Shown piece by piece: positions 1 through 64,000 of a DNA stretch of 64,000 bases. Origin of the DNA: Lunularia cruciata (Eukaryota > Streptophyta > Marchantiopsida > Lunulariales > Lunulariaceae); NCBI GenBank assembly GCA_948567375.1, contig OX419755.1, positions 20,104,517 through 20,168,516 on the forward strand, written 5' to 3'. Numbering within the stretch: the first letter of the stretch is position 1; each line of letters opens with the position of its first letter. Below the pieces are notes generated by a model. The model was not told the DNA's origin. It was given only the letters and a program-made list of their open reading frames with translations, and did not search any database. The position numbers and the translations under genes were made by a program.

Positions 1-1439
1 TAATTCTCTTACTCACCTTCTGGTTAATGGGTAACCTCCGCCTGTAGCCGACTGATTCGTAGAGACTGACCACCTCGGGGCATTGCGCATGCGGAAATCT
101 TTCAATTGAGGAGTGGTTGGATTGAAAGAACTTAGCAACAGGATCTAGCTAAATCGAGTCACCCAAAACTTTCGCAGAACTGACGTTGTCACTCAGGCGA
201 TGACAAGCAAAATAGAGCCACCAGTTGTTCCAGCCAACGAGTTGTGATGGGGACTTTCTTAAACGCAAAGCACAGACACAGAGAGAAATGAGAACGTATA
301 AGTGAAGGTTTCCAAGCCTTCACGTTAGAGTTTCTATGTTGCGCAGATTATATTAGCAAGTCCAAGAGTTTAAGGGAGCTCAAACAAGCTCGTTATTGTG
401 GGGGTACTTATAGACTGAATGAGGATTTTCACTGTAGAATTTGGATTATGTACTTCCACCGACACCCCCCCTGTGTCGAGTTGGTATCGGTATTTTCTTT
501 GTTTCAGAAAAAGTTAATGCAGTAGTGGAGAGCCAAAGCTTACTCTGAAGTGAAAAGCTCCAATCCTCCTTATTGATTGGCGGGCAGAGTGTATATGAAC
601 CGAGGGAAGAGAGATCTTGCTTTGGTCTAGAGTCTAGGCAGGCAGGTTGCCGAGGTTTGGGTGAGAATATATAACATATAATAATCTGTATCTACTTAAA
701 TTCCTCTCGTGATGATTGGTCGCACTACTTTGGTTTTATGATTGAAGCGCTTTACGAAACGAGGTGCACAGCATTCGACCAGAGGGTGAGCGCGCTTATG
801 GTTGGAGCTGCCGCACAGCCGCTCGCTTAAAATATTTGGGTCATTTAGAATCTTATTGATAGTCGAATTTGTGTTCTTGAAATTGGGGAGGATAGACATT
901 GTCCCAAGATTCCTCATTGGTTAGATGGTTTCGGAGTGCACAACAGCTGTGTCATCAATTTTCTCTTGTTTCAGGACAGAAAACCGACTCAAAACAATAC
1001 ATTGAATTCTGTGTGCTCCATATACAGGTAGGCTCAGTGAACTAACTTTCTTAAGGTTTTAGAAGGGATGGGGAATACTTGTTTATCTTGTATTTGATCA
1101 AATATTTCCTACTTCCACTTAGGTGTATCTGGAGTAGGTGCATATAGAATCTTTTTAATGTGCATCTTTGAACTCTTTGAACTCTTTGCTTCCTAAGACG
1201 ATTGATAGAATCTAAGTCTTGGTTTACAGATTCAATTTCAGATCTTTCCTTATCCTGCTTACTTCGTTGAGTTGTAGTTTGGAGAATTGTGGAATTTTCT
1301 TATGGTCATCTAGGTGCCACTCTTAGCTGATGAGCTGGCTCAGGTAGCTTTTATTTTTATCAGTCAACATTCCGTCTGAGAATGTTGGCTGATACTTGAG
1401 GTACTTGAAACTTACTACCGCAAAAGTGAGGATTCGTAA
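1..1439. other. No recognised gene; 5' flank of the CLSY-like gene
   Basis: I see no long open frame, RNA gene or repeat that I can name here. The only open frames are short (under about 75 codons) and unlike known families. The stretch may hold the promoter, 5' untranslated exons or first coding exons of the SNF2 gene downstream, because that gene clearly has small upstream exons. Transcript data would be needed to place them. Confidence 0.4.
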
Positions 1440-1799
1440 AATGGCTCCTTATTTGCGATCGGAAACGAGTTATCTTCAATCTGGTAGAAAGAGAGTTTTT
1501 ACAGAACTACTTAGTCGGCAGATCTTTCACTAATAAAGAAAACTAGGATAGAGTTGTTACTTGATCCAACAATTAGATATTTCCGGTCAGGTAGAAAGGT
1601 GCTGAACAGGGAAACACCTGATCAAGGAACAAGCTTGATGCTATCCAGCAGAAAGCAATTGCTCCAGGAATCACGTTATAACGAAAAAAACCTTGACTAT
1701 GTCAAAATTGAAGCACTTGCTTATTGAGTCACAGCATGTCGGAGGAAGTTACCTTCGATCAGGTAGAAACCGGCTGTTCGTCAAATCACCAAATTTGGA
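1440..1799 (+). repeat. Three diverged copies of a short coding-like motif (Y-F/L-x-SGRK/N)
   Basis: Three segments near 1471, 1573 and 1748 resemble each other at DNA level, around a core like TCAGGTAGAAA. In one reading they encode SYLQSGRKRVF, RYFRSGRKVLN and SYLRSGRNRLF. Each core also contains a GGTAGAAA that could act as a splice donor. They may be a degenerate peptide repeat in N-terminal exons of the downstream SNF2 gene, or an old tandem duplication carrying a donor site. Stop codons between the copies mean they cannot form one continuous exon. Confidence 0.35.
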
Positions 1800-2339
1800 A
1801 AGCTGAAAGAAGGTTTGGAAACTTTGCATGAAATTTGTATATCTGAATGGAGATTCAGATATACTGATGAGAATTGGATAATTTTACAGGTGCTGTTCAT
1901 GAAACCGTTTATTCAGGAGGAGAAAGCGAAACCACCCAAACAAAGAAGGCCAAATGGGGAAGTATGTCGAATTATTCAAATTATGAGTTTGCTTATTTAC
2001 TTTTGATTTTTTTCTCTTCATTTTAATTTATCCCATAATTATGAGAGTCTGTTTTTATATTCTGAATACGATTTTAACTAGTGATTCTCCTATTTTTCAG
2101 TGTTGTTTCCAGATGAAAAAAAGGAAGGATCCATTCTATCTGCAGAACCGATCCTTTATCCAAGCCCAATAGAAAAGGCTGAAACCTTAAGTTTAATGTC
2201 CTAATTTATTAAATTTTCCTTTTATTTTTTTAAAGAATTTCCTTGATTTTTTAAATAATATTTTTAATACATCGTTTTTCTTTTTGTTACTTATGCAGCT
2301 AAAAAGTGAGACATTTCAAATCCACGGAGTCAAACAAAG

Positions 2340-2690
2340 ACAACAATAAAGAGGAAGGATAAATCAACATCAGACAATCAAACAACATTAAAGGTAAATT
2401 TTATTTGCTGAAACTAGCTCAAGTTTACTTTAATTTATTTTAAATTTTAACATTAATTTCAATGCAGTCCAATCTGACTTATTCAAATCATATCAGAAAA
2501 GTAAAGTTTGAGGACGGATAAATCAGCATCAGACACTAAAACAATATTAAAAAGTAAAATTTGTCTTTTCTGAAACTAGTACTTGAGTTACTTTTTAAAA
2601 TTTCTTTTTATAAAGTTTAACATTAATTTCAGTGCAGTCCAATCCGACTTATACAATCATATCAGAAAAGTAAAGTTTAATCACTTTCAC
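2340..2690 (+). repeat. Tandem duplication of a small exon plus intron, two units of about 165-175 bp
   Basis: The stretch from about 2350 (GAGGAAGGATAAATCA) through AAAAGTAAAGTTT near 2505 is repeated from about 2512 (GAGGACGGATAAATCA) to near 2685. Each unit contains an exon-like AC-rich part, a T-rich intron-like part and an acceptor-like ATTTCAATGCAG / ATTTCAGTGCAG. It lies just upstream of the large N-terminal exon of the CLSY-like gene. It looks like duplication of a small exon with its intron. Whether both copies are spliced in cannot be told from DNA. Confidence 0.6.
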
Positions 2691-2802
2691 TGAAGTCTAA
2701 GTCTTTCATTTCTAAGGTAAGAACTTAAATAAGTTAAGCTTTTTATATCTGATTTCATAATTTTTTGTTTTTTGTTATTACTTTCTTCCAGAGAAAGGCG
2801 AC

Positions 2803-5800
2803 ATGGATTTAAAAACCGATGACAAATCTATGGAAGACTTTGATAGACTAAATATCGATGAGAAGTATACACACATATTTAACAGTGAGAGTAGTTGTAG
2901 TGGTCGAATGATTCAACGTATGAATAGAGCTGACCGATTGAGCATAATTAAGGATCATTGTTTGGCTGCTTTTCATGATATAATCATGAATACTTTTGAA
3001 CCAGCAGTTCAAGAATGTGAAAGAATAACGCAAGAGTCTATCGAAGTATTGGAAGGTTTGGAGAAACTTGTCACATTAACTTCGGAGAGTGAGAAGCATG
3101 ACGTGTTAAAGACTTCGACAACTGACGGGGATTCAGGAGGACCAATGACACACCTTTCGCATATCAAGATATTAGAAATTTTGGTGACTCAGCCTCTCAA
3201 GGTTACAGATAATCTTGGGGGTTCAAAACATTTGCCGAGAAGGCAACAGAAAAACAAGAGTGAGGATTCGAAGAGTTCAGTGATAAAGTTTCCGAAAACT
3301 TTTACACAGGAACTAAAAGAAGATCTGGCGACACAGTCTCATGAATTCTTGACACCCAAGCTTCCGGACAAGTTGAAGAATCGTTATCCACTTTTGAATG
3401 AGGTTATTAAATCTGAAGTTCCTGTTCAGATTCCATCAGATAATCATGCTTATATTATGAGTAGAATTGCAAATCATGCCACTATCGCGTCAGATAGTAT
3501 TCTTGATAGTGTAAGTATTATTACAGATGCCGAAATTGGAGCAATAAGTTTATCTACGGAGCAATCAGTTTGGAGTGTAAAGAAAACCAGAAAAAGGAAA
3601 GCTAGGAGTAAGTGGTTTACTCATATCAAACGACATTCTTTGAAGTTTGGAAAGAATCCTGAACTTCTTGTTGCAAGTCAAAATTTTGAAACCCTGACAG
3701 ATGAGAAGAAGACAGGTAAACAAAACCTGAGGCTCCTTACAACCACAGCAGACGAAGAAGAAGATGGAATGGATGAAGGAGATGGAACGGTGGTGGAGGA
3801 GACGAAGACTGAAGTGAGGAACAGAAAGGCTCACTTTCACATTCAGGGAAATGATCACTATGAGCCTCATCAGTCGAGCTGGGATGCACAGGAGGAGGTG
3901 GTAGATTCTAAATCTGAAGATGACGACCTCGAAGATATGTTCGAGGAGTTAGCTCTTCTTCAAGAGGATGGATGGGTAAGATTGCACTTGGATCTTCTCC
4001 GCCTCGCTGATGGCTTAGATTCTTTTCTGAGCATATTGTAGAGAGTTAAGCAGATCCGATCCGCTAGGGGCTTTTTCCCATTTATTTCCTTTCGCTCGCG
4101 AGGGGAAGTACTTGAGTTGTTGCCTTTTTCTCAACCTTTCGGCATAGCTTCTGTCATTGCTACTGCTCACCATCTCTCCACTTACCTGTGGCTACTCTTG
4201 TCTTTACAGTTTCGTCGTCTTTCTCCTTTTCCTGCTTCTGCTTGTTTCCTTCCTTCCTTTCGCTTCTCCCGGAGTTCTTGAGTCCCCACAGGGAAGAAGG
4301 GTGCGGACCTTCTCTTTCTGTATCCGTATCTCTCTCTTGCTCTACTCTCCTCCCTTCTATTTTCCTCTCTTTCTTCTCTCGGTTTGCTCTTCTTCAAATT
4401 CTGTTGAATATACTTCAGTATGCAATACAGCATGCGAAGCGGCAGACAGGTGGAGATAGATAGGAGTTCAGGCAGAGATTTGCTTGCAGCTGGGCTTGAG
4501 CCTATTGGTTCCATGGAAATAATTAGATCGCCTCTGGCTACAGTCGCAAAGAATAATTCCATGGTTCTAGTGTCCATGTCTAATGCAGTATGGCGGAATC
4601 AAGCGTCAACTTTGCCACCGGTTCCACAGACTAGTGCACTTATCCGCGTATATTTGGATTGAGATAGAGGATTCAAATGACTTCATATGAAATACCTTTG
4701 GCTTGGAGTCTAATAAAAGAACTTTCCGGTCTAATCTCGGGTATCAGACCTGCATGACTTTTAAGATACTGGTCCCTGAAGTAGGGTTCTGGGTCCCATT
4801 CGCTCCTTGAGTAATGAGTGAGAACATAAGGGGCTCCGGCTGCAAGAGTGGACAATAATATCAGACCTTCTATCCCGGAAAATAAACCTAGTATAGTCTG
4901 CCTGACTTCACGCTGATGTTTCTGCCTGCAGGGAATTCCAGTGTCCCAACAGAACATTAGCGAGGGATGTTGCGAGCACCAAAGAGAGTGGAAGGAAGAA
5001 GTAGGGTGGTTTTGTGGACTATGTGGGCTTGTCATTCAGGATATTCAATCTGTTTTTATTCCTGAGGTACTAATTTTTACTCACATGCATGATACAGTCA
5101 GCATACATATTTATATATAACATGCTTTAGTAAGACATGTGCATATGTATTGGTCTGAATGGATCCAGATTTCGTTGTGCCTTCATATCTACGTTTGCCG
5201 ACCGTATACAGACAACTTAAAATTTGCACATTGCATGGTTTATTGAAATAATTGCCAAATGAATAGGCGTGAATAGGTCCAGATTAGTAGTTCCTTCACA
5301 TCTACGATTCCCGACCGTATACAGATAACATTCAGATTGTCTTCATGGTTTAGTAATATGGCCAAATGTAAAGCCTTAATAGGTCCAGATTTCGAACTGA
5401 TTCAGTTCCTTCAGTTCATAGTTGCGTCCATTATGTATGTACTGGCGGAGAAAATCTGTAGAGCTCATTCAAGCAAACTGTTTATTTCCAGATTCCTACA
5501 CCTTCGAAGAAAGAAACTGAGCGATCATTACCCGATGATCAGTATGAACAAGGGAACAGCCTCGAGAACGATGATCTCCACCACTCATTTGTGCCTGTAA
5601 AGGTATCAGAAATTTTGAAGTTGAGGCTAAATCCTTACTATGATGATATCCTCCACCGACATCAGAAGGACGGTTTCAAATTCCTGATCAGGAATCTCAT
5701 CGGTGATGGTACGAGCAAGTTGGAACCAGGAGGATGCATTCTTGCCCACGCTCCAGGAACAGGGAAAACTTTGCTGACAATCAGTTTCGTGCAAAGCTTT

Positions 5801-7417
5801 TTGACAGCTCTTCCTGGTGGAAGAGTTCTGATTGTTGCACCCAAGATCATGCTCAAAGTCTGGCAGAAGGAGTTTGATAGGTGGAATGCAGAAGAGCTAC
5901 CTGCATATAATCTCAACGAGTGCTGTGCTGCAGAAACAAAGCCGGAGAACAAGAGAAATAATGCGGCCAGCAGCTACGAAACACTGAAAATTAGAAGAAT
6001 GAAGGTCATCAAGAGATGGCTCGATTCAAGAAGTGTGTTGCTCGTCAGTTACAATCTCTTTGCTACATTGATTCAGTCTGGTCTGAAGGATGAGGAAAGT
6101 GGATCACTTAGAGCGCAGATATGCCAGGGATTACTGGCCGGTCCTGAGCTCATGATTCTGGATGAAGGACACTTCCCTCGTAACAAGAAGACAAAGATTT
6201 CTCAAGCACTGATGCGAGTTCACACCAAGCGTAAGATACTGCTATCCGGGACTCTTTTCCAGAATAATTTTAGGGAGTTATTCAATCTCCTGAAATTAGC
6301 GAGAGATAACTTCTTGTGTCTTATTCCTGAGTTTCCAGCGAAGCTAAAACGTCTTGAAGAGAGAAAGCTACGAGCTCGATGTAAATTGGGCTTACCTCTG
6401 TTACCCAGTTCAGCAGAAGACATCAATTTGAGCCATAGGGAGTGCGAAGAACAGATCTTCATGGAGGAGATTGGATACAAACTGGAGGAATTCGTGCAAG
6501 GAGATCAGAAAGTTTTGGATATGAACCATGTCCTGGAGAAGTTGAGAACGCTTACTTGCACACTCGTACACTGGTACACAGGGAAAATCCTTGACAGTCT
6601 TCCAGGTCTCATGGAATATGTCGTTTACTTGAACATCACAGACCAGCAACAGAAACTACATTGTCACTTGAATTGCAGAAGAGGCCTTGAAGAGAAGATC
6701 AGACTCTCAGAGCTCTGCATCCATCCTGTTTTGTTGAAAGGAAAGGATGAAGACAAGTTGCGAACCTTTTCAGGTTTTGAGGATCCAAATGAGGGAGTCA
6801 AAACCGCTTTCATATTTCATCTATTAAGACTGTCCCAGATCTCTGGTGAAAGGCTGCTTGTATTCTGTCAGACTCTTGCTCCACTTGCCCTTCTAGGATC
6901 CATGTTTGCCAAGAAACTTGATTGGTCAAAAGGCAAGGAGTTCTTGTTTCTGGATGGAACAATGCAGTCAGATGAGAGGCAACACGTTATTCAGCAGTTC
7001 AATGCAGATGGCAACAACATTAAAGTTCTAATGGCCTCCATCACAGCTTGTAAAGAAGGTATCTCTCTGGTAGGAGCCTCACGAGTGGTTATTCTCGATG
7101 TCCTGTATAATCCTTCTGTGGTCAGGCAAGCTGTGAGCAGAGCGTTCAGAATTGGTCAGAAGAAGAAAGTCTTCGTGTATAGATTGGTTGCTGCAGATAC
7201 CAGAGAAGAAGGAATCTTTCAGGGGGCCATTCAAAAGGATTGGCTCTCCAGGGTTCTAATGGACCAGTCATTTAGACTGGCTGCCCCTGGTAACCATGAC
7301 GAGAACATCTTACAAGTAGACCATGCTCCTAATGACAGGCTGCTAGAGAGAATAATGATTGATGATAAGTCTAAGAGGATCAATAGGATTTGTAGATATC
7401 AGGCCCAACTGAACTGA
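2803..7417 (+). CDS. CLSY/DRD1-family SNF2 chromatin remodeler (at least three coding exons)
   Basis: This is a SNF2-type ATPase of the plant CLASSY/DRD1 group, which acts in the nucleus in RNA-directed DNA methylation by helping recruit Pol IV or Pol V. I read exons 2803-3975, 4932-5066 and 5492-7417, all joined in phase 0 with GT..AG introns, about 1077 residues. Exon 1 encodes a charged, low-complexity N-terminus ending in an acidic stretch (EDDDLEDMFEELALLQ). The 45-residue exon 2 has the family's zinc-site signature (CCEH, then EEVGWFCGLCG). Exon 3 carries Walker A HAPGTGKT, the DEGH Walker B box, motif III LSGTLFQNN and helicase-C motifs ending SRAFRIGQKKK. All ATPase motifs look intact, so the gene is probably functional. 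The ATG at 2803 follows an acceptor-like site, so further upstream exons are likely and the true start is unknown. DRD1 and CLSY subtypes cannot be separated by eye. Confidence 0.85.
3976..4931 (+). other. Intron 1 of the CLSY-like gene (956 nt)
   Basis: The donor is TGG|GTAAGA and the acceptor GCCTGCAG|GG. The intron has a strong pyrimidine-rich block at about 4100-4400. Open frames on both strands inside it (for example minus 4182-4577) are composition effects of that CT-rich tract and match no family. Removing the intron joins the acidic EELALLQEDGW segment directly to the zinc-site exon, the same order as in known CLSY proteins. Confidence 0.6.
5155..5420 (+). repeat. Tandem repeat inside intron 2 of the CLSY-like gene (about 2.3 copies, unit ~110 bp)
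   Basis: The units begin near 5155, 5270 and 5379 with GAATGGATCCAGATTTCG, GAATAGGTCCAGATTAGT and TTAATAGGTCCAGATTTCG. The first two share CTTCA(T/C)ATCTACG, CCGACCGTATACAGA and a CATGGTTTA stretch. The array sits in the intron between the zinc-site exon and the ATPase exon. It looks like a local tandem duplication without coding content. Confidence 0.6.
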
Positions 7418-8930
7418 CTGTACAGATGATCTCTGCTCTTCCCAGACTTTGGAAATCTTTCCAATGGTTTCATCTACCAGAGGGTTTTTTGATACTCTTC
7501 TTTGTACATTCTCAGTAAACAACGTCTCCTACTTCTACCTCTGGATTGACAGGAGAAGAGATAAGCCCCTAGATTATTCTCTGATACCAGTAGTTCATTT
7601 CATTTCAAATTAGGTACATTATCGATGTTACTTCTCTCCGTGCTGGGTTTCTTTTGGATCGATCAGATTGAGGAGCAACTCGGGGCTTGTTCTGCCATTA
7701 TGTAGTTCCACGCTTTCCTTTGCTTCAAATGCTATTTCTATAGTTAATGTGGATCTTTAATTTTTACCCACTAATCTGGTGACAATATTTTACAACAGTG
7801 GTACCCATGGTGTTGTTAATGAAACAAAATAGATTGTCAACAGGTTGAGAGTCCATGAATGTAGGCAGTGGCCACTCAATGAAGTTCTCAAGGAGCAGTC
7901 CACATAGTTGTACATCTCCTCCACGGTATTCTCCCAACGAATTCAGGCAATCTCAAGTACATGCACGACAACACGTGAAGCTCATTTGATACGTAAAGCC
8001 CGGCGTGCGATGTTCTTTCGGCCTCTTGCCTGATGTAAAGTGGCCATCTGCAAAATAGTGGGACTTTGAACCGACCTACTACAAATATGTGCTGTAGTTC
8101 CGGACTAGTTCATCACATTGTCGGAAAAGGAAAAGAGTCCAATATGATGAAGTTAGTGAAAGAAACTATAGATAAAGAGGGGTGTTGCTGTATGAATGCA
8201 TAGTTCTTAGCTAAAATTCATCAGTTGATACCGAAATAGAGAAAAGGCTCAACGTACGGAGCATATGTGGTTGTGTGCATGTCTTGTTCCTCCACAGGTG
8301 CACCTTTCCAGTCGTGATTATAGAAGAAGACAATGCAAATAAGTTGTGCATGAGTTTTATGAAGCCAGAACTACACTTTCATGTTCACAATATGTGAACT
8401 TTTCGCCTTGTGGTGAAAAAGTTGTAAATGTGAAGTTCTCATCTCCTTGGGGGATCCTGTTCAAATTAGGTATTTGATACCTTAGTTGTAAAGAAGCTGT
8501 AGTAAATAAGTTTGCTGTACATTGTCGGTCTCTTATAGGAGAGATCCACAGACCAGTCCGTATCTCCTCGAAGTGTGAATATAAAGTGAGATAAGAATAT
8601 CACTTCTTAGCTTTCTTTTCAAAGATTCGTCTTGATTCAGTGGCCAGCAGATAGTTCTTCCACAAAGTTGTACAAGCAGAACATAAATAAAAGAAAATGA
8701 GTTGATGATATGGATGATGCAACGTTTTACTATACCAACCAATTAAGCCGGTTTCATTGCATTGTACACTACCATTCTACACAAAAAAATCGAATTAAGC
8801 AGATCTTTTGGGCATAAGCACAACATGATTTCCACTTACTAGGTGGATTTTCAACTTATTATAATCTGTAAAACAAGGTTCGCTAGCAGAGACTGTGATT
8901 TGAAGACGAAGGGTCTTACAACCTTTCTTT
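7418..8930. other. 3' untranslated region and intergenic DNA, nothing recognised
   Basis: The first few hundred bases after the TGA are presumably the 3' UTR of the CLSY-like gene. Beyond that I find only short frames with no family resemblance and no clear repeats. No tRNA-like cloverleaf was obvious by eye, although a covariance-model scan was not possible. Confidence 0.4.
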
Positions 8931-11900
8931 CAAGAAATTTTAGGTGCTGAAGGTCACCCTAAAAGTTTGAGAAACAGCAAAAGATTGGATCCCAGATTCG
9001 CTCCACATTACCTTGCAATGGACCGTCCCTATCATATTTTGATCGTCAAGATGGATGACCTTCGACCAAGTTATGTGAAAAAATTCCCTTACGAAAACTT
9101 TTTGATTTCCGTTTTCCAGGCATGCCAGAAAGGAAAGGATGCCACAATTATGACAAGGCAAAGTTGTACCTCTGTACATCTGCACCCTTTTGTATCTATG
9201 TCGTGGGTATAACAGTCGCAATGAACATTTGAAATGATTCTGCTGCTCATGATCAAAGCTAGTGATCATGACAACAGAGCATTGCTATTGAACTTTTGAG
9301 ATTGACCTTTTTTCATGTTTGACGGTATGAACCAACCGGAAAGTGAAGAAAAAACATGTATTACAAGTAATACTGCTAAGTGATTCTGGAACGAATTTAT
9401 GATGCTTATTATCTTTACTCCTTTCTGTAGTTATGTGCAAATGATACTGTATTCCAGTGCCTACGAAGTTCGGAATTTGAGAGATCCGAATATCATCTAT
9501 CTCAAGGATTCTGATTTGATTCAGATGAAATATAATAGCCTCAAAATTAGAACAAAACCCAGTGGCTCCAACGGTAGCACCAATACAGTTTAGTTGCATA
9601 AGTACGAGATCTACTTCCTACTGAAACGAGAGAGAAGAATGGATGCAATTGCAATCGATTGCCACCAGAATCGAAGTATGTGGGAGAACTTGCTCTTTAC
9701 CTGGGGAGCAATAGTTCTTCATTGCTTTCCAACAAGACATGCAAAAGGAGGAAGTTTGCAATCACTCAGTACAATTCAGTGTATCTTCTTAGGGCCTCTT
9801 CTACCCACTACTCTCTTATGTGGAAAACCTTTATATGGTCCACGTCTGGAGGGATCCACTTACCAGAGCACTTTTGCCTGATTTTACAGGAGTATAGAGC
9901 ATCATAAATGATCATGATCCCTGCATTCAGGAGTAAAGAGCATCATTCTTACTCTACATTTTGGAATAATGTTTTAGACTTGTCGTTCTTTCGTTCAAGT
10001 CTTGCAATTAAATTAAAAGGAGCTCTTCTATTTTTCATGAATAAGTTGACCTTGTTTGGCTGATGTGATCTCGTTTAAATAATGCTTACTTTATAACATT
10101 ACACAAACCTTTAAAACTTTACACTTGAGAAAAAATCTTAAAATTTAAGACATAATTCTTATTTTAGTATTATTTATTATTTTTCCTCTAAAATCTACAA
10201 ATTAAAACAACATCTTTATTACTTATCCTCCCTGAAATTATACGGGAAGAGAAATATACCACTGGTGAGCTGAGGCCCTTTTACATCCATCTACTAAAGA
10301 AGCGTGCAAAAGCTTGTCTATGATCACGTCGTGTGCTTTCTTTGGAAACTTCACACGAAAGAAAGATGTGAAAGATCCGAGGTAGAGCTTCGATTTGATC
10401 CACAAGCGGTTTATACAGCCGCGCAGCGGATTACACGTACTGGGCTTTATTATTCAGGAACAACTTTGTTCTCGGAAGCTACTTTGTGCTCAGAGGGCTA
10501 TGTTAACTCGAGGGGATTATTCAAGAGTTACTATTTCCTTCGACTTTATAGAGCATTACCTGAAACTCTCCCGAGCCTCTCCTTAAGCCAGTAAAACACC
10601 TGACATAAGCCAAGTTTGCCCTGACAGATCTGCGTGTCACTTAAGGAATTCATAGAGGAGACAAAACAGGTAGGTATTTCGTTGACGAATCGGTCTTCTA
10701 GTCAGTTCCTTGGGACAAAAACAGCTAATTTCAAATCTTGAATCCTTACCATTTGATTTCACGAAGTAATTCCAGTTGAGAACCCTCGCTGGAATGGCAG
10801 AGCCCATGTACGATAGATGGTTCTCTTCGTCTTGTTTAACGAAATACTGTGAAGCAGTTTCTCCCTCTAATACAGATCCAACCGTCATCATCCTGCACGT
10901 CCTGTTTAGCTAATGAGCTCTGCTTATTTATGCAGATTGAACGCAGAACAAGGAAAAGAGCGGTGCAAATAAAATGTATGGACTTGCATTATTCACAAGC
11001 TTGGTATTGAATGCGGGGACCGATTGGGTGGTGAGTTCTTTCAGATATCTTTCCATCGGCTTCTTTAATATGAGCGACACTTCACAAGATAAGAGCTCTG
11101 ATATGCATAGGTGAAGCCATCCACCAAGCACCGAAACCTTCTTTGGATAGAATTGAAGAATCATTGCTTCAAATTAAAAGGGAGCGGTCTATGTTCTCTT
11201 TGTGATCGAGTACTTTGTGGAGTTTGTCTCCAAAATCAGGATAGTGAGCAGTTGAAGCCTTATTTCGAGAGTCAAATACGTAGTCTTCCTGTTCGTCATG
11301 ACTGTGATAAAACCTTCAGGAACGTAACCGATCTGCTATGCATTTATATCACAGTATCTTAAAAGTTTTACCAAACTTACTCAATATTCAAGTGCATCCA
11401 GTTAGTTTCTCTTTCTCATGTTCCTGAATGTCAGCTTGCATCCCGTGATTCATCATCATCAATACAGATCAAAGTCACCGCAATGTCTGAATGATGAAGT
11501 CCTCAGCTCCCATCTCTGCACCTAACGTGAGTTCCTTCACTCTTGGCTTATATTACGAAACAAACGCCTGAAGCAGCGGACCAAGAGAAGATCCAAGACA
11601 CTGCTTGCAGAAAGAAGGAAGGGAGACGTCATTTATTACTTTCTGTTCTATCTTACTATACACTGCCCTGTCCAATCCTACCATCTTCTCCCTACCTACC
11701 AACAGACCTCTCGTACATTGAGGAACTCTCTCCGTCGACTGGTGCCGTAGTCTTGTCATGATTCGGGTCCAGGCTAGCGCTGCTGCTTTGCTGGGTACAT
11801 GCCCGTGTCTTTCCCCTTTCCTCTGCAGCTGTAGCAGCTGAGCACCGCCGCATACTAGTCGATTCCACGTGTAGTGGAGGTTCTCAAGTCGAACCAGCAT

Positions 11901-12600
11901 GTCAACAACACAGTCTTCAATCCTGGCTTGTGTGTTGTGTGCTCAGAAGTATGCACCATACTTCTACGTTACGTTGTCGTACACAACTTGTTATATCCAT
12001 GCACACTCGAGCACTGGCAGCAAATTGCAAACATTTAAGTATTCATCTATATCTGGATGCGTAACTTCTGGAACACTGCTGCTGAATTTCTTTCACCAAC
12101 AGTTGGGAAACTGTAATTAGATACTGCTTTCTTCATGTCTGTCTCCCTATCCGTGGGGCAAGTTTCTACATACAGACACTCGTGTGTAACTTCCAACAAA
12201 CCGATGTGGCACTTTCGATAAATGTAAACACATTGGATATCAAACTAATGAAAAATTGAGCAACACCTTTTTTCCTTCCTCATCTTCAGCTGAGGCTGCT
12301 GCCACTTACCATAGCTGAGAATTAAGAGTCCCAAGGTCAAGATAACGTGTCCGAACTTGCATTCTGAATTTCGCATTGTGCATATCGTTGGCAGTATACA
12401 CATTCCGAAGATCTTCTCGTGTGGACACGAACAGCACACATAGACTTATCTAAGGAACGAACAACGGAAGCTGTGGCATGGTAGATTGTATACAAGGTGT
12501 CAGTTCCCGACACCTCACATACCTTCAATCAAATGTATCAGGCACCTGAAGTAGGAGGTTTACTTAGCACGCGTCGTATGACATGTGACCACGGTACAGC
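8931..12600. other. Unannotated intergenic stretch with only short unrecognised frames
   Basis: Open frames of 60-115 codons occur on both strands (for example plus 9594-9881 and minus 11553-11900) but overlap one another and show no motif I recognise. Base composition is mixed, and CpG is present at ordinary levels, unlike the retroelement blocks further right. I see nothing here that I can defend as a gene. Confidence 0.35.
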
Positions 12601-15600
12601 AGATGAGGATGACATTGTTTCAGTACTTGGTGGTACTACCGGTAGGATTTGATCTCCTCATTTGAAACAGTGCGACCAGCCCTTGGGTATATTAGTCTTC
12701 TACCTGATTCTTGTCCCGTTTCTTACTTGTACAAAATTGAGCGCAGTCACATCCTACGTTGACCCACTACCTTAGTGTGTCGATGTCAGGCACCGAGTAT
12801 ATGGAAGTAATTAAGCTGCCATTGGATGACAATTACTCTTCACCAAAGCTTTTTCGTAGACTTAGAGGTCACCCGTCACAGGTCAGTCATCTATCGACTT
12901 AAGCTCCAAAACTTCCTCGCTGATGTGTGGTCTTAGTGGGTCTCGATGTCTGATGTGATTCTTGCAAGCTGAATTTTATCAATGCGCTTAAATAAATTTT
13001 TGCATGCAGATTCGGAGTCTGTCATCGCGTTACTGGACTACAGGATTTGGACTGTGTACCCTGCTATCTAACCGGAGCAGCAAATGCACCGCATGTCAAA
13101 GCCTCAGCTCTATTGCCTTGATCCATCCTTCAACTGGAGGTAACAGAAGATTAATTACTCTGCATTTGGAGAATTGTAAACGTTTTCGAGACAGACACAC
13201 GTCATCAATTTTGAAGTGCTGAAGAAGAGATGACAAATGAAGCCACTACGAGGAGGTCCAAGGACGAGTCCTACAACTACTATGGCAGCTGCCTATGCCG
13301 AAAGATGGAACTGTACGATTAAGTTTTTATAGTTCCTAACGTCATCATAATGAATTCCAGATTGAATCGTTCATTCGGTCAACTTTAGACAGAGTATACA
13401 TGATAAGCATACGTCCGTGGACGTATCCAAGAAGCAACATGAATGATACCATCGCGTCGCACAATTGGAACAGCAGAACCATTTCCGAGAAGAACTTTGG
13501 GGTCATAAACCGCACGGATCGACCTGGTACAGCGGCACAGGACTAAAAAGTCATCTCCCGTAAAACATCCAACTACTCCAGGCCGTAGTGATTACTATAT
13601 GAAGCTGCAGTAGAGACAGCAGCATTCTGGTTGGACATTTAATTTGGATCAATAGGTATGCCAGGCGTATGCAATGGAAGATCTGAAGGCCTGTAGTTGT
13701 AGTTCAGATGTGACGATTTACCACGTTCAGCGTTAATAAGTTGTTTAAAGTTTGTCTTAGGTTTCTCTAAAGTTGACTTCATCGACTTGCTACTGAAATG
13801 CGCGCGCGCGTAGGATAGGAGGATAGAGATGGGAAGGATCCATCAAACCTTAACAGGAAAACACAAAGAAAACTCAAAAAGGGACAAAATGGAGTGAAGT
13901 CCTCTTTGTAGTTTGTAGGTGTGTTCGTGGTAGGGTTCGGTGGAGTCGTCTCATCTCTACGTTATCCGACGCGCAAAATTGCAAAATGGAGTAAAGTCCC
14001 CTCAGAATCGCATCGAGTAATTTGTATTATTATTGTACCTACGATATCGAAACAGTGGAAGTAATACGATTTGTGAACACATGATATCATAAAGTCAGAC
14101 TGTTCTTCTATCAATTGCGTCCTCGTGCTCTCCTTAAAGCAACACTATCGCCTACTATGTAAGCTCTCGCTTAATCTTCCACATTCGTGAAAGATTGCGT
14201 GAAAGCTTAGCATGGGGTCACATACTCCAACCCAGAGTAATAAAGAGCTGATCTCCACAGGGAGCACTTTTCTCTCAACGAGTATTTTTGCCATCAAAGT
14301 CCTATAGATCACTAAAACTTTGATACTCGAACTTTGAACGAGTATCTTCTGCGATCGCGTTAGTGATTGAAAAGAAGTCAAAGTCTAGTTCAGGATCCAT
14401 TCCCAAACTGCATAATATTGTAATGTCGATTCATAATGCTTTGAATATACCACGAATCGGAGATGTAGATTTGTTCATTGATAAGCGGTCGGCAATAGTG
14501 TGCTTTTTGTCGGGTTCTAGAGCTAGTCCCGGCCTCTTCCGGGCCAATGAAAACCAATCGCTGAACAAGAAGGTCCGATAGGGGTAACAGTGGATAAGGA
14601 TCTTACAGTGTGTGTGAATTGGTATCGATGCTACATCTTACATCTTACATCGTTTGCGTGCGAGTTTTCCCACATCGACGGCTCTCGCTGGAGAATCACA
14701 CGAGTTACCAGGAATCGCAGGTCATGTTGGCCCAGTCGCACGCAGGAGATGTTCAATTGATGTCAAGTTTGTTCTTTTCGCACACCTCTTACATTCACCT
14801 TGTTCCACTCGTTCATTAATGTTCTCTTAGAGTAAGAGGATTTAACAAGATCTAATGTCTAGATTTCAGGTGCCGCAACGTAGTCAACGAACTCGCTGGA
14901 CAATTATGCAAGACGGGGTGAATGATGATTTCATGATTCATTTCGATATTGCTGTACCGATAATTTTGTAAGCGGTCAAAGCTGTATGGTTGACATCATG
15001 ACAGGTAGTGGAGCCACGGGAGTACTTCGATGACTTTCGAGAAATCTTTCTCCCATCCACCTGCTCATGTCCTGTGCATTTCAAACAGGTATCCACCCCT
15101 TGTCCAAGAATGGCAATTTCATCTCCCAGTCGTAGTTTCTTTCGACGCTGCGCCATCTCCTGGTTACTACCAGGCGGCGTTATCCTGTGTAAGGACTCTG
15201 GAGCCTCCTTTGTAGACAACAATCGGAGATCCAAATTTCAGATCACTCTCAGATTGTTGTCACTGAGTGACATTCAGATGAAATTCAAATCACCTTCCTT
15301 CTCCAAGTCTTCAAGAGTTAGCTTCTCTGAACTCGGCCGCAGGTTCTCGTGCATCAATCGAATATGGCATGGCATCTGAGACCTCGTGTGCAAAGAACAA
15401 TAACGCAAGCATCCCAGTTTAGAAAAGTCCATAGTTCAAGATAGGTACACGCCGATCTTTCCTGTTGTCAGTGCTGGTGTCCCGGATCTCTTCCTTCCAT
15501 TTTCCTTTTCCTTATAATGCCCGTATCAAGTGGACATCCTGAAGAGCGTCACCCTCAAGATCAAAAAGCACCGAAGAACGTCCGTGGTTCTGCACCCAAC

Positions 15601-16300
15601 CGTTCCTTTTGCCAAGAAAGATGCGAGAGATAAGATGATGTTGTTCCCAAGAAGAGCAAGCGCGAATTGTCATAACTTCCGATCATAATTCAACTTGAAA
15701 GTCGACAAAACTATGCCCTGTCTAGTTTGGAGAAGGCATTGCCTGAATCGCTTATCTTGTGGTTGACTATAGTCCCACCTTTGCTGAAGTTTCCATCTCC
15801 ATATCCTGCTCAAAAAGGAGACCCTTATCACCTGTCGACGGCGTGGTTTGTAATATCCCTTCATTCTTATCATCGTGAAAAAGTACACTGCTTCCAAATC
15901 GGAACAGGAGAGGTACGAATTGTGTCATCTAAAACCTTAAACCCCAATCTACAAAGTTAAGGTATGACCTGTTGGGTGACGATTATAATGTTCTAAACCC
16001 TTATCGGTGTAAATCATGAAGTTGTGGTACTATATTAGAGTACCATTCATATGATTCGTTCCTATTTTGGATGACAAAGAATAGCTACGCATGAGTGAGA
16101 GTGAATATTTCACTTGAAGATCGAGGATTGATATGCATGGCTGACAAGACAAGACAAAGTTCATGGAGATTTATAAATGGTTCGCGACGATTAAATTCCA
16201 TAACGCATGTTATGTTAGATTCTACGTGCGTTGTAATTAAGGTGATTGTTTACCTCTCTTTATTTGATTGAATAGAGTGATAAGTAACCAAGGTCTACAA
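12601..16300. other. Unannotated intergenic stretch; minor simple repeats only
   Basis: A short alternating GC run lies at 13801-13810. A short direct repeat, AAAATGGAGT(G/A)AAGTCC, occurs near 13887 and 13984. The longest frames (plus 15008-15379, minus 14938-15234) overlap each other antisense and resemble nothing I know. A segment near 13815-13905 weakly resembles one near 41195-41260 (both start GATGGGAAG and hold AAAATGG), so both may be scraps of one dispersed repeat. Confidence 0.35.
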
Positions 16301-16429
16301 ATGTTCGAGTATACAGCGAGGTCACCTCCTTGTTCATCTAGCTATCTAGCTTAAGAGAGATCCAGAATTATATAGGTCATCTCTTTGTTCATTTTGCATA
16401 AGAGATATACGGACTTATAGAGATAATAT

Positions 16430-16820
16430 TAGACATGTTTTGTAAAGGATTGTTCGAGAGATTACCTGTTAAAGATTGTTCGAGAGCTTACCGTAACAGA
16501 AAACAAAAGGATCATTTTCAGTTTACTACTTTACACAAGCGAGTGTCCGTAACTCTAAAAACATTAGCTTGCTCTCCATAAGAGAGTCATCTTATTAGAT
16601 GATACTTTTTTGAATGTTTTAGTATGCAGACTTATCCAGTTAGACTTATATAAGTTTAACATTAATATCAATGATAAATATAACTCCACCTACATATACA
16701 TAGTAGGTGGAGTAATACAATTTTCCCATTCCCATTCTATGGGAACTTAGTATCATTTTACCTCTCAAGTTTTATCGGGACTTAGCACCATTTTACCTCT
16801 GAAGTTTTATCTTTGTTTGC
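16430..16820 (+). repeat. Cluster of short tandem repeats and one hairpin
   Basis: ATTGTTCGAGAG is tandemly repeated near 16450 and 16476 (unit about 27 bp). A ~40-bp unit ending CATTTTACCTCT(C/G)AAG is repeated near 16742-16815. Between them, ACTCCACCTAC and GTAGGTGGAGT at 16682-16712 form a perfect 11-bp inverted repeat around a 9-nt loop. No coding potential is seen. The hairpin could be a transcript fold or the tip of a small inverted-repeat element. Confidence 0.55.
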
Positions 16821-17609
16821 CTAAAAGGATTCATCCTTCTCGTTATACTATATGTGTCGCGGTCTTATCCGTGGGATTCGCTCGAGGTAATGACTCGATT
16901 GTATTATGACAGTCTAAGTCAGCTTATCACACACTTGATCAAATCGATGCGCAAAGTTCCCGGCAAATCCAGTTCGTTATAAATAGACAAAAGCCACGGT
17001 AATTCATTGCTCTGCCAGTCCAGATGCGTCCAAAACTTTCTGATATTATCAGTCTTTATTTAGTCAAATGCTGCAACTTAATCCACAGATGGACAACATT
17101 CCAGACTTTTTATAATTTAGTTACATTGATGATAAATGTGCGTGAGACTTACGGTAATCGCTAGTCGGCGCAGGATCCAGGTTAAGAAGAGAAAGACGGC
17201 GTAAATCAAAATGAGTAGCTAGAAACAAATTTAATCAAGATCCGAAGGGTGCTCCAGTATTCAAGCTGTAGTGGGTTGGTAAGATGTCCACGAATTCAAG
17301 GCCAAGTTATCAAGCTGCAACGCTTTAGGACGAGTTTCCGCTTCAAGAAAACGAAAACACCCTGACATCTGGTTCAGAGAATTATCAGAAACCGCAGGAC
17401 GTACCCACATGTGTAGAGGAGTTGCATTTACTGCTGTAAGACAGAATCCAACCTCGGGACTCTTCCTTTCCTTCCCCAGGTCCCTACGTTCAGAGCAGAG
17501 AGCGCCTTGTGCGTACTGCTGTAACCATGATTCCGTTGCCTTTCCCATCTCATGCAATCTGTAGGGATAGTCAATTGGGTGATCCCAGACGGACCGCCTT
17601 CCTCTGCGC

Positions 17610-17624
17610 AGCTCTATATACTGC
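17610..17624 (+). promoter_or_regulatory. Candidate TATA box for the GDSL gene
   Basis: CTCTATATACTG lies about 285 bp upstream of the GDSL start codon and is followed by a pyrimidine-rich stretch, as is common around plant transcription starts. Another TATAAATA-like string occurs near 16980 but is almost 1 kb away. Placement is by motif and distance only. Confidence 0.3.
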
Positions 17625-17899
17625 GCTGTGTCTTCTCCTCTTCCAGACCCACCTCTCCTCGTTCCATTGCGTGTGCTGGGCAGGAGCACATGAGCTTGCG
17701 GTCTCGGTCTTGGGCTCTACGAGATTCACAGTCACGGCTGGCTGGGACTGAAGCAGCTGAATATACACTGGAACTCGTATAGCCAAGACTTTGTACGGTT
17801 CTTTCCTGTTAGTTGACTCAGCCGCATCTCCACGATTTTGTGACAAGCTCGGAATTACGTACTCAGACTCTAATAGTGGCTGTCACTCGTCAAGCTACC

Positions 17900-19444
17900 A
17901 TGGGGGAAAGGATGCCTGCAATCTGGGCTGTCCTCTTGATGGTCGCACTGCTGGTTTATTCAGCACAAGCTCAAGTGGCACGACCCAGACGTCCCACATT
18001 TGTGCTTGGAGACTCTCTCGTGGATCCAGGGAACAATAACTACATTCTCACTCTGGCGAAGTCCAATTTTCCTCCAAATGGAATCGATTTCCCAGGTGGA
18101 CGTGCGACGGGAAGATTCTGCAATGGCCGAACTGTTGCTGATGTTCTAAGTAGGGCATTGCCCTGGTCAGGGATTCTTGACAATATTCTCTAACTTCATA
18201 CACTTCTATATATTCAAGAGAATTTCGGTAAAATTGTTCTTCACTTCTGAAGCACTTCGTGTTTATCTGCAGGCGAGCTAATCAATGAACCATTTCTTCC
18301 ACCATTCAATGCACCCACTACGCGAGGTGCCGCTATTCTAGGCGGTATCAACTACGCCTCTGCTGCAGCCGGTATCCTCGACGACACTGGTGCAAACTAT
18401 GTCAGTAACAACGGCTACTCACTCCCTCCCGGTTAACTTAGTCAGGTATGCACATATTCGTAAGACGCTCTGAGGTCCAGACTGACGTTTTCTACTCTTG
18501 TTTGTTACAGGTTGGACGAATTGACATGAACACCCAGCTGCGAAACTTCCAGACAACTCAGCAAGAGTTTAGTCAATTGTTGGGACCTGCTGCTGCTGCT
18601 CAAGCTTTTAGAGACGCTCTTTATTTCATTAACATAGGCAGTAACGATTACATCAACAACTATCTGATTCAAGGTTCTCAGAGAGCTCGACAGTACACAC
18701 CAACGCAGTACGCGGCACTTCTCACATCTGAGCTGTCCAGGCAAATAAGAGTGAGTCTTCGACTAGGCTTACACTGCTCCCCACTTTTCAATCCGATGAG
18801 TAGGTCCGTTTAAAAAATTTCTCGAAGATCAGCTCCAGAGAGTGAACGCTGTTGTTTTAACGGACCGGTGCATTGACAGGCACTTTACAGCTTTGGAGCT
18901 CGGAAAATTACCATTTTCGACATCGGACCTCTAGGTTGCATTCCCTCACAGATTGCCAATAACAACTCGCCTGGTACATGCGTCGATTTCATCAACAATT
19001 ACGTGAGGGGATTTAACAGAGATTTTGGATTGGAACTGAATAGACTTGCAGCCCAGCTCACAGGTTCCATTCTGCTTTTTGGAAATTCATTCGACATGGT
19101 ACTTGACCGAGTGAACAATCCAGCAGCATTTGGTAAGTCTTGCTCTTTGTACGCTATTCAGGTTCAATGATATATTATGGTGCACTATCTAAGTTACTTA
19201 TTCTAATCTGGAATTTGCAGGTCTAACGGTTGTGAACAGAGGATGTTGTGGGGTCGGTAATTTCAACGGCCAGGTTCCGTGCATCCTTGGGGTAATTCCA
19301 TGCGCAAACAGAGATCAATACTTGTTCTGGGACCCGTTCCACCCAACAGACGCTGTGAATGAGCAGCTGGCAAGAAAATTCTTCTCTGGAGATACCAGTG
19401 TAATCAGTCCCATAAATGTCCAGCAACTCGCAGCGCTGCCGTGA
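17900..19444 (+). CDS. GDSL esterase/lipase (SGNH hydrolase), five exons, with an in-frame TAA in exon 2
   Basis: Secreted SGNH-fold hydrolases of this plant family cleave ester bonds in lipids and cell-wall polymers. I read exons 17900-18149, 18273-18445, 18511-18750, 18880-19132 and 19221-19444, with consistent phases (1,0,0,1) and GT..AG borders. The ATG at 17900 has a good context (ACCATGG) and starts a hydrophobic signal peptide ending around AQAQ. Block [16 protein letters not shown] holds the catalytic Ser. Block III is [16 protein letters not shown] is present, and block V DPFHPTD holds the Asp and His. The length, about 380 residues, is normal. The oddity is TAA at 18434-18436, twelve bases before the exon-2 donor; no alternative donor in phase removes it. 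It could be a CAA-to-TAA mutation making a recent pseudogene, or an assembly or allele difference. Everything else looks under constraint. Confidence 0.82.
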
Positions 19445-20700
19445 TTGCTAATGCTAATTACTACAACGCTTGACTTGAGTTTAGGTAGATTTCGTGGAAA
19501 TCTACAAATGATTATCATAGCTAAACTATCACTATTCTTTAGCTTCAGAACAGCGCATCTCTGGATGGCAAACTGAAGTTGAGTTCTCTAGGGACGGGAA
19601 CCCTTTGTCAAGGACATTCAACGGTGTACAATTAAACCAAAGCACATGCGTGCCAGATTTTTTTTTCTTCTTTTGTGGTTTTCGCGCAAGTACTAGTCAT
19701 GGTCTTTTGTATTATCGTCAGCTTCGGGTCGACATGAAGCTGACGATGAAGTTGTCCTTTAAATTCCTTCTAAGTCGACGTACCATTATTCGTGAAGAGT
19801 TTTGGAATATGAAACATCGCATCGACTGCTTCGTTTTGTCAGCTGGCTTTTAATAGTTCATGGTGACTTTAAGTCAGTGAACTAGACGAAGGCCATCATG
19901 GAATTTTGCAAATACGGAGTCTCCCACCGCAAGTACACGTGGTGCCGGAAGTGGACATTGATATTAAGTTCTTTCGTGTATCAAAACGGCACCGACTATA
20001 CCCAGGTGAGCCAACGTTCAGCGCTCAGAACCTCATGTTCGACAGTAATTAAGACCTGAGACGTCAATCGTACAGCAGCCGTGACGCAAATGAAGGATGA
20101 GGATGCGGCACAGGTTCTCTCATAGAATGTTGTAGGTGAAGCCAATTTGATCTCATTACAGTTGAGAGTAGTTGGCTGCGATTGGTAGGTCGATATATTA
20201 TCCTGGTAGCTGGTGAAGTTGAAATTCGTCGTGCATGTGAAACAGGTTTCGATGGTCTATCAGACCTGTCAAATTCTCAATGTATCCGCCGCTGCTGCTA
20301 CATTAGGTCGAATTCTCCGCGTGAGACACCGTAGCGGAGGTACAGCATACCCGCTGATCCGAATCCAAGTAAACCCAGTGAGCTAATCTCAAGATATTTT
20401 GAAGTCAGTTCACCGAGAAAATTAAGCGCAGATTATCTGTGTGCAAATGTTAGACACATAATATATCGTAGTATACATATCCAGAGTGTGCGGAGACATG
20501 GGCAGACTATGCCTTGTCCCTCGTGGAGCTGCTAGATGTGGCGACTTTTATTTTATGCAATTCGTCGAATTCATGTTGAAATGAAGGAGTAAGAAATATA
20601 TGTATATCCCTATCTCGACAAAGTTAGAGCAAGAAACATATTCTGTAATTAAGCACAAGCAAGTGTAACGGTTGTTGTACATTCCATTTCCTCTACCCCG
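19445..20700. other. 3' flank of the GDSL gene, nothing recognised
   Basis: The start is presumably the 3' UTR. The remainder has short open frames only and no visible repeat structure. Confidence 0.4.
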
Positions 20701-20710
20701 TGACAGATGC

Positions 20711-20904
20711 GCTATAAACAGTTCTCAAATCAATCGCTTCTGCCTCATCACATCACAAAGAAGACTGCTTAATAATTCCACATGGCCAAAACCCACATCT
20801 TCGAGGGACCATCAATAAATCGGGAGACGGTCGGTTGGAACTTCAATTGTTCTGACATTCACCCCACCAGGGAGGCCTGTATATGGTGCGGTCTAGTACG
20901 TTGA
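20711..20904 (+). CDS. Possible small gene or first exon (40 codons) behind a TATA-like box
   Basis: GCTATAAACA at 20711-20720 looks like a TATA box. It is followed about 60 bp on by an ATG at 20782 opening a 40-codon frame (MAKTHIFEGPSINRETVGWN, then a CxWCG near its end) that stops at 20902-20904. The codon before the stop overlaps GTACGT, a possible splice donor, so this could be a first exon. I do not recognise the peptide. It is listed because the spacing is promoter-like, but chance is a real alternative. Confidence 0.2.
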
Positions 20905-22776
20905 TTATCCTGCATTGGACACAGGTACCTGTGTCTAGATACATGTCAACCTACGTACAAGACAAGAACAAGGGCTAAGAAGTACAGATACTACTTACCG
21001 TTTAATCTGATGGAAGTATATAGCTCTATAGACAAAGCTGGTGGGGCTGTCGGTTTACTCAAGACCTTCTTAACTTTTATATGACGAAGCTATAGAGTCA
21101 CATGGTGCAATTCTGCATACGATTCAAATTGCTGCTACGTTTCTCGTCACAATCCGTAGTGTAAGACAACCAGAAATTACCGATAATGCTCATAAATTCC
21201 TCTAGCAGCTTCTCAGCCTGAGTATCAACTTGTTTTCCCACCTGTCAATAGTTCCAGAAAGGGAATTTGGGTACTGTTAGCTTCAGACGGGTCATACGAC
21301 TAGGCTACTACTCGTGACAAGAGAAAACGAGAAAGGAAACGTGCAACTGGTAGATGTAAACATCGATTTGAGGTACTGACAGCCAGCACGAACCGAAAGG
21401 TGTCATCTGCCCATCTATGTCCGTATGTGCTTTAATTCGTTCCTCCGACCAGTTGCTCCGAGCATGAGATTTTCAACCCCGTGAGCTCCCAAGCTTTGGC
21501 GCAGATCTTCTCAATCATCGATAAGTTACCCTGGATCCAGATTTCTTTATATGCTCGAAACAGGGGACTCGTACATAGGACCATCTGAAGATCGATAACA
21601 AAGCGAACAAATGAAATCAATTATTCATCTCGTGAGTGAGATTACAGTATAATGATCTGACAACAGAAAAGGAGAGAAGAGTCAATTCTTGCAGGAGCGT
21701 TTAGCCCTCTCCACATCTTAGTTTCTAGTATGTAAGGACCTCGATCAGTCGTCTATCTTTACTGATCTCAAGATTCTTCTATTCTGCTGAATTCCCACGA
21801 TCTGTTAAAGATTGCAGTTGCGTAACTCATATCTGATACATGTTTCAATGAATTTGATTAGCGAATACAGTGGATTTCAGATTTAAGCCATCGGAAGTTG
21901 CGCAGAGATAGTGTAAACTTTTAAGGATAACAAAATATCTGTGGATATAAAAATCTGTTTTTTGAATGGAAGTGTAGTCCACCCCGTAGCGCAAATATAT
22001 TTGCAGGTCATGTTTAATATATACCCGTAAATATATATTCACTGGTCATGTTTCTCATCATGACCCAATTTTAAGTCACTCGAATCTCAAAGCATGCGAA
22101 ACTTTTTGAGATGACATTTGTGCATTCAACCAGTTGATAGTTGGAAGACATTCGCATTTTGAGATCATTAGCACATTACTTATGTCTGTCATCTACTCGT
22201 CGTGTGTATGTGTGTCTCGTTCTCAAACACATGAGAAATTCTGTTTCTTTCTGCCGAACACACAAGAAATTTTGTTTCTGTCGGAGCCGGGACGTGACAC
22301 ACCGAGATATTTTGTTCTTGCTCGAAGTGGCATGGATGTGACACACTATGCAATTTAGTGATCAGTACCCTTGGTTTGCTGGGAGAGGTCACGTTAACAT
22401 TGAGTATTTAGCTTTAGAACTAGCACCGAAAGTATTTGCCACCGAGAGTGTGATAGTATTTTGCCACCAAGAGTATTCTGTCTAGATTTCCTCTCTAGCA
22501 CGACGAAGCTCCAAGTAGCACCTTTCCGGCTTTCATCCGAGTAGCACATTTACTAAGATTAGTAGCACGTTTATAATTTCTGGTCGAGACAGATTTCATT
22601 ACACTACCGTACAAAGAGAATTGCCTTGAAGCACCTGTTAACTACAGAGCGAAAGGTTAACACTTGTACTCATAGTGTGAAAGGTTTGCAATGCCTCCAC
22701 CAACCCCCGCACTTTGCTTCGAAAAGAGATAGCAAAATATATCAAATTCATTTTGAATTACTAAGTAGAAAGTGAT
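20905..22776. other. Intergenic, with short degenerate repeats at its right end
   Basis: No gene is recognised. Near 22225-22350, AGAAATT(C/T)TGTTTCT and GTGACACAC strings recur. Near 22425-22480, a unit containing GTATTTTGCCACC recurs, and AGTAGCAC recurs three times near 22514-22570. These are short local duplications without coding content. Confidence 0.4.
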
Positions 22777-23190
22777 TTGGCGGATAATAATATGGAGGTG
22801 TGGAATGATGAGCGGAACAACATGGAGGAGTGGAGAGACTATGAGTATGAGCCCTTGCATTTGTTAACAAGGTGGTGGAGCTTTGCTGCCAAAGCACAGT
22901 ATTTACACGAAAGAATTCAATGCTGTCGTAGTACTGAATTTGTGTTAAAGTTTACAAAAAAATTAGAACTAAATGAACTTCTTTAGATAACTACCCAGAA
23001 TGTACATTATTTTACTCAATGCCTTGGTTTTTTTAACAAAGATCATTCAGTTTTCATAAATGCATCACGAAAAGACCAAAGCCCAGTTTGGATGCAAGTT
23101 GCACTAGCTCTTGATAGTTTGGTGCAATACTGTAATAGAGCAATGAAACAAGTGTTGGTAGAGTTTTAAATATATGGGGGATTAGTGCAT
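22777..23190 (+). pseudogene. Fragment of a PIF/Harbinger-like transposase (N-terminal part)
   Basis: A coding-like stretch runs from the ATG-like start near 22780 through a single in-frame TAG at 22984-22986 and on to about 23169. After the TAG it contains DHSVF, then QSPVWMQVALALDSL, followed one frame over by NIWGIS. This resembles the helix-turn-helix segment that precedes the DDE domain in Harbinger-like transposases (pattern DxPVF...PVxxQLAxAL...FGIS). The DDE domain itself is absent. The fragment is cut off at about 23192, where the left arm of the large inverted repeat begins. The assignment rests on a short motif, so it is moderate at best. Confidence 0.42.
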
Positions 23191-23671
23191 GATCTTGGCT
23201 ATGGTGGACAGAGGCAGGCAAGTACCACCTAGATTCTTTTAGCTAGAGTGGGTGTGACTTGACTATGATTAGTGTACAATTGGTGGCAAATTAAAGAGTG
23301 ACAGATCAAGTATTGATCTGATTTAGTGTGAGTCGAGTTGTGTAATCGAACCGATTATTGTGGCACTTTAGAGTTTATGTATGACTTATGTGTGAGTTGC
23401 TTCAATAGTGTATGATGTTGACAGCGATGTATGTTGTGTAATGATATATATACGTGATGTATGTTGTGTAACGATGTATCTATGCACGACAAACACTTGA
23501 CCATTACAAGAGTGTTATTTTCTTTAGTGAAATTTATTCCATGACTTATAAAAGCAATAATCAGTATTATGGCTATTAGTGAGTGTTATGCTCATTTGTA
23601 TAGCTCAAAAACCAAATACTGATGGGGTAATTTATTTTGGTAGAAAAGATAACACTCTTGTAATGGTCAAG

Positions 23672-23675
23672 TGTT
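23672..23675. repeat. Left target-site duplication TGTT of the minus-strand element
   Basis: TGTT directly precedes the element terminus (TGTCGTGC) at 23676 and is matched by TGTT at 40240-40243, just after the opposite terminus. A 4-bp duplication fits DDE-integrase insertion. Four bases can match by chance, but both lie exactly at the termini deduced independently from repeat alignment. Confidence 0.6.
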
Positions 23676-23796
23676 TGTCGTGCGTAGATACATCGTTACA
23701 CAACATACATTGTTACACAACATACATCGCTGTCAACATCATACACTATTGAAGCAACTCACACATAAGTCATACATAAACTCTAAAGTGCCACAA
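23676..23796 (-). repeat. Terminal sub-repeat Y, outer copy (B2)
   Basis: This is 121 bp, reading on the minus strand from TTGTGGCACTTTAG to GCACGACA at the element border. It is matched by Y at 24249-24343, 45691-45796 and 23358-23491. Its end is complementary to the TGTCAYGC start of X, giving the whole X-Y unit short inverted termini as in classical LTRs. Confidence 0.75.
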
Positions 23797-24246
23797 TAAT
23801 CAGTTCGGTTACACAAATAGACTCACACTAAATCAGATCAATACTTGATCTGTCACTCTTTAATTTGCCACCAATTGGACACTAATCATAGTCAAGCCAC
23901 ACCCACTCTAGCTAAGAGAATCTAGGTGATGCTTGCCGGCCTCTGTCCACCATAGCCAAGACCTAGAAAGCTCAACATCAGAGCAGTGAGCTCTCTAGAG
24001 TTGCACTTTGAAAGTATATCCACTGGACTCAAGCTAGGTCTCAAACCCTAATGGTCCCATTGATGGCACACCCAATAGTGCAAACGGTGCAAAGTGACGG
24101 TGTGCCCCACCATGAAATCAATACCCCAAACAAAAAATCTGACCGTCGGAAGTAGTCTACAACTTATTGCTAAAATACTTCTAACCACTATCACTATAAC
24201 TCCAACGTTCAAGCAATCTAGATGCGATACTACAAATAACGTGACA
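23797..24246 (-). repeat. Terminal repeat X, 3' copy (A2)
   Basis: This is 450 bp on the minus strand, from TGTCACGTTATTTG to the GATTA end. It aligns along its full length with X at 39803-40239, 45242-45690 and 55538-55987. It is sandwiched between two Y copies, unlike the 5' copies, which run from X straight into the internal region. Confidence 0.78.
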
Positions 24247-24248
24247 AT

Positions 24249-24343
24249 TGTTGTGCATATATACATCACTACACAATATACATCATTGTCAACATCACAT
24301 ACTATAGAAGCACAACTCACACATAAACTCTAAAGTGTCACAA
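24249..24343 (-). repeat. Terminal sub-repeat Y, inner copy (B1), next to a purine tract
   Basis: On the minus strand this follows a purine-rich AGAGGGG (about 24346-24353, a possible polypurine tract). It runs TTGTGACACTTTAGAG...GCACAACA and is followed after 2 bp by X. Together with the outer copy it makes the 3' end Y-X-Y. Confidence 0.7.
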
Positions 24344-24499
24344 TCGCCCCTCTAGCTGGCGGTTAGGTCCCTCTAACTCCAGACAGCCATCTATTCCAAG
24401 TATATGGTAAACCCTATGATGGGCAAAGATCAAGAGGCTGGGTGCGATTGAGCCCCATCGTAAGTTGCTTGTTTGCAATCTATACCATATAAATGATGA

Positions 24500-24844
24500 A
24501 CTAGCTATAGGTCAAGTACATCTAAGATATAACCACTATCCATGAGGAACCACCATGAGGGGAGGAGTCATACATACCATATGCCACCCTCTCAAACAAC
24601 TATCACACACTAACATAATAGCAGTTTCACCAAAAGAGCCACATAACATACACCTCAAGCCTACCCGTACAAGTGCCAAGCTTGGGTCCATAGTATCATC
24701 AATGTTTGGGAGGTGGCATGGTGCACAATTGCACACATGATCCTTCCAAACAACACCATCACGTCCTTCCAACACAAGGACTCCAAATGGCAAAACCTTG
24801 CACGCTCTCAAGATAGTGCAGCCGGTCAAAACATCAAGTGTCAT
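24500..24844 (-). pseudogene. PHD finger at the C-terminal end of the retroelement polyprotein
   Basis: On the minus strand, downstream of integrase, an open stretch encodes CMLCGSFGETAIMLVCDSCL, then GWHMVCMTPPL: the Cys4-His-Cys core of a PHD zinc finger, with the typical acidic-hydrophobic MLVCD and GWH..C..PPL signatures. The expected last pair reads YLRC after an in-frame TAG in the PHG*W segment, consistent with decay of a former CPRC. PHD fingers bind histone H3 tails. In chromoviruses a chromodomain occupies this C-terminal position and steers integration, so a similar role is inferred. Upstream is a conserved-looking CNCAPCHLPN segment. The younger copy ends before this point, so the domain is seen only once here. 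Confidence 0.72.
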
Positions 24845-24949
24845 CGGTGCTGTCTGTTATAGATATGCATAGTCATATGGATGAAATCAACAAATTAAGG
24901 ATATATAACCTCCTTCTCAAATAGTAGCATAATGTAAGGTATCCCTATG

Positions 24950-25850
24950 CTAAGAAATCACCAAGTTCTCAAAGACCATTGGCATCACTCTCCAAAAGAT
25001 CTCTATCCATTGAGAACATGTGCTCACCCATACATTTGGATCATCCAAGTCCAATACTATTGTAGCATCTCGACAAATGGCTATAGGTAAATCTGGATCT
25101 TGTCCAAAGAGTAGGAAGTAAAGAGAGAAGGATGCTAAGGAGGCTTGCCGGCTGAACTGATAGCCCATGGCCAACCAAGGTAATTGGAGATCCCAATCTC
25201 CCAAGTGACCTCTTTGCAAACCATACTTTTGCAATCCTCTCTTCACCGTTTGAACCACTCTCTTTGCTAAGCCATCTATCTCAAGGTGATCTCGGGAGGT
25301 AGTACAATGATCAATCAAAGCCTTGTCACACAAGAACTGAAACTCCCCTAAGAACTCTATACCCTGATTAGTCAAAACCTCAATTTGTGCACCAAAATGA
25401 CTAAGAATTTGATCTAGGAACAAATAAGCCGTCCCTTCACTGGACTTGTCAAGAAGTGTCACCAACTCAATCCACTTGGAGAAGTGATCCATCATCACCA
25501 AAACATACCGATGATGTCTCACAGTCAATGGTAAAGGTCCAACAAAGTCTAAACTCCAACGGTAACCCAATCCCATGATAGGTAATGGATGTAATTGCGG
25601 TGTAGGAGTATTGAATGATGCTCTAACTCAATCAAAAACCACATGCAGGGTAACAAACTATTGTATCTTAGTCTACATATCGTGTCACCAATAGTGCCTC
25701 TGGAGTAAGCTATATGTATGCTTTACTCCAAAATGTCCTAGCTCCTCATGAGCATGACGGACCAACTATGGTCTTTGAGATAGAAGTGGTATTACTTGCA
25801 CTCTATCATCTTCCCATATCCAAAGAAGGTATCAACCCTCCAATCTGAAC
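24950..25850 (-). pseudogene. Integrase (DDE, Ty3/gypsy type) of the old element
   Basis: The minus-strand frame 24950-25576 encodes the integrase core: RWSLDFVGPLP with the first Asp, VLTNQGIEF where the second Asp has become Asn (the younger copy has VLTDQGIEF), and the VVQTVKRG segment where the Glu has become Lys (AKRVVQ against AERVVQ). The His2-Cys2 zinc region lies further upstream to about 25850, in broken frames. The changes at two of three catalytic positions are both G-to-A on the sense strand, i.e. C-to-T decay on the other. The enzyme is dead. Confidence 0.8.
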
Positions 25851-25959
25851 CGCCTGGCTTGTTGAAGGACATAGTTTCTCTCCTTGGCCCCAATTGGGCC
25901 ACCCACAACAACCAATGCAAAGATAGTCCATCACTAAGACATCATCATAAATGTCTTGC

Positions 25960-27620
25960 TAAATTGTACCAATATCTTCACTCTTTGGATTTGCAACCTC
26001 AATAACTCCTCTTTTATGCGTTGAGAGAGATACCACCAAAGCCTCAAAAACTATATAGAGAAAGGTGGATGCATGCCAACCTAGCACCATCTTCTCATCT
26101 GTCTCACCATGCCAATGTGCTCCAATCTGATCTTGCTGGTTGGGAAATGGGTTTTTGCTCAACCTATGTACATTACGGTTCACCACTCTTGGTTTATGAA
26201 TAATTGTGAAATCATACTCCTATAAAATCAGAGCCCATTGTGCAAGCTTCTTGAAACCTTATTGGACTCCATCAACCACTTCAATGGCTAATGATCAGTG
26301 ATGAGAGTAAAAGGGTTACCAAATAGGTAACATAAGAAATGTGCTACTGTCCAAATTGCTACCAAGCACACTCTCTCATGTGAACTATACTTTGCCTCCG
26401 CTAAATTGTTGGAGCAACTAGCATAGGCCACCACAAACTCTATCCCCTCATTATCATACTGGGTGAGCATTGCTCCAAGCCTCAACATACTCCAATCAAT
26501 GTGAACTTGAAATGGTCATCCTTTGACTGATCTCCTCAAAATAAGAGCAGATGTCAACCTCTCCTTGAGCTCTACAAAAACTCTCTTCTGCTCATATCCC
26601 CAACACCACTCTTGTGTAAGCTTGGTCAGCTTTGTCAAGGCCTTAGCAATGGCACTAAATCCTCTAACATAACGGTAATAGAAGTTTACAAACCCAAGGA
26701 ATGCTTGCACTCTACTCACATTCATAGGCTGAGGAATACATGCAATAGCCTCCACCGTGGTCTGTTGAACACCAAGTCCTCTAGGGTAGATAGTGTGACC
26801 CAAATACTCAACATACTCATGGATGAACTTACACTTCCAAGGATGTAATTTCAGTCCATGAGATCTCAACCTCTCAAACACCTCCAACAAATGTCTCTCA
26901 TGCTCCTCCACCGTAGTGCTATAGACCAAAATGTTATCAATATAACACCAAGAAAAATCCAATCCAGCTAGGATCCTATCCATGACACTCTGGAACTCAA
27001 TAGGTGCTGTCTTTAACCCAAATGGTAAGAACCTCCATTAATATAATACATCTTTACCGTGAGGATCAATAGCCCAAAATGTTGTCTTGGACTTATCCTC
27101 CTCTTTGATTAGCAATTGATGATATCCTGCTCAAAGATCCAAGTATTGAAGACCTTTGCATGTTCAATCGCATCAAAGATCTCCTTTGGTGTAGGCATGG
27201 CATACAAATCAACCCTATTTTGTTGGTTAATAGGACAATAATCTCCACACATCCGCCTATCCGCCTATATGCTATCCTTCTTAGATGGCATCACTATAGT
27301 TGATGCATATTCTCCATGTGAAATCTACATCAAACCAACCTCAAACTCACTCCAGCTTTGAATCAATTTTTTCTTCATATCATTATATTGATAAGGACAT
27401 CGGAGAACTAGTGTATTGCTAGTCAGCTCAATTTGAATACCAAGTCCTTTTAGAGCACCCAAATCCTTCATATTGAATGCAAAACATCTTGTGTAGCTCC
27501 TCAAGAATCTCCAAACTCCTCGTCTTTCCTCTCTTGTAAGCTTGGGTCCAAGATCTAGCTCCCAAGTATCCCTTGTAAGTGTCATAAGAATAGAAGACAT
27601 ACTGACTGGCTGCTACATTG
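25960..27620 (-). pseudogene. Reverse transcriptase and RNase H of the old element
   Basis: The RNase H part lies at about 25960-26520. The RT palm part at 26516-26983 includes CYIDNILVYS, where the younger copy has YIDD, so the catalytic second Asp is Asn. The connection domain (VQAFLGFVNFYYRYVRGF) follows. The RT N-terminus extends to about 27600 (RCPYQYNDMKKKLIQS). Several stops and frame breaks separate the pieces. Where the younger copy has lost a base after EYL, this copy keeps the intact frame, which is useful for telling which copy changed. Confidence 0.82.
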
Positions 27621-27939
27621 GGCCCTTGAGAGCAATAGTGTTTTAGCCCCCGACCACTAGAGATCCCAACCTCTATGTGAAAAATTTTCTCCACTTTGGT
27701 TTCAAGCTCCAGATGTTGTCTAGCAAGAATCCCAAGTAGACCAAGGGTGTAATCCAAGTAGCCCACGCTCACCTGGATGGACTCCAAGTAGACCACTCTC
27801 CCTAGTAACTATTGGTTGTGTCCCAAGAATACCATGTCCACTTGGTCCACCACCCCTAGCATGTGCTTGAATCGTCTTGATAAGCATATGGCTCACAAGT
27901 GTCCAAGTGGTGATACCTATCAAGCGCATCCTATGCTAC

Positions 27940-29428
27940 TCTGCCAAGCCAAGGCTCACAATCTAGGTCAAACAGTTCAAGTCCATAGCCTAATCTAACA
28001 CATGATGCTTGGATGCCTCTAACACTATTGGAACAACGGTAATACTAGTGCAAAAATCCATTGCTTGCTCTCTCTCATGGGCATTGGGCTCCACCAATTG
28101 TTGTAATTGTGAGTCTCAAACCAGTCCAAAACCTCCTTCTCAAAAAGCATGAGAGCTTGGGAAACTCATAAGTGTAGGAAAAGTGACTCTAGGCTATCCA
28201 ACTAGGTTCACCACTACCATAGGTGACCTATCAGCCACTAGTACTGTTTGAGATTGACGCCCAACATCCAAGATGTCATCAACAATGATGTGGTCTAGTC
28301 AATGAATCCCATCATAAGCACATTGTAGAACCTCTCTAGGTAAGAGGTTTGTCCACCAAAGACAAAGATGATGAGCCCGTAATCCCACTCTAGCTACATC
28401 TAACAAAATAGCAGGTCCCATCCAAGAATGGACCTGATGTGTACTTGCCACCACCTAGGTGCAAGAATCACCCATCGAAGGGACATTCTCCAAAATCTAA
28501 GCTAGAGAAACGGACTAATGAACTTGGAGATGTCATAGTATCCATAATATCTCCTAAAACACACCAAAATGGGGATTGTAAAGACCCAAACCTTGGCCAA
28601 TACGTGTATGTCCCTAACATGGCAATCTAGAAATCACCAAATCAACAGGCCCATGTCTCTCTAGATCATGCACCCCCAACAAAGAAATGTCTATTGGTAG
28701 GGCCTTTTGGTAATCCCTAACTATTGACATCAATAATAACTTAGGATATTGATAGGCCAAGTGTGCCACATGATGGAGGGAGACTTGCCTAGCAATCTCA
28801 TCTCTCTCCACATACAAGTACCTCCATACTCATATACCCGCATGTAATATGTCAACTAGTTCAATGCTAATCTCACCGAACAACTCCAATACACATACTC
28901 CCTCTACTGGATACTTCCAAGCAATGAGTGTGGTATCTAGAGGTGTCAAGGTAATTGACTTTGGAGCCTTATACTCACATTGGTCTCTTGGTGGTACAAA
29001 GGCTCCACTCCAAGTCTGCTACACCAAATGATCTGCATGTTGCTACAATACCTCCTTTGAACTCCACAAAGAAACATCCAAGGTGGATGGAATAATCCTA
29101 CTTGTACTCCAAATCTGAGTGATCTCCTTTGGTACTAGAGTATCTTCTGCATGGGCGTTCCTCCCCAATAACTCACTAGGCTAAGTAACAAAACCACTGA
29201 AAGCTGAAACTAAAGCCACCATAGTCTCGGACTGCAATAGCCAAGATTGCCACTACTAAAATGTACTAGTAGGTAACAAACTCGTCCCTCACCAGACTGC
29301 CAACCTTGTCTATAGGAGGCTGTCTCCTCCAAAAAATTGATATTGAAACCCATGGGGTATAACACTGCTCCTCCAACTAGCACATCATATGACTCAACTA
29401 TTGTTGCAATAGCCTGAGCTCTCACCAC
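27940..29428 (-). pseudogene. Cytosine-5 DNA methyltransferase domain of the old element
   Basis: On the minus strand this aligns with the methyltransferase of the younger copy. It keeps the protease tail YDVLVGGAVLYPMGF at the start, then YVERDE.ARQVSLHHVAHLA after motif I, and VISRLPC ending at the catalytic Cys, where the following Gln codon is now a TAG. It continues to the RLIGITT and HPGERGLLGLHPW segments. At the codon where the younger copy has TAG (61029) this copy has CAA, so the ancestral residue was Gln. Its presence in two separately inserted copies shows the methyltransferase is a stable part of the family rather than a chance insertion. Confidence 0.82.
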
Positions 29429-30395
29429 CGAGCTATCAGTTGGGCGACCAGGCTGAACCTAGATAACAAGTTGCTCATGCGTGATGTACTATGTAGAACC
29501 ACCACCTAGAGATATTTGGATCTAAAATGGAAACTCTTCACATCGGTCTTTTATAACTAGACCAACAACTACAACCTTTCCCAACATAAGGGGTTGCATA
29601 CCAAAGTCAAGTAAGACCCTCTATGGTGTATAAACCTTCCCTAAAGGTCCCACCAAATGAAAAATCCCCTTTTGGTTATCCAACAAGACAACACTAGGTG
29701 TAAATTGCACTCGCTCAAAGGCCGGTCTAGTTGGTAACTCCTCCAATCTAGCTGTTGCTGCATGCCACAAACCACTGGTCACTGGGTGAATCCCATGCTC
29801 CTCAACCAAGTCAACTCCACCATTAACCACCTTTGCTCTAGTAGTGGGGAACACATCATATTTACCTTCATAAAGCATGGTAGCCAACCAAAACACTGGG
29901 GCTAGGTCAACTCCCAATATACACATGTCATTGGTTAAAAATAAAGGACAGTGCATAATCAGCTGAGTCGCCCCCAACATCGTACTAAGTCGGTGTAGTA
30001 GCAGGTAGCTGACTAGTAGATAGAACATCATGCACCCCATCACTACCTACCACACTTGCACTAGCACATCTAGGAGCCATGGATGATGTTTGTAAGGCCT
30101 AAGAGAGTCTGAAAGACTAAGGAAGTCTGACCTGTCTCCCAACCTCTCCTCTTTGTGGGTCCAACTCCATTGATGCTCCTCTAGGCTCTAGAGCACGTAT
30201 TGCACTCTTAGTCATTACGTTGGAGGCATCTACCTGTGCTGCTCCGCACATGAAATCCAAAGGCATCTCTATTACCAACATATGAGGTGGAAGCCTCATC
30301 ACCTAAATCTGATCTCCTCTGAGCTATGGCCATGCTAGCCAATCTTGGCTCCAATTGCTCAATGCAAGTAGTCATAGCTATATTAGAAGTAATGG
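29429..30395 (-). pseudogene. End of gag and aspartic protease of the old element
   Basis: The minus-strand frames at 29621-30043 and 30117-30426 align with the gag tail and protease of the younger copy (for example ASMAIAQRRSD, GEVGRQVRLP, ELPTRPAFERVQFTP). The TAG after VRLP and the TAG after the PF of the protease are shared with the younger copy. The match stops at about 30395, in the middle of gag, where the sequence flips to the plus strand. Confidence 0.75.
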
Positions 30396-30538
30396 CATAA
30401 ATTGAGAGTGTTAGTGGTATCTCCAAGACTTGCTTATCATTGGTAGCTCAATCAAAGTTCAAGTATTCCCTAGTGTGCAAAAGCTCATTTGATTAGTGTA
30501 GATTTGGCAATGAAGCAGACGGTGTCCAAAAGCGTTGG
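30396..30538 (+). mobile_element. Flipped leader of the methyltransferase element (left piece)
   Basis: From TTGAGAGTGTTAGTGGTATC on, this 140-bp piece matches the plus-strand leader at about 56022-56160 (shared GGTATCTCCAAG, TTCCCTAGTGTGCA, GGACGGTGT-like strings). It ends where the nested chromovirus LTR starts. Together with 37750-39780 it is the inverted 5' part of the old element. Confidence 0.75.
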
Positions 30539-31278
30539 TGTAATACCAAGAGCTAGCCATATGATCTAGATGTGAAATTTGGTTTGGTAACATCTAGAAT
30601 GATGTTATACATGATGGTCAAAATAGATAAGATAGAAGTATCACCAAAAGAGTACTTCTACTAATAGTGCAGAAACCAAAATAAACTTGAGAACCTTAGA
30701 ACCTATAGCTAGACATATGATTTGAAGGTGAGAATTGATTTGGTAACATCTGGAGGGATGTTACATATGATGGACTAAACAGATCAGAAAGAGGTATCAC
30801 CAAAGGGGACTTCTACTAATAGAGTAGGAACCGAAATATACCTGAAATCTTTGAAGGCAATTTTGGAGGCCTAAACGGATGAATTAGGCCTCAAAAATGT
30901 GCAAATTCCCCCCCCCCCCCAAACAAAGGAAAGGCTGACCTTCACTCCTCTTTGCTTTGTCTTGTCGAGAGCTTTCCAACGGTACCTTACGTGATTTTGA
31001 GATTCCTACATGAAGATTCCCTAAAAGATTCCATCTGGTCAAAGCTTGTTTGACCAACCAGATAAGACCTAGACCAAACATGTCACCCATCCAAGTAAGT
31101 AATCCAAGGGTGGAGCTTGCTGACATATCACCTATATGTGTCCCTAATCCTATGGTGGAGCTTCCTTGGAGGAGATCCTTTTTTTCTATATAATAAAGAG
31201 AAGGTGCTCCCTTGGGGCATCAAATGTTTGAGTGTGCAATACGTGTTTTCTCTCTTCTCTTGTACTCGGAGTATTCCA
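30539..31278 (+). repeat. 5' LTR of the nested chromovirus
   Basis: This begins TGTAATACCAAG and ends at TATTCCA just before the primer-binding site, about 740 bp. The first 665 bp align with the 3' copy at 37085-37749, with roughly thirty differences by eye, mostly transitions. It has a run of a dozen Cs near 30908 and a TATATAATAAAG box near 31188. Confidence 0.85.
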
Positions 31279-31279
31279 A

Positions 31280-31291
31280 TGGTATCAAAGC
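31280..31291 (+). other. Primer-binding site (initiator tRNA-Met type)
   Basis: TGGTATCAAAGC lies one base after the 5' LTR end. The usual plant version, complementary to the 3' end of initiator tRNA-Met, is TGGTATCAGAGC, so this differs at one position. It primes minus-strand DNA synthesis in this element class. Confidence 0.75.
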
Positions 31292-31425
31292 GAGTGTTTT
31301 AGTCCAAGAGAGTGGATTACCCCTCTTGGAATATCATGAACAATTGAAACTGAGTAATTTGAGGTGGAGAACATAGAGTAGTTGCTAGACTTAGGAAGGA
31401 CTTTAGAGAGCGGATGGGATGGATT

Positions 31426-32050
31426 GTAACACCCATTTGTGCATGTGTGTGGTATTTTGATATTTAACTTGGTATTACAAGTACTTAAGAGATATTATTT
31501 ATATAGAGATAAAGGATGGTTCTATATTAGTCATGGTTAGCTAAAGTTAGTCATAGCTAAGATAGAGGGGACCTTACTTTAGAGGAAGTAGAAAAGATGA
31601 GCACCACTATTTTGGATTTTAGTGTGTTGACTTGGTATTATTCTTAGGTGTTTGGCTTTGAGGAAAGAGTTGAGAACTCTTGGGCCGCAAGCCTTTTTGT
31701 TTTGGATTCTTCTTTAGTCCAAGGATAGCCCATGTGAAGGAATCCTTGACTTAATGGTTGGGTCAAGATAAGACCACATGCTTAGGGGAATATGCCCATG
31801 TGAATGGATATTATTTTATACTTTTTGACTTTACTTGACTTTTAATCTAGTAATTTGAATTACTATGGTAATTTGTAACTTTGGTACGTAACCATTTCAC
31901 AAGTATATAAACAAGGAATGAGGAGGTACTCATCATCCTTTCATTTGCAACTATCTCTCTCTCATTGAGTTCTCTAGTGAGCAATGTCTTGAGTCTTGGA
32001 GTGTTAGCCTTGGAGGAGTATGATGGAGTTCGGGTTCCTTGCCTTCTTAG
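31426..32050 (+). repeat. Possible solo LTR or LTR-like segment inside the chromovirus leader
   Basis: The stretch opens with TGTAACACCC, a common start of plant gypsy LTRs. It has a TATATAAA box near 31902 and ends around TAGTCCA followed by TGGTGCGCTACC, which could pass for a primer site. I found no second copy in the window and no target duplication, so a nested solo LTR is only a suggestion. It could equally be ordinary leader sequence. Confidence 0.3.
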
Positions 32051-33665
32051 TCCATGGTGCGCTACCATAATAGCCATCAGAGGTTCATCCTGAGTGAGAG
32101 ACAGGCCAGCTCACAGGATGCACCGGGAGGACAATTTCCCGCACCTAGTTTTCCATTCTCAAACCCATTTCACATCAAGGTTATGCACATCCAGCGTGAG
32201 CAGATGAAGGTATTGCTAGGTTATCACTTTGGTGCAGAATTCATGGACAGAGTGATGAACTCACCAAACTCGGTGATTCTACCTCTGGTGATATATGACA
32301 GAGAGTGGGATTTGACAATCTACATTCTATTATGATAATATGGATATGAATGTCCCAAATCCTCTCCCTTTCAACACTCAAGTAGAAATCCGTTATGTAG
32401 TGAGGTCAAAAGTGATGTGTAGAGATTTTGTGGTTAGGAATTTTGGTGAGGAATATTATCAACGAGTGATAGCTTTTGAGGTCCTAATGGTAGTTCCGAT
32501 AGTTCACGAGCCTTCCAGAGTGATTATATTGACTCTGTATTGAAGTATACATTAACAATTAAGTGTTGCAAGAACCATGGATCCGTAATTGCAAGAGTTA
32601 GTGCAAGGAATGCAAGGGATGTTGAATGAATTTTGAGAGATTAAGATGACCATAGAGACATTACAAAGTCAAGTGCAGATCCTCAGGAATGATCAAACCA
32701 TGCAAGAAGAAGAGCCATCTCAAAACCCAGTACCTACGACTTAAGTACTTGGAGAGACACCCGTACCTACGAACCCTATCAATGATGAAACCACATTGCT
32801 ACTGTGGATGAAGAAGACCTGCAACATCGAGCCTTACAAGGGACAGCGTACGATGGGAGTAGTGGAAAATTGGATCTCGAGAATGAATCGATATTTCAGA
32901 TTGTTCTCAACAGAGATCACAGAGCATGCTACAGGCGTGTTTGCATGTGGGTACTTGACCAATAAAGCACTCACATGGTATGATGCTTGGGAACAATCCA
33001 TGCTAGCAGAGAGAAGGGAGGTTATATGGACAATAATGCAAGAAGGACTGTTGAAGAATTTCCAATCGGTGGATTTTGTGCAGATGGCTTGAACCCGACT
33101 GTGGAGATCGAGACAAAAGAATAGCATACAAGAGTATGTGGAGGCATTTCTGGATCTACAAGTTGCAATTACCGACATGAGTCCAGCAGAGGCTCTCGAT
33201 AATTTCAAATGAGGGTTGAAAGAGCGGATTCGCCAAGAAGTCATGGTGCAAAATCCTTGCATGGTATTTGAATCCATTGCTTGTGCGCAAAGAATAGCAG
33301 GAGCATTAGATGGAGGTGAAGGAGTAGTTCCACCTCAACATTATCGGGCAGAAATGCCACACATGGGTGGACCAATACCGATGGAATTGGGCAACTTTCG
33401 ATTTTGGGATCGAGGAGCACGACCGCTTCAAGGAGAGCGGGGACGGGTAGAAGAACAAAGAGATGGAGTCCTACAAGGAGAAGGGACTTGAGGAGAACAA
33501 CCCCGTTGTTACATTTGTGGCCGTATTGGGCACATATCTACCAACTGTCGCACTCATTTCCCTAGAGGCCCTTGGCCTTCATACATGCAATCTTTGAACA
33601 ACATGGAGAGGCACATTGAAGAGGAGGAAGTGGAAATCACTTTGAAAAACGAAGATCGTCAGTAA
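32051..33665 (+). pseudogene. Gag of the chromovirus, with an unexplained upstream coding-like part
   Basis: From about 32796 the frame shows a retrotransposon gag capsid pattern (NKALTWYDAWEQ, then EEYVEAFLDLQ-like sequence) and a canonical CX2CX4HX4C zinc knuckle, CYICGRIGHISTNC, at 33507-33548. Stops interrupt it at several points, for example after FVQMA and after NFK. The preceding frames at 32054-32543 look coding-like but I cannot assign them. Confidence 0.7.
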
Positions 33666-33739
33666 ATGTACCTCATGGCCTTATTGGCTCAATAAGGAAG
33701 CAGAGAAGCGAGGGAAGGAAGAAGAATAATGCACAAAGA

Positions 33740-34130
33740 TCCCAAAAGGCAACCTCACAATTGATTGTCGTGAATGGAATCCTAGAAGGTAATCAAGTGA
33801 GAGTATTAATAGATCCGGGAGCAACAGAGAATTTCTTGTCTCGCTCTGTTGCAATAAGATTGGGAATGGATCTAGAGAGAGATGGAAGTGAACAAGTAGA
33901 GTTACCAAATAGGCAAAAAGAGAGGATTGAATCATTACCTTGACGGATAACCCTCTTTGTAAGAGAATATCAGGAAGCAATTGAGTGGCGAGTGATACAA
34001 TTAGCTTGTTATGATACAATTTTAGGTATGCCATGGATGAAGCAGTACAACCTTATGGTGGATTGGAGGAAGAAAGTAGTGAGAACACACCAATGGTCAA
34101 TCATTGGGGTTAAAGAAAAATCACACAAGT
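33740..34130 (+). pseudogene. Aspartic protease of the chromovirus
   Basis: The open stretch contains VLIDPGATENFLS, where the retropepsin active site (normally DSGA or DTGA) reads DPGA, and a downstream ILGMPWMKQY motif typical of gypsy proteases. A TGA falls after ESLP. The active-site Ser-to-Pro change (TCG/TCA to CCG-type) suggests loss of function. Confidence 0.7.
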
Positions 34131-34189
34131 AGAAACTACCTCTATATGTCATAGGGACGGCAACTATTTGTAAGACCGATAGATGTTTT

Positions 34190-35640
34190 ATGGGTCTAAT
34201 AAGAGAAGTCCAAAGTGCACAACTCGATGGAAAAATTCTTGAGAAATTGAAAGATGTGGTGGATGAGTTTCAAGATGTCTTTCCCGATGATCTACTCTCA
34301 GAATTACCACCAAAAAGCCGAGTAGATTGCAAAATTGAGACACTCCCGAGGAAGAGACCTCCTTGTAAGGCCCCATATCGCCTATCACCTCATGAGTTAG
34401 AGGAGTGTAAGACTCAAATTGAGGAGATGCTGCAGAAAGGGTTCATCCAGCCTAGCATATCACCATATGGGGCCCTTGTCTTGTTTGTGAAGAAGAAGGT
34501 TGGTACAATACGCATGTGCATTGACTATCGGGGTCTCAATCAACAAACAATGAAGAACAAATATCCCTTACCTCGCATAGATGACCTGTTTGATCAACTC
34601 CATGGAGCGAGATACTTCACCAAACTGGACTTGCGGAGCGGTTACAATCAAATCCAAATTGCGAAGGAAGATATGTACAAAACTGCCTTTCAAACCAAGT
34701 GGCCACTTTGAGTATCTTGTGATGCTTTTTGGCCTCACCAATGCACCTACCACTTTCATGAGTCTAATGAATGACATATTTTGTCCATACTTGGATAAGT
34801 CTATTATCGTCTTCTTGGATGATATCTAAGTATATAGTAGCACAATGACAGAACACAAACAACATCTATGAGAGGTACTCCAGATTCTAAGACAAAATCA
34901 GTTGTACGCCAAAATCTCAAAGTGTGAGTTTGGCAAGTGTGAAGTAGACTACTTAGAGCATAGAATAAGTGCAAAGGGCATTCAAGTATTGACAAATAAA
35001 ATAGAGGTCATTCAAAAATGGAGTGCCCCAAAAGATCAGACTCAACTTAAGAGCTTCTTGGGGTTGACGGGATTCTATCGTAGATTTGTCAAGGACTTCT
35101 CCAAGGTTGCACAGCCTTTAACGGCACTACTTGGCAAGGGGAAGAAGTGGACATGGGGAACTGCACAAGAGTTGGCCTTTCAAGAATTGAAGGCTGCCTT
35201 GCTACATGCACTAATCTTGAAGTGGTATGACCCAAAACGTCCAATCAAGTTGGCTACAGATGCATCAGGCATAGCAATAGGAGCAGTCTTGCAACAAGAG
35301 TGGCATGACGGATGGCATCTAATTGCATATTTCTCTCGAAATTTGTTACCGGTAGAGCGCAACTACCACACCACCAAACGAGAAGAGCTGGCCATCATTC
35401 TAGCAACCAAGCATTGGAAGCACTACCTGGGCAAGAAGGCATTTGTAGTAGGGACAGACCACAAACCTCTAGTCTACCTTGAGACGCAAAAGGATCTATC
35501 TGGTCGCCAAATTTGGTGGGGAGAGTGGTGACAATGCTTCAACATGATAATCACCTACGTGGAAGGGAAGCAGCAACTTGCATATGCATTCACGCGCATG
35601 CCAATGGCCAACAACTTGGTGGCAGAGGTTAAGATTAACC
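34190..35640 (+). pseudogene. Reverse transcriptase and RNase H of the chromovirus
   Basis: The fingers/palm segment includes [19 protein letters not shown] and [13 protein letters not shown]. After a frameshift near 34705, RT continues with [15 protein letters not shown] and the catalytic FLDD at about 34815. The connection region [18 protein letters not shown] and the RNase H start [17 protein letters not shown] follow in one open frame to 35531. One frameshift and a handful of stops break it. Confidence 0.85.
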
Positions 35641-35779
35641 CTGAATTCTGGCAAGAGATTCTAGCTGCTACAAAAACTGATCCATAGATTGTAGAAGCAC
35701 AATCATCCAAAGGTGTCACCAGCATCCAAGGACTCACCTTTTGGGATGGCAAATTATGGATCCCAAATGTCCCAAAATT

Positions 35780-36860
35780 ACACACCACCATTCTAGCGGA
35801 ATGTCATGATTTGGCTATTGTAGCTCATGTCGGAGTGGACAAGACCTTGGATGTAGTTGGCCCAAGATGAGTAATGACGTGATGGACTATGTGCGTAGCT
35901 GCCTACTTGTCAACAGAACAAAGCTTCTAATCAAGCTCTTGCAGGGCTCCTTCAACCTCTCCCCACTCCTACCCAACGTTGGGAACAAGTGAGTATGGAT
36001 CTCGTCTGTGAATTACCCAATACCACCTCAGGGTTTGACTCCATTGTGGTCTTTGTGGACCGGCTCAGCAAAATGATTCATGTACGCCCTACCACCAAGG
36101 AGGTGACCACTCCACAACTAGCTCAATTATACTTAGATGCAGTCTTTGCTCACCATGGCTTGTCTAGAGTACTCATCACCGATAGAGGCACCCAATTCAC
36201 CAGTTTGTTTTGGCGAACACTCTTTGGTTTATTCAAAACCAAGTTGGCCATGTCCACAGCTTAGCACCCATAAAAAAATGGTCAAAAAGAGCGGGCTAAT
36301 TGCACGATTGAAGACATGTTATGTGGCTTCACCTTAGAAGAGCAAGAGAGGTGGGACACCCTACTCCCGTTGGTGGAATTTGCTTACAGCAATTCAGTGA
36401 ATGCATCCACCCAGGTCACTCCGTTCTTCCTCATGTATGGTGAGCATCCCTTCACACCTTCTAGCTTGATGAAGATCCGTCTAGTGGCTACCAAGGTTGA
36501 TGCAGTCAACACATTTGTTTCTAGAATCCAACAAGGTGTGAAGAGCGCCAAACACAAATTATAGATTGCGCAAAATTGACAGAATCAGTATGTTGATGCA
36601 CACCATAGGCACATGGAGTTCAATGTTGGGGATCAAGTGTGGCTATCAACAACCAACCTCACATTAGTTGGACCTTGTAAGCTCAAACCTCATTTTATTG
36701 GGCCTTTCTTGATTCTTTGTCGCATCGGCGCTGTGGCATATCACCTTGAGCTACCACCACACATGAAGATCCATCCAGTGTTCCATGTCTCCCTACTACG
36801 CAAACATGCTCCCCGATCAGGCCAGGGTCATTCCACACAAGACATTTGACCTTGTCCGAC
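35780..36860 (+). pseudogene. Integrase of the chromovirus
   Basis: The zinc-binding N-terminus is degraded around 35790-35930. The core reads VSMDLVCELP (first Asp), VLITDRGTQFTS (second Asp) and a NGQKERAN-like Glu region in broken frame. The C-terminal module has the GPY/F-type motif FIGPFLILCRIG and ends HPVFHVSLLRKH, the usual hinge before a chromodomain. Several TAG and TAA codons interrupt it. Confidence 0.82.
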
Positions 36861-36869
36861 ACTCATTGA

Positions 36870-37070
36870 TGGCATAGAGGAATATGAAGTGGAGTGGATT
36901 CTCCAAAAACACATGCGTGGTACTCACCATCCGTGGGTGAGCTATCTAGTAAAATGGAAAGGTTACTCCCTCTATGAAGCAACCTAGGAGCCCGCTACCA
37001 ATTTGGCACATGCACTGGTGTTTGTGCAAGCATTTGAGCAACAATTGCACAATGAGTACGTTGCATCTTA
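36870..37070 (+). pseudogene. Chromodomain at the C-terminus of the chromovirus polyprotein
   Basis: After a TGA the frame continues YEVEWILQKH, then SYLVKWKGYSLYEAT and a final stop near 37068. This is a classical chromodomain (the VEWIL..., YLVKWKGY and TWEP pattern). One TAG replaces the Trp of TWEP. Chromodomains of this element class bind methylated histone H3 and direct integration into heterochromatin. Confidence 0.88.
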
Positions 37071-37083
37071 AAAGGAGAGAGGT
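37071..37083 (+). other. Polypurine tract of the chromovirus
   Basis: AAAAGGAGAGAGG lies directly before TCTGTAATACC, the start of the 3' LTR. Such a tract primes plus-strand DNA synthesis. Confidence 0.8.
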
Positions 37084-37084
37084 C

Positions 37085-37749
37085 TGTAATACCAAGAGCT
37101 AGCCATATGATCTAGATGTGAAATTTGGTTTGGTAACATCTAGAATGATGTTATACATGATGGTCAAAATAGATAAGATAGAAGTATCACCAAAAGAGTA
37201 CTTCTACTAATAGTGCAGAAACCAAAATAGACTTGAGAACCTTAGAACAAATAGCTAGACATATGATTTGAAGGTGAGAATTGGTTTGGTAACATCTGGA
37301 AGGATGTTACACATGATGGACTAAACAAATCAGAAAGAGGTATCACCAAAAGGGGACTTCTACTAACAGAGTAGGAACTAAAATATACCTGAAATCTTTG
37401 AAGGCAATTTTGGAGGCCTAAATGGATGAATTAGGCCTCAAAAATGTGCAAATTCCCCCCCCCCCCAAACAAAGGAAAGGCTGACCTTCACTCCTCTTTG
37501 CTTTGTCTTGTCGAGAGCTTTCCAACGGTACCTTACGTGATTTTGAGATTCCTACATGAAGATTCCCTAAAATATTCCTTTTGGTCAAAGCTTGTTTGAC
37601 CAACCAAATAGGACCTAGACCAGACATGTCACCCATCCAAGTAAGTAATCCAAGGGTGGAGCTTGCTAATATGTCACCTATATGTGTCCCTAATCCTATG
37701 GGGGACCTTCTTTGGAGGAGATACTCTTTGTCTATATAATAAAGAGAAG
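37085..37749 (+). repeat. 3' LTR of the chromovirus, truncated
   Basis: This is 665 bp, collinear with 30539-31203 including the C-run and TATATAATAAAG, then it ends abruptly at AAGAGAAG. The next base belongs to the methyltransferase-element leader (CTAGTTTAGAGTAGATCTTG, matching 56647 on). Confidence 0.85.
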
Positions 37750-39780
37750 CTAGTTTAGAGTAGATCTTGGTCATTGTTTGGCAAAATCTACCCATCCTAC
37801 TAGATTGTGTGCAATAGGGTTTGAGCCCTAGATCTCTAGTTCCTAGACTAGCGCCCTAGCCAACTGGTCCACCCTCACTTGTTGTCCTAGTGACTATTCC
37901 ACTATTATCTATACACTTGTAGCTTTGGCTAAGAGAGACAGTTTGATTCTATTCTTGGTGACCTTGGTAGCTTAGGACATAGAAAGGAACTCCTATTATG
38001 TCAAATGCCAAATGGTGGCAAAGTAAATCTAGTGTTGTTTTATGAGATGGAATGTTTTTGTTTAGATTTCTTGTGATTGGACTCCCTCCATTCTCTACTT
38101 CTTGTTAAACACAACTTTGTGTGAGGTGCTCTATATTTTGAGCATTGGTGCTCCGGTGTGCTCTCGGTAGTGAGGCTGGAGTGGTGACCAATCAGACTAC
38201 CTTTGTTTCTCTCCGATGAGGCAAGAAGTGATGATCTACAGACCATGAGAGTGCATATTGTGATGGTAGGTTATAGGTTTCACTTTCTCTTAGTGTAGTT
38301 GTCATAATTAGGGCTACATTAGTGGGTAGTGCTTGGTTGGTGTTGGTACTTGGTGGTGTTGCCACTTGGTGGGGTACTTGCTGTTGTGGTTTACAGTTTA
38401 GGGTTTGCAATTGGCAATTTGTGGTTATTTTGTCACAATGGAGTCCGCTGGGGATTCTAGAAGAGATAGCCTTGTAGTATGCAATGGGTTTACTCAGAGT
38501 GGTGCTCAATATCTGTCTATATCTCATGTCCTAATGAGGGAGGAGATTGACTTTAAGTAAGAGTTTGATATAGGAGCTTATTCAATTGAGAGTGCACTTA
38601 GTGTGTCCGCATCGTTATTGTGGGACATGGATGAGATTTATGGGGTCTCAAAAGGCCCTAGGCGTTGCTCTTGTATATTGGGTACCATTGAGTTGGACAA
38701 CTTCACCCAAGAGTTTGATAGTTGGTGTGATTTGCAGTAGATGCAGAACCTGACTTTGTTCACACCTTTCATTGCATGGAAGGGATTGTTTCAACACTTG
38801 GAGTGTCTGCCAATGGATGACTACCATGAATTCAAGAGAGCTCACTTGGAGGAGATTGAGTTATGGAGATAATATTGGTTTCCAAACTATATCTCCATTA
38901 TTTCATGCTTGGTTGCTAGGGGTAGATCGGCCGTACCCACGAGTTTTAGCTTGAGTAGCGTTGGTGGAGCTAGCGGAGGTGCACTAGCTGGAGATAGTGT
39001 TATTGTGAGGGGAGGTACCGCTATAGGAGGTGGTGTAATATCCCCATGTGGATTTCTTCTAGTGTTTAGGCAAAACTACCAAGGAGTGTGGACTGACAAG
39101 CTGAGGAGCTTGTAGGAGTTCCAACAAAAGATTGGAGAGAGCCTACGCAAGGCATATACTTGCATGAGATGTCTAATCAATTTCACTTAGGGAGTTATTA
39201 AGGCCCAAGTAGTCCAATTTTGGTATAGGATATTGGATAGGGAGTTGCAACATAGAGTTCATGATGCTATGTTGTTATAGGCTACTTTGCACTTTTTAGT
39301 AATGGTTGTTGGTTTGGTTGAGCGTATTGAGCTCAACATGGTAGAAGAGAGAGTGGTGACATTTGGATTTGGTAGGGAGACCTCATCCATAGTTGTGATT
39401 TCTTCTAGAGTCCAGCAGAGTGCATCATGCCTAGTTGGTTTTTGAGGACAAGGTGTATAGTCCAAATCATATGGAGCGAGTGGAGGGCCTACTGTAGCTA
39501 GACCTTTACCTTCATTTTTGGGTCTGTAGTAGGAAGTGAGTGGTGGTGTTGCTTGTTGGACTTATGGTGGACTTCATAACAAGATAGAGTGCACTTAGGG
39601 CAGCAGATCTGATACCTTTGGTGCATCACAACCAGCATAGAGGCAATGTGAGCATTGCCATAGATTTGGTCACACTAGTCACCTTGCTTTGACCTACACC
39701 TGGAGTTATAAAGTGGTAGGGCTCCTATGGCATGTGGTAGAGGAGCTCAAGGTCATGGAGGACGAGGTGCTAGAGGTGGT
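37750..39780 (+). pseudogene. Flipped leader and gag of the old methyltransferase element (right piece)
   Basis: This is collinear with 56647-58695 of the younger copy. The gag start ATG is preserved here at 38438 (ATGGAGTC), whereas the younger copy has ACG at 57342. Gag segments such as LLWDMDEIYGVSKGPRR and LFTPFIAWKGLFQHLE are readable, with stops including TAG where the younger copy has CAG. The zinc-knuckle region is degraded. The match ends near 39780, where reversed X sequence follows. Confidence 0.8.
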
Positions 39781-39802
39781 GTAATCAAAATAAAATCTAA
39801 TG

Positions 39803-40239
39803 TAATCAGTTTGGTTACACAACTCAACTCACACTCAATCAGATCAATACTTGATCTTTCACAATATAATTTGCCAACAATTGGACATTGATCACAATCA
39901 AGTCACACTCACTCTAGCTAAGAAAATCCAAGTGACGCTCGTTGACCTCAGTCCACCATAGCCAAAACTCAAAGGCTCAACATCAAAGAAGTGAGCTCTT
40001 TGGAGCTACACTTGGAAAGTATACCCCTTGGACTTGAGCTAGGTCTCAAACCTTTATGGTCCCACTAATGGCACACCCAATGGTGCAAACGGTGGGCCTC
40101 ACCATGAAGTCAATACCCCAAACACAAAATCTGACCAATGGAAAGTAGTCTATGAGTAATTGCTAAAATACCTCTAACCATTATCATTGCAACTCTAGTG
40201 TCCGAGCAATCTAGATGTGATACTACAAATGGCATGACA
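39803..40239 (-). repeat. Terminal repeat X, 5' copy of the old element (A1)
   Basis: On the minus strand this starts TGTCATGCC at 40239 and ends CTGATTA at 39803, followed by CATTAGA, the start of the internal region. The younger copy has the same X-to-internal junction (CTGATTA|CATCAG at 55987). No Y copy follows X and none precedes it. Confidence 0.78.
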
Positions 40240-40243
40240 TGTT

Positions 40244-41540
40244 ATGTGATGATCAAAGAAGGATTATTCATTTTTTTGGAGGTAAGAATATTACTTTGTT
40301 TGTTTGAGGGAAGAATATTACTTTGTTTAAATGATATGAGTTTGGTGAAACTCTTGCAATAAGATAATGTTTATTATTTTTTGATTTGCACGAGGTATGC
40401 TTGGATCTTGCCATGACATGGATGTACTAGAAGATCTCCTATTTGGTGTGAGTTAAACACAAGAGGAGAGAGCAGTTTGTTTGACAAGCATCAATATCTT
40501 TTAGGAGACTTGTGTTATGTCCCAATGAGTCACTTGGTCCCCTCCTTCAAACAAACCCGCTCTCAAGAGAAACAAGATTTCAACAAATGTTTTGCAAAAG
40601 CTAGAGTGCTAAAATGAGCATTGTATTGGGGTGTTGAAGGCAAGATTGAGTTCTTTAAAAGAATTAAGGATTCAACTCAATGACCATTGTAGAAATTCAA
40701 TGGTGTTAAAATAGGTGATTGTGTGTATTATTTTACATAATTTTCTTATTAACCAAACTGATAATTGGGTAGAAGAATAGATAGAGATTGTTGAACAACA
40801 TACAATGATTCAGATCAAGGAGTAGAGTATGTTGAGAAAATTGGGAGGAGACTAGAAGTTATCTAATGCAAACTTGTTTAGCATATATGCTTTGAAGGCA
40901 ATGAAAACATTATGAATATCATGCACCAAAGGTAGGTAGTAGAAGTGTAATTTATAAGGGGAGTTGAGATTTGAAAAAGATAAATAAATTTATGCTAGAA
41001 ATGTATTTGAATGTGTTTGTAATATGCAGATATTTTTGCTTATTAAAACATAAAAAAATAAAAGATAAAATAAAAATTAGATATAAAATTAAAAACAATT
41101 CTAGTTCTAGTAAACTAGTTCTAATTCTAGTAAACTAGTTTTGATTCTGATATACGAAACTTTGTTGGAAAAGGCAACCGTGTAGAAAACAAGAAGGATG
41201 GGAAGACCCCATCAAGCCGTACAAGGGTGCGACAAAAAAGCTAAAATGGGCTTAAGCCCCAATAGAGTAGATATGAGAAATCTGTCTTTATGAGTTTAGT
41301 ATATGAGAAATATACTAAACTAATATGGCCAATTCTAGTTATAGTAAACTGGTTGTTATTGTCAACTAATTTTAGTAAACTAGTTTTAAGATTTATTTTA
41401 AAGACACCTCAAACTGAGACATCTCAAGGGAAAACCTCAAACTGAGATGTCTTATGGAAAAAACTTTGAATCAAAGAGGATTTTGAAAAACTTTGCTTCA
41501 AAAGTGTTTTGGATGAAGCTTTTTGCTTAGAATATAATTT
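40244..41540. other. AT-rich non-coding stretch with short palindromic repeats
   Basis: No gene is recognised. Around 41098-41150 and 41330-41390, strings like TTCTAGTAAACTAGTT recur. At about 41291-41317, GTTTAGTATAT and ATATACTAAAC form a perfect 11-bp inverted repeat around GAGAA. The segment 41195-41260 weakly resembles one near 13815-13905. Confidence 0.45.
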
Positions 41541-41754
41541 ATCAAAAAGTTTTAGAAGAAGAGAAGTGATGAAAGAAGGGTAAAAGAGATAGATTATATT
41601 TTTTTAGAGTTTGGGGATAGTTTGAGGAACAGATTTTTGAGAGTTTGGATAATTTTGAGAGAGTTTCTTGATTTTTAGAGGGACTTTTGGGATGTTGATG
41701 GGTGAAAGGCCAACAAGGTAGAATTTGAGCAACTAGAATTTGAATAAGCACAAT

Positions 41755-42200
41755 ATTGGGAGGGTTTAGGAAGTACAACAATTTTAAACTTGCTTGTTTG
41801 GGAGGAGAGGGGTTTTGGGAGGGTTTAGGAAGTACAAGAAGTTTAAACTCACCTGTTTGGGAGGAGAGGTGCTTTTGAGAGGAGAAGGGAAGTGCAAGAA
41901 CTCTTATTAAGTGTTTTGAAACCAATTTGAAGTTGCATGGGTTTAGTGGTTGTTGCCTTGGTTTAGTGTGAGAAGCATTGTGAATTGAGAATGTATCAAG
42001 AAGCATTGTAGGGTAAGCAAGCAAGTGTCAAAGAGAGTGTAGGAGAGTAAAAGATACCAAGCTTTGCCTCCTAAAGCACAAGTGTTTTTAGTTATCTCTC
42101 CCATCAAGTACATTCTCTCCCAAAGCACAAGGTTTCAAGGACATTCTCTCCCAAAACACGAGGGTTTTTTCATTGCACCTATCAAGCATTGCCTCCCAAA
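41755..42200 (+). repeat. Short tandem repeats (59-bp unit, and CTCCCAAA-type units)
   Basis: GGGAGGGTTTAGGAAGTACAA begins two adjacent 59-bp units at about 41757 and 41816. A partial third follows at 41875. Further right, CTCCCAAA(A/G)CAC(A/G)AG-like strings recur near 42118, 42149 and 42189. An open frame on the minus strand here (41542-42024) is a reflection of this purine-rich repeat and is not called as a gene. Confidence 0.6.
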
Positions 42201-42212
42201 CTTGAGTGCCAA

Positions 42213-43480
42213 AATGGATACTTACAAAAGAAATGTTGAGCAGGAACAAATTGGCAAAATAGGAAAAGGGCCATGGTATATCAGGTTTCATACTCTCACT
42301 GATCATATGCCATATATAAAATGGTGCTTGATGGACAAGGATCAGATTCAAAGTGCAGCAGAGCAGATTCAAGAAGTTGATTTAGATTCCCTTGGACAAA
42401 AGATGGCTCTTGGTATCCAAGCCTCATGTGAGTAATGTTTTTTATCTAAGAGATTTTTTGAACTGTTAGCCAAAGTCCAGATTTAGCACAGCAGATTTTT
42501 AGCATTTTTTGCACAAAACTTGAGAGCAAACTGCACCCGCAAACCATATTAGGTTTGGGTCCCAGCCGTGCAAAGCATGCAAGAGTTTTGCTTGGCTGAG
42601 GTTTGTGCAAAACTCTCACTGCACAAACCACTTGCATGGTTTGCACAGGTGGGGAAGAAACTAGTGTGGTTTGCATGGCAGTGGCCTAAATGGGTGCATG
42701 GTATTTAATGGTTTGGTAATGGTTGTGCAGGTGCACTTGTGCATGGAATTTGTAAATATATGGGACCAAGAAACCCATAGTGGAAGAGTGAGAGGAAGAG
42801 AGTTGGTGCTAGGTGTGGATATGATTTGAGAAGCTTTATGTTTGCCCCGAGAGAGCACTCCAAGAAAGAAAAGAATACCACAAAGTATGGTTGAAGACTA
42901 GTTCTCAGTTAGAGATGACACAACAAAGAAATATCTAGCTAGATAGTGTGCATATCTTGCATTCCGTTTGTTGTTCTAATTATCGTGTTTAGTACTCATT
43001 CCTTCTTGATGTCGTAGAGTTGTACATGGGAACATTGTTCTTATAGTGAAGAGTAACATGTCCAGATCTACTCTAGTTAGTATGATTGTGCATTCCATCC
43101 ATTCTTCTGATTATTGTGTTTCGTACTCATTCCTTCTTGATGTCATAGAGTTGTACATAAGAACATTATTCTTGTAATGAAAAGTAAGATGTCCAAAACT
43201 ACTCTAGTTAATTATGATCAAGCAAAGCTCATATTACTTGCTATTGAAGCAAAGTTGGTTGTAGTGTAGAGGCAGCTTGACCATGCAGATGGTAGATGGT
43301 TTTGTCTTACTCAAGTAGGACAGATCCTTACTCACTTGTTCATGGAGAGAGGATTAGTGGATGAGGATCAGCTTGCATATGGCCTTGGAATGCTAAATGA
43401 GGATGTTTATGTCCATGAAGGTGGAATGGATGACAATACACTTGAGGTTACACCTGAGTGTGAGCAAGTGAGAGTATAGA
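42213..43480 (+). pseudogene. Coding-like remnants of unknown protein, with a tandem duplication
   Basis: An ATG near 42213 opens a 73-codon frame ending QASCE. Another coding-like stretch from 43200 to 43478 (NYDQAKLILLAIEAKL, LAYGLGMLNEDVYVHE) has one TAG. Between them, 42958-43087 and 43088-43208 are a tandem duplication (shared TACTCATTCCTTCTTGATGT and GAGTTGTACAT). These pieces may be decayed exons of one gene leading into the phosphatase relic downstream. I do not recognise the products. Confidence 0.35.
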
Positions 43481-43588
43481 TGCATAAGTTCTTGATTCTG
43501 ATATTGACATTTACTTCTGATTTCATATGTACCTACATATCTTCATATATATAGTTTATTTATTGCCTCTTTTGGCAATGTGTATTCA

Positions 43589-44750
43589 TTAAGGAACTTG
43601 ATTGCAGTGAGTTTGGTGTACAACCCATGTTACTTGTGAGCACTTGGAGGTGTATGATGAGGAGAAGAGAGGAGCACCACAGGCCAAAGCATGGGGGAAG
43701 AGGAGAAGTTGAGCCACTTGATCATGGAGAAAGCGGAGAGGTTGAGCCATGAATACTACTACTTGTACATGATGACTATATGACTTATAATGTAGATGTA
43801 GAGGAGTGTAGGGCAAATATAGAGAGGTGCAATATACATTTAGAGGAGCATCTTTTGATTGAGAGAGAGACTAGACTTGCAGAGGCGGAGTTGAAAATAA
43901 GGACCAAAGAGAGTTGACTAGTAGAGAGGGAGGAGCAATTATGGTTAGAGGAACATATTATTGGTGGAGAGAGAGACTGAACTTGCATAGAGAGAGATAC
44001 ATCAATGTAGAGAAGAGAGTGTTACTTATGAGAGATTAGTAGAGTTAGTTAGTGTTATTTGGGAGAGTGAGGATACATATAGAGCTTGAATTGAGAGGCT
44101 TGCTGAGTTAGATAATCTCATTACAACTGGAGGTAAGAGGTTGACATAGTTGGGTGTACTTGTCATAGATAGAGAGCCTATGGCAAAAGTGTTACAACTT
44201 CAAGAGATTAATTACCTTAGAGATTTTATCATTACCATGGAGTTACTGGAGAGGAACCATAGTACTCTACAAGAGACTAGGACTTAGTTAGACACTCTTA
44301 GGGAAGTATATGCAGCTGCTCAAGAGGAGGTTATGAGTGGCTTGAGATAGAGAAGTTAAGATACCCTTGGGGATTTCCTCCTATTGATGTTGGACCTCAG
44401 ATGGAAGAATACCATGGTGAGCATCAACCTAGTGAGACTAGGGAAGCATCAAAGAGGAGAGGAGAGCCTAGTGAACTTAGAGTTGATTTAAGAGTGAATG
44501 CCACTTAGACATGGTTGACTCTTATTAATGGGCCAAGAGAAGAGCCTTATTTTCATGTAAGGTAGTATCTAGTGGCATAGAGACCTTGCACTTTAGAGGA
44601 TCTTGAAGCCTTTCCTCTTATATTTAGAGGTACACTAGAGGAGGTTTCATGGCTACAAGAGAGGAGGTCATCCTTGAAGAATAAGGTACATTGGCTCACA
44701 CAATTGAGTGAGAGGATGATCTCATCTAGAGCATTCATCCCACAAATTCA
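43589..44750 (+). pseudogene. Degenerate coiled-coil-like coding region
   Basis: Broken plus-strand frames carry repeated Glu/Arg-rich stretches such as IERETRLAEAELK and LVEREEQLWLEEH, suggestive of a coiled coil. These are followed by EAFPLIFRGTLEEVSWLQER near 44605-44670. Stops, largely TAG, are frequent. It sits immediately upstream of the phosphatase-like relic and could be its N-terminal part or another repeat. Confidence 0.3.
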
Positions 44751-44754
44751 TTTT

Positions 44755-46006
44755 CATACTGATTTGAGGTAGAAGATTATTGTACTTGATGTGAGTTGTT
44801 TGGCATTAGAGTTCTTACTCAACCAGGATTCTTGAAGTGGTGTGTTGATACCCAAAGGAGAGGATAGAGCTCATATAGAGCTTGTAGTAATTCATGGTAT
44901 ATTCTACAGCCTTGCATTAACAAGTTCATGGAGTATTGTATCACACACTTTGAGGTTGTACTTTGGACTAGTGGTCCAAAGAAGGAGGCGGAGACACTAT
45001 TGCAATCTATGTGGGATTATTGCTTTTTGCCTATAGGAGTACATAATGGATCTAGACTATTGGCATGCTTCTCCCAGACCAATGGATATATTGATGAGTA
45101 TAGAGGTTTCATGGTTAGACCTTATAGTAAGTTTACATTTCCAGGTTTATCCATTAGAGATATATTGGTTGTGGATAGTGATGCTTTACCTTATATCAAA
45201 ACTATCATCATAATGCTATACATCCTTCTACATTTCTCCTGTGTCACGCCATTTGTAGTGCCACATCTAGATGCTCGGACAGTGGAGTTCCAATGATGGT
45301 AGTTAGAGTTATTCTAGTAGTTTCTTAGAGACTACTTTCCGACGGTTAGATTTTGTGTTTGGGGTACTGACTTCACGGTGGGGCCCACCATCACTTTGCA
45401 CCGTTTGCACCATCAAGTGTGCCGTCAGCGGGACCGTTAGGGTTTCAGTGCTAGCTCGAGTCCAGGGGGTATAGTTTTGAAGTGAGCTCCAGAGAGCTCA
45501 CTTCTCTGATGTTGAGCCTTCGAGTTCCTGGCTATGGTGGACAGAGGCCGGCGAGCGTCACCTGGAGTCTCTATGCTTGAGTGGGTGTGGCTTGACTGTA
45601 ATCAGTGCCCAATTGTTGGTAGTTTATAGAGTGACAGATCAAGTACTGATCTGAGTTGAGTTGAGTTGAGAGTGGTAAACAATCTGATTATTGTGGCACT
45701 TTAGAGTCTATGTATGACTTACGTGTGAGTTGTGCTTCTATAGTGTATGATGTTGACAACAATGTATGTTGTGTAGCAATGTATATACGCATGACACCCG
45801 TCAATAAATTTAGTACTTCATATACTCCATTGTTAGATATCCTTGTAACTCCTCTAGACAGATTTAGAGCTTCTACATATTTAGCTATTAGGTTTTCAGA
45901 GGAGGAATGGACCTCAAGTAGATTTAGAGATTATAGCTTGGACCCTTTTGATTTGTTGGAAAGATGCTTCCATGAGCTGGAAATGCATGCTTGTGAGAGG
46001 AGATGA
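44755..46006 (+). pseudogene. FCP1/NIF-type (TFIIF CTD phosphatase-like, HAD superfamily) phosphatase relic split by a solo X-Y repeat
   Basis: Readable pieces follow the order of the NIF domain: IIVLDVSCLALEF, where the DxDG-like motif I is degraded; then a frameshift; MEYCITHFEVVLWTSGPKKE (family pattern HFEVGIWTSxxKKN); LLQSMWDYCFL; and VVDSDALPY, where DDSPYK is expected. The family dephosphorylates Ser residues of RNA polymerase II CTD or similar substrates. At 45241 the reading is interrupted by a 555-bp X-Y repeat. On the other side it seems to resume (45800-46006, TSYTPLLDILVTPLDRFRAS) to a TGA. Both motif Asp sites and the frame are damaged, so it is not functional. Confidence 0.5.
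45242..45796 (+). repeat. Solo X-Y terminal repeat of the methyltransferase element family
   Basis: X is 45242-45690 (TGTCACGCCATTTG to CTGATTA) and Y is 45691-45796 (TTGTGGCACTTTAG to GCATGACA). The termini are inverted (TGTCAxGC / GCATGACA). The flanks CCTG and CCCG could be a 4-bp target duplication with one mutation. Internal sequence is absent, so this is the usual product of recombination between repeats. It defines X-Y as one unit with outer borders. Confidence 0.78.
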
Positions 46007-46379
46007 ATGTGGTATTATAGCCTTTTTTTTATATGACCCATATATTATTGCCACTTTCATGATGCACTTGTGCAAGATGAAGCAATTTAGTTCATATATA
46101 CAGTGTACTTCACTATCACACACCTTGGATGTTGTTATATTTCCACTTCACTTTCATTGTCATTAAGTGGTTTTAATGATTGCATTGCTATCATTTTTTT
46201 ATTGCCTTGCTAGCATCTATATTATATATAATCATCATTAGTAGTGAGCACTCCATCTCTTTGTATATGCTTCACAAATCCCAAGCCTCATGTGACTAAA
46301 AGACTTAAGCAAAACCATATTATAGAATACTGTAGAACAATATAAATACAGCAAAAAGAGTGCAGCACAAACTAAGAAC

Positions 46380-46740
46380 TTGGCAGGTAAGCATGCCCAA
46401 AATTGTTATTCAAACAAGCAAACAAACACCCACCAAAGTAGGCTGTACAAACCTCGAGTGCACAACATATGGTTTGCATGCCGCCATGGAAACCATATGT
46501 TGCACAAAGTTGTTTCATGGTTTGCTGCACAAACCACCAGGCTTTTGCACAAGTTTGGACTTCTCATTTCTAGTCTTGTCAATTTAACAATTTCTCAGTT
46601 TATAGTGTTCTCTTTTGTTTGAAAAACATACAGAATAAAATGTACACAATGTATGCAAAGTTCAATGTTTCTTGTTGAAAAATGAAAATATTTCTCATTT
46701 AAAATAGAAGGTTTACATAAATGTGATCCATAGAACTATC
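46380..46740. other. Segment rich in TTTGCAC/GTGCAAA strings
   Basis: GGTTTGCATG, GCACAAACCAC and similar strings recur here, and also at 42480-42740. The two clusters bracket the remnants between them and might be diverged ends of one larger repeat. No full-length alignment could be made by eye. Confidence 0.25.
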
Positions 46741-48720
46741 TCTATTTTTGGTCTTGGCTTTTTGTACTAATTTTCCTTCTAAACTCAAATTTCTACTTGT
46801 TGTGCTAATCTTCATTCTAAATTCTTATCACTCTCTTTGTTTGCACTCATTTTCCTTGCTGTCATTCCCAGTAGCACAAGTTGTCTCTTTGTGCTAATCT
46901 TCCTTCTAAACTCTTATAAATCTCTTCTTTCCACTCACTGCCCAAGCTGTCACTACTGTCATTCCCACTAGCACAAGGTGTGTAATCAAGCACATGGAAT
47001 TTAGTGTCAATATTGTAACTATAGCTTGACCCACCACCTCATGGTGGATAAGAATTTATTTCAGAGAGTGTTTTAGTAATACTCTTCATTTCATCATGTA
47101 TTTTTCCTGCTCTTGCTAATTCCAGGGTAACTAAGTATACTCTCTTGGATTTTGCATTTCTCTCTTTAATTCTAAGTTTCTCTACCTTTGATCTCATTGC
47201 CTTGATTTTCCTATGATGCTTTCAATCATTGTGGACTTTGATGCTTTGTTCTCAACTATCTAACACCTCTCTCTAGCTTCAAGAGACTCACTCCTCAATC
47301 TACTATGACTAGCTAAATCTTCAGATGAAGTTGCAATTGTAGGAGTGATCTTAGTAGCTTTAGAAATGTGCTTCCTCTTCCTTGATTCTTCCTTCTCCTT
47401 CAAAACTTGGATTTTCTCCTTTGAAACTTCAATGTTCTACTCATTCTCCTTGGATGCTTCTCTGGTGTCCTTTTGTGCTCCTCTATCCTCCTCCTCTAAA
47501 ACTTCTCTTATTTCCTCTTGTACTTGTACTTGTACTCTTGGCAGCTCTTGAGCTTTTGGAAAGGGGTGCTACTCCTCTTGAGCTCGTGGTCCTATGCTCT
47601 TGATACTCCACTTGGATAATAAGGATAGTGATTCACTCCTCCTCCTCCTTAATACTCCTCATGTGCTTTGGTTAAGCATGGATTGGACTCCTTTTAAAAC
47701 TTCCTCAAACTCATGTAACACTAAATCTTCATGGAGTTCGTGTGTACTTGGTATGGAAAATGTAAGGGGAATGGAATCTAGAGGATTATTTTTTCCCAAC
47801 TCTTCTTCTTCTTCTACATGAATTAAGAATGTGTTGTGAATGACTGTAACATCCGGTTCAATATCTCCAATACTCACAAGAGCAGGGGAGAAATGTTAGC
47901 ACGACGATCAAACATTGTATCCATCCTATCAAAATGTGGATAGAGATGATTTAATTATCTTCTATAGTTTTCCACCCTCTCTTTAAATCTCTCATTGTTA
48001 AACCTCCCCAATGTAATTGAATTCCCAATCTCTAGCATCTTTATAAGATTTCATGTAGCGTGCACATTTCTTGTAGAGCTTGTCACCATTCATTGTTGGA
48101 GGAAATCTCTTTTTGTGTTGTACAAGGTCGGTGGTCATATAACTAAATGCTGTACTTTTCTGCACTGGTTTCTTATTGTACCCATAGTGAATTTGACTAA
48201 AATGTTCAGGATCATCTAAATAATTTGATACCGTAATGATAAGGAATCGTCCTGAACTGGTCTTCATCACCCTTTGCTCCTTTGCTTGTGTAGGTGGACA
48301 CCAATGTGAGAGCACCTACTAAACTGGTAACATTGGAAGTTGGAACTGAAGTTTTCATTTTCTGAAGCAACTCTTGAAATCAAAGAGGTTGAAGTGGAGC
48401 AATCTTGAATTGAGTATCATCAACTTCAACACTTGTGGAATTGAATTGTACTTGAAAACCTCCCAAACTCTCCATCTCAGTGCTCAAGGAGTCCACTGAT
48501 TCAGGCAATTGAATTAATGTTGCATGCCTGTCTGGTTTGTGTGAAAGAGGAGGTTTGTTTATTTGTTTCACACTTGGTTGGTTAATCATTCACTAGCGTT
48601 CAATCCCTCTTGTCTTTGATCACTCATCATTCTTGTCACCAAGCTACCAAATTTCGCTTGGTTTACATTCTCTTGTCTTTGATCACTCAACACTCTTTTC
48701 ATCACACTCACACATTTGAG
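46741..48720 (-). pseudogene. Degenerate minus-strand gene, possibly a trihelix/SANT-like DNA-binding protein
   Basis: Minus-strand frames at 48589-48380, 48315-47998 and 47877-47659 read as parts of one protein. It begins MINQPSVKQINKPP. It includes KKCARYMKSYKDARDWEF and, after a break, ERFKERVENYRR then LNHLYPHFDRMDTMFDRR, and continues into a charged tail around 47500-46800. The KDARDWEF...YPHFDRMD pattern is reminiscent of plant trihelix or MADF-like proteins that have a conserved (C/Y)PxF(D/E)R(L/M) segment. The assignment is tentative. Several stops and frameshifts make it a pseudogene. Confidence 0.35.
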
Positions 48721-50270
48721 AAGGAAAATTTTCAAATATAAGCGAACACGCATGGTATTTTACTGTTTCTTCCCCGCCCCCATGTGACAACATATCTTAA
48801 CTAAAAGTTGCCTATACTCTCTGACATTTCAACTAACCTTGATACCCATAAATAATCACCCCTTCCTCTCGTACAAGATCTTAAGCTGCCCGGTACCCAG
48901 ATTTACAATAGCGTTCATTTCTTTGAACCAAAAGTTTACGGGTAACGAAACTCTACGGGTCAAATTCTTCTGCGTTCTATATCTGAAGCCCCCTAGTATA
49001 TATGCGATGCACTTCCCTTGATCGCTCAATTGAATAACCTCTCACTGCCCTTACATGGAGAAGCTTCTATACACCCACAAAGTAAAGGATAGATTTCTTG
49101 ATCGACAAATTAGACACCGAAGGAAACCAGGTCAGCTAGCACAACCAGAGAGGAGGTATTCGTGGCCACGTGTACTCTCCAGGTAGGAGGACGCTATAAA
49201 TGAAAACACCATACAGAGTGCACCACGTGGATTTGCGGATTTATATATAGTGACGTGGGTGTCCTAAAATGAATTTTTGGTGAAAATGTTTTCTCTTCAG
49301 AATGTATAGGTTTTCGGTGGATATACTTATCTCCTTCAATACCAAGACTCGTTTACACAAATTATACAACGGTGCCAAATTTATCCACGTGGGGGAGATA
49401 AAAAAAACTATATTTTAAACCAGAAGTCATCAATAACTTATCATTAGTTGAATAAATTCCGAGTAATAAAATACCCTTACACTTAAAAAAATAATTTCTG
49501 TATTCTATTTGGAAAACTTATAGAAGTATGGTGAAAGAAAATGGGCACACAAAGTTTCTATTTGATTGGTAGTTTTCCAGTATTTGACTCAAGCAACATT
49601 AATCAGCATTTATTTGCATTAGTTAGGTGACTATGTGTAATGCTATGATACTCGATTAATTTATTGTGGTATCTGATCTAATCAGGATTATATTAAAAGA
49701 ATATAACGGATATTTTTAAATAGTTTTCACATGTTCTCCTTTTACCATAGAAAATTTTTTTCAGGTTAATATTGTATATAACATACTTAAATATTTTTTT
49801 TCCTTGAGAAGTTTTAGGGTGCATAGAACTATCTGAAATTATTTTATTTATTTTTCTTTCAAAACCATCTTTCATGTTCAATATACGACGGGAACCGTTT
49901 AAGAGTTATATGACAGAGGAGTGAGAGAGGAACTTCTTGGAATTCTTATTTCAGTTGGGTCTCACTTCCCAACTTCTTTTAACAAAGGGATTCACGAGAT
50001 AGATATAAGGGAGGCAGCCTTTTTACAAAAAGTAGTCATTATTTATAATAGTAAAGAGACAATCATACGGATTGGAGTACTTCATCTTTCATATTTAAGG
50101 ATTGGAGTACAAATTTTTTGTTTGAATATTCAAAGTGGTGTATTTCTATTAAACTGAAATACACCGCAAAGAATTCCGTTCATATTTTGTACATATAGAT
50201 ATAATTATTATTTATTTTTTTGCATAATAAGTCCATATATTGCCTACACGTTTATAGAAAAGAAAAGAAA
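48721..50270. other. AT-rich intergenic DNA, nothing recognised
   Basis: Only short frames with AT-driven composition are present (for example plus 49921-50157). The CpG level rises again compared with the retroelement block. No repeat structure beyond T- and A-runs was noticed. Confidence 0.4.
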
Positions 50271-50300
50271 ATTTATTTATATATATATATATATATGTAA
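50270..50300. repeat. TA microsatellite
   Basis: TTTATTTA is followed by an uninterrupted TA run of about ten units. A second, shorter run lies at 50997-51012 and a third at about 54580-54606. Confidence 0.85.
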
Positions 50301-50374
50301 AAGCCTGTTCGAGGAGCGGGGTATCCAGAACGCATTAAATGCAAATACATATATATCTATCAAAAAGTAGTAAG

Positions 50375-50935
50375 CAAGGTGTATTCGGTAACAACTATGC
50401 AACAGAATTCGCGAAATGTAATACATGGGCAATCGACCACAAGTAAGCACTGCGTGAATGAAAGAAAATGAGCTGTGGTCGAAAGTCAAATATGAACTAT
50501 GAAATAGGTAAAGCACGAGTGAACAAAACTAGATAAGGAAATTGGTTGAGGACGGGAGCTGAGAGGATGGTGTTTGATCCGAGAACGATCGAAGCGTAAC
50601 AGTGTCACACAACAACAGGATATTAGGAGACTAGAGCTAAGCGAAAGTGGATGAGTATACCGCAGCCAGCGCGCTTGAACCCTGAAACGCTAAACAACTT
50701 AAGGAAGCAGAAGCAACCATAGTAAACCTCCACGAAGCACGTATGACTTCATCAGTGGCGAAGTAGCCAAGAATAAAGAACTAACCAACAATGTGTATTC
50801 CGTACCCACTAAGCAACAGACCGCGACAAATCTAATACATTGGTGAATTGACTACCTATAAGCACCGTGTGAAATATAATACTGCTATAAAAATAAAGTA
50901 TAAGCTATAGTCTGGAGTTCGGGCAGCATTGGAGA
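50375..50935 (+). repeat. Diverged direct repeat, two copies about 410 bp apart
   Basis: The copy at about 50377-50510 (GTGTATTCGGTAACAACTA...) is echoed at about 50791-50905 (GTGTATTCCGTACCCACTA...). They share CAACAGA, TAATACAT, GGG/TG, AATCGACCAC/AATTGACTAC, AAGCAC and GTGTGAA-like positions in the same order. The copies differ at many positions, so this is an old duplication. No coding potential is evident. Confidence 0.5.
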
Positions 50936-51012
50936 TCGAAATGTCAAAAACGAACCAGGAAGCAGAATAAGAGCGAGTGAAATATAATAGTGAAGGATAT
51001 ATATATATATAT

Positions 51013-54000
51013 AAGCCCTTGGGAAGACTCACCCACCTACAAAACTCTGCTCATATGGTCACTAGGAGTAGGCAGAAACAGTCTTCTGCATTGATTTCAT
51101 GCAGATTCGTTGGCAAATTGACACAGTTTTGTGGATGGGACAAACCATTATCTTTGAGAAGTTCTTCCTGATAGTGGCTATTATGCACCTTGAGATCATA
51201 TGTGACAGTACCCACCTAGTACAGTGAAAAAACATCTCAATACACAACTGTTGAGAAGAGAGACTGAACTGCCAAAGCTTGCACATGTTGAAGGTTTCTT
51301 CTTTATGAACTATGGAAAGGTATTGTTTTACTCTTCAAGAGTTCCACTACATTTACCTTGCGATGTTTCTCATCCTATGCCGAACTGTTCACATTTTGAA
51401 TCAATCACAAGTACTTTATTGCGGAAGACATTCGGTTTTGTGACAAACACCGAGCAGAGTAGCCGGTTATATGTGTGCAGGACTGAGCTGTTGACCACAT
51501 TAGATTCAGATGTTTCATGTACTTCAGTGTCGGCTGCAAATTTCCTGTTAATTCCTGTATCATTCCACACGAGTTGGAGACTTTCCTTACCCCCGGTCTA
51601 CAAGGAGAAATGAGCACTCCCAGAAAGTGTCAGCCAGATGAATGGATGGATTATGGACGAGTCCATTCAGTTGAAAAATGGGTCGCTCAACCTCAATAAG
51701 TTACAATCTTAGGCCTGATCTCTTCTCGAGAAAATTGCTTGCTTGTTTACATATCTAAGAGTGTCATCTCGAGCTGCAGATCTTGTGTTGGTTGAGGAGA
51801 CTTGACATTGACGGCATCAACGCCATACCAGGAACTTTGTTAATGAAACACCTGTTGTCATCTGAACGACTTGGAAGTTCAGGGCCGCGGTCATATGAGC
51901 ATCTGTGAAGTATGTATGATTCCGCTGTGAACATGGTTTTATCGTTTCCAGCTAGTCCTTCACTCCAGCATAGATAGGGACCCTGATAGAGGGACGAGAA
52001 GATTACTAACCACCGCTCAGGATGTTATGTTCGTAGTTATTATAAACCTCGTGGATTCTGGGGACCCGTGAATCTAAATGCAGCAGAAGATGACATTTAT
52101 TTGTTTCTTTGTTAAAAATCGTTAGTTCGAGACTCCGTTCAGCATCGATCAACGGACCTGACAGCTTTGTCCAGTGACTGATCCAGGACGGCGTCTTTAT
52201 AAATAAGTCGAATAAAAGGAAATAAACATATATGCATCTGAAATATAATCAGATAGACATTTTGAATCGATAATGGCCACCCTTGTGGACAATCCATAAG
52301 AGTAGCATGAGGCACTTCTAGTGCTAGTAGCGGCCACCGTTACATGATAGATGTTAGCTAGCAGCCCGGAGCTGCATTCAACAGTTCCATCACGGCTTTC
52401 CGCATTTCCTTTCAGAAATGACTTTGTTTCCGGAATTATGGTCATGTTTCTGCTTCCCCTATATACGGTGCTTATCTCCGCAGTCTGATGGGCAAAATAT
52501 CTTCCCACATTACTCTGCTTTAACGTCATAACGGTCTCAGGTTACGAAATGGACCAAACTCCTCACAAACTGTTTGGGCCCTAAATGATCACTATTTTCT
52601 GTGCACGACCCTGATCACGATGCCCTTTCGGCATGGGGAAGTAGAAATTTCATGCTTCAGCCTAAACGATGCAGTAATCTGCGAGAGACCTTGGATGGGT
52701 GGGTATGTCATCCGAGAAATGCTCTTCGGATACGCGCCCATCATAAAGGATTACTGGGTGAGTGATCTAGAATCTGAACTTTCAGATATGAGAATCTCAC
52801 AACGGTTATAGCTACACTGTTGTGCAAAGTAAATCGACAAGGAGCTATGAATAGAGGAAAGTCTCACTTGCCATTAAGCCGTCTTTAATACCAGAGACAG
52901 AAAAGAGATCAAAATACTTCATCATAACATACATACATACAGAATCTTCAAGCACAGATTGTCATTCTCTATAATCTGCTTTAGTCCCGAAGAGGTTCAC
53001 ACATCAATTTTTCGTTTCGGAGCAGCATTACTGCTTACAGCATTACTTACTACCTTAAACTACAGTAATCCAAAATCCGAGCTTTCAGATACAGTATAAG
53101 AGTCGTATTACTCATTTCGGAGGGCTAAGGAGGAGCAAAACTTTGTGACGGAGCAACCTGTCGGACGAGGTGCTTTTTAACAAAGGTTACCGGAAGTACA
53201 GGAACCGATCACGGTTGTTGGCAAAAGTGACACGGCAGAGCAAATGACTCAATGCAGATATGTAGGAAACGTGGAAAAGTAGCGAGGAATAACTCAATGT
53301 GTGACTGAAGTGGGAATCATCGATTCTTGAAAAGAGACATGCAATTTCTTTCGTACAAATGAGCTAGTTTCAAGAAAGTACATCGAAAAAGAGTCGAGAA
53401 GACGCAATTCACTTTCTTCAACCTTGCAGAGCATATGATCTGGAGCTACTCCACAGTAAAGTTCTCCTTACCTGTCAAACAGAAGACCCAAGCAACAGAA
53501 TCAAGAGACAAGAACATGTCGAACTGTATCCAGATTAAGGCTCAAGGTACACCTAAAGGAGGACCTTAGAGAAATCTCCGAGCGAAATCGATAGAAAGCT
53601 ATAAAGCACATTTGACTGTAAGTTTTCATGCATGAGAGTGCACCATTTCCTACTTTTGGAGATCCGCCACAAGTATAATTAGAACCAAACTCCTCAATGA
53701 CTGATGTGGAAGATTCCAAAGGGCTTTTTAAGGCTCAAATCACAGTTCTAGAACTCAACTGTGATAAAAGGAATGAGAATCAGTACCAACCCCGTGTTCA
53801 TATCATATTGAGCATTTTACCAGTTTATTTGGAGAACATTCCGGAAAAGAAAAGAGAAAATCATAAAAGCTCGTCTTTGGAGAAAATGTGGATGATGCTT
53901 CTCTTTGGTATCTAACAATTTTTCTTACATCTTTTCAATGTTTCAAAGGATATACATTTGACAAATTTGGCGACATGTAGAGAATATGAGATGGAAACTT

Positions 54001-54125
54001 TGCTTCTTCGACAAACTACAGAAAAGTTGTTCTCGCGGTATTAAGTTTTCTTTTTTTATTCCTTTTCAATCCCGGTGTTTCCAATGGAGAGGTCTTTCAC
54101 TCAAACCCCTTTAGTAAGGTGGGTT
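51013..54125. other. Intergenic DNA with unrecognised open frames
   Basis: The longest frame is plus 51224-51613 (129 codons, MKKHLNTQLLRRETELPKLA...). It shows no recognised domain and is overlapped antisense by other frames, so I do not call it. Minus 52197-52529 is likewise unassigned. No RNA gene was noticed. Confidence 0.35.
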
Positions 54126-54130
54126 ATATA

Positions 54131-54425
54131 TCTATATATAGAGGGAAATAATAAACCCACCTCACTTTTTCTGCTCATCCACCTTACCCCTCCTATTCTA
54201 ACATTTCTAGCCAATCAGAGTGGCTAATTGGGTGAAATTGGTCGCCGTCGCATGCTGGGGCATGGTTATAGGATATTTTCTACGTCATATTCCAACGTTG
54301 TAGCCAAGCTCATAACATAGCGAGAGTGGTTTGATTGGTTTATTTGCACCCTGTATAGTAAAGTAGGTGAGGTGAATGAGCAGAACAAGTGAGGTGGGTT
54401 TACTGTTTCCCCTGTGTACATATAG
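54131..54425. mobile_element. MITE with long terminal inverted repeats (~55 bp)
   Basis: The left end, CTATATATAGAGGGAAATAA, with AAACCCACCTCAC and TTCTGCTCATCCACCT after it, is matched in reverse complement by the right end near 54360-54425 (AGGTGAATGAGCAGAACAAG, GTGAGGTGGGTTTACTG, then TTCCCCTGTGTACATATAG). The element is about 295 bp, AT-flanked and non-coding, i.e. a non-autonomous DNA transposon. The superfamily cannot be fixed because the insertion lies in TA-rich DNA, where the target duplication is ambiguous. Confidence 0.72.
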
Positions 54426-54587
54426 CAAATTCTTATTGCCACCCACGAGGAGGCGAAGGTGAAGTGACCCCTGTGACCCCCCTCCCCTGCGGTCACCATA
54501 TTGTGCTACCACTCTCCAAAAGTTAATCTTTATCACATCATGGATAGCAATAGTAAAAAGGTGGGTGGTAATAGCAATTTACTTTTA
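54421..54587. mobile_element. Second small MITE, adjacent to the first
   Basis: GCAAATTCTTATTGCCACCCAC at the left (from 54425) is matched in reverse complement by GTGGGTGGTAATAGCAATTTAC at the right (54561-54582), framing a ~160-bp non-coding element. A TA microsatellite follows directly. It abuts the first MITE, and the termini of both contain ACCCAC strings. Confidence 0.6.
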
Positions 54588-54607
54588 TATATATATATAT
54601 ATATATA

Positions 54608-55537
54608 CTCTTGATTTGTTGCATATTGAGGACTAAGAGTGAAAACTCTTAATACTCCTTTGGGTAAAATTTTCACTCCCTCTTCATTTCAACAAATCTC
54701 ATGATGAGACCATAGCTGATATTAAATACCATTTCAACAAATTGAGTATTTTGAGCAAGGTTGCAAGAGTGACAATTTGGACCTTGAAGATTAGTATCTT
54801 GGTGGAATTCATCAGATATTGACATATCTGAAATAAATTCAAGAACATCTATTGCACCCAAGAAATGAATGATCGGGCAAGTTGATGCATTAATCTTGTA
54901 AAATATAATAGTAAATCATTGTCCCAAAAGGTTTCTCATAATACCAATCAAGAAACCTCATGACCTGATTTTTCTTTGTTTGATCACGAGTGAGATTTGA
55001 TACACCATTTTCCTGATAGAGACTATTAACTCTACTATCTCAACCAATATAATAATATTTAATTAAACTCTAAACAAAAATCAAGGTTATTTCACATATA
55101 AATTATTATTTTTGCTTCACAAGTCTTGTAGGACTTTATGATTGTCTTTTTTACCTCAAATGACAAATGAGAAGCTTTGTACTCAAATTGCTCATATGAG
55201 CAATTCTAGGATGTCAATAATGGTTTTATTTTGTCAAAACTACAACACCTTTACTTAAGAATTGCATGTGATTATTTCAACTCTTATATTAGCACTATAT
55301 AAAGATACATCTGCATGAGATTGAGTATTATTTAAATCAAAACCATGACCAGTAATGGAATTATTGGTTCAAAGTATCCTTTTGTTTCCTGTAAATATTT
55401 CTTGAAAAATTAGCCTTTGAACATATCTTTTGGAGATAGACTTATTAATAATTAATATTCATTTTGGCAAAACTAAGAGAATTTGAATTCTTTCACCTTC
55501 TTAGAACAAAAGGGATGATGTGATGAGTCTAATAGAG
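54608..55537. other. AT-rich stretch before the younger retroelement, nothing recognised
   Basis: Low-complexity AT-rich DNA with scattered stops in all frames. Its last four bases before the element, AGAG, would be the target duplication to look for beyond the window's right edge. Confidence 0.45.
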
Positions 55538-55987
55538 TGTCATGCCATTTGTAGTTCCGCATCTAGATGCTCGGACACTGGAGTTTCCAGTGATGGTAGT
55601 TAGAGTTATTCTAGCAGTTTCTCAGGGACTACTTTCCGACGGTTAGATTTTGTGTTCAGGGTACTGACTTCACGGTGGGGCCCACCGTCACTTTGCACCG
55701 TTTGCACCGTCGAGTGTGCCATAAGCGGGACCGTTAGGGTTTCAGGGCTAGCTCGAGTCCAGGGGGTATAGTTTTGAAGTGAGCTCCAGAGAGCTCACTT
55801 CTCTGATGTTGAGCCTTCGAGTTCCTGGCTATGGTGGACAGAGGCCGGCGAGCGTCACCTGGATTCTCTATGCTTGAGTGGGTGTGGCTTGACTGTAATC
55901 AGTGCCCAGTTGTTTGCAGTTTATAGAGTGACAGATCAAGTACTGATCTGAGTTGAGTTGAGTTGAGAGTGTTAAGCAATCTGATTA
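55538..55987 (+). repeat. Terminal repeat X, 5' copy of the younger element
   Basis: This is 450 bp from TGTCATGCCATTTG to CTGATTA, then CATCAGAGAAG starts the internal region. It matches 45242-45690 almost base for base and the reversed copies at 39803-40239 and 23797-24246. It is CpG-rich compared with the old copies, in line with younger age. No Y follows or precedes it. Confidence 0.85.
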
Positions 55988-57341
55988 CATCAGAGAAGTG
56001 AAGTCAGGAGGAAATCAGGTGCAGGAACGTTGAGTGTTGGTGGTATCTCCAAGCTCGGTGGATCGTGGTAGCTCGATTCAGGTTTTGTGTTTCCCTAGTG
56101 TGCAGAAGCTTGTGTAGTTGATGCAAATTTGGCAGTTAGGCGGACGGTGTGCAGAAGCGCTGGCCAAATTTTGAGCAAAGAAGGAGCAATTTTAGAGCAG
56201 TGTTGTGATTTTGAGCTCAGGAGGTGAAGGCATGACCAATTTGCTGCGAGTTGGGCTCAGAAAGTGAAATTGAAGGTAGAGTTGGAAGCTCTTCTCATAA
56301 AATTGTGATTTGGAAAAACCCGTTTTGTCAATTTGGCTCGAGTGGAAAGTTAGCGGGGGATTTGGCGGACATCCATCTATAGGGTTTACGTCAGATTTTG
56401 GGCCAGAATAGGAGGAGTTTCGCTGTTTGGCCAGATTTGGAGAAATTTTGCTAGTTTGGAGGAGTTTCGCAGATTTGGAGAAGTTTTGCCAATTTTGGAG
56501 GAAGTTCAAAGTGGCAACAAGAAAGGCCTCATTTGGCTGAATTAGACCCGTTTAGAGGCTTCGAGGCAGAGGGCTGTGGGCTATGAGAGGCTACGAAGGC
56601 CTAGAAGGGCCAGAAGGGCCAGCAAGCCAGCTTGCTGGCGTGAGGCTAGCTAGTTTAGTGTAGATCTTGGTCATTGGTTGGCAAAATCTGCCTTTCTTGT
56701 TAGATTGTGCACAACAGGGTTTGACCCCTAGATCTCTTGTTCCTAGACTGGTGACCTAGCCAACTGGTCCACCCTCACTTGTTGTCGTAGTGACTGTGCC
56801 ACTGTTATCTATACACATGTAGCTTTGGCTAGGAGAGGCAATTTGATCCCATTCTTGGTGATCCTGGTAGCTTAGGACTTAGATACGAACTACTCTTATG
56901 TCAAATGCCAAATGGTGGTAGAGTCAGTCTCGTGTTGTGTTATGAGATGGAGGGTTTTTGTTTAGATTTTTTGTGATCGGATCCCCTCCATTCTCTACTT
57001 CCTGTTTGTGCACCACGTTTGTGTGAGGTGCCCTGACTTTTGAGCGTTGGCGCTCTGGTGTGCTCTTGGTGGTGAGGCTGGAGTGATGACCAGTCAGACT
57101 ACCTTTGTTTCTCTCCGGTGAGGCAGGAAGTGATGACCTGCAGACCGTGAGAGTGCGTGTTATGATGGCAGGTTATAGGTTGCCCTTCCTCTAGTGTAGT
57201 TATCTTGGTAGAGTTACATTAGTGGGTGGTGTTTAGTTGGTGTTGGCACGTGGTGGTGTTGGCACTTGGTGGGGTACTTGCGGTTGCGACTTGCGGTTGC
57301 AGTTGGTGGTTTGGGTTTGCTATTGCAGTTACGTGGTCACG
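55988..57341 (+). other. Leader of the younger element
   Basis: Non-coding region between X and gag. TGGTATCTCCAAGC at about 56039 resembles a Met-tRNA primer site in its first seven bases (TGGTATC) but lies about 50 bp after X, not adjacent. The block 56165-56646 is absent from the old copy because of the chromovirus-linked deletion. GGGCCAGAAGGGCCAG-like strings recur near 56600. Confidence 0.6.
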
Positions 57342-59003
57342 ACGGAGTTCTTTGGAGATTCCAGAGGAGTTAGCCCTGCAGTACGCAGTGGGTTTACTCG
57401 GAGTGGTGCTCGATATCAGCATGTATCTCAGGTCCCAATGAGGGAGGAGATTGACTCTGAGTTGGAGTTCGACACAGGAGCTGATTCAGTTGAGAGTGCA
57501 CTTGGTGTGTTTGCACTGTTGTTGTGGGACATGGACGAGATTTATGGGGCCTCCAAAGGCCCTAGGCATTACTCTGGTATAGTGGGTACCATTGAGTTGG
57601 ATGACTTCATCTAGGAGTTTGATAGTTGGTGTGATTTGCAGCAGATGCGGAACCCGACTTTGTTCACACCCTTCATGGCATGGAAGGGGTTGTTTCAGCA
57701 CTTGGAGGGTCCACCGATGGATGACTACCATGAGTTCAGGAGAGCTCATTTGGAGGAGATTGAGTTATGGAGACAGTATTGGTCTCCACACTATGTCTCC
57801 ATCACTTCAGGCTCGGTGGCCAGGAGTAGATCGGCTGTACCCACGAGTTCTAGCTCAAGTAGTGTTAGTGGAGCTAGTGGAGGTGCACTAGCTGAAGATA
57901 GTGCTACTACGAGTGGAGGTACCGCTGCAGGAGGTGGTGTGGTACCGGGGTTTAACCCCATGGTTGAGTTCTTCCTATGTTTGAGGCAGAACTACCAGGG
58001 AATGCGGACTGACAAGCTGAGGAGCTTGCAGGAGTTCTAGCGGAAGGCTGGAGAGAGCCTACGCAAGGCATACACTCGCATGAGGCGGCTGATCAGTTTC
58101 ACTCAGGGAGTTACTGAGGCCCAGGCAATCTAGTTTTGGTATGGGATACTGGACAGGGAGTTGCGACGTAGAGTTCGTGATGCTACGTTGTTGCAGGCTA
58201 CTTCGTCCACTTTGGCAGTAGTCTTTGGTTTGGCTGAGCGTATTGAGCTCAACATGGTGGAGGAGAGAGTGGTGACATTTGGATTTGGTAGGGAGACCTC
58301 ATTCATAGCTGTGACTTTTGCTAGAGTGCAGCAGAGTGCACCACGCCCAGTTGGTTTTCGAGGACAGGGTGGACAGCCCAGATCCTATGGAGCGAGTGGA
58401 GGGCCTAGTGGAGTTAGACCCTTACCCTCATTTTCGGGTCAGCAGCAGCCAGTGAGTGGTGGTGTTGCTTGTTGGACTTGTGGTGGACCTCACCATAGGA
58501 GAGAGTGTACTCAGGGCAGCGGACCTGATACCTCTGGTGCATCACAGCCAGCACAGAGGCAGTGTGAGCACTGCCACAGATTTGGTCACACTAGTGACCG
58601 GTGTTTTGACCTACACCCGGAGTTACGGAGTGGTAGGGCTGCTATGGCAGGTAGTAGAGGAGCTCCAATTCATGGAAGACGAGGTGGTGGTAGAGGATCT
58701 ACACCTAGTAGGGGTGCAGTACCTACCCTTACTTCTGACACAGCTATGGCTACTCAGATTGAGCAGTTGGAGCAGAGATTGGCTAGTATGGCTATTGCTC
58801 AGAGGAGATCAGATTCGGGTGCTGAGGCTTCCACCTCATATGCTGGTGATAGAGATGCTTTGGACTTCATGTGCGGAGCAGCACAGGTGGATGCATCTGC
58901 AGTAGTGACTAGGAGTGCAGTACGTGCTCCAGAGCCTAGAGGAGCATCAGTGGAGTTGGACCTACAGAGAGGAGAGGTTGGGAGACAGGTCAGACTTCCC
59001 TAG
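57342..59003 (+). pseudogene. Gag with two zinc knuckles (younger element)
   Basis: The frame begins at an ACG (57342) where the old copy has ATG. Another in-frame ATG lies upstream at 57237. The capsid-like part includes LLWDMDEIYGASKGPRHYSG and FFLCLRQNYQGMRTDKLRSL. Two nucleic-acid-binding knuckles follow: CWTCGGPHHRREC (spacing slightly short) near 58473 and the canonical CEHCHRFGHTSDRC near 58564. TAG codons occur at 57612, 58038 and 58131; the old copy has CAA at each. A TAG at 59001 after GEVGRQVRLP is shared by both copies and may be the real end of gag. Confidence 0.82.
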
Positions 59004-59880
59004 TCTTTCACGCTATCTGAGGCATTGCAGACGACCTCCATGGTTCCTAGACGTCCCAGTGCAGGTGTGGTAGGTGGTGATGGAGTACATGATGGAGTAC
59101 CCACTAGTCAGCCACCTGCTACTACACAGACTGAGTCTAGCATGATGTTGGGGGCGGCTCAACTGATTATGCGGCATCCTTTATTTTCAGCCAGTGACAT
59201 GTTTACATTGGGAGTTGACCCAGCCCCAGTATTCCGGTTGGCTGCCACGTTGTGTGAGAGTAGGGATGGTGCAGTTCCTACTGCTAGAGCAGAGGTGGTT
59301 GGTAGTGGAGCTGACTTGGTTGAGGAGCATGGGATCCGTTCAACGACCAGTGGTTTATGGCAAGCAGCAGCGGCTAGACTGGAGGAGTTGCCAACTAGAC
59401 CGGCCTTTGAGAGAGCACGGTTTACACCTGGTGTTGTCCTATTGGATAACCAGAGGGGGATCTTTCATTTAGTGGGACCTTCAAGGAAGGTCTATACACC
59501 ACAGAGAGTCTTGTTAGACTCTGGTGCGCAGCCCCTTATGTTGGGGAAGGCTGCAGTTGTTGGTCTGGAGTTACGGAAGACCGATGTGGAGAGGTGTCCA
59601 TTTTAGATCCAGACATCTCTTGGTGGTGGTTCGACACAGTATATCACACGTGGAGAGCTTGTTGTCCAGGTTCAGCCTGGTCATCCGACTGATAGCTCGG
59701 TGGTGAGAGCTCAGGCTATTGCGATGATAGCTGAGTCATATGATGTGCTAGTTGGGGGAGCAGTGTTATACCCTATGGGTTTCAGCATTGACTATTGGGA
59801 GGAGACAGCCTCTTATAGACCTGGTTGGCAGTCTGGTGAGGGACGGGTATGTCGCCTACCAGTACGCTTCAGTAGTGGCA
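59004..59880 (+). pseudogene. Aspartic protease region (younger element)
   Basis: In frame with gag. The retropepsin active site reads VLLDSGAQPLML, with DSGA at 59517-59528. The C-terminal half includes YDVLVGGAVLYPMGF near 59736-59780, the counterpart of the ILG..W motif. A TAG at 59604, inside the domain, is shared with the old copy. It would process the polyprotein into gag and enzyme products. Apart from the TAG the domain looks intact. Confidence 0.78.
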
Positions 59881-61200
59881 GTCTTGGCTCACTACAGTCC
59901 GGGACCATGGCAGCATCAGTTTTGGCTTTCAGCGGTGCAGTTACTTGGCCTGGTGACTTGTTCGAGGGGAACGCCCATGCAGAGGATACTCCAGTACCAG
60001 AGGAGATCACTCGGCTATGGAGTACGAGTGGGATTGTTCCATCCACCTTGGATGTTCCATTGTGGAGTTCAGAGGAGGCATTGCAGCAGCATGCAAATCA
60101 GTTGGTGCAGCAGGCTTGGAGTGGAGCCTTCGTACCATCAGGGGATGAGTGTGAGGATGAGCCTCCAGAGGCGATTGCTTTGACACCTCTAGATACCACA
60201 CTCATTGCTTGGCAGTATCCAGTAGAGGGGATATGCCTATTGGAGTTGTTTGGTGGGATTAGCACCGGACTAGCTGCGGTGTTACAGGCGGGTATCCGAG
60301 TACAGAGGTACTTGTATGTAGAGAGAGATGAGACTGCTAGGCGAGTCTCTCTACATCATGTGGCACACTTGGCTTATCGGTATCCGGAGTTATTACCGAT
60401 GTCATCAGTCAGAGGTTACCAGAAGGCCTTACCAGGAGACATTTCCTTACTGGGGGCGCATGACCTAGAGAGACATGGGCCTATTCACTTGGTGATTTTT
60501 GGATGGCCATGTCAGGGACATACACGTGCGGGATGCGGTTTGGGTCTTCAGGATCCTCATTCTGGTGTGTTTTGGGATATGTTACAGATATTACGACATC
60601 TCGAGGTTCATCAGTCTATTTCTCCAGCTTACCTTTTGGAGAACGTTCCTTTGTTGGGTGATTCTCGCACTAGAGTGGTGGTGAGTACACACCAGGTCCA
60701 TTCTTGGATGGGACCTGCTGTATTGTTAGATGCAGCCAGAGTGGGATCACGGGCTCATCGTCTTCGCCTTTGGTGGACGAACCTCTTACCCAGAGAGGTT
60801 CTACAGTGTGCTTATGATGGGATTCAGCGACTGGACCACATTCTTGTTGATGATATCTTGGATGTTGGGCGTCAGTCTCAGACAGTGGTAGTGGCTGATA
60901 GGTCACCTATGGTAGTGGTGAACCTAGTTGGACAACCTAGAGCTGCATTTCCTACACTCATGAGTTTCCCAAGCTCTCATGCTTTTCGAGAGGGAGGACC
61001 TGGACTTGTTTGGGACTCACAGTTACAGTAGTTGGTGGAGCCCAATGCTGATGAGAGAGAGCGGGCGATGGGTTTTCGCACCGGTATTACCACTGTTCCA
61101 GCAGTGTCAGAGGCATCCAGGCTTCAGGTGTTAGGTCAGGCTATGGACCTGAACTGTTTGACCTGGATTGTGAGCCTTGGTTTGGCAGAGCAGCGTAGGA
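59881..61200 (+). CDS. DNMT3-like cytosine-5 DNA methyltransferase within the retroelement polyprotein
   Basis: Within the frame 59700-61031, after the protease tail and a ~110-residue linker, motif I (CLLELFGGISTGLAAVLQAG) lies at about 60231-60290, followed by RYLYVERDE. Motif IV, with catalytic Cys in FGWPCQGH, is at 60501-60524 (Cys at 60510). Motif VI is YLLENVP (60633-60653) and a motif VIII-like AHRLRLWWTN follows at 60753. After one TAG (61029; Gln in the old copy), motifs IX-X continue: RAMGFRTG, then SRLQVLGQAMDLNCLTWIVS to 61193. The motif I, IV and X flavour matches DNMT3/DRM-type enzymes in linear order, so it transfers methyl from S-adenosylmethionine to cytosine. In the element it could methylate its own DNA copies. 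Target preference cannot be read by eye. All catalytic residues are present. Confidence 0.85.
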
Positions 61201-61622
61201 TGCGCTTGATAGGCATCACCACTCGGACACTTGTGAGCCCTGTGCCTATCGAGACGATTCAAGCACATGCTGGGGGCGATGGACCGAGTGGACATGGTAT
61301 TCTTGGGACACATCCAGTAGCTACTAGGGAGAGTGGTCTACTTGGAGTCCATCCAGGTGAGCGTGGGCTACTTGGATTACACCCTTGGTCCACATGGGAT
61401 GCAGCTAGAGGACGTATGGAGCTTGCAGCCAGAGTGGAGGAAGTTTTTCACACAGAGGTTGGGACCTCTAGTGGTCGGGAGCATGACACCATTGCTCCCA
61501 AGGGCCCAGTGTAGTAGCCAGTCAGTACGTCTTCCACTCCTACTATAGTTATAGAGGATACTTGGGAGCCAGATCTTGGACCCAAGCTTACTGGAGAGGA
61601 AAGACGGAGGGTTTGGAGGTTC
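61201..61622 (+). other. Linker between methyltransferase and reverse transcriptase
   Basis: In frame with both neighbours. It contains RLIGITTRTLV and a GLLGVHPGERGLLGLHPW internal near-repeat. Two consecutive TAG codons sit at 61512-61517; the first is shared with the old copy, the second is CAG there. No domain is recognised. The shared TAG at this junction might separate the upstream proteins from RT, or simply be an inherited mutation. Confidence 0.6.
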
Positions 61623-62560
61623 TTGAGGAGTCACATGAGTTGTTTTGCCTTCAGTATGAAGGATTTGGGTGCTCTGAAGGGACCTGGTATACGGATTGAG
61701 CTGACTAGCGACACACCTGTTTTCCGACGTCCTTATCGATATAGTGATATGGAGAGGACATTGATTCAGAGCCGCAGTAGTGACATTTTTGAGGCTGGTT
61801 TGGTGGAGATTTCACATGGAGAGTATGCATCAGCGACAGTGATGCCAGCCAAGAAGGATATGCATGGCAACTATACAGATAGGCGGATGTGTGGAGATTA
61901 CCGTCCTATCAACCGACAGACCAACGCTGATCGGTATGCCATGCCTACACCGGAGGAGATTTTTGATGCGATTGGGCATGCAAAGGTCTTCAGTACTTTG
62001 GATCTTCGAGCGAGATATCATCAGTTGCCGATCAGGGAGGAAGATAAGTCCAAGACAGCATTTTGGGCTATTGATCCTCACGGCAAGGATGTGTTATATC
62101 AGTGGAGGTTCTTACCATTTGGGTTGAAGAATGCTCCTGCTGAGTTCCAGAGGGTCATGGATAGGATCCTAGCTGGATTGGATTTTGCTCGATGTTATAT
62201 TGATGACATTTTGGTCTATAGCACTACTGTGGAGGAGCATGAGAGACAGTTGTTGGAGGTGTTTGAGAGGTTGAGATCTCATGGACTCAAACTACATCCT
62301 GGGAAGTGTAGGTTCTTCCACGAGCAGGTTGAGTATTTGGTCACACTATCTACCCCGGAGGACTTGGTGTTCAGCAGACCAAGGTGGAGGCTATTGCATG
62401 TATTCCTCGGCCTACGGATGTGAGCAGAGTGCAAGCATTCCTTAGGTTGGCGAACTTCTATCGCCGCTATGTTAGAGGATTTAGTGCCATTGCCAAGGCC
62501 TTGACAAAGCTGACCAAGCTTACACATGAGTGGTGTTGGGGAGATGAGTAGGAGAGAGCT
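61623..62560 (+). pseudogene. Reverse transcriptase (younger element)
   Basis: The gypsy RT motifs run in order: MCGDYRPINRQT, FSTLDLRARYHQLPI, FLPFGLKNAPAEFQ and the catalytic CYIDDILVYS (YIDD at 62196-62207). Near 62340 one G is missing relative to the old copy (TTGGTCAC against TTGGGTCAC), which shifts the frame and ends it at 62423. The connection domain (NFYRRYVRGF) continues in the next frame. Apart from this deletion the enzyme looks complete. Confidence 0.88.
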
Positions 62561-63208
62561 TTTGTAGAGCTCAAGGAGAGGTTGACATCTGCTCCTACTT
62601 TGAGGAGACCGATCAGGGGACGACCATTTCAGGTTCACACTGATTGGAGTATGTTGGGGCTTGGAGCGGTGCTCACCCAGCATGATGATGAGGAGAAGGA
62701 GTTTGTGGTGGCCTATGCTAGTCGCTCCAACAATTCAGTGGAGGCGAAGTATAGTTCATATGAGGGAGAGTGCTTGGCAGCAGTTTGGGCAATAGCACAT
62801 TTCCGATGTTACCTATTTGGTAACCCCTTCACTCTCATCACTGATCATCAACCGCTGAAGTGGTTGATGGAGTCCGACAAGCTTTCAAGGAAGCTTGCAC
62901 AATGGGCTCTGATTTTACAGGAGTATGATTTCATGGTTGTTCATAGACCTGGAGTGGTGAACCGTGATGCATATGGGTTTAGTAGAAACCCATGTCCCAG
63001 CCAACAGGATCAGACCGGAGCACGTTGGCATGGTGAGACATATGAGGAGATGGTGCCAGGTTGGCATGCATCGGCCTTTCTGTGTATATTTGCAGAGACT
63101 TTGGTGGTATCTCTCTCTCAGCGCATACAGGAGGAGTTATTGAGGTCACAGATTCAGAGAGTGAAGATATTGGTACAGTTCAGCGAGACATTCATGATGA
63201 TGTCTTAG
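62545..63208 (+). pseudogene. RNase H and tether region (younger element)
   Basis: In the shifted frame, after a TAG at about 62549 (CAG in the old copy), the RNase H domain starts with FQVHTDWSMLGLGAVLTQ (first Asp at 62642) and includes SRSNNSVEAKYSSYEGECLA and LITDHQPLKWLM. Then comes the tether HRPGVVNRDAYGFSRNP. A 2-base gain in a TC run near 63115 moves the frame again before the integrase. Confidence 0.82.
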
Positions 63209-64000
63209 TGATGGACTATCTTTGCACTGGTGTTGTGGGTGGCCCAGTTGGGGCCAAGGAGAGAGACCGTGTTCTTCAGCGAGCCAGACGGTTCAGATTG
63301 GAGGGTAGACACCTTTTGCGTGTATGGGAGGATGGTAGAGTGCGAGTAGTACCACTTCCATCACAGAGACCACAGTTGGTCCGTCATGCTCATGAGGAGC
63401 TAGGACATTTTGGAGTAAAGCGTACATATAGCTTACTCCAGAGTCATTATTGGTGGCGCGGTATGCAGACCGAGGTACAACAGTTTGTTGCCAGATGTGT
63501 GGTTTGTGACCAAGTTAGAGCATCATTAAATGCTCCTACGCCACAGTTACACCCATTACCTATCATGGGATTGGGTTACCGTTGGAGTTTGGACTTTGCC
63601 GGACCTTTACCGCTGACTGTGAGACATCATCGGTATGTTTTGGTGATGGTGGAGCACTTCTCCAAGTGGATTGAGTTGGTGGCACTTCGTGACAAGTCTA
63701 GTGAAGGGACAGCTTACTCGTTCCTGGATCGAGTTCTTAGTCATTTTGGTGCACCAGCTGAGGTTTTGACTGATCAGGGTATAGAGTTCTTGGGAGAGTT
63801 TCAGGTCTTGTGTGACAAGGCTTTGATTGATCATCATACTACATCTCGAGATCACCCTGAGGCAGATGGCTTAGCAGAGAGAGTGGTTCAGACGGTGAAG
63901 AGAGGATTGCGAAAGTATGGTTTGCAGAGAGGCCACTTGGGAGATTGGGATCTTCAGTTACCTTGGTTGGCCATGGGCTATCGGTTCAGCCGGCAAGCCT
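63209..64000 (+). pseudogene. Integrase (younger element), cut by the window end
   Basis: The frame shows the His2-Cys2 zinc site (LVRHAHEELGHFGVKRT, then ARCVVCDQ) at 63376-63510, and the DDE core with WSLDFAGPLP (first Asp), VLTDQGIEF (second Asp) and ADGLAERVVQ (Glu) intact, ending at YRFSRQA. In the old copy the next segments are the integrase C-terminus and a PHD finger, which should lie just beyond 64000 here. Confidence 0.87.

Follow-up and report, generated by a model that had tools for sequence, protein, structure and literature searches.

A DNMT3-type cytosine-5 methyltransferase in a Ty3/gypsy retrotransposon family of the liverwort Lunularia cruciata

Why would a retrotransposon carry a DNA methyltransferase of its own? 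The question is raised by a locus in the liverwort Lunularia cruciata, a species with a large genome and bursts of Ty3/Gypsy elements (PMC9985172). The stretch of DNA analysed here, called the window, comprises 64,000 nucleotides of contig OX419755.1, and all coordinates below refer to it. The original prediction, made from the letters alone, placed a DNMT3-like methyltransferase between the protease and the reverse transcriptase (RT) of a gypsy element near the right end of the window.

The methyltransferase occupies positions 60222..61200 of the forward strand. The open reading frame at 59607-61031(+) matches the C5-cytosine methyltransferase domain PF00145 (E=4e-6, above the Pfam cut-off), and the full motif set that had been predicted is present, with motifs I to X placed in order: LFGG at 60246, WPCQ at 60504, ENVP at 60639, SRAH at 60747, DERERAMGF at 61050, and VLGQAMD at 61128. 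In a sequence search of the PDB, DNMT3A, 3B or 3C account for the best 29 of 44 chains (top E 3e-7), followed by HaeIII (E 0.1) and then 4onj (E 0.2), a chain named ‘DNA methyltransferase’ that we take to be a DRM. A profile built from 25 relatives plus the window’s own sequence, 26 in all, and run against PDB chains scores DNMT3A at 4e-20, 4onj at 2e-6, M.HhaI at 3e-5, DRM2-named chains at 4e-4, and DNMT2 at 0.03, with no DNMT1- or CMT-named chain among its 56 matches. Structural comparison agrees. The AlphaFold model of a relative (P0001) has a mean pLDDT of 56.5 over 726 residues; of the 33 ten-residue blocks that make up its methyltransferase part (residues 341-670), 26 have pLDDT values of 71-91 and seven of 39-67. 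DNMT3 entries fill the best 50 structure matches listed for this model (E 3e-17 to 6e-15, identity 20-23%), with TM scores on the target of 0.74-0.83 for DNMT3 catalytic-domain chains. All six motifs (I, IV, VI, VIII, IX, X) are found in 23 of 185 retrieved relatives, a set that includes 56 proteins shorter than 300 residues, and their order is unrearranged in all 23; WPCQ or WECQ is kept in 104 of the 185, fragments counted.

Plant DRM2 is also a C5-methyltransferase of the DNMT3 branch. DRMs, however, have a circularly rearranged motif order (PMC5890265), and because motifs I to X of the element run in order, its domain is not a DRM; the much weaker profile scores (4e-4 for DRM2-named chains and 2e-6 for 4onj, against 4e-20 for DNMT3A) also reject a DRM origin. 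A bacterial origin is rejected by the score of M.HhaI (3e-5 against the same 4e-20). In the comparisons made, the domain is by sequence nearer to DNMT3 than to DRM, DNMT2 or bacterial enzymes. It has the catalytic fold and motif order of animal DNMT3A/3B/3L in common, but carries PCQ where DNMT3 has PCN, and Pfam scans of window pieces and relatives found no PWWP or ADD domain. The profile searches that might have removed the domain from the C5-methyltransferases thus confirmed one of DNMT3 type, and it is predicted to methylate DNA.

The element that carries this domain is about 9.9 kb long, extends on the forward strand from 55538 to some 1.46 kb beyond the window end, and is flanked by 4-bp AGAG duplications. 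Its left end is a repeat, X1 (55538..55986, beginning TGTC), with the target duplication just outside it and a second repeat unit, Y, absent after it. The candidate Gag part of ORF1 (57237..59390, from the list of open reading frames) contains two CCHC knuckles, seen by eye in the translation, in a frame broken by stops, and is followed by an aspartic-protease-like part (59391..59856) with DSGAQP at 59517. Neither part has a Pfam match in the window copy, and both are named from motifs and relatives: PF00098 is annotated in P0087, P0091 and P0093, PF13650 is annotated in P0027, and the protease parts of P0116 and P0143 match weakly, below the Pfam cut-off. Downstream of the methyltransferase lie a stop that is shared among copies of the family and separates DNMT from RT (61512..61520), RT itself (61518..62423, PF00078, E=1.4e-29), RNase H (62552..63208, PF17917, E=5.6e-36), and an integrase with an H2C2 zinc domain and rve core, matched by Pfam, that starts at 63046 and continues past position 64000. 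The next 1.46 kb beyond the window end hold a PHD finger, repeats Y1, X2 and Y2, and the right end with its AGAG duplication. These domains bear out the assignment to Ty3/gypsy. The predicted location between protease and RT also holds, as the protease-like part and RT flank the methyltransferase in one frame; as a correction to that picture, stops occur at 61029-61031 and 61512-61514. X1 and X2 are 98.2% alike, yet the window copy is decayed, because the in-frame stop at 61029-61031 sits inside the methyltransferase domain; ORF1 has stops and there is a frame change between RT and RNase H. Searches of the window for tRNAs and for Rfam families (gathering score) returned no match.

Retrotransposon-borne methyltransferases are known from charophytes and dinoflagellates, as the original prediction stated, in the form of KnitGypsy-Dnmt3 and SymbioDIRS-Dnmt3 (PMC5890265), and a survey of 2025 describes DNMT3s embedded in streptophyte and dinoflagellate retrotransposons (PMC12344493). 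The closest description is that of KnitGypsy-Dnmt3 from Klebsormidium nitens (de Mendoza et al., 2018; PMC5890265), with Ty3/gypsy domains, an unrearranged intronless DNMT3 in the polyprotein, a DIRS-like repeat order A-coding-B-A-B, and purifying selection. The liverwort element likewise combines a gypsy RT-RNase H-DDE integrase, an intronless in-frame DNMT3, and A-coding-B-A-B repeats; the comparison is by description and not by sequence, and the host here is a land plant. SymbioDIRS-Dnmt3 of dinoflagellates shares a DNMT3 within a retrotransposon and the A-coding-B-A-B order, but is a DIRS element with a tyrosine recombinase (PMC5890265), in contrast to the DDE integrase and 4-bp duplications of the liverwort element. 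With the Lunularia element, a liverwort joins the hosts of Ty3/gypsy retrotransposons that bear a DNMT3, a kind already known. New here are its host range, the context of a leaky stop, a PHD finger, and a palindromic joint; the last three are liverwort features that were not found described for KnitGypsy-Dnmt3, and the words ‘PHD’, ‘readthrough’ and ‘chromodomain’ have no occurrence in the main text, figures apart, of the paper on that element (PMC5890265).

Protein searches, which scored only the candidates sharing most words, returned at least 103 and at least 342 relatives (120 of the latter listed), both lower bounds. They come from Marchantia polymorpha, Calypogeia fissa, Riccia sorocarpa, three Sphagnum species, and Closterium; many others are metagenome proteins, and no Klebsormidium-named sequence is among the matches listed. 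One M. polymorpha relative (P0104, 1278 residues) has all six motifs. In a tree of 90 rows, with DNMT3A as the far row and the bootstrap not settled, the two copies in the window pair (100/100) inside a bryophyte set of Calypogeia, Sphagnum and Marchantia, with Closterium outside; Sphagnum and Marchantia are grouped at only 95/74, a weak departure from the host tree. Two far-apart subfamilies of methyltransferase elements occur in the same tree within a single liverwort genome, that of Calypogeia fissa (P0157 and P0002). Viral contigs yielded no relative in one scan and six weak matches in another, and a scan of genome contigs yielded five loci, four in Streptomyces and one (L001, 1-9285) that is a complete-looking eukaryotic element whose ends overlap by 127 bp, although it was assigned to a cyanobacterial metagenome bin. 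L001 and P0048, which is filed under Obscuribacterales, both look like contamination. Among the titles and abstract openings listed by literature searches, which took in few subscription papers, none reports a methyltransferase-bearing gypsy element in a liverwort or moss, and neither of the two titles listed for a PHD finger on a gypsy integrase concerns one.

How common the family is in its host was assessed by searching the 566-Mb assembly with the methyltransferase ORF and scoring the best 90 of 15343 first-look candidates. All 90 carry the domain, at 95-96% identity (100% for the window itself), over all 474 residues of the query in 87 cases and 473 in three. Because only the best 90 candidates were scored, this figure is a lower bound, and because the query was the methyltransferase ORF, the count covers domain-bearing members only. 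A one-off insertion is rejected by these at least 90 matches. The genome-wide count of intact copies proposed in the original prediction gives 50 of 90 scored matches with no stop in the matched stretch (hand count, window copy included), with open frames of up to 1448 residues. Among 30 copies compared, mean mutual identity in the methyltransferase is 98.2%, and 13 are stop-free from the query start to the junction with RT.

The ends of the element are unusual for a gypsy retrotransposon. All 19 fetched copies begin with X at the 5′ end, and no Y follows it in any of the 12 copies with a whole X1 (seven of the 19 stretches end inside X1) or in either window copy. At the 3′ end, 16 of the 19 carry Y-X-Y, as does the window copy. 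This layout, X-coding-Y-X-Y, rejects an ordinary LTR element with the same whole LTR at both ends. A DIRS retrotransposon with a tyrosine recombinase is rejected by the rve and H2C2 integrase and by 4-bp target duplications, found around 15 of 16 X...Y-X-Y copies and both window copies. Identity between X1 and X2 is 97.5-99.6% for 15 of 16 copies, some of them compared across a part of X1, and 89.9% for the remaining one. The X2|Y2 joint reads CTGATTATTGTGGC in 15 of 20 3′ stretches (changed in two, not found in three), and is identical to the X end, as bounded by the leader (CTGATTA|CATC), fused to the start of Y, as bounded by the polypurine tract (GCGA|TTGTGGC). The Y|X joint reads CACGACAGCTGTCACG in 14 of the 20 (changed in three, not found in three) and holds the palindrome GACA-GC-TGTC. 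An exact copy of CACGACAGCTGTCACG lies in noncoding sequence of L001, where three NNCA-NN-TGNN palindromes are found against 0.44 expected by shuffling. The simplest reading of these repeats is that the ends of a linear DNA with Y-X LTRs would be joined into a two-LTR circle, which would then be opened at the palindrome. Cutting each strand just after CA would leave 2-base 5′ overhangs, the form used by retroviral integrases, and a ‘circle junction’ route of integration was once proposed for retroviruses. The Y|X palindrome also contains CAGCTG, in which either strand offers a CHG site, and the proposed cut site of the integrase could therefore be affected by host methylation.

The older copy that had been predicted on the opposite strand, with the same arrangement, was recovered at 23676..40239(-), with the 5′ X1 at 40239-39803, Y1-X2-Y2 at 24341-23676, and a target duplication AACA. 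It aligns with the young copy (58726-64000) at 85% identity, its X1 and X2 are 83.6% alike, and it contains a decayed DNMT domain at about 27929..28907(-), limits set by alignment offset, and the end of an integrase ORF with a PHD finger (24536..24856(-), PF00628, E=2.5e-5). The copy is split by another LTR element at 30539-37749, a gypsy element with two whole 666-bp LTRs that are 95.8% alike and with no methyltransferase seen among its ORFs. A block from 30406 to 39769, the 5′ part beside the left repeat together with this nested element, is inverted as one, and such an inversion beside a terminal repeat is what self-integration would leave. Next to the right end of the old copy, positions 23193-23796 are palindromic, with the X end, Y2, and about 35 bases repeated inverted, and a solo X-Y repeat of the same family (TGTC...GACA) lies at 45242..45796(+).

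The old copy also preserves a record of past methylation. If the young copy is taken to represent the ancestral sequence, the old one has lost 35-41% of CG, 32-36% of CHG and 10-11% of CHH cytosines, compared with 4.7% for A>G/T>C. Losses of this kind are typical of DNA that plants methylate at CG and CHG, and they do not reveal which enzyme placed the marks; at CHG sites the decay falls only a little short of that at CG, which the host’s own enzymes explain, a point against methylation by the element itself. Such heavy past methylation is what would be expected if the enzyme served self-restraint, marking new copies for lasting silencing and sparing the host and thereby the element. We consider this unlikely, as host RdDM could do the same and the many young copies, with X1/X2 97.5-99.6% alike in 15 of 16, indicate that amplification has not been restrained lately. 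The same abundance of recent copies, at least 90 in number, would fit an escape from control, in which the DNMT acts on the host genome and blurs or floods its methylation marks until silencing no longer singles out the element, an effect discussed for Symbiodinium by de Mendoza and co-authors (PMC5890265). Against such an effect, fusion of the DNMT to Gag-PR points to a particle rather than a free nuclear enzyme, the old copy shows at CG and CHG the decay typical of silenced plant elements, and the Klebsormidium methylome is described as plant-like despite that alga’s own element (PMC5890265); action on the host genome is accordingly improbable in our estimation.

Where the enzyme may reside is suggested by the stop that follows it. 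A stop occurs at codon 635, between methyltransferase and RT, in 27 of 30 genomic copies, and the junction was not found in the other three. Its position at the same codon in 27 of 27 copies with a junction rejects decay as its cause. The context is UAG-CAG-CCA in 26 of the 30 copies and in the old copy, UAG-UAG-CCA in the window copy, and UAG-CAA-UCA at the corresponding place in L001. All except that of the window copy fit UAG-CAR-YYA, the leaky-stop consensus of tobacco mosaic virus (TMV) (PMC2754532); given a stop, CAR-YYA follows by chance once in 512 with even base use. Among the 23 six-motif relatives, 19 end 72-128 residues past motif X, counted to record ends rather than to stop codons, and the other four end 16, 30, 42 and 503 residues past it, the last being a gene model (P0112) that continues into RT. 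From this context, the family seems to make Gag-PR-DNMT and, via readthrough, RT-RNase H-integrase-PHD as well. Readthrough has been proposed for the rice gypsy element RIRE2 too (PMC2754532). In the liverwort element the stop comes after protease and DNMT. The Klebsormidium enzyme is placed in the Pol polyprotein ORF (PMC5890265). A stop after the DNMT with occasional readthrough means that the enzyme would be made in Gag amounts and should enter the particle.

Both copies in the window are broken in the domain, as a captured, functionless gene hitchhiking on a successful element would be. Nonsynonymous to synonymous differences (N/S) between them, set against a context-matched neutral expectation, nevertheless amount to 0.56 for the DNMT (73 N and 60 S differences, with 18 stops; P 0.0005), similar to RT (0.60, P 0.0005) and to the Gag tail plus PR (0.59, P 0.0005). 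The linker gives 0.70 (P 0.07), and clear constraint is absent from RNase H (0.95, P 0.34), integrase (0.76, P 0.10) and the post-DNMT tail (1.19, P 0.70). Across 30 genomic copies the methyltransferase stands at 0.50 for rare and 0.51 for shared variants (P 0.063), PR plus linker at 0.57 and 0.21, the tail (28 copies kept) at 0.65 and 0.35, and RT (25 copies kept) at 0.65 and 0.46; this test is biased toward synonymous differences because the copies were picked by protein score, and even the tail falls below 1. Between far relatives (P0104 and L001), identity is 49% in DNMT, 45% in PR, 25% in Gag and 17% in the linker, which makes the DNMT the best-conserved part of ORF1 in this alignment. 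A domain that changes less than Gag, shows a synonymous excess between the window copies (P 0.0005), and is found in hosts from Closterium to liverworts and moss is very hard to reconcile with a mere passenger.

The second domain of interest is the PHD finger at the integrase end. A pattern search locates it in 16 of 20 3′ stretches, 15 of them stop-free and the window copy with one stop, and three of the four stretches without it also lack the Y-X-Y end. Pfam detects it in the old copy and in the Marchantia protein P0026, and a PHD finger ends ORF2 of L001. Among the best 60 of 96 matches to solved structures, CHD4, Cph2 and PHF12 rank on top, and the others include UHRF1, KMT2C/D, KDM5A/B, PHF21A, DPF2/3, ATXR5, BAZ2 and AIRE. 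Several of these proteins read unmodified H3 tails. The zinc ligands of the element’s PHD are present, and its similarity to such readers predicts H3K4me0 binding. In animal DNMT3, an H3K4me0 reader (the ADD domain) accompanies the writer; the element differs in that its putative reader and its writer lie on two polyproteins.

These features can be combined into a scheme whose steps we infer. ORF1 would be translated into Gag-protease-DNMT, and readthrough of UAG-CAR-YYA would add RT-RNase H-integrase-PHD. Reverse transcription would produce linear DNA with Y-X LTRs, the ends of which would be joined to a two-LTR circle; the integrase would then cut one LTR at GACA^GC^TGTC and insert the element with a 4-bp duplication, giving X-coding-Y-X-Y. 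The DNMT, packaged with the particle, would methylate the double-stranded DNA de novo before or during integration, so that a new copy arrives marked, and the integrase PHD may steer insertion to chromatin without H3K4 methylation. This whole scheme from readthrough to PHD, in which particles carry the DNMT and the element’s own DNA is methylated by it prior to integration, strikes us as about evenly poised between right and wrong.

A role other than DNA methylation, in which the domain would bind or methylate RNA or the primer tRNA, or would serve the particle as a chaperone of nucleic acids, is suggested by its position adjoining Gag and protease, and by the DNMT of KnitGypsy-Dnmt3, which gave no methylation in yeast, a result its authors call inconclusive (PMC5890265). 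The yeast result also weighs against the scheme above. The retention of the catalytic WPCQ/WECQ motif in 104 of 185 relatives, fragments included, and the nearest solved sequences being DNMT3, with DNMT2 far behind (4e-20 against 0.03), make such a role a poor prospect. The DNMT of SymbioDIRS-Dnmt3 has been shown to produce CG methylation in yeast (PMC5890265).

Within the reading of a packaged enzyme that methylates the element’s own DNA, a more specific version is possible but rather doubtful. Integration would proceed from the two-LTR circle by a single staggered cut at GACA^GC^TGTC inside the LTR, which would produce both recessed CA ends at once, with the DNMT marking the circle as it waits in the nucleus and the PHD reading H3K4me0. 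Marking of a circle would explain why elements with split repeats have repeatedly come to carry DNMTs or adenine methyltransferases (DIRS, SymbioDIRS-Dnmt3, KnitGypsy-Dnmt3 and the liverwort family); SymbioLINE-Dnmt is an exception to this pairing. If both the circle and the PHD reading are true, a DNMT3 writer and a histone reader would be divided between the two polyproteins of one element. The context of the leaky stop and the split repeats thus point to a possible place for the enzyme, the particle, and a possible substrate, the circular DNA intermediate. DNMT-bearing gypsy elements now extend from an alga with few copies to land plants, including Marchantia, with many young copies in a liverwort host, and their presence in Marchantia makes what a retrotransposon gains from its own DNA methyltransferase testable in a genetic model.

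Elsewhere in the window, positions 5462-7417 encode a CLASSY/CHR35-like SNF2 protein, a host gene of RdDM whose nearest matches, in Marchantia paleacea (63%) and M. polymorpha (60%), point to a liverwort host, and exons resembling a GDSL lipase were recognised by eye at 17813-19170.
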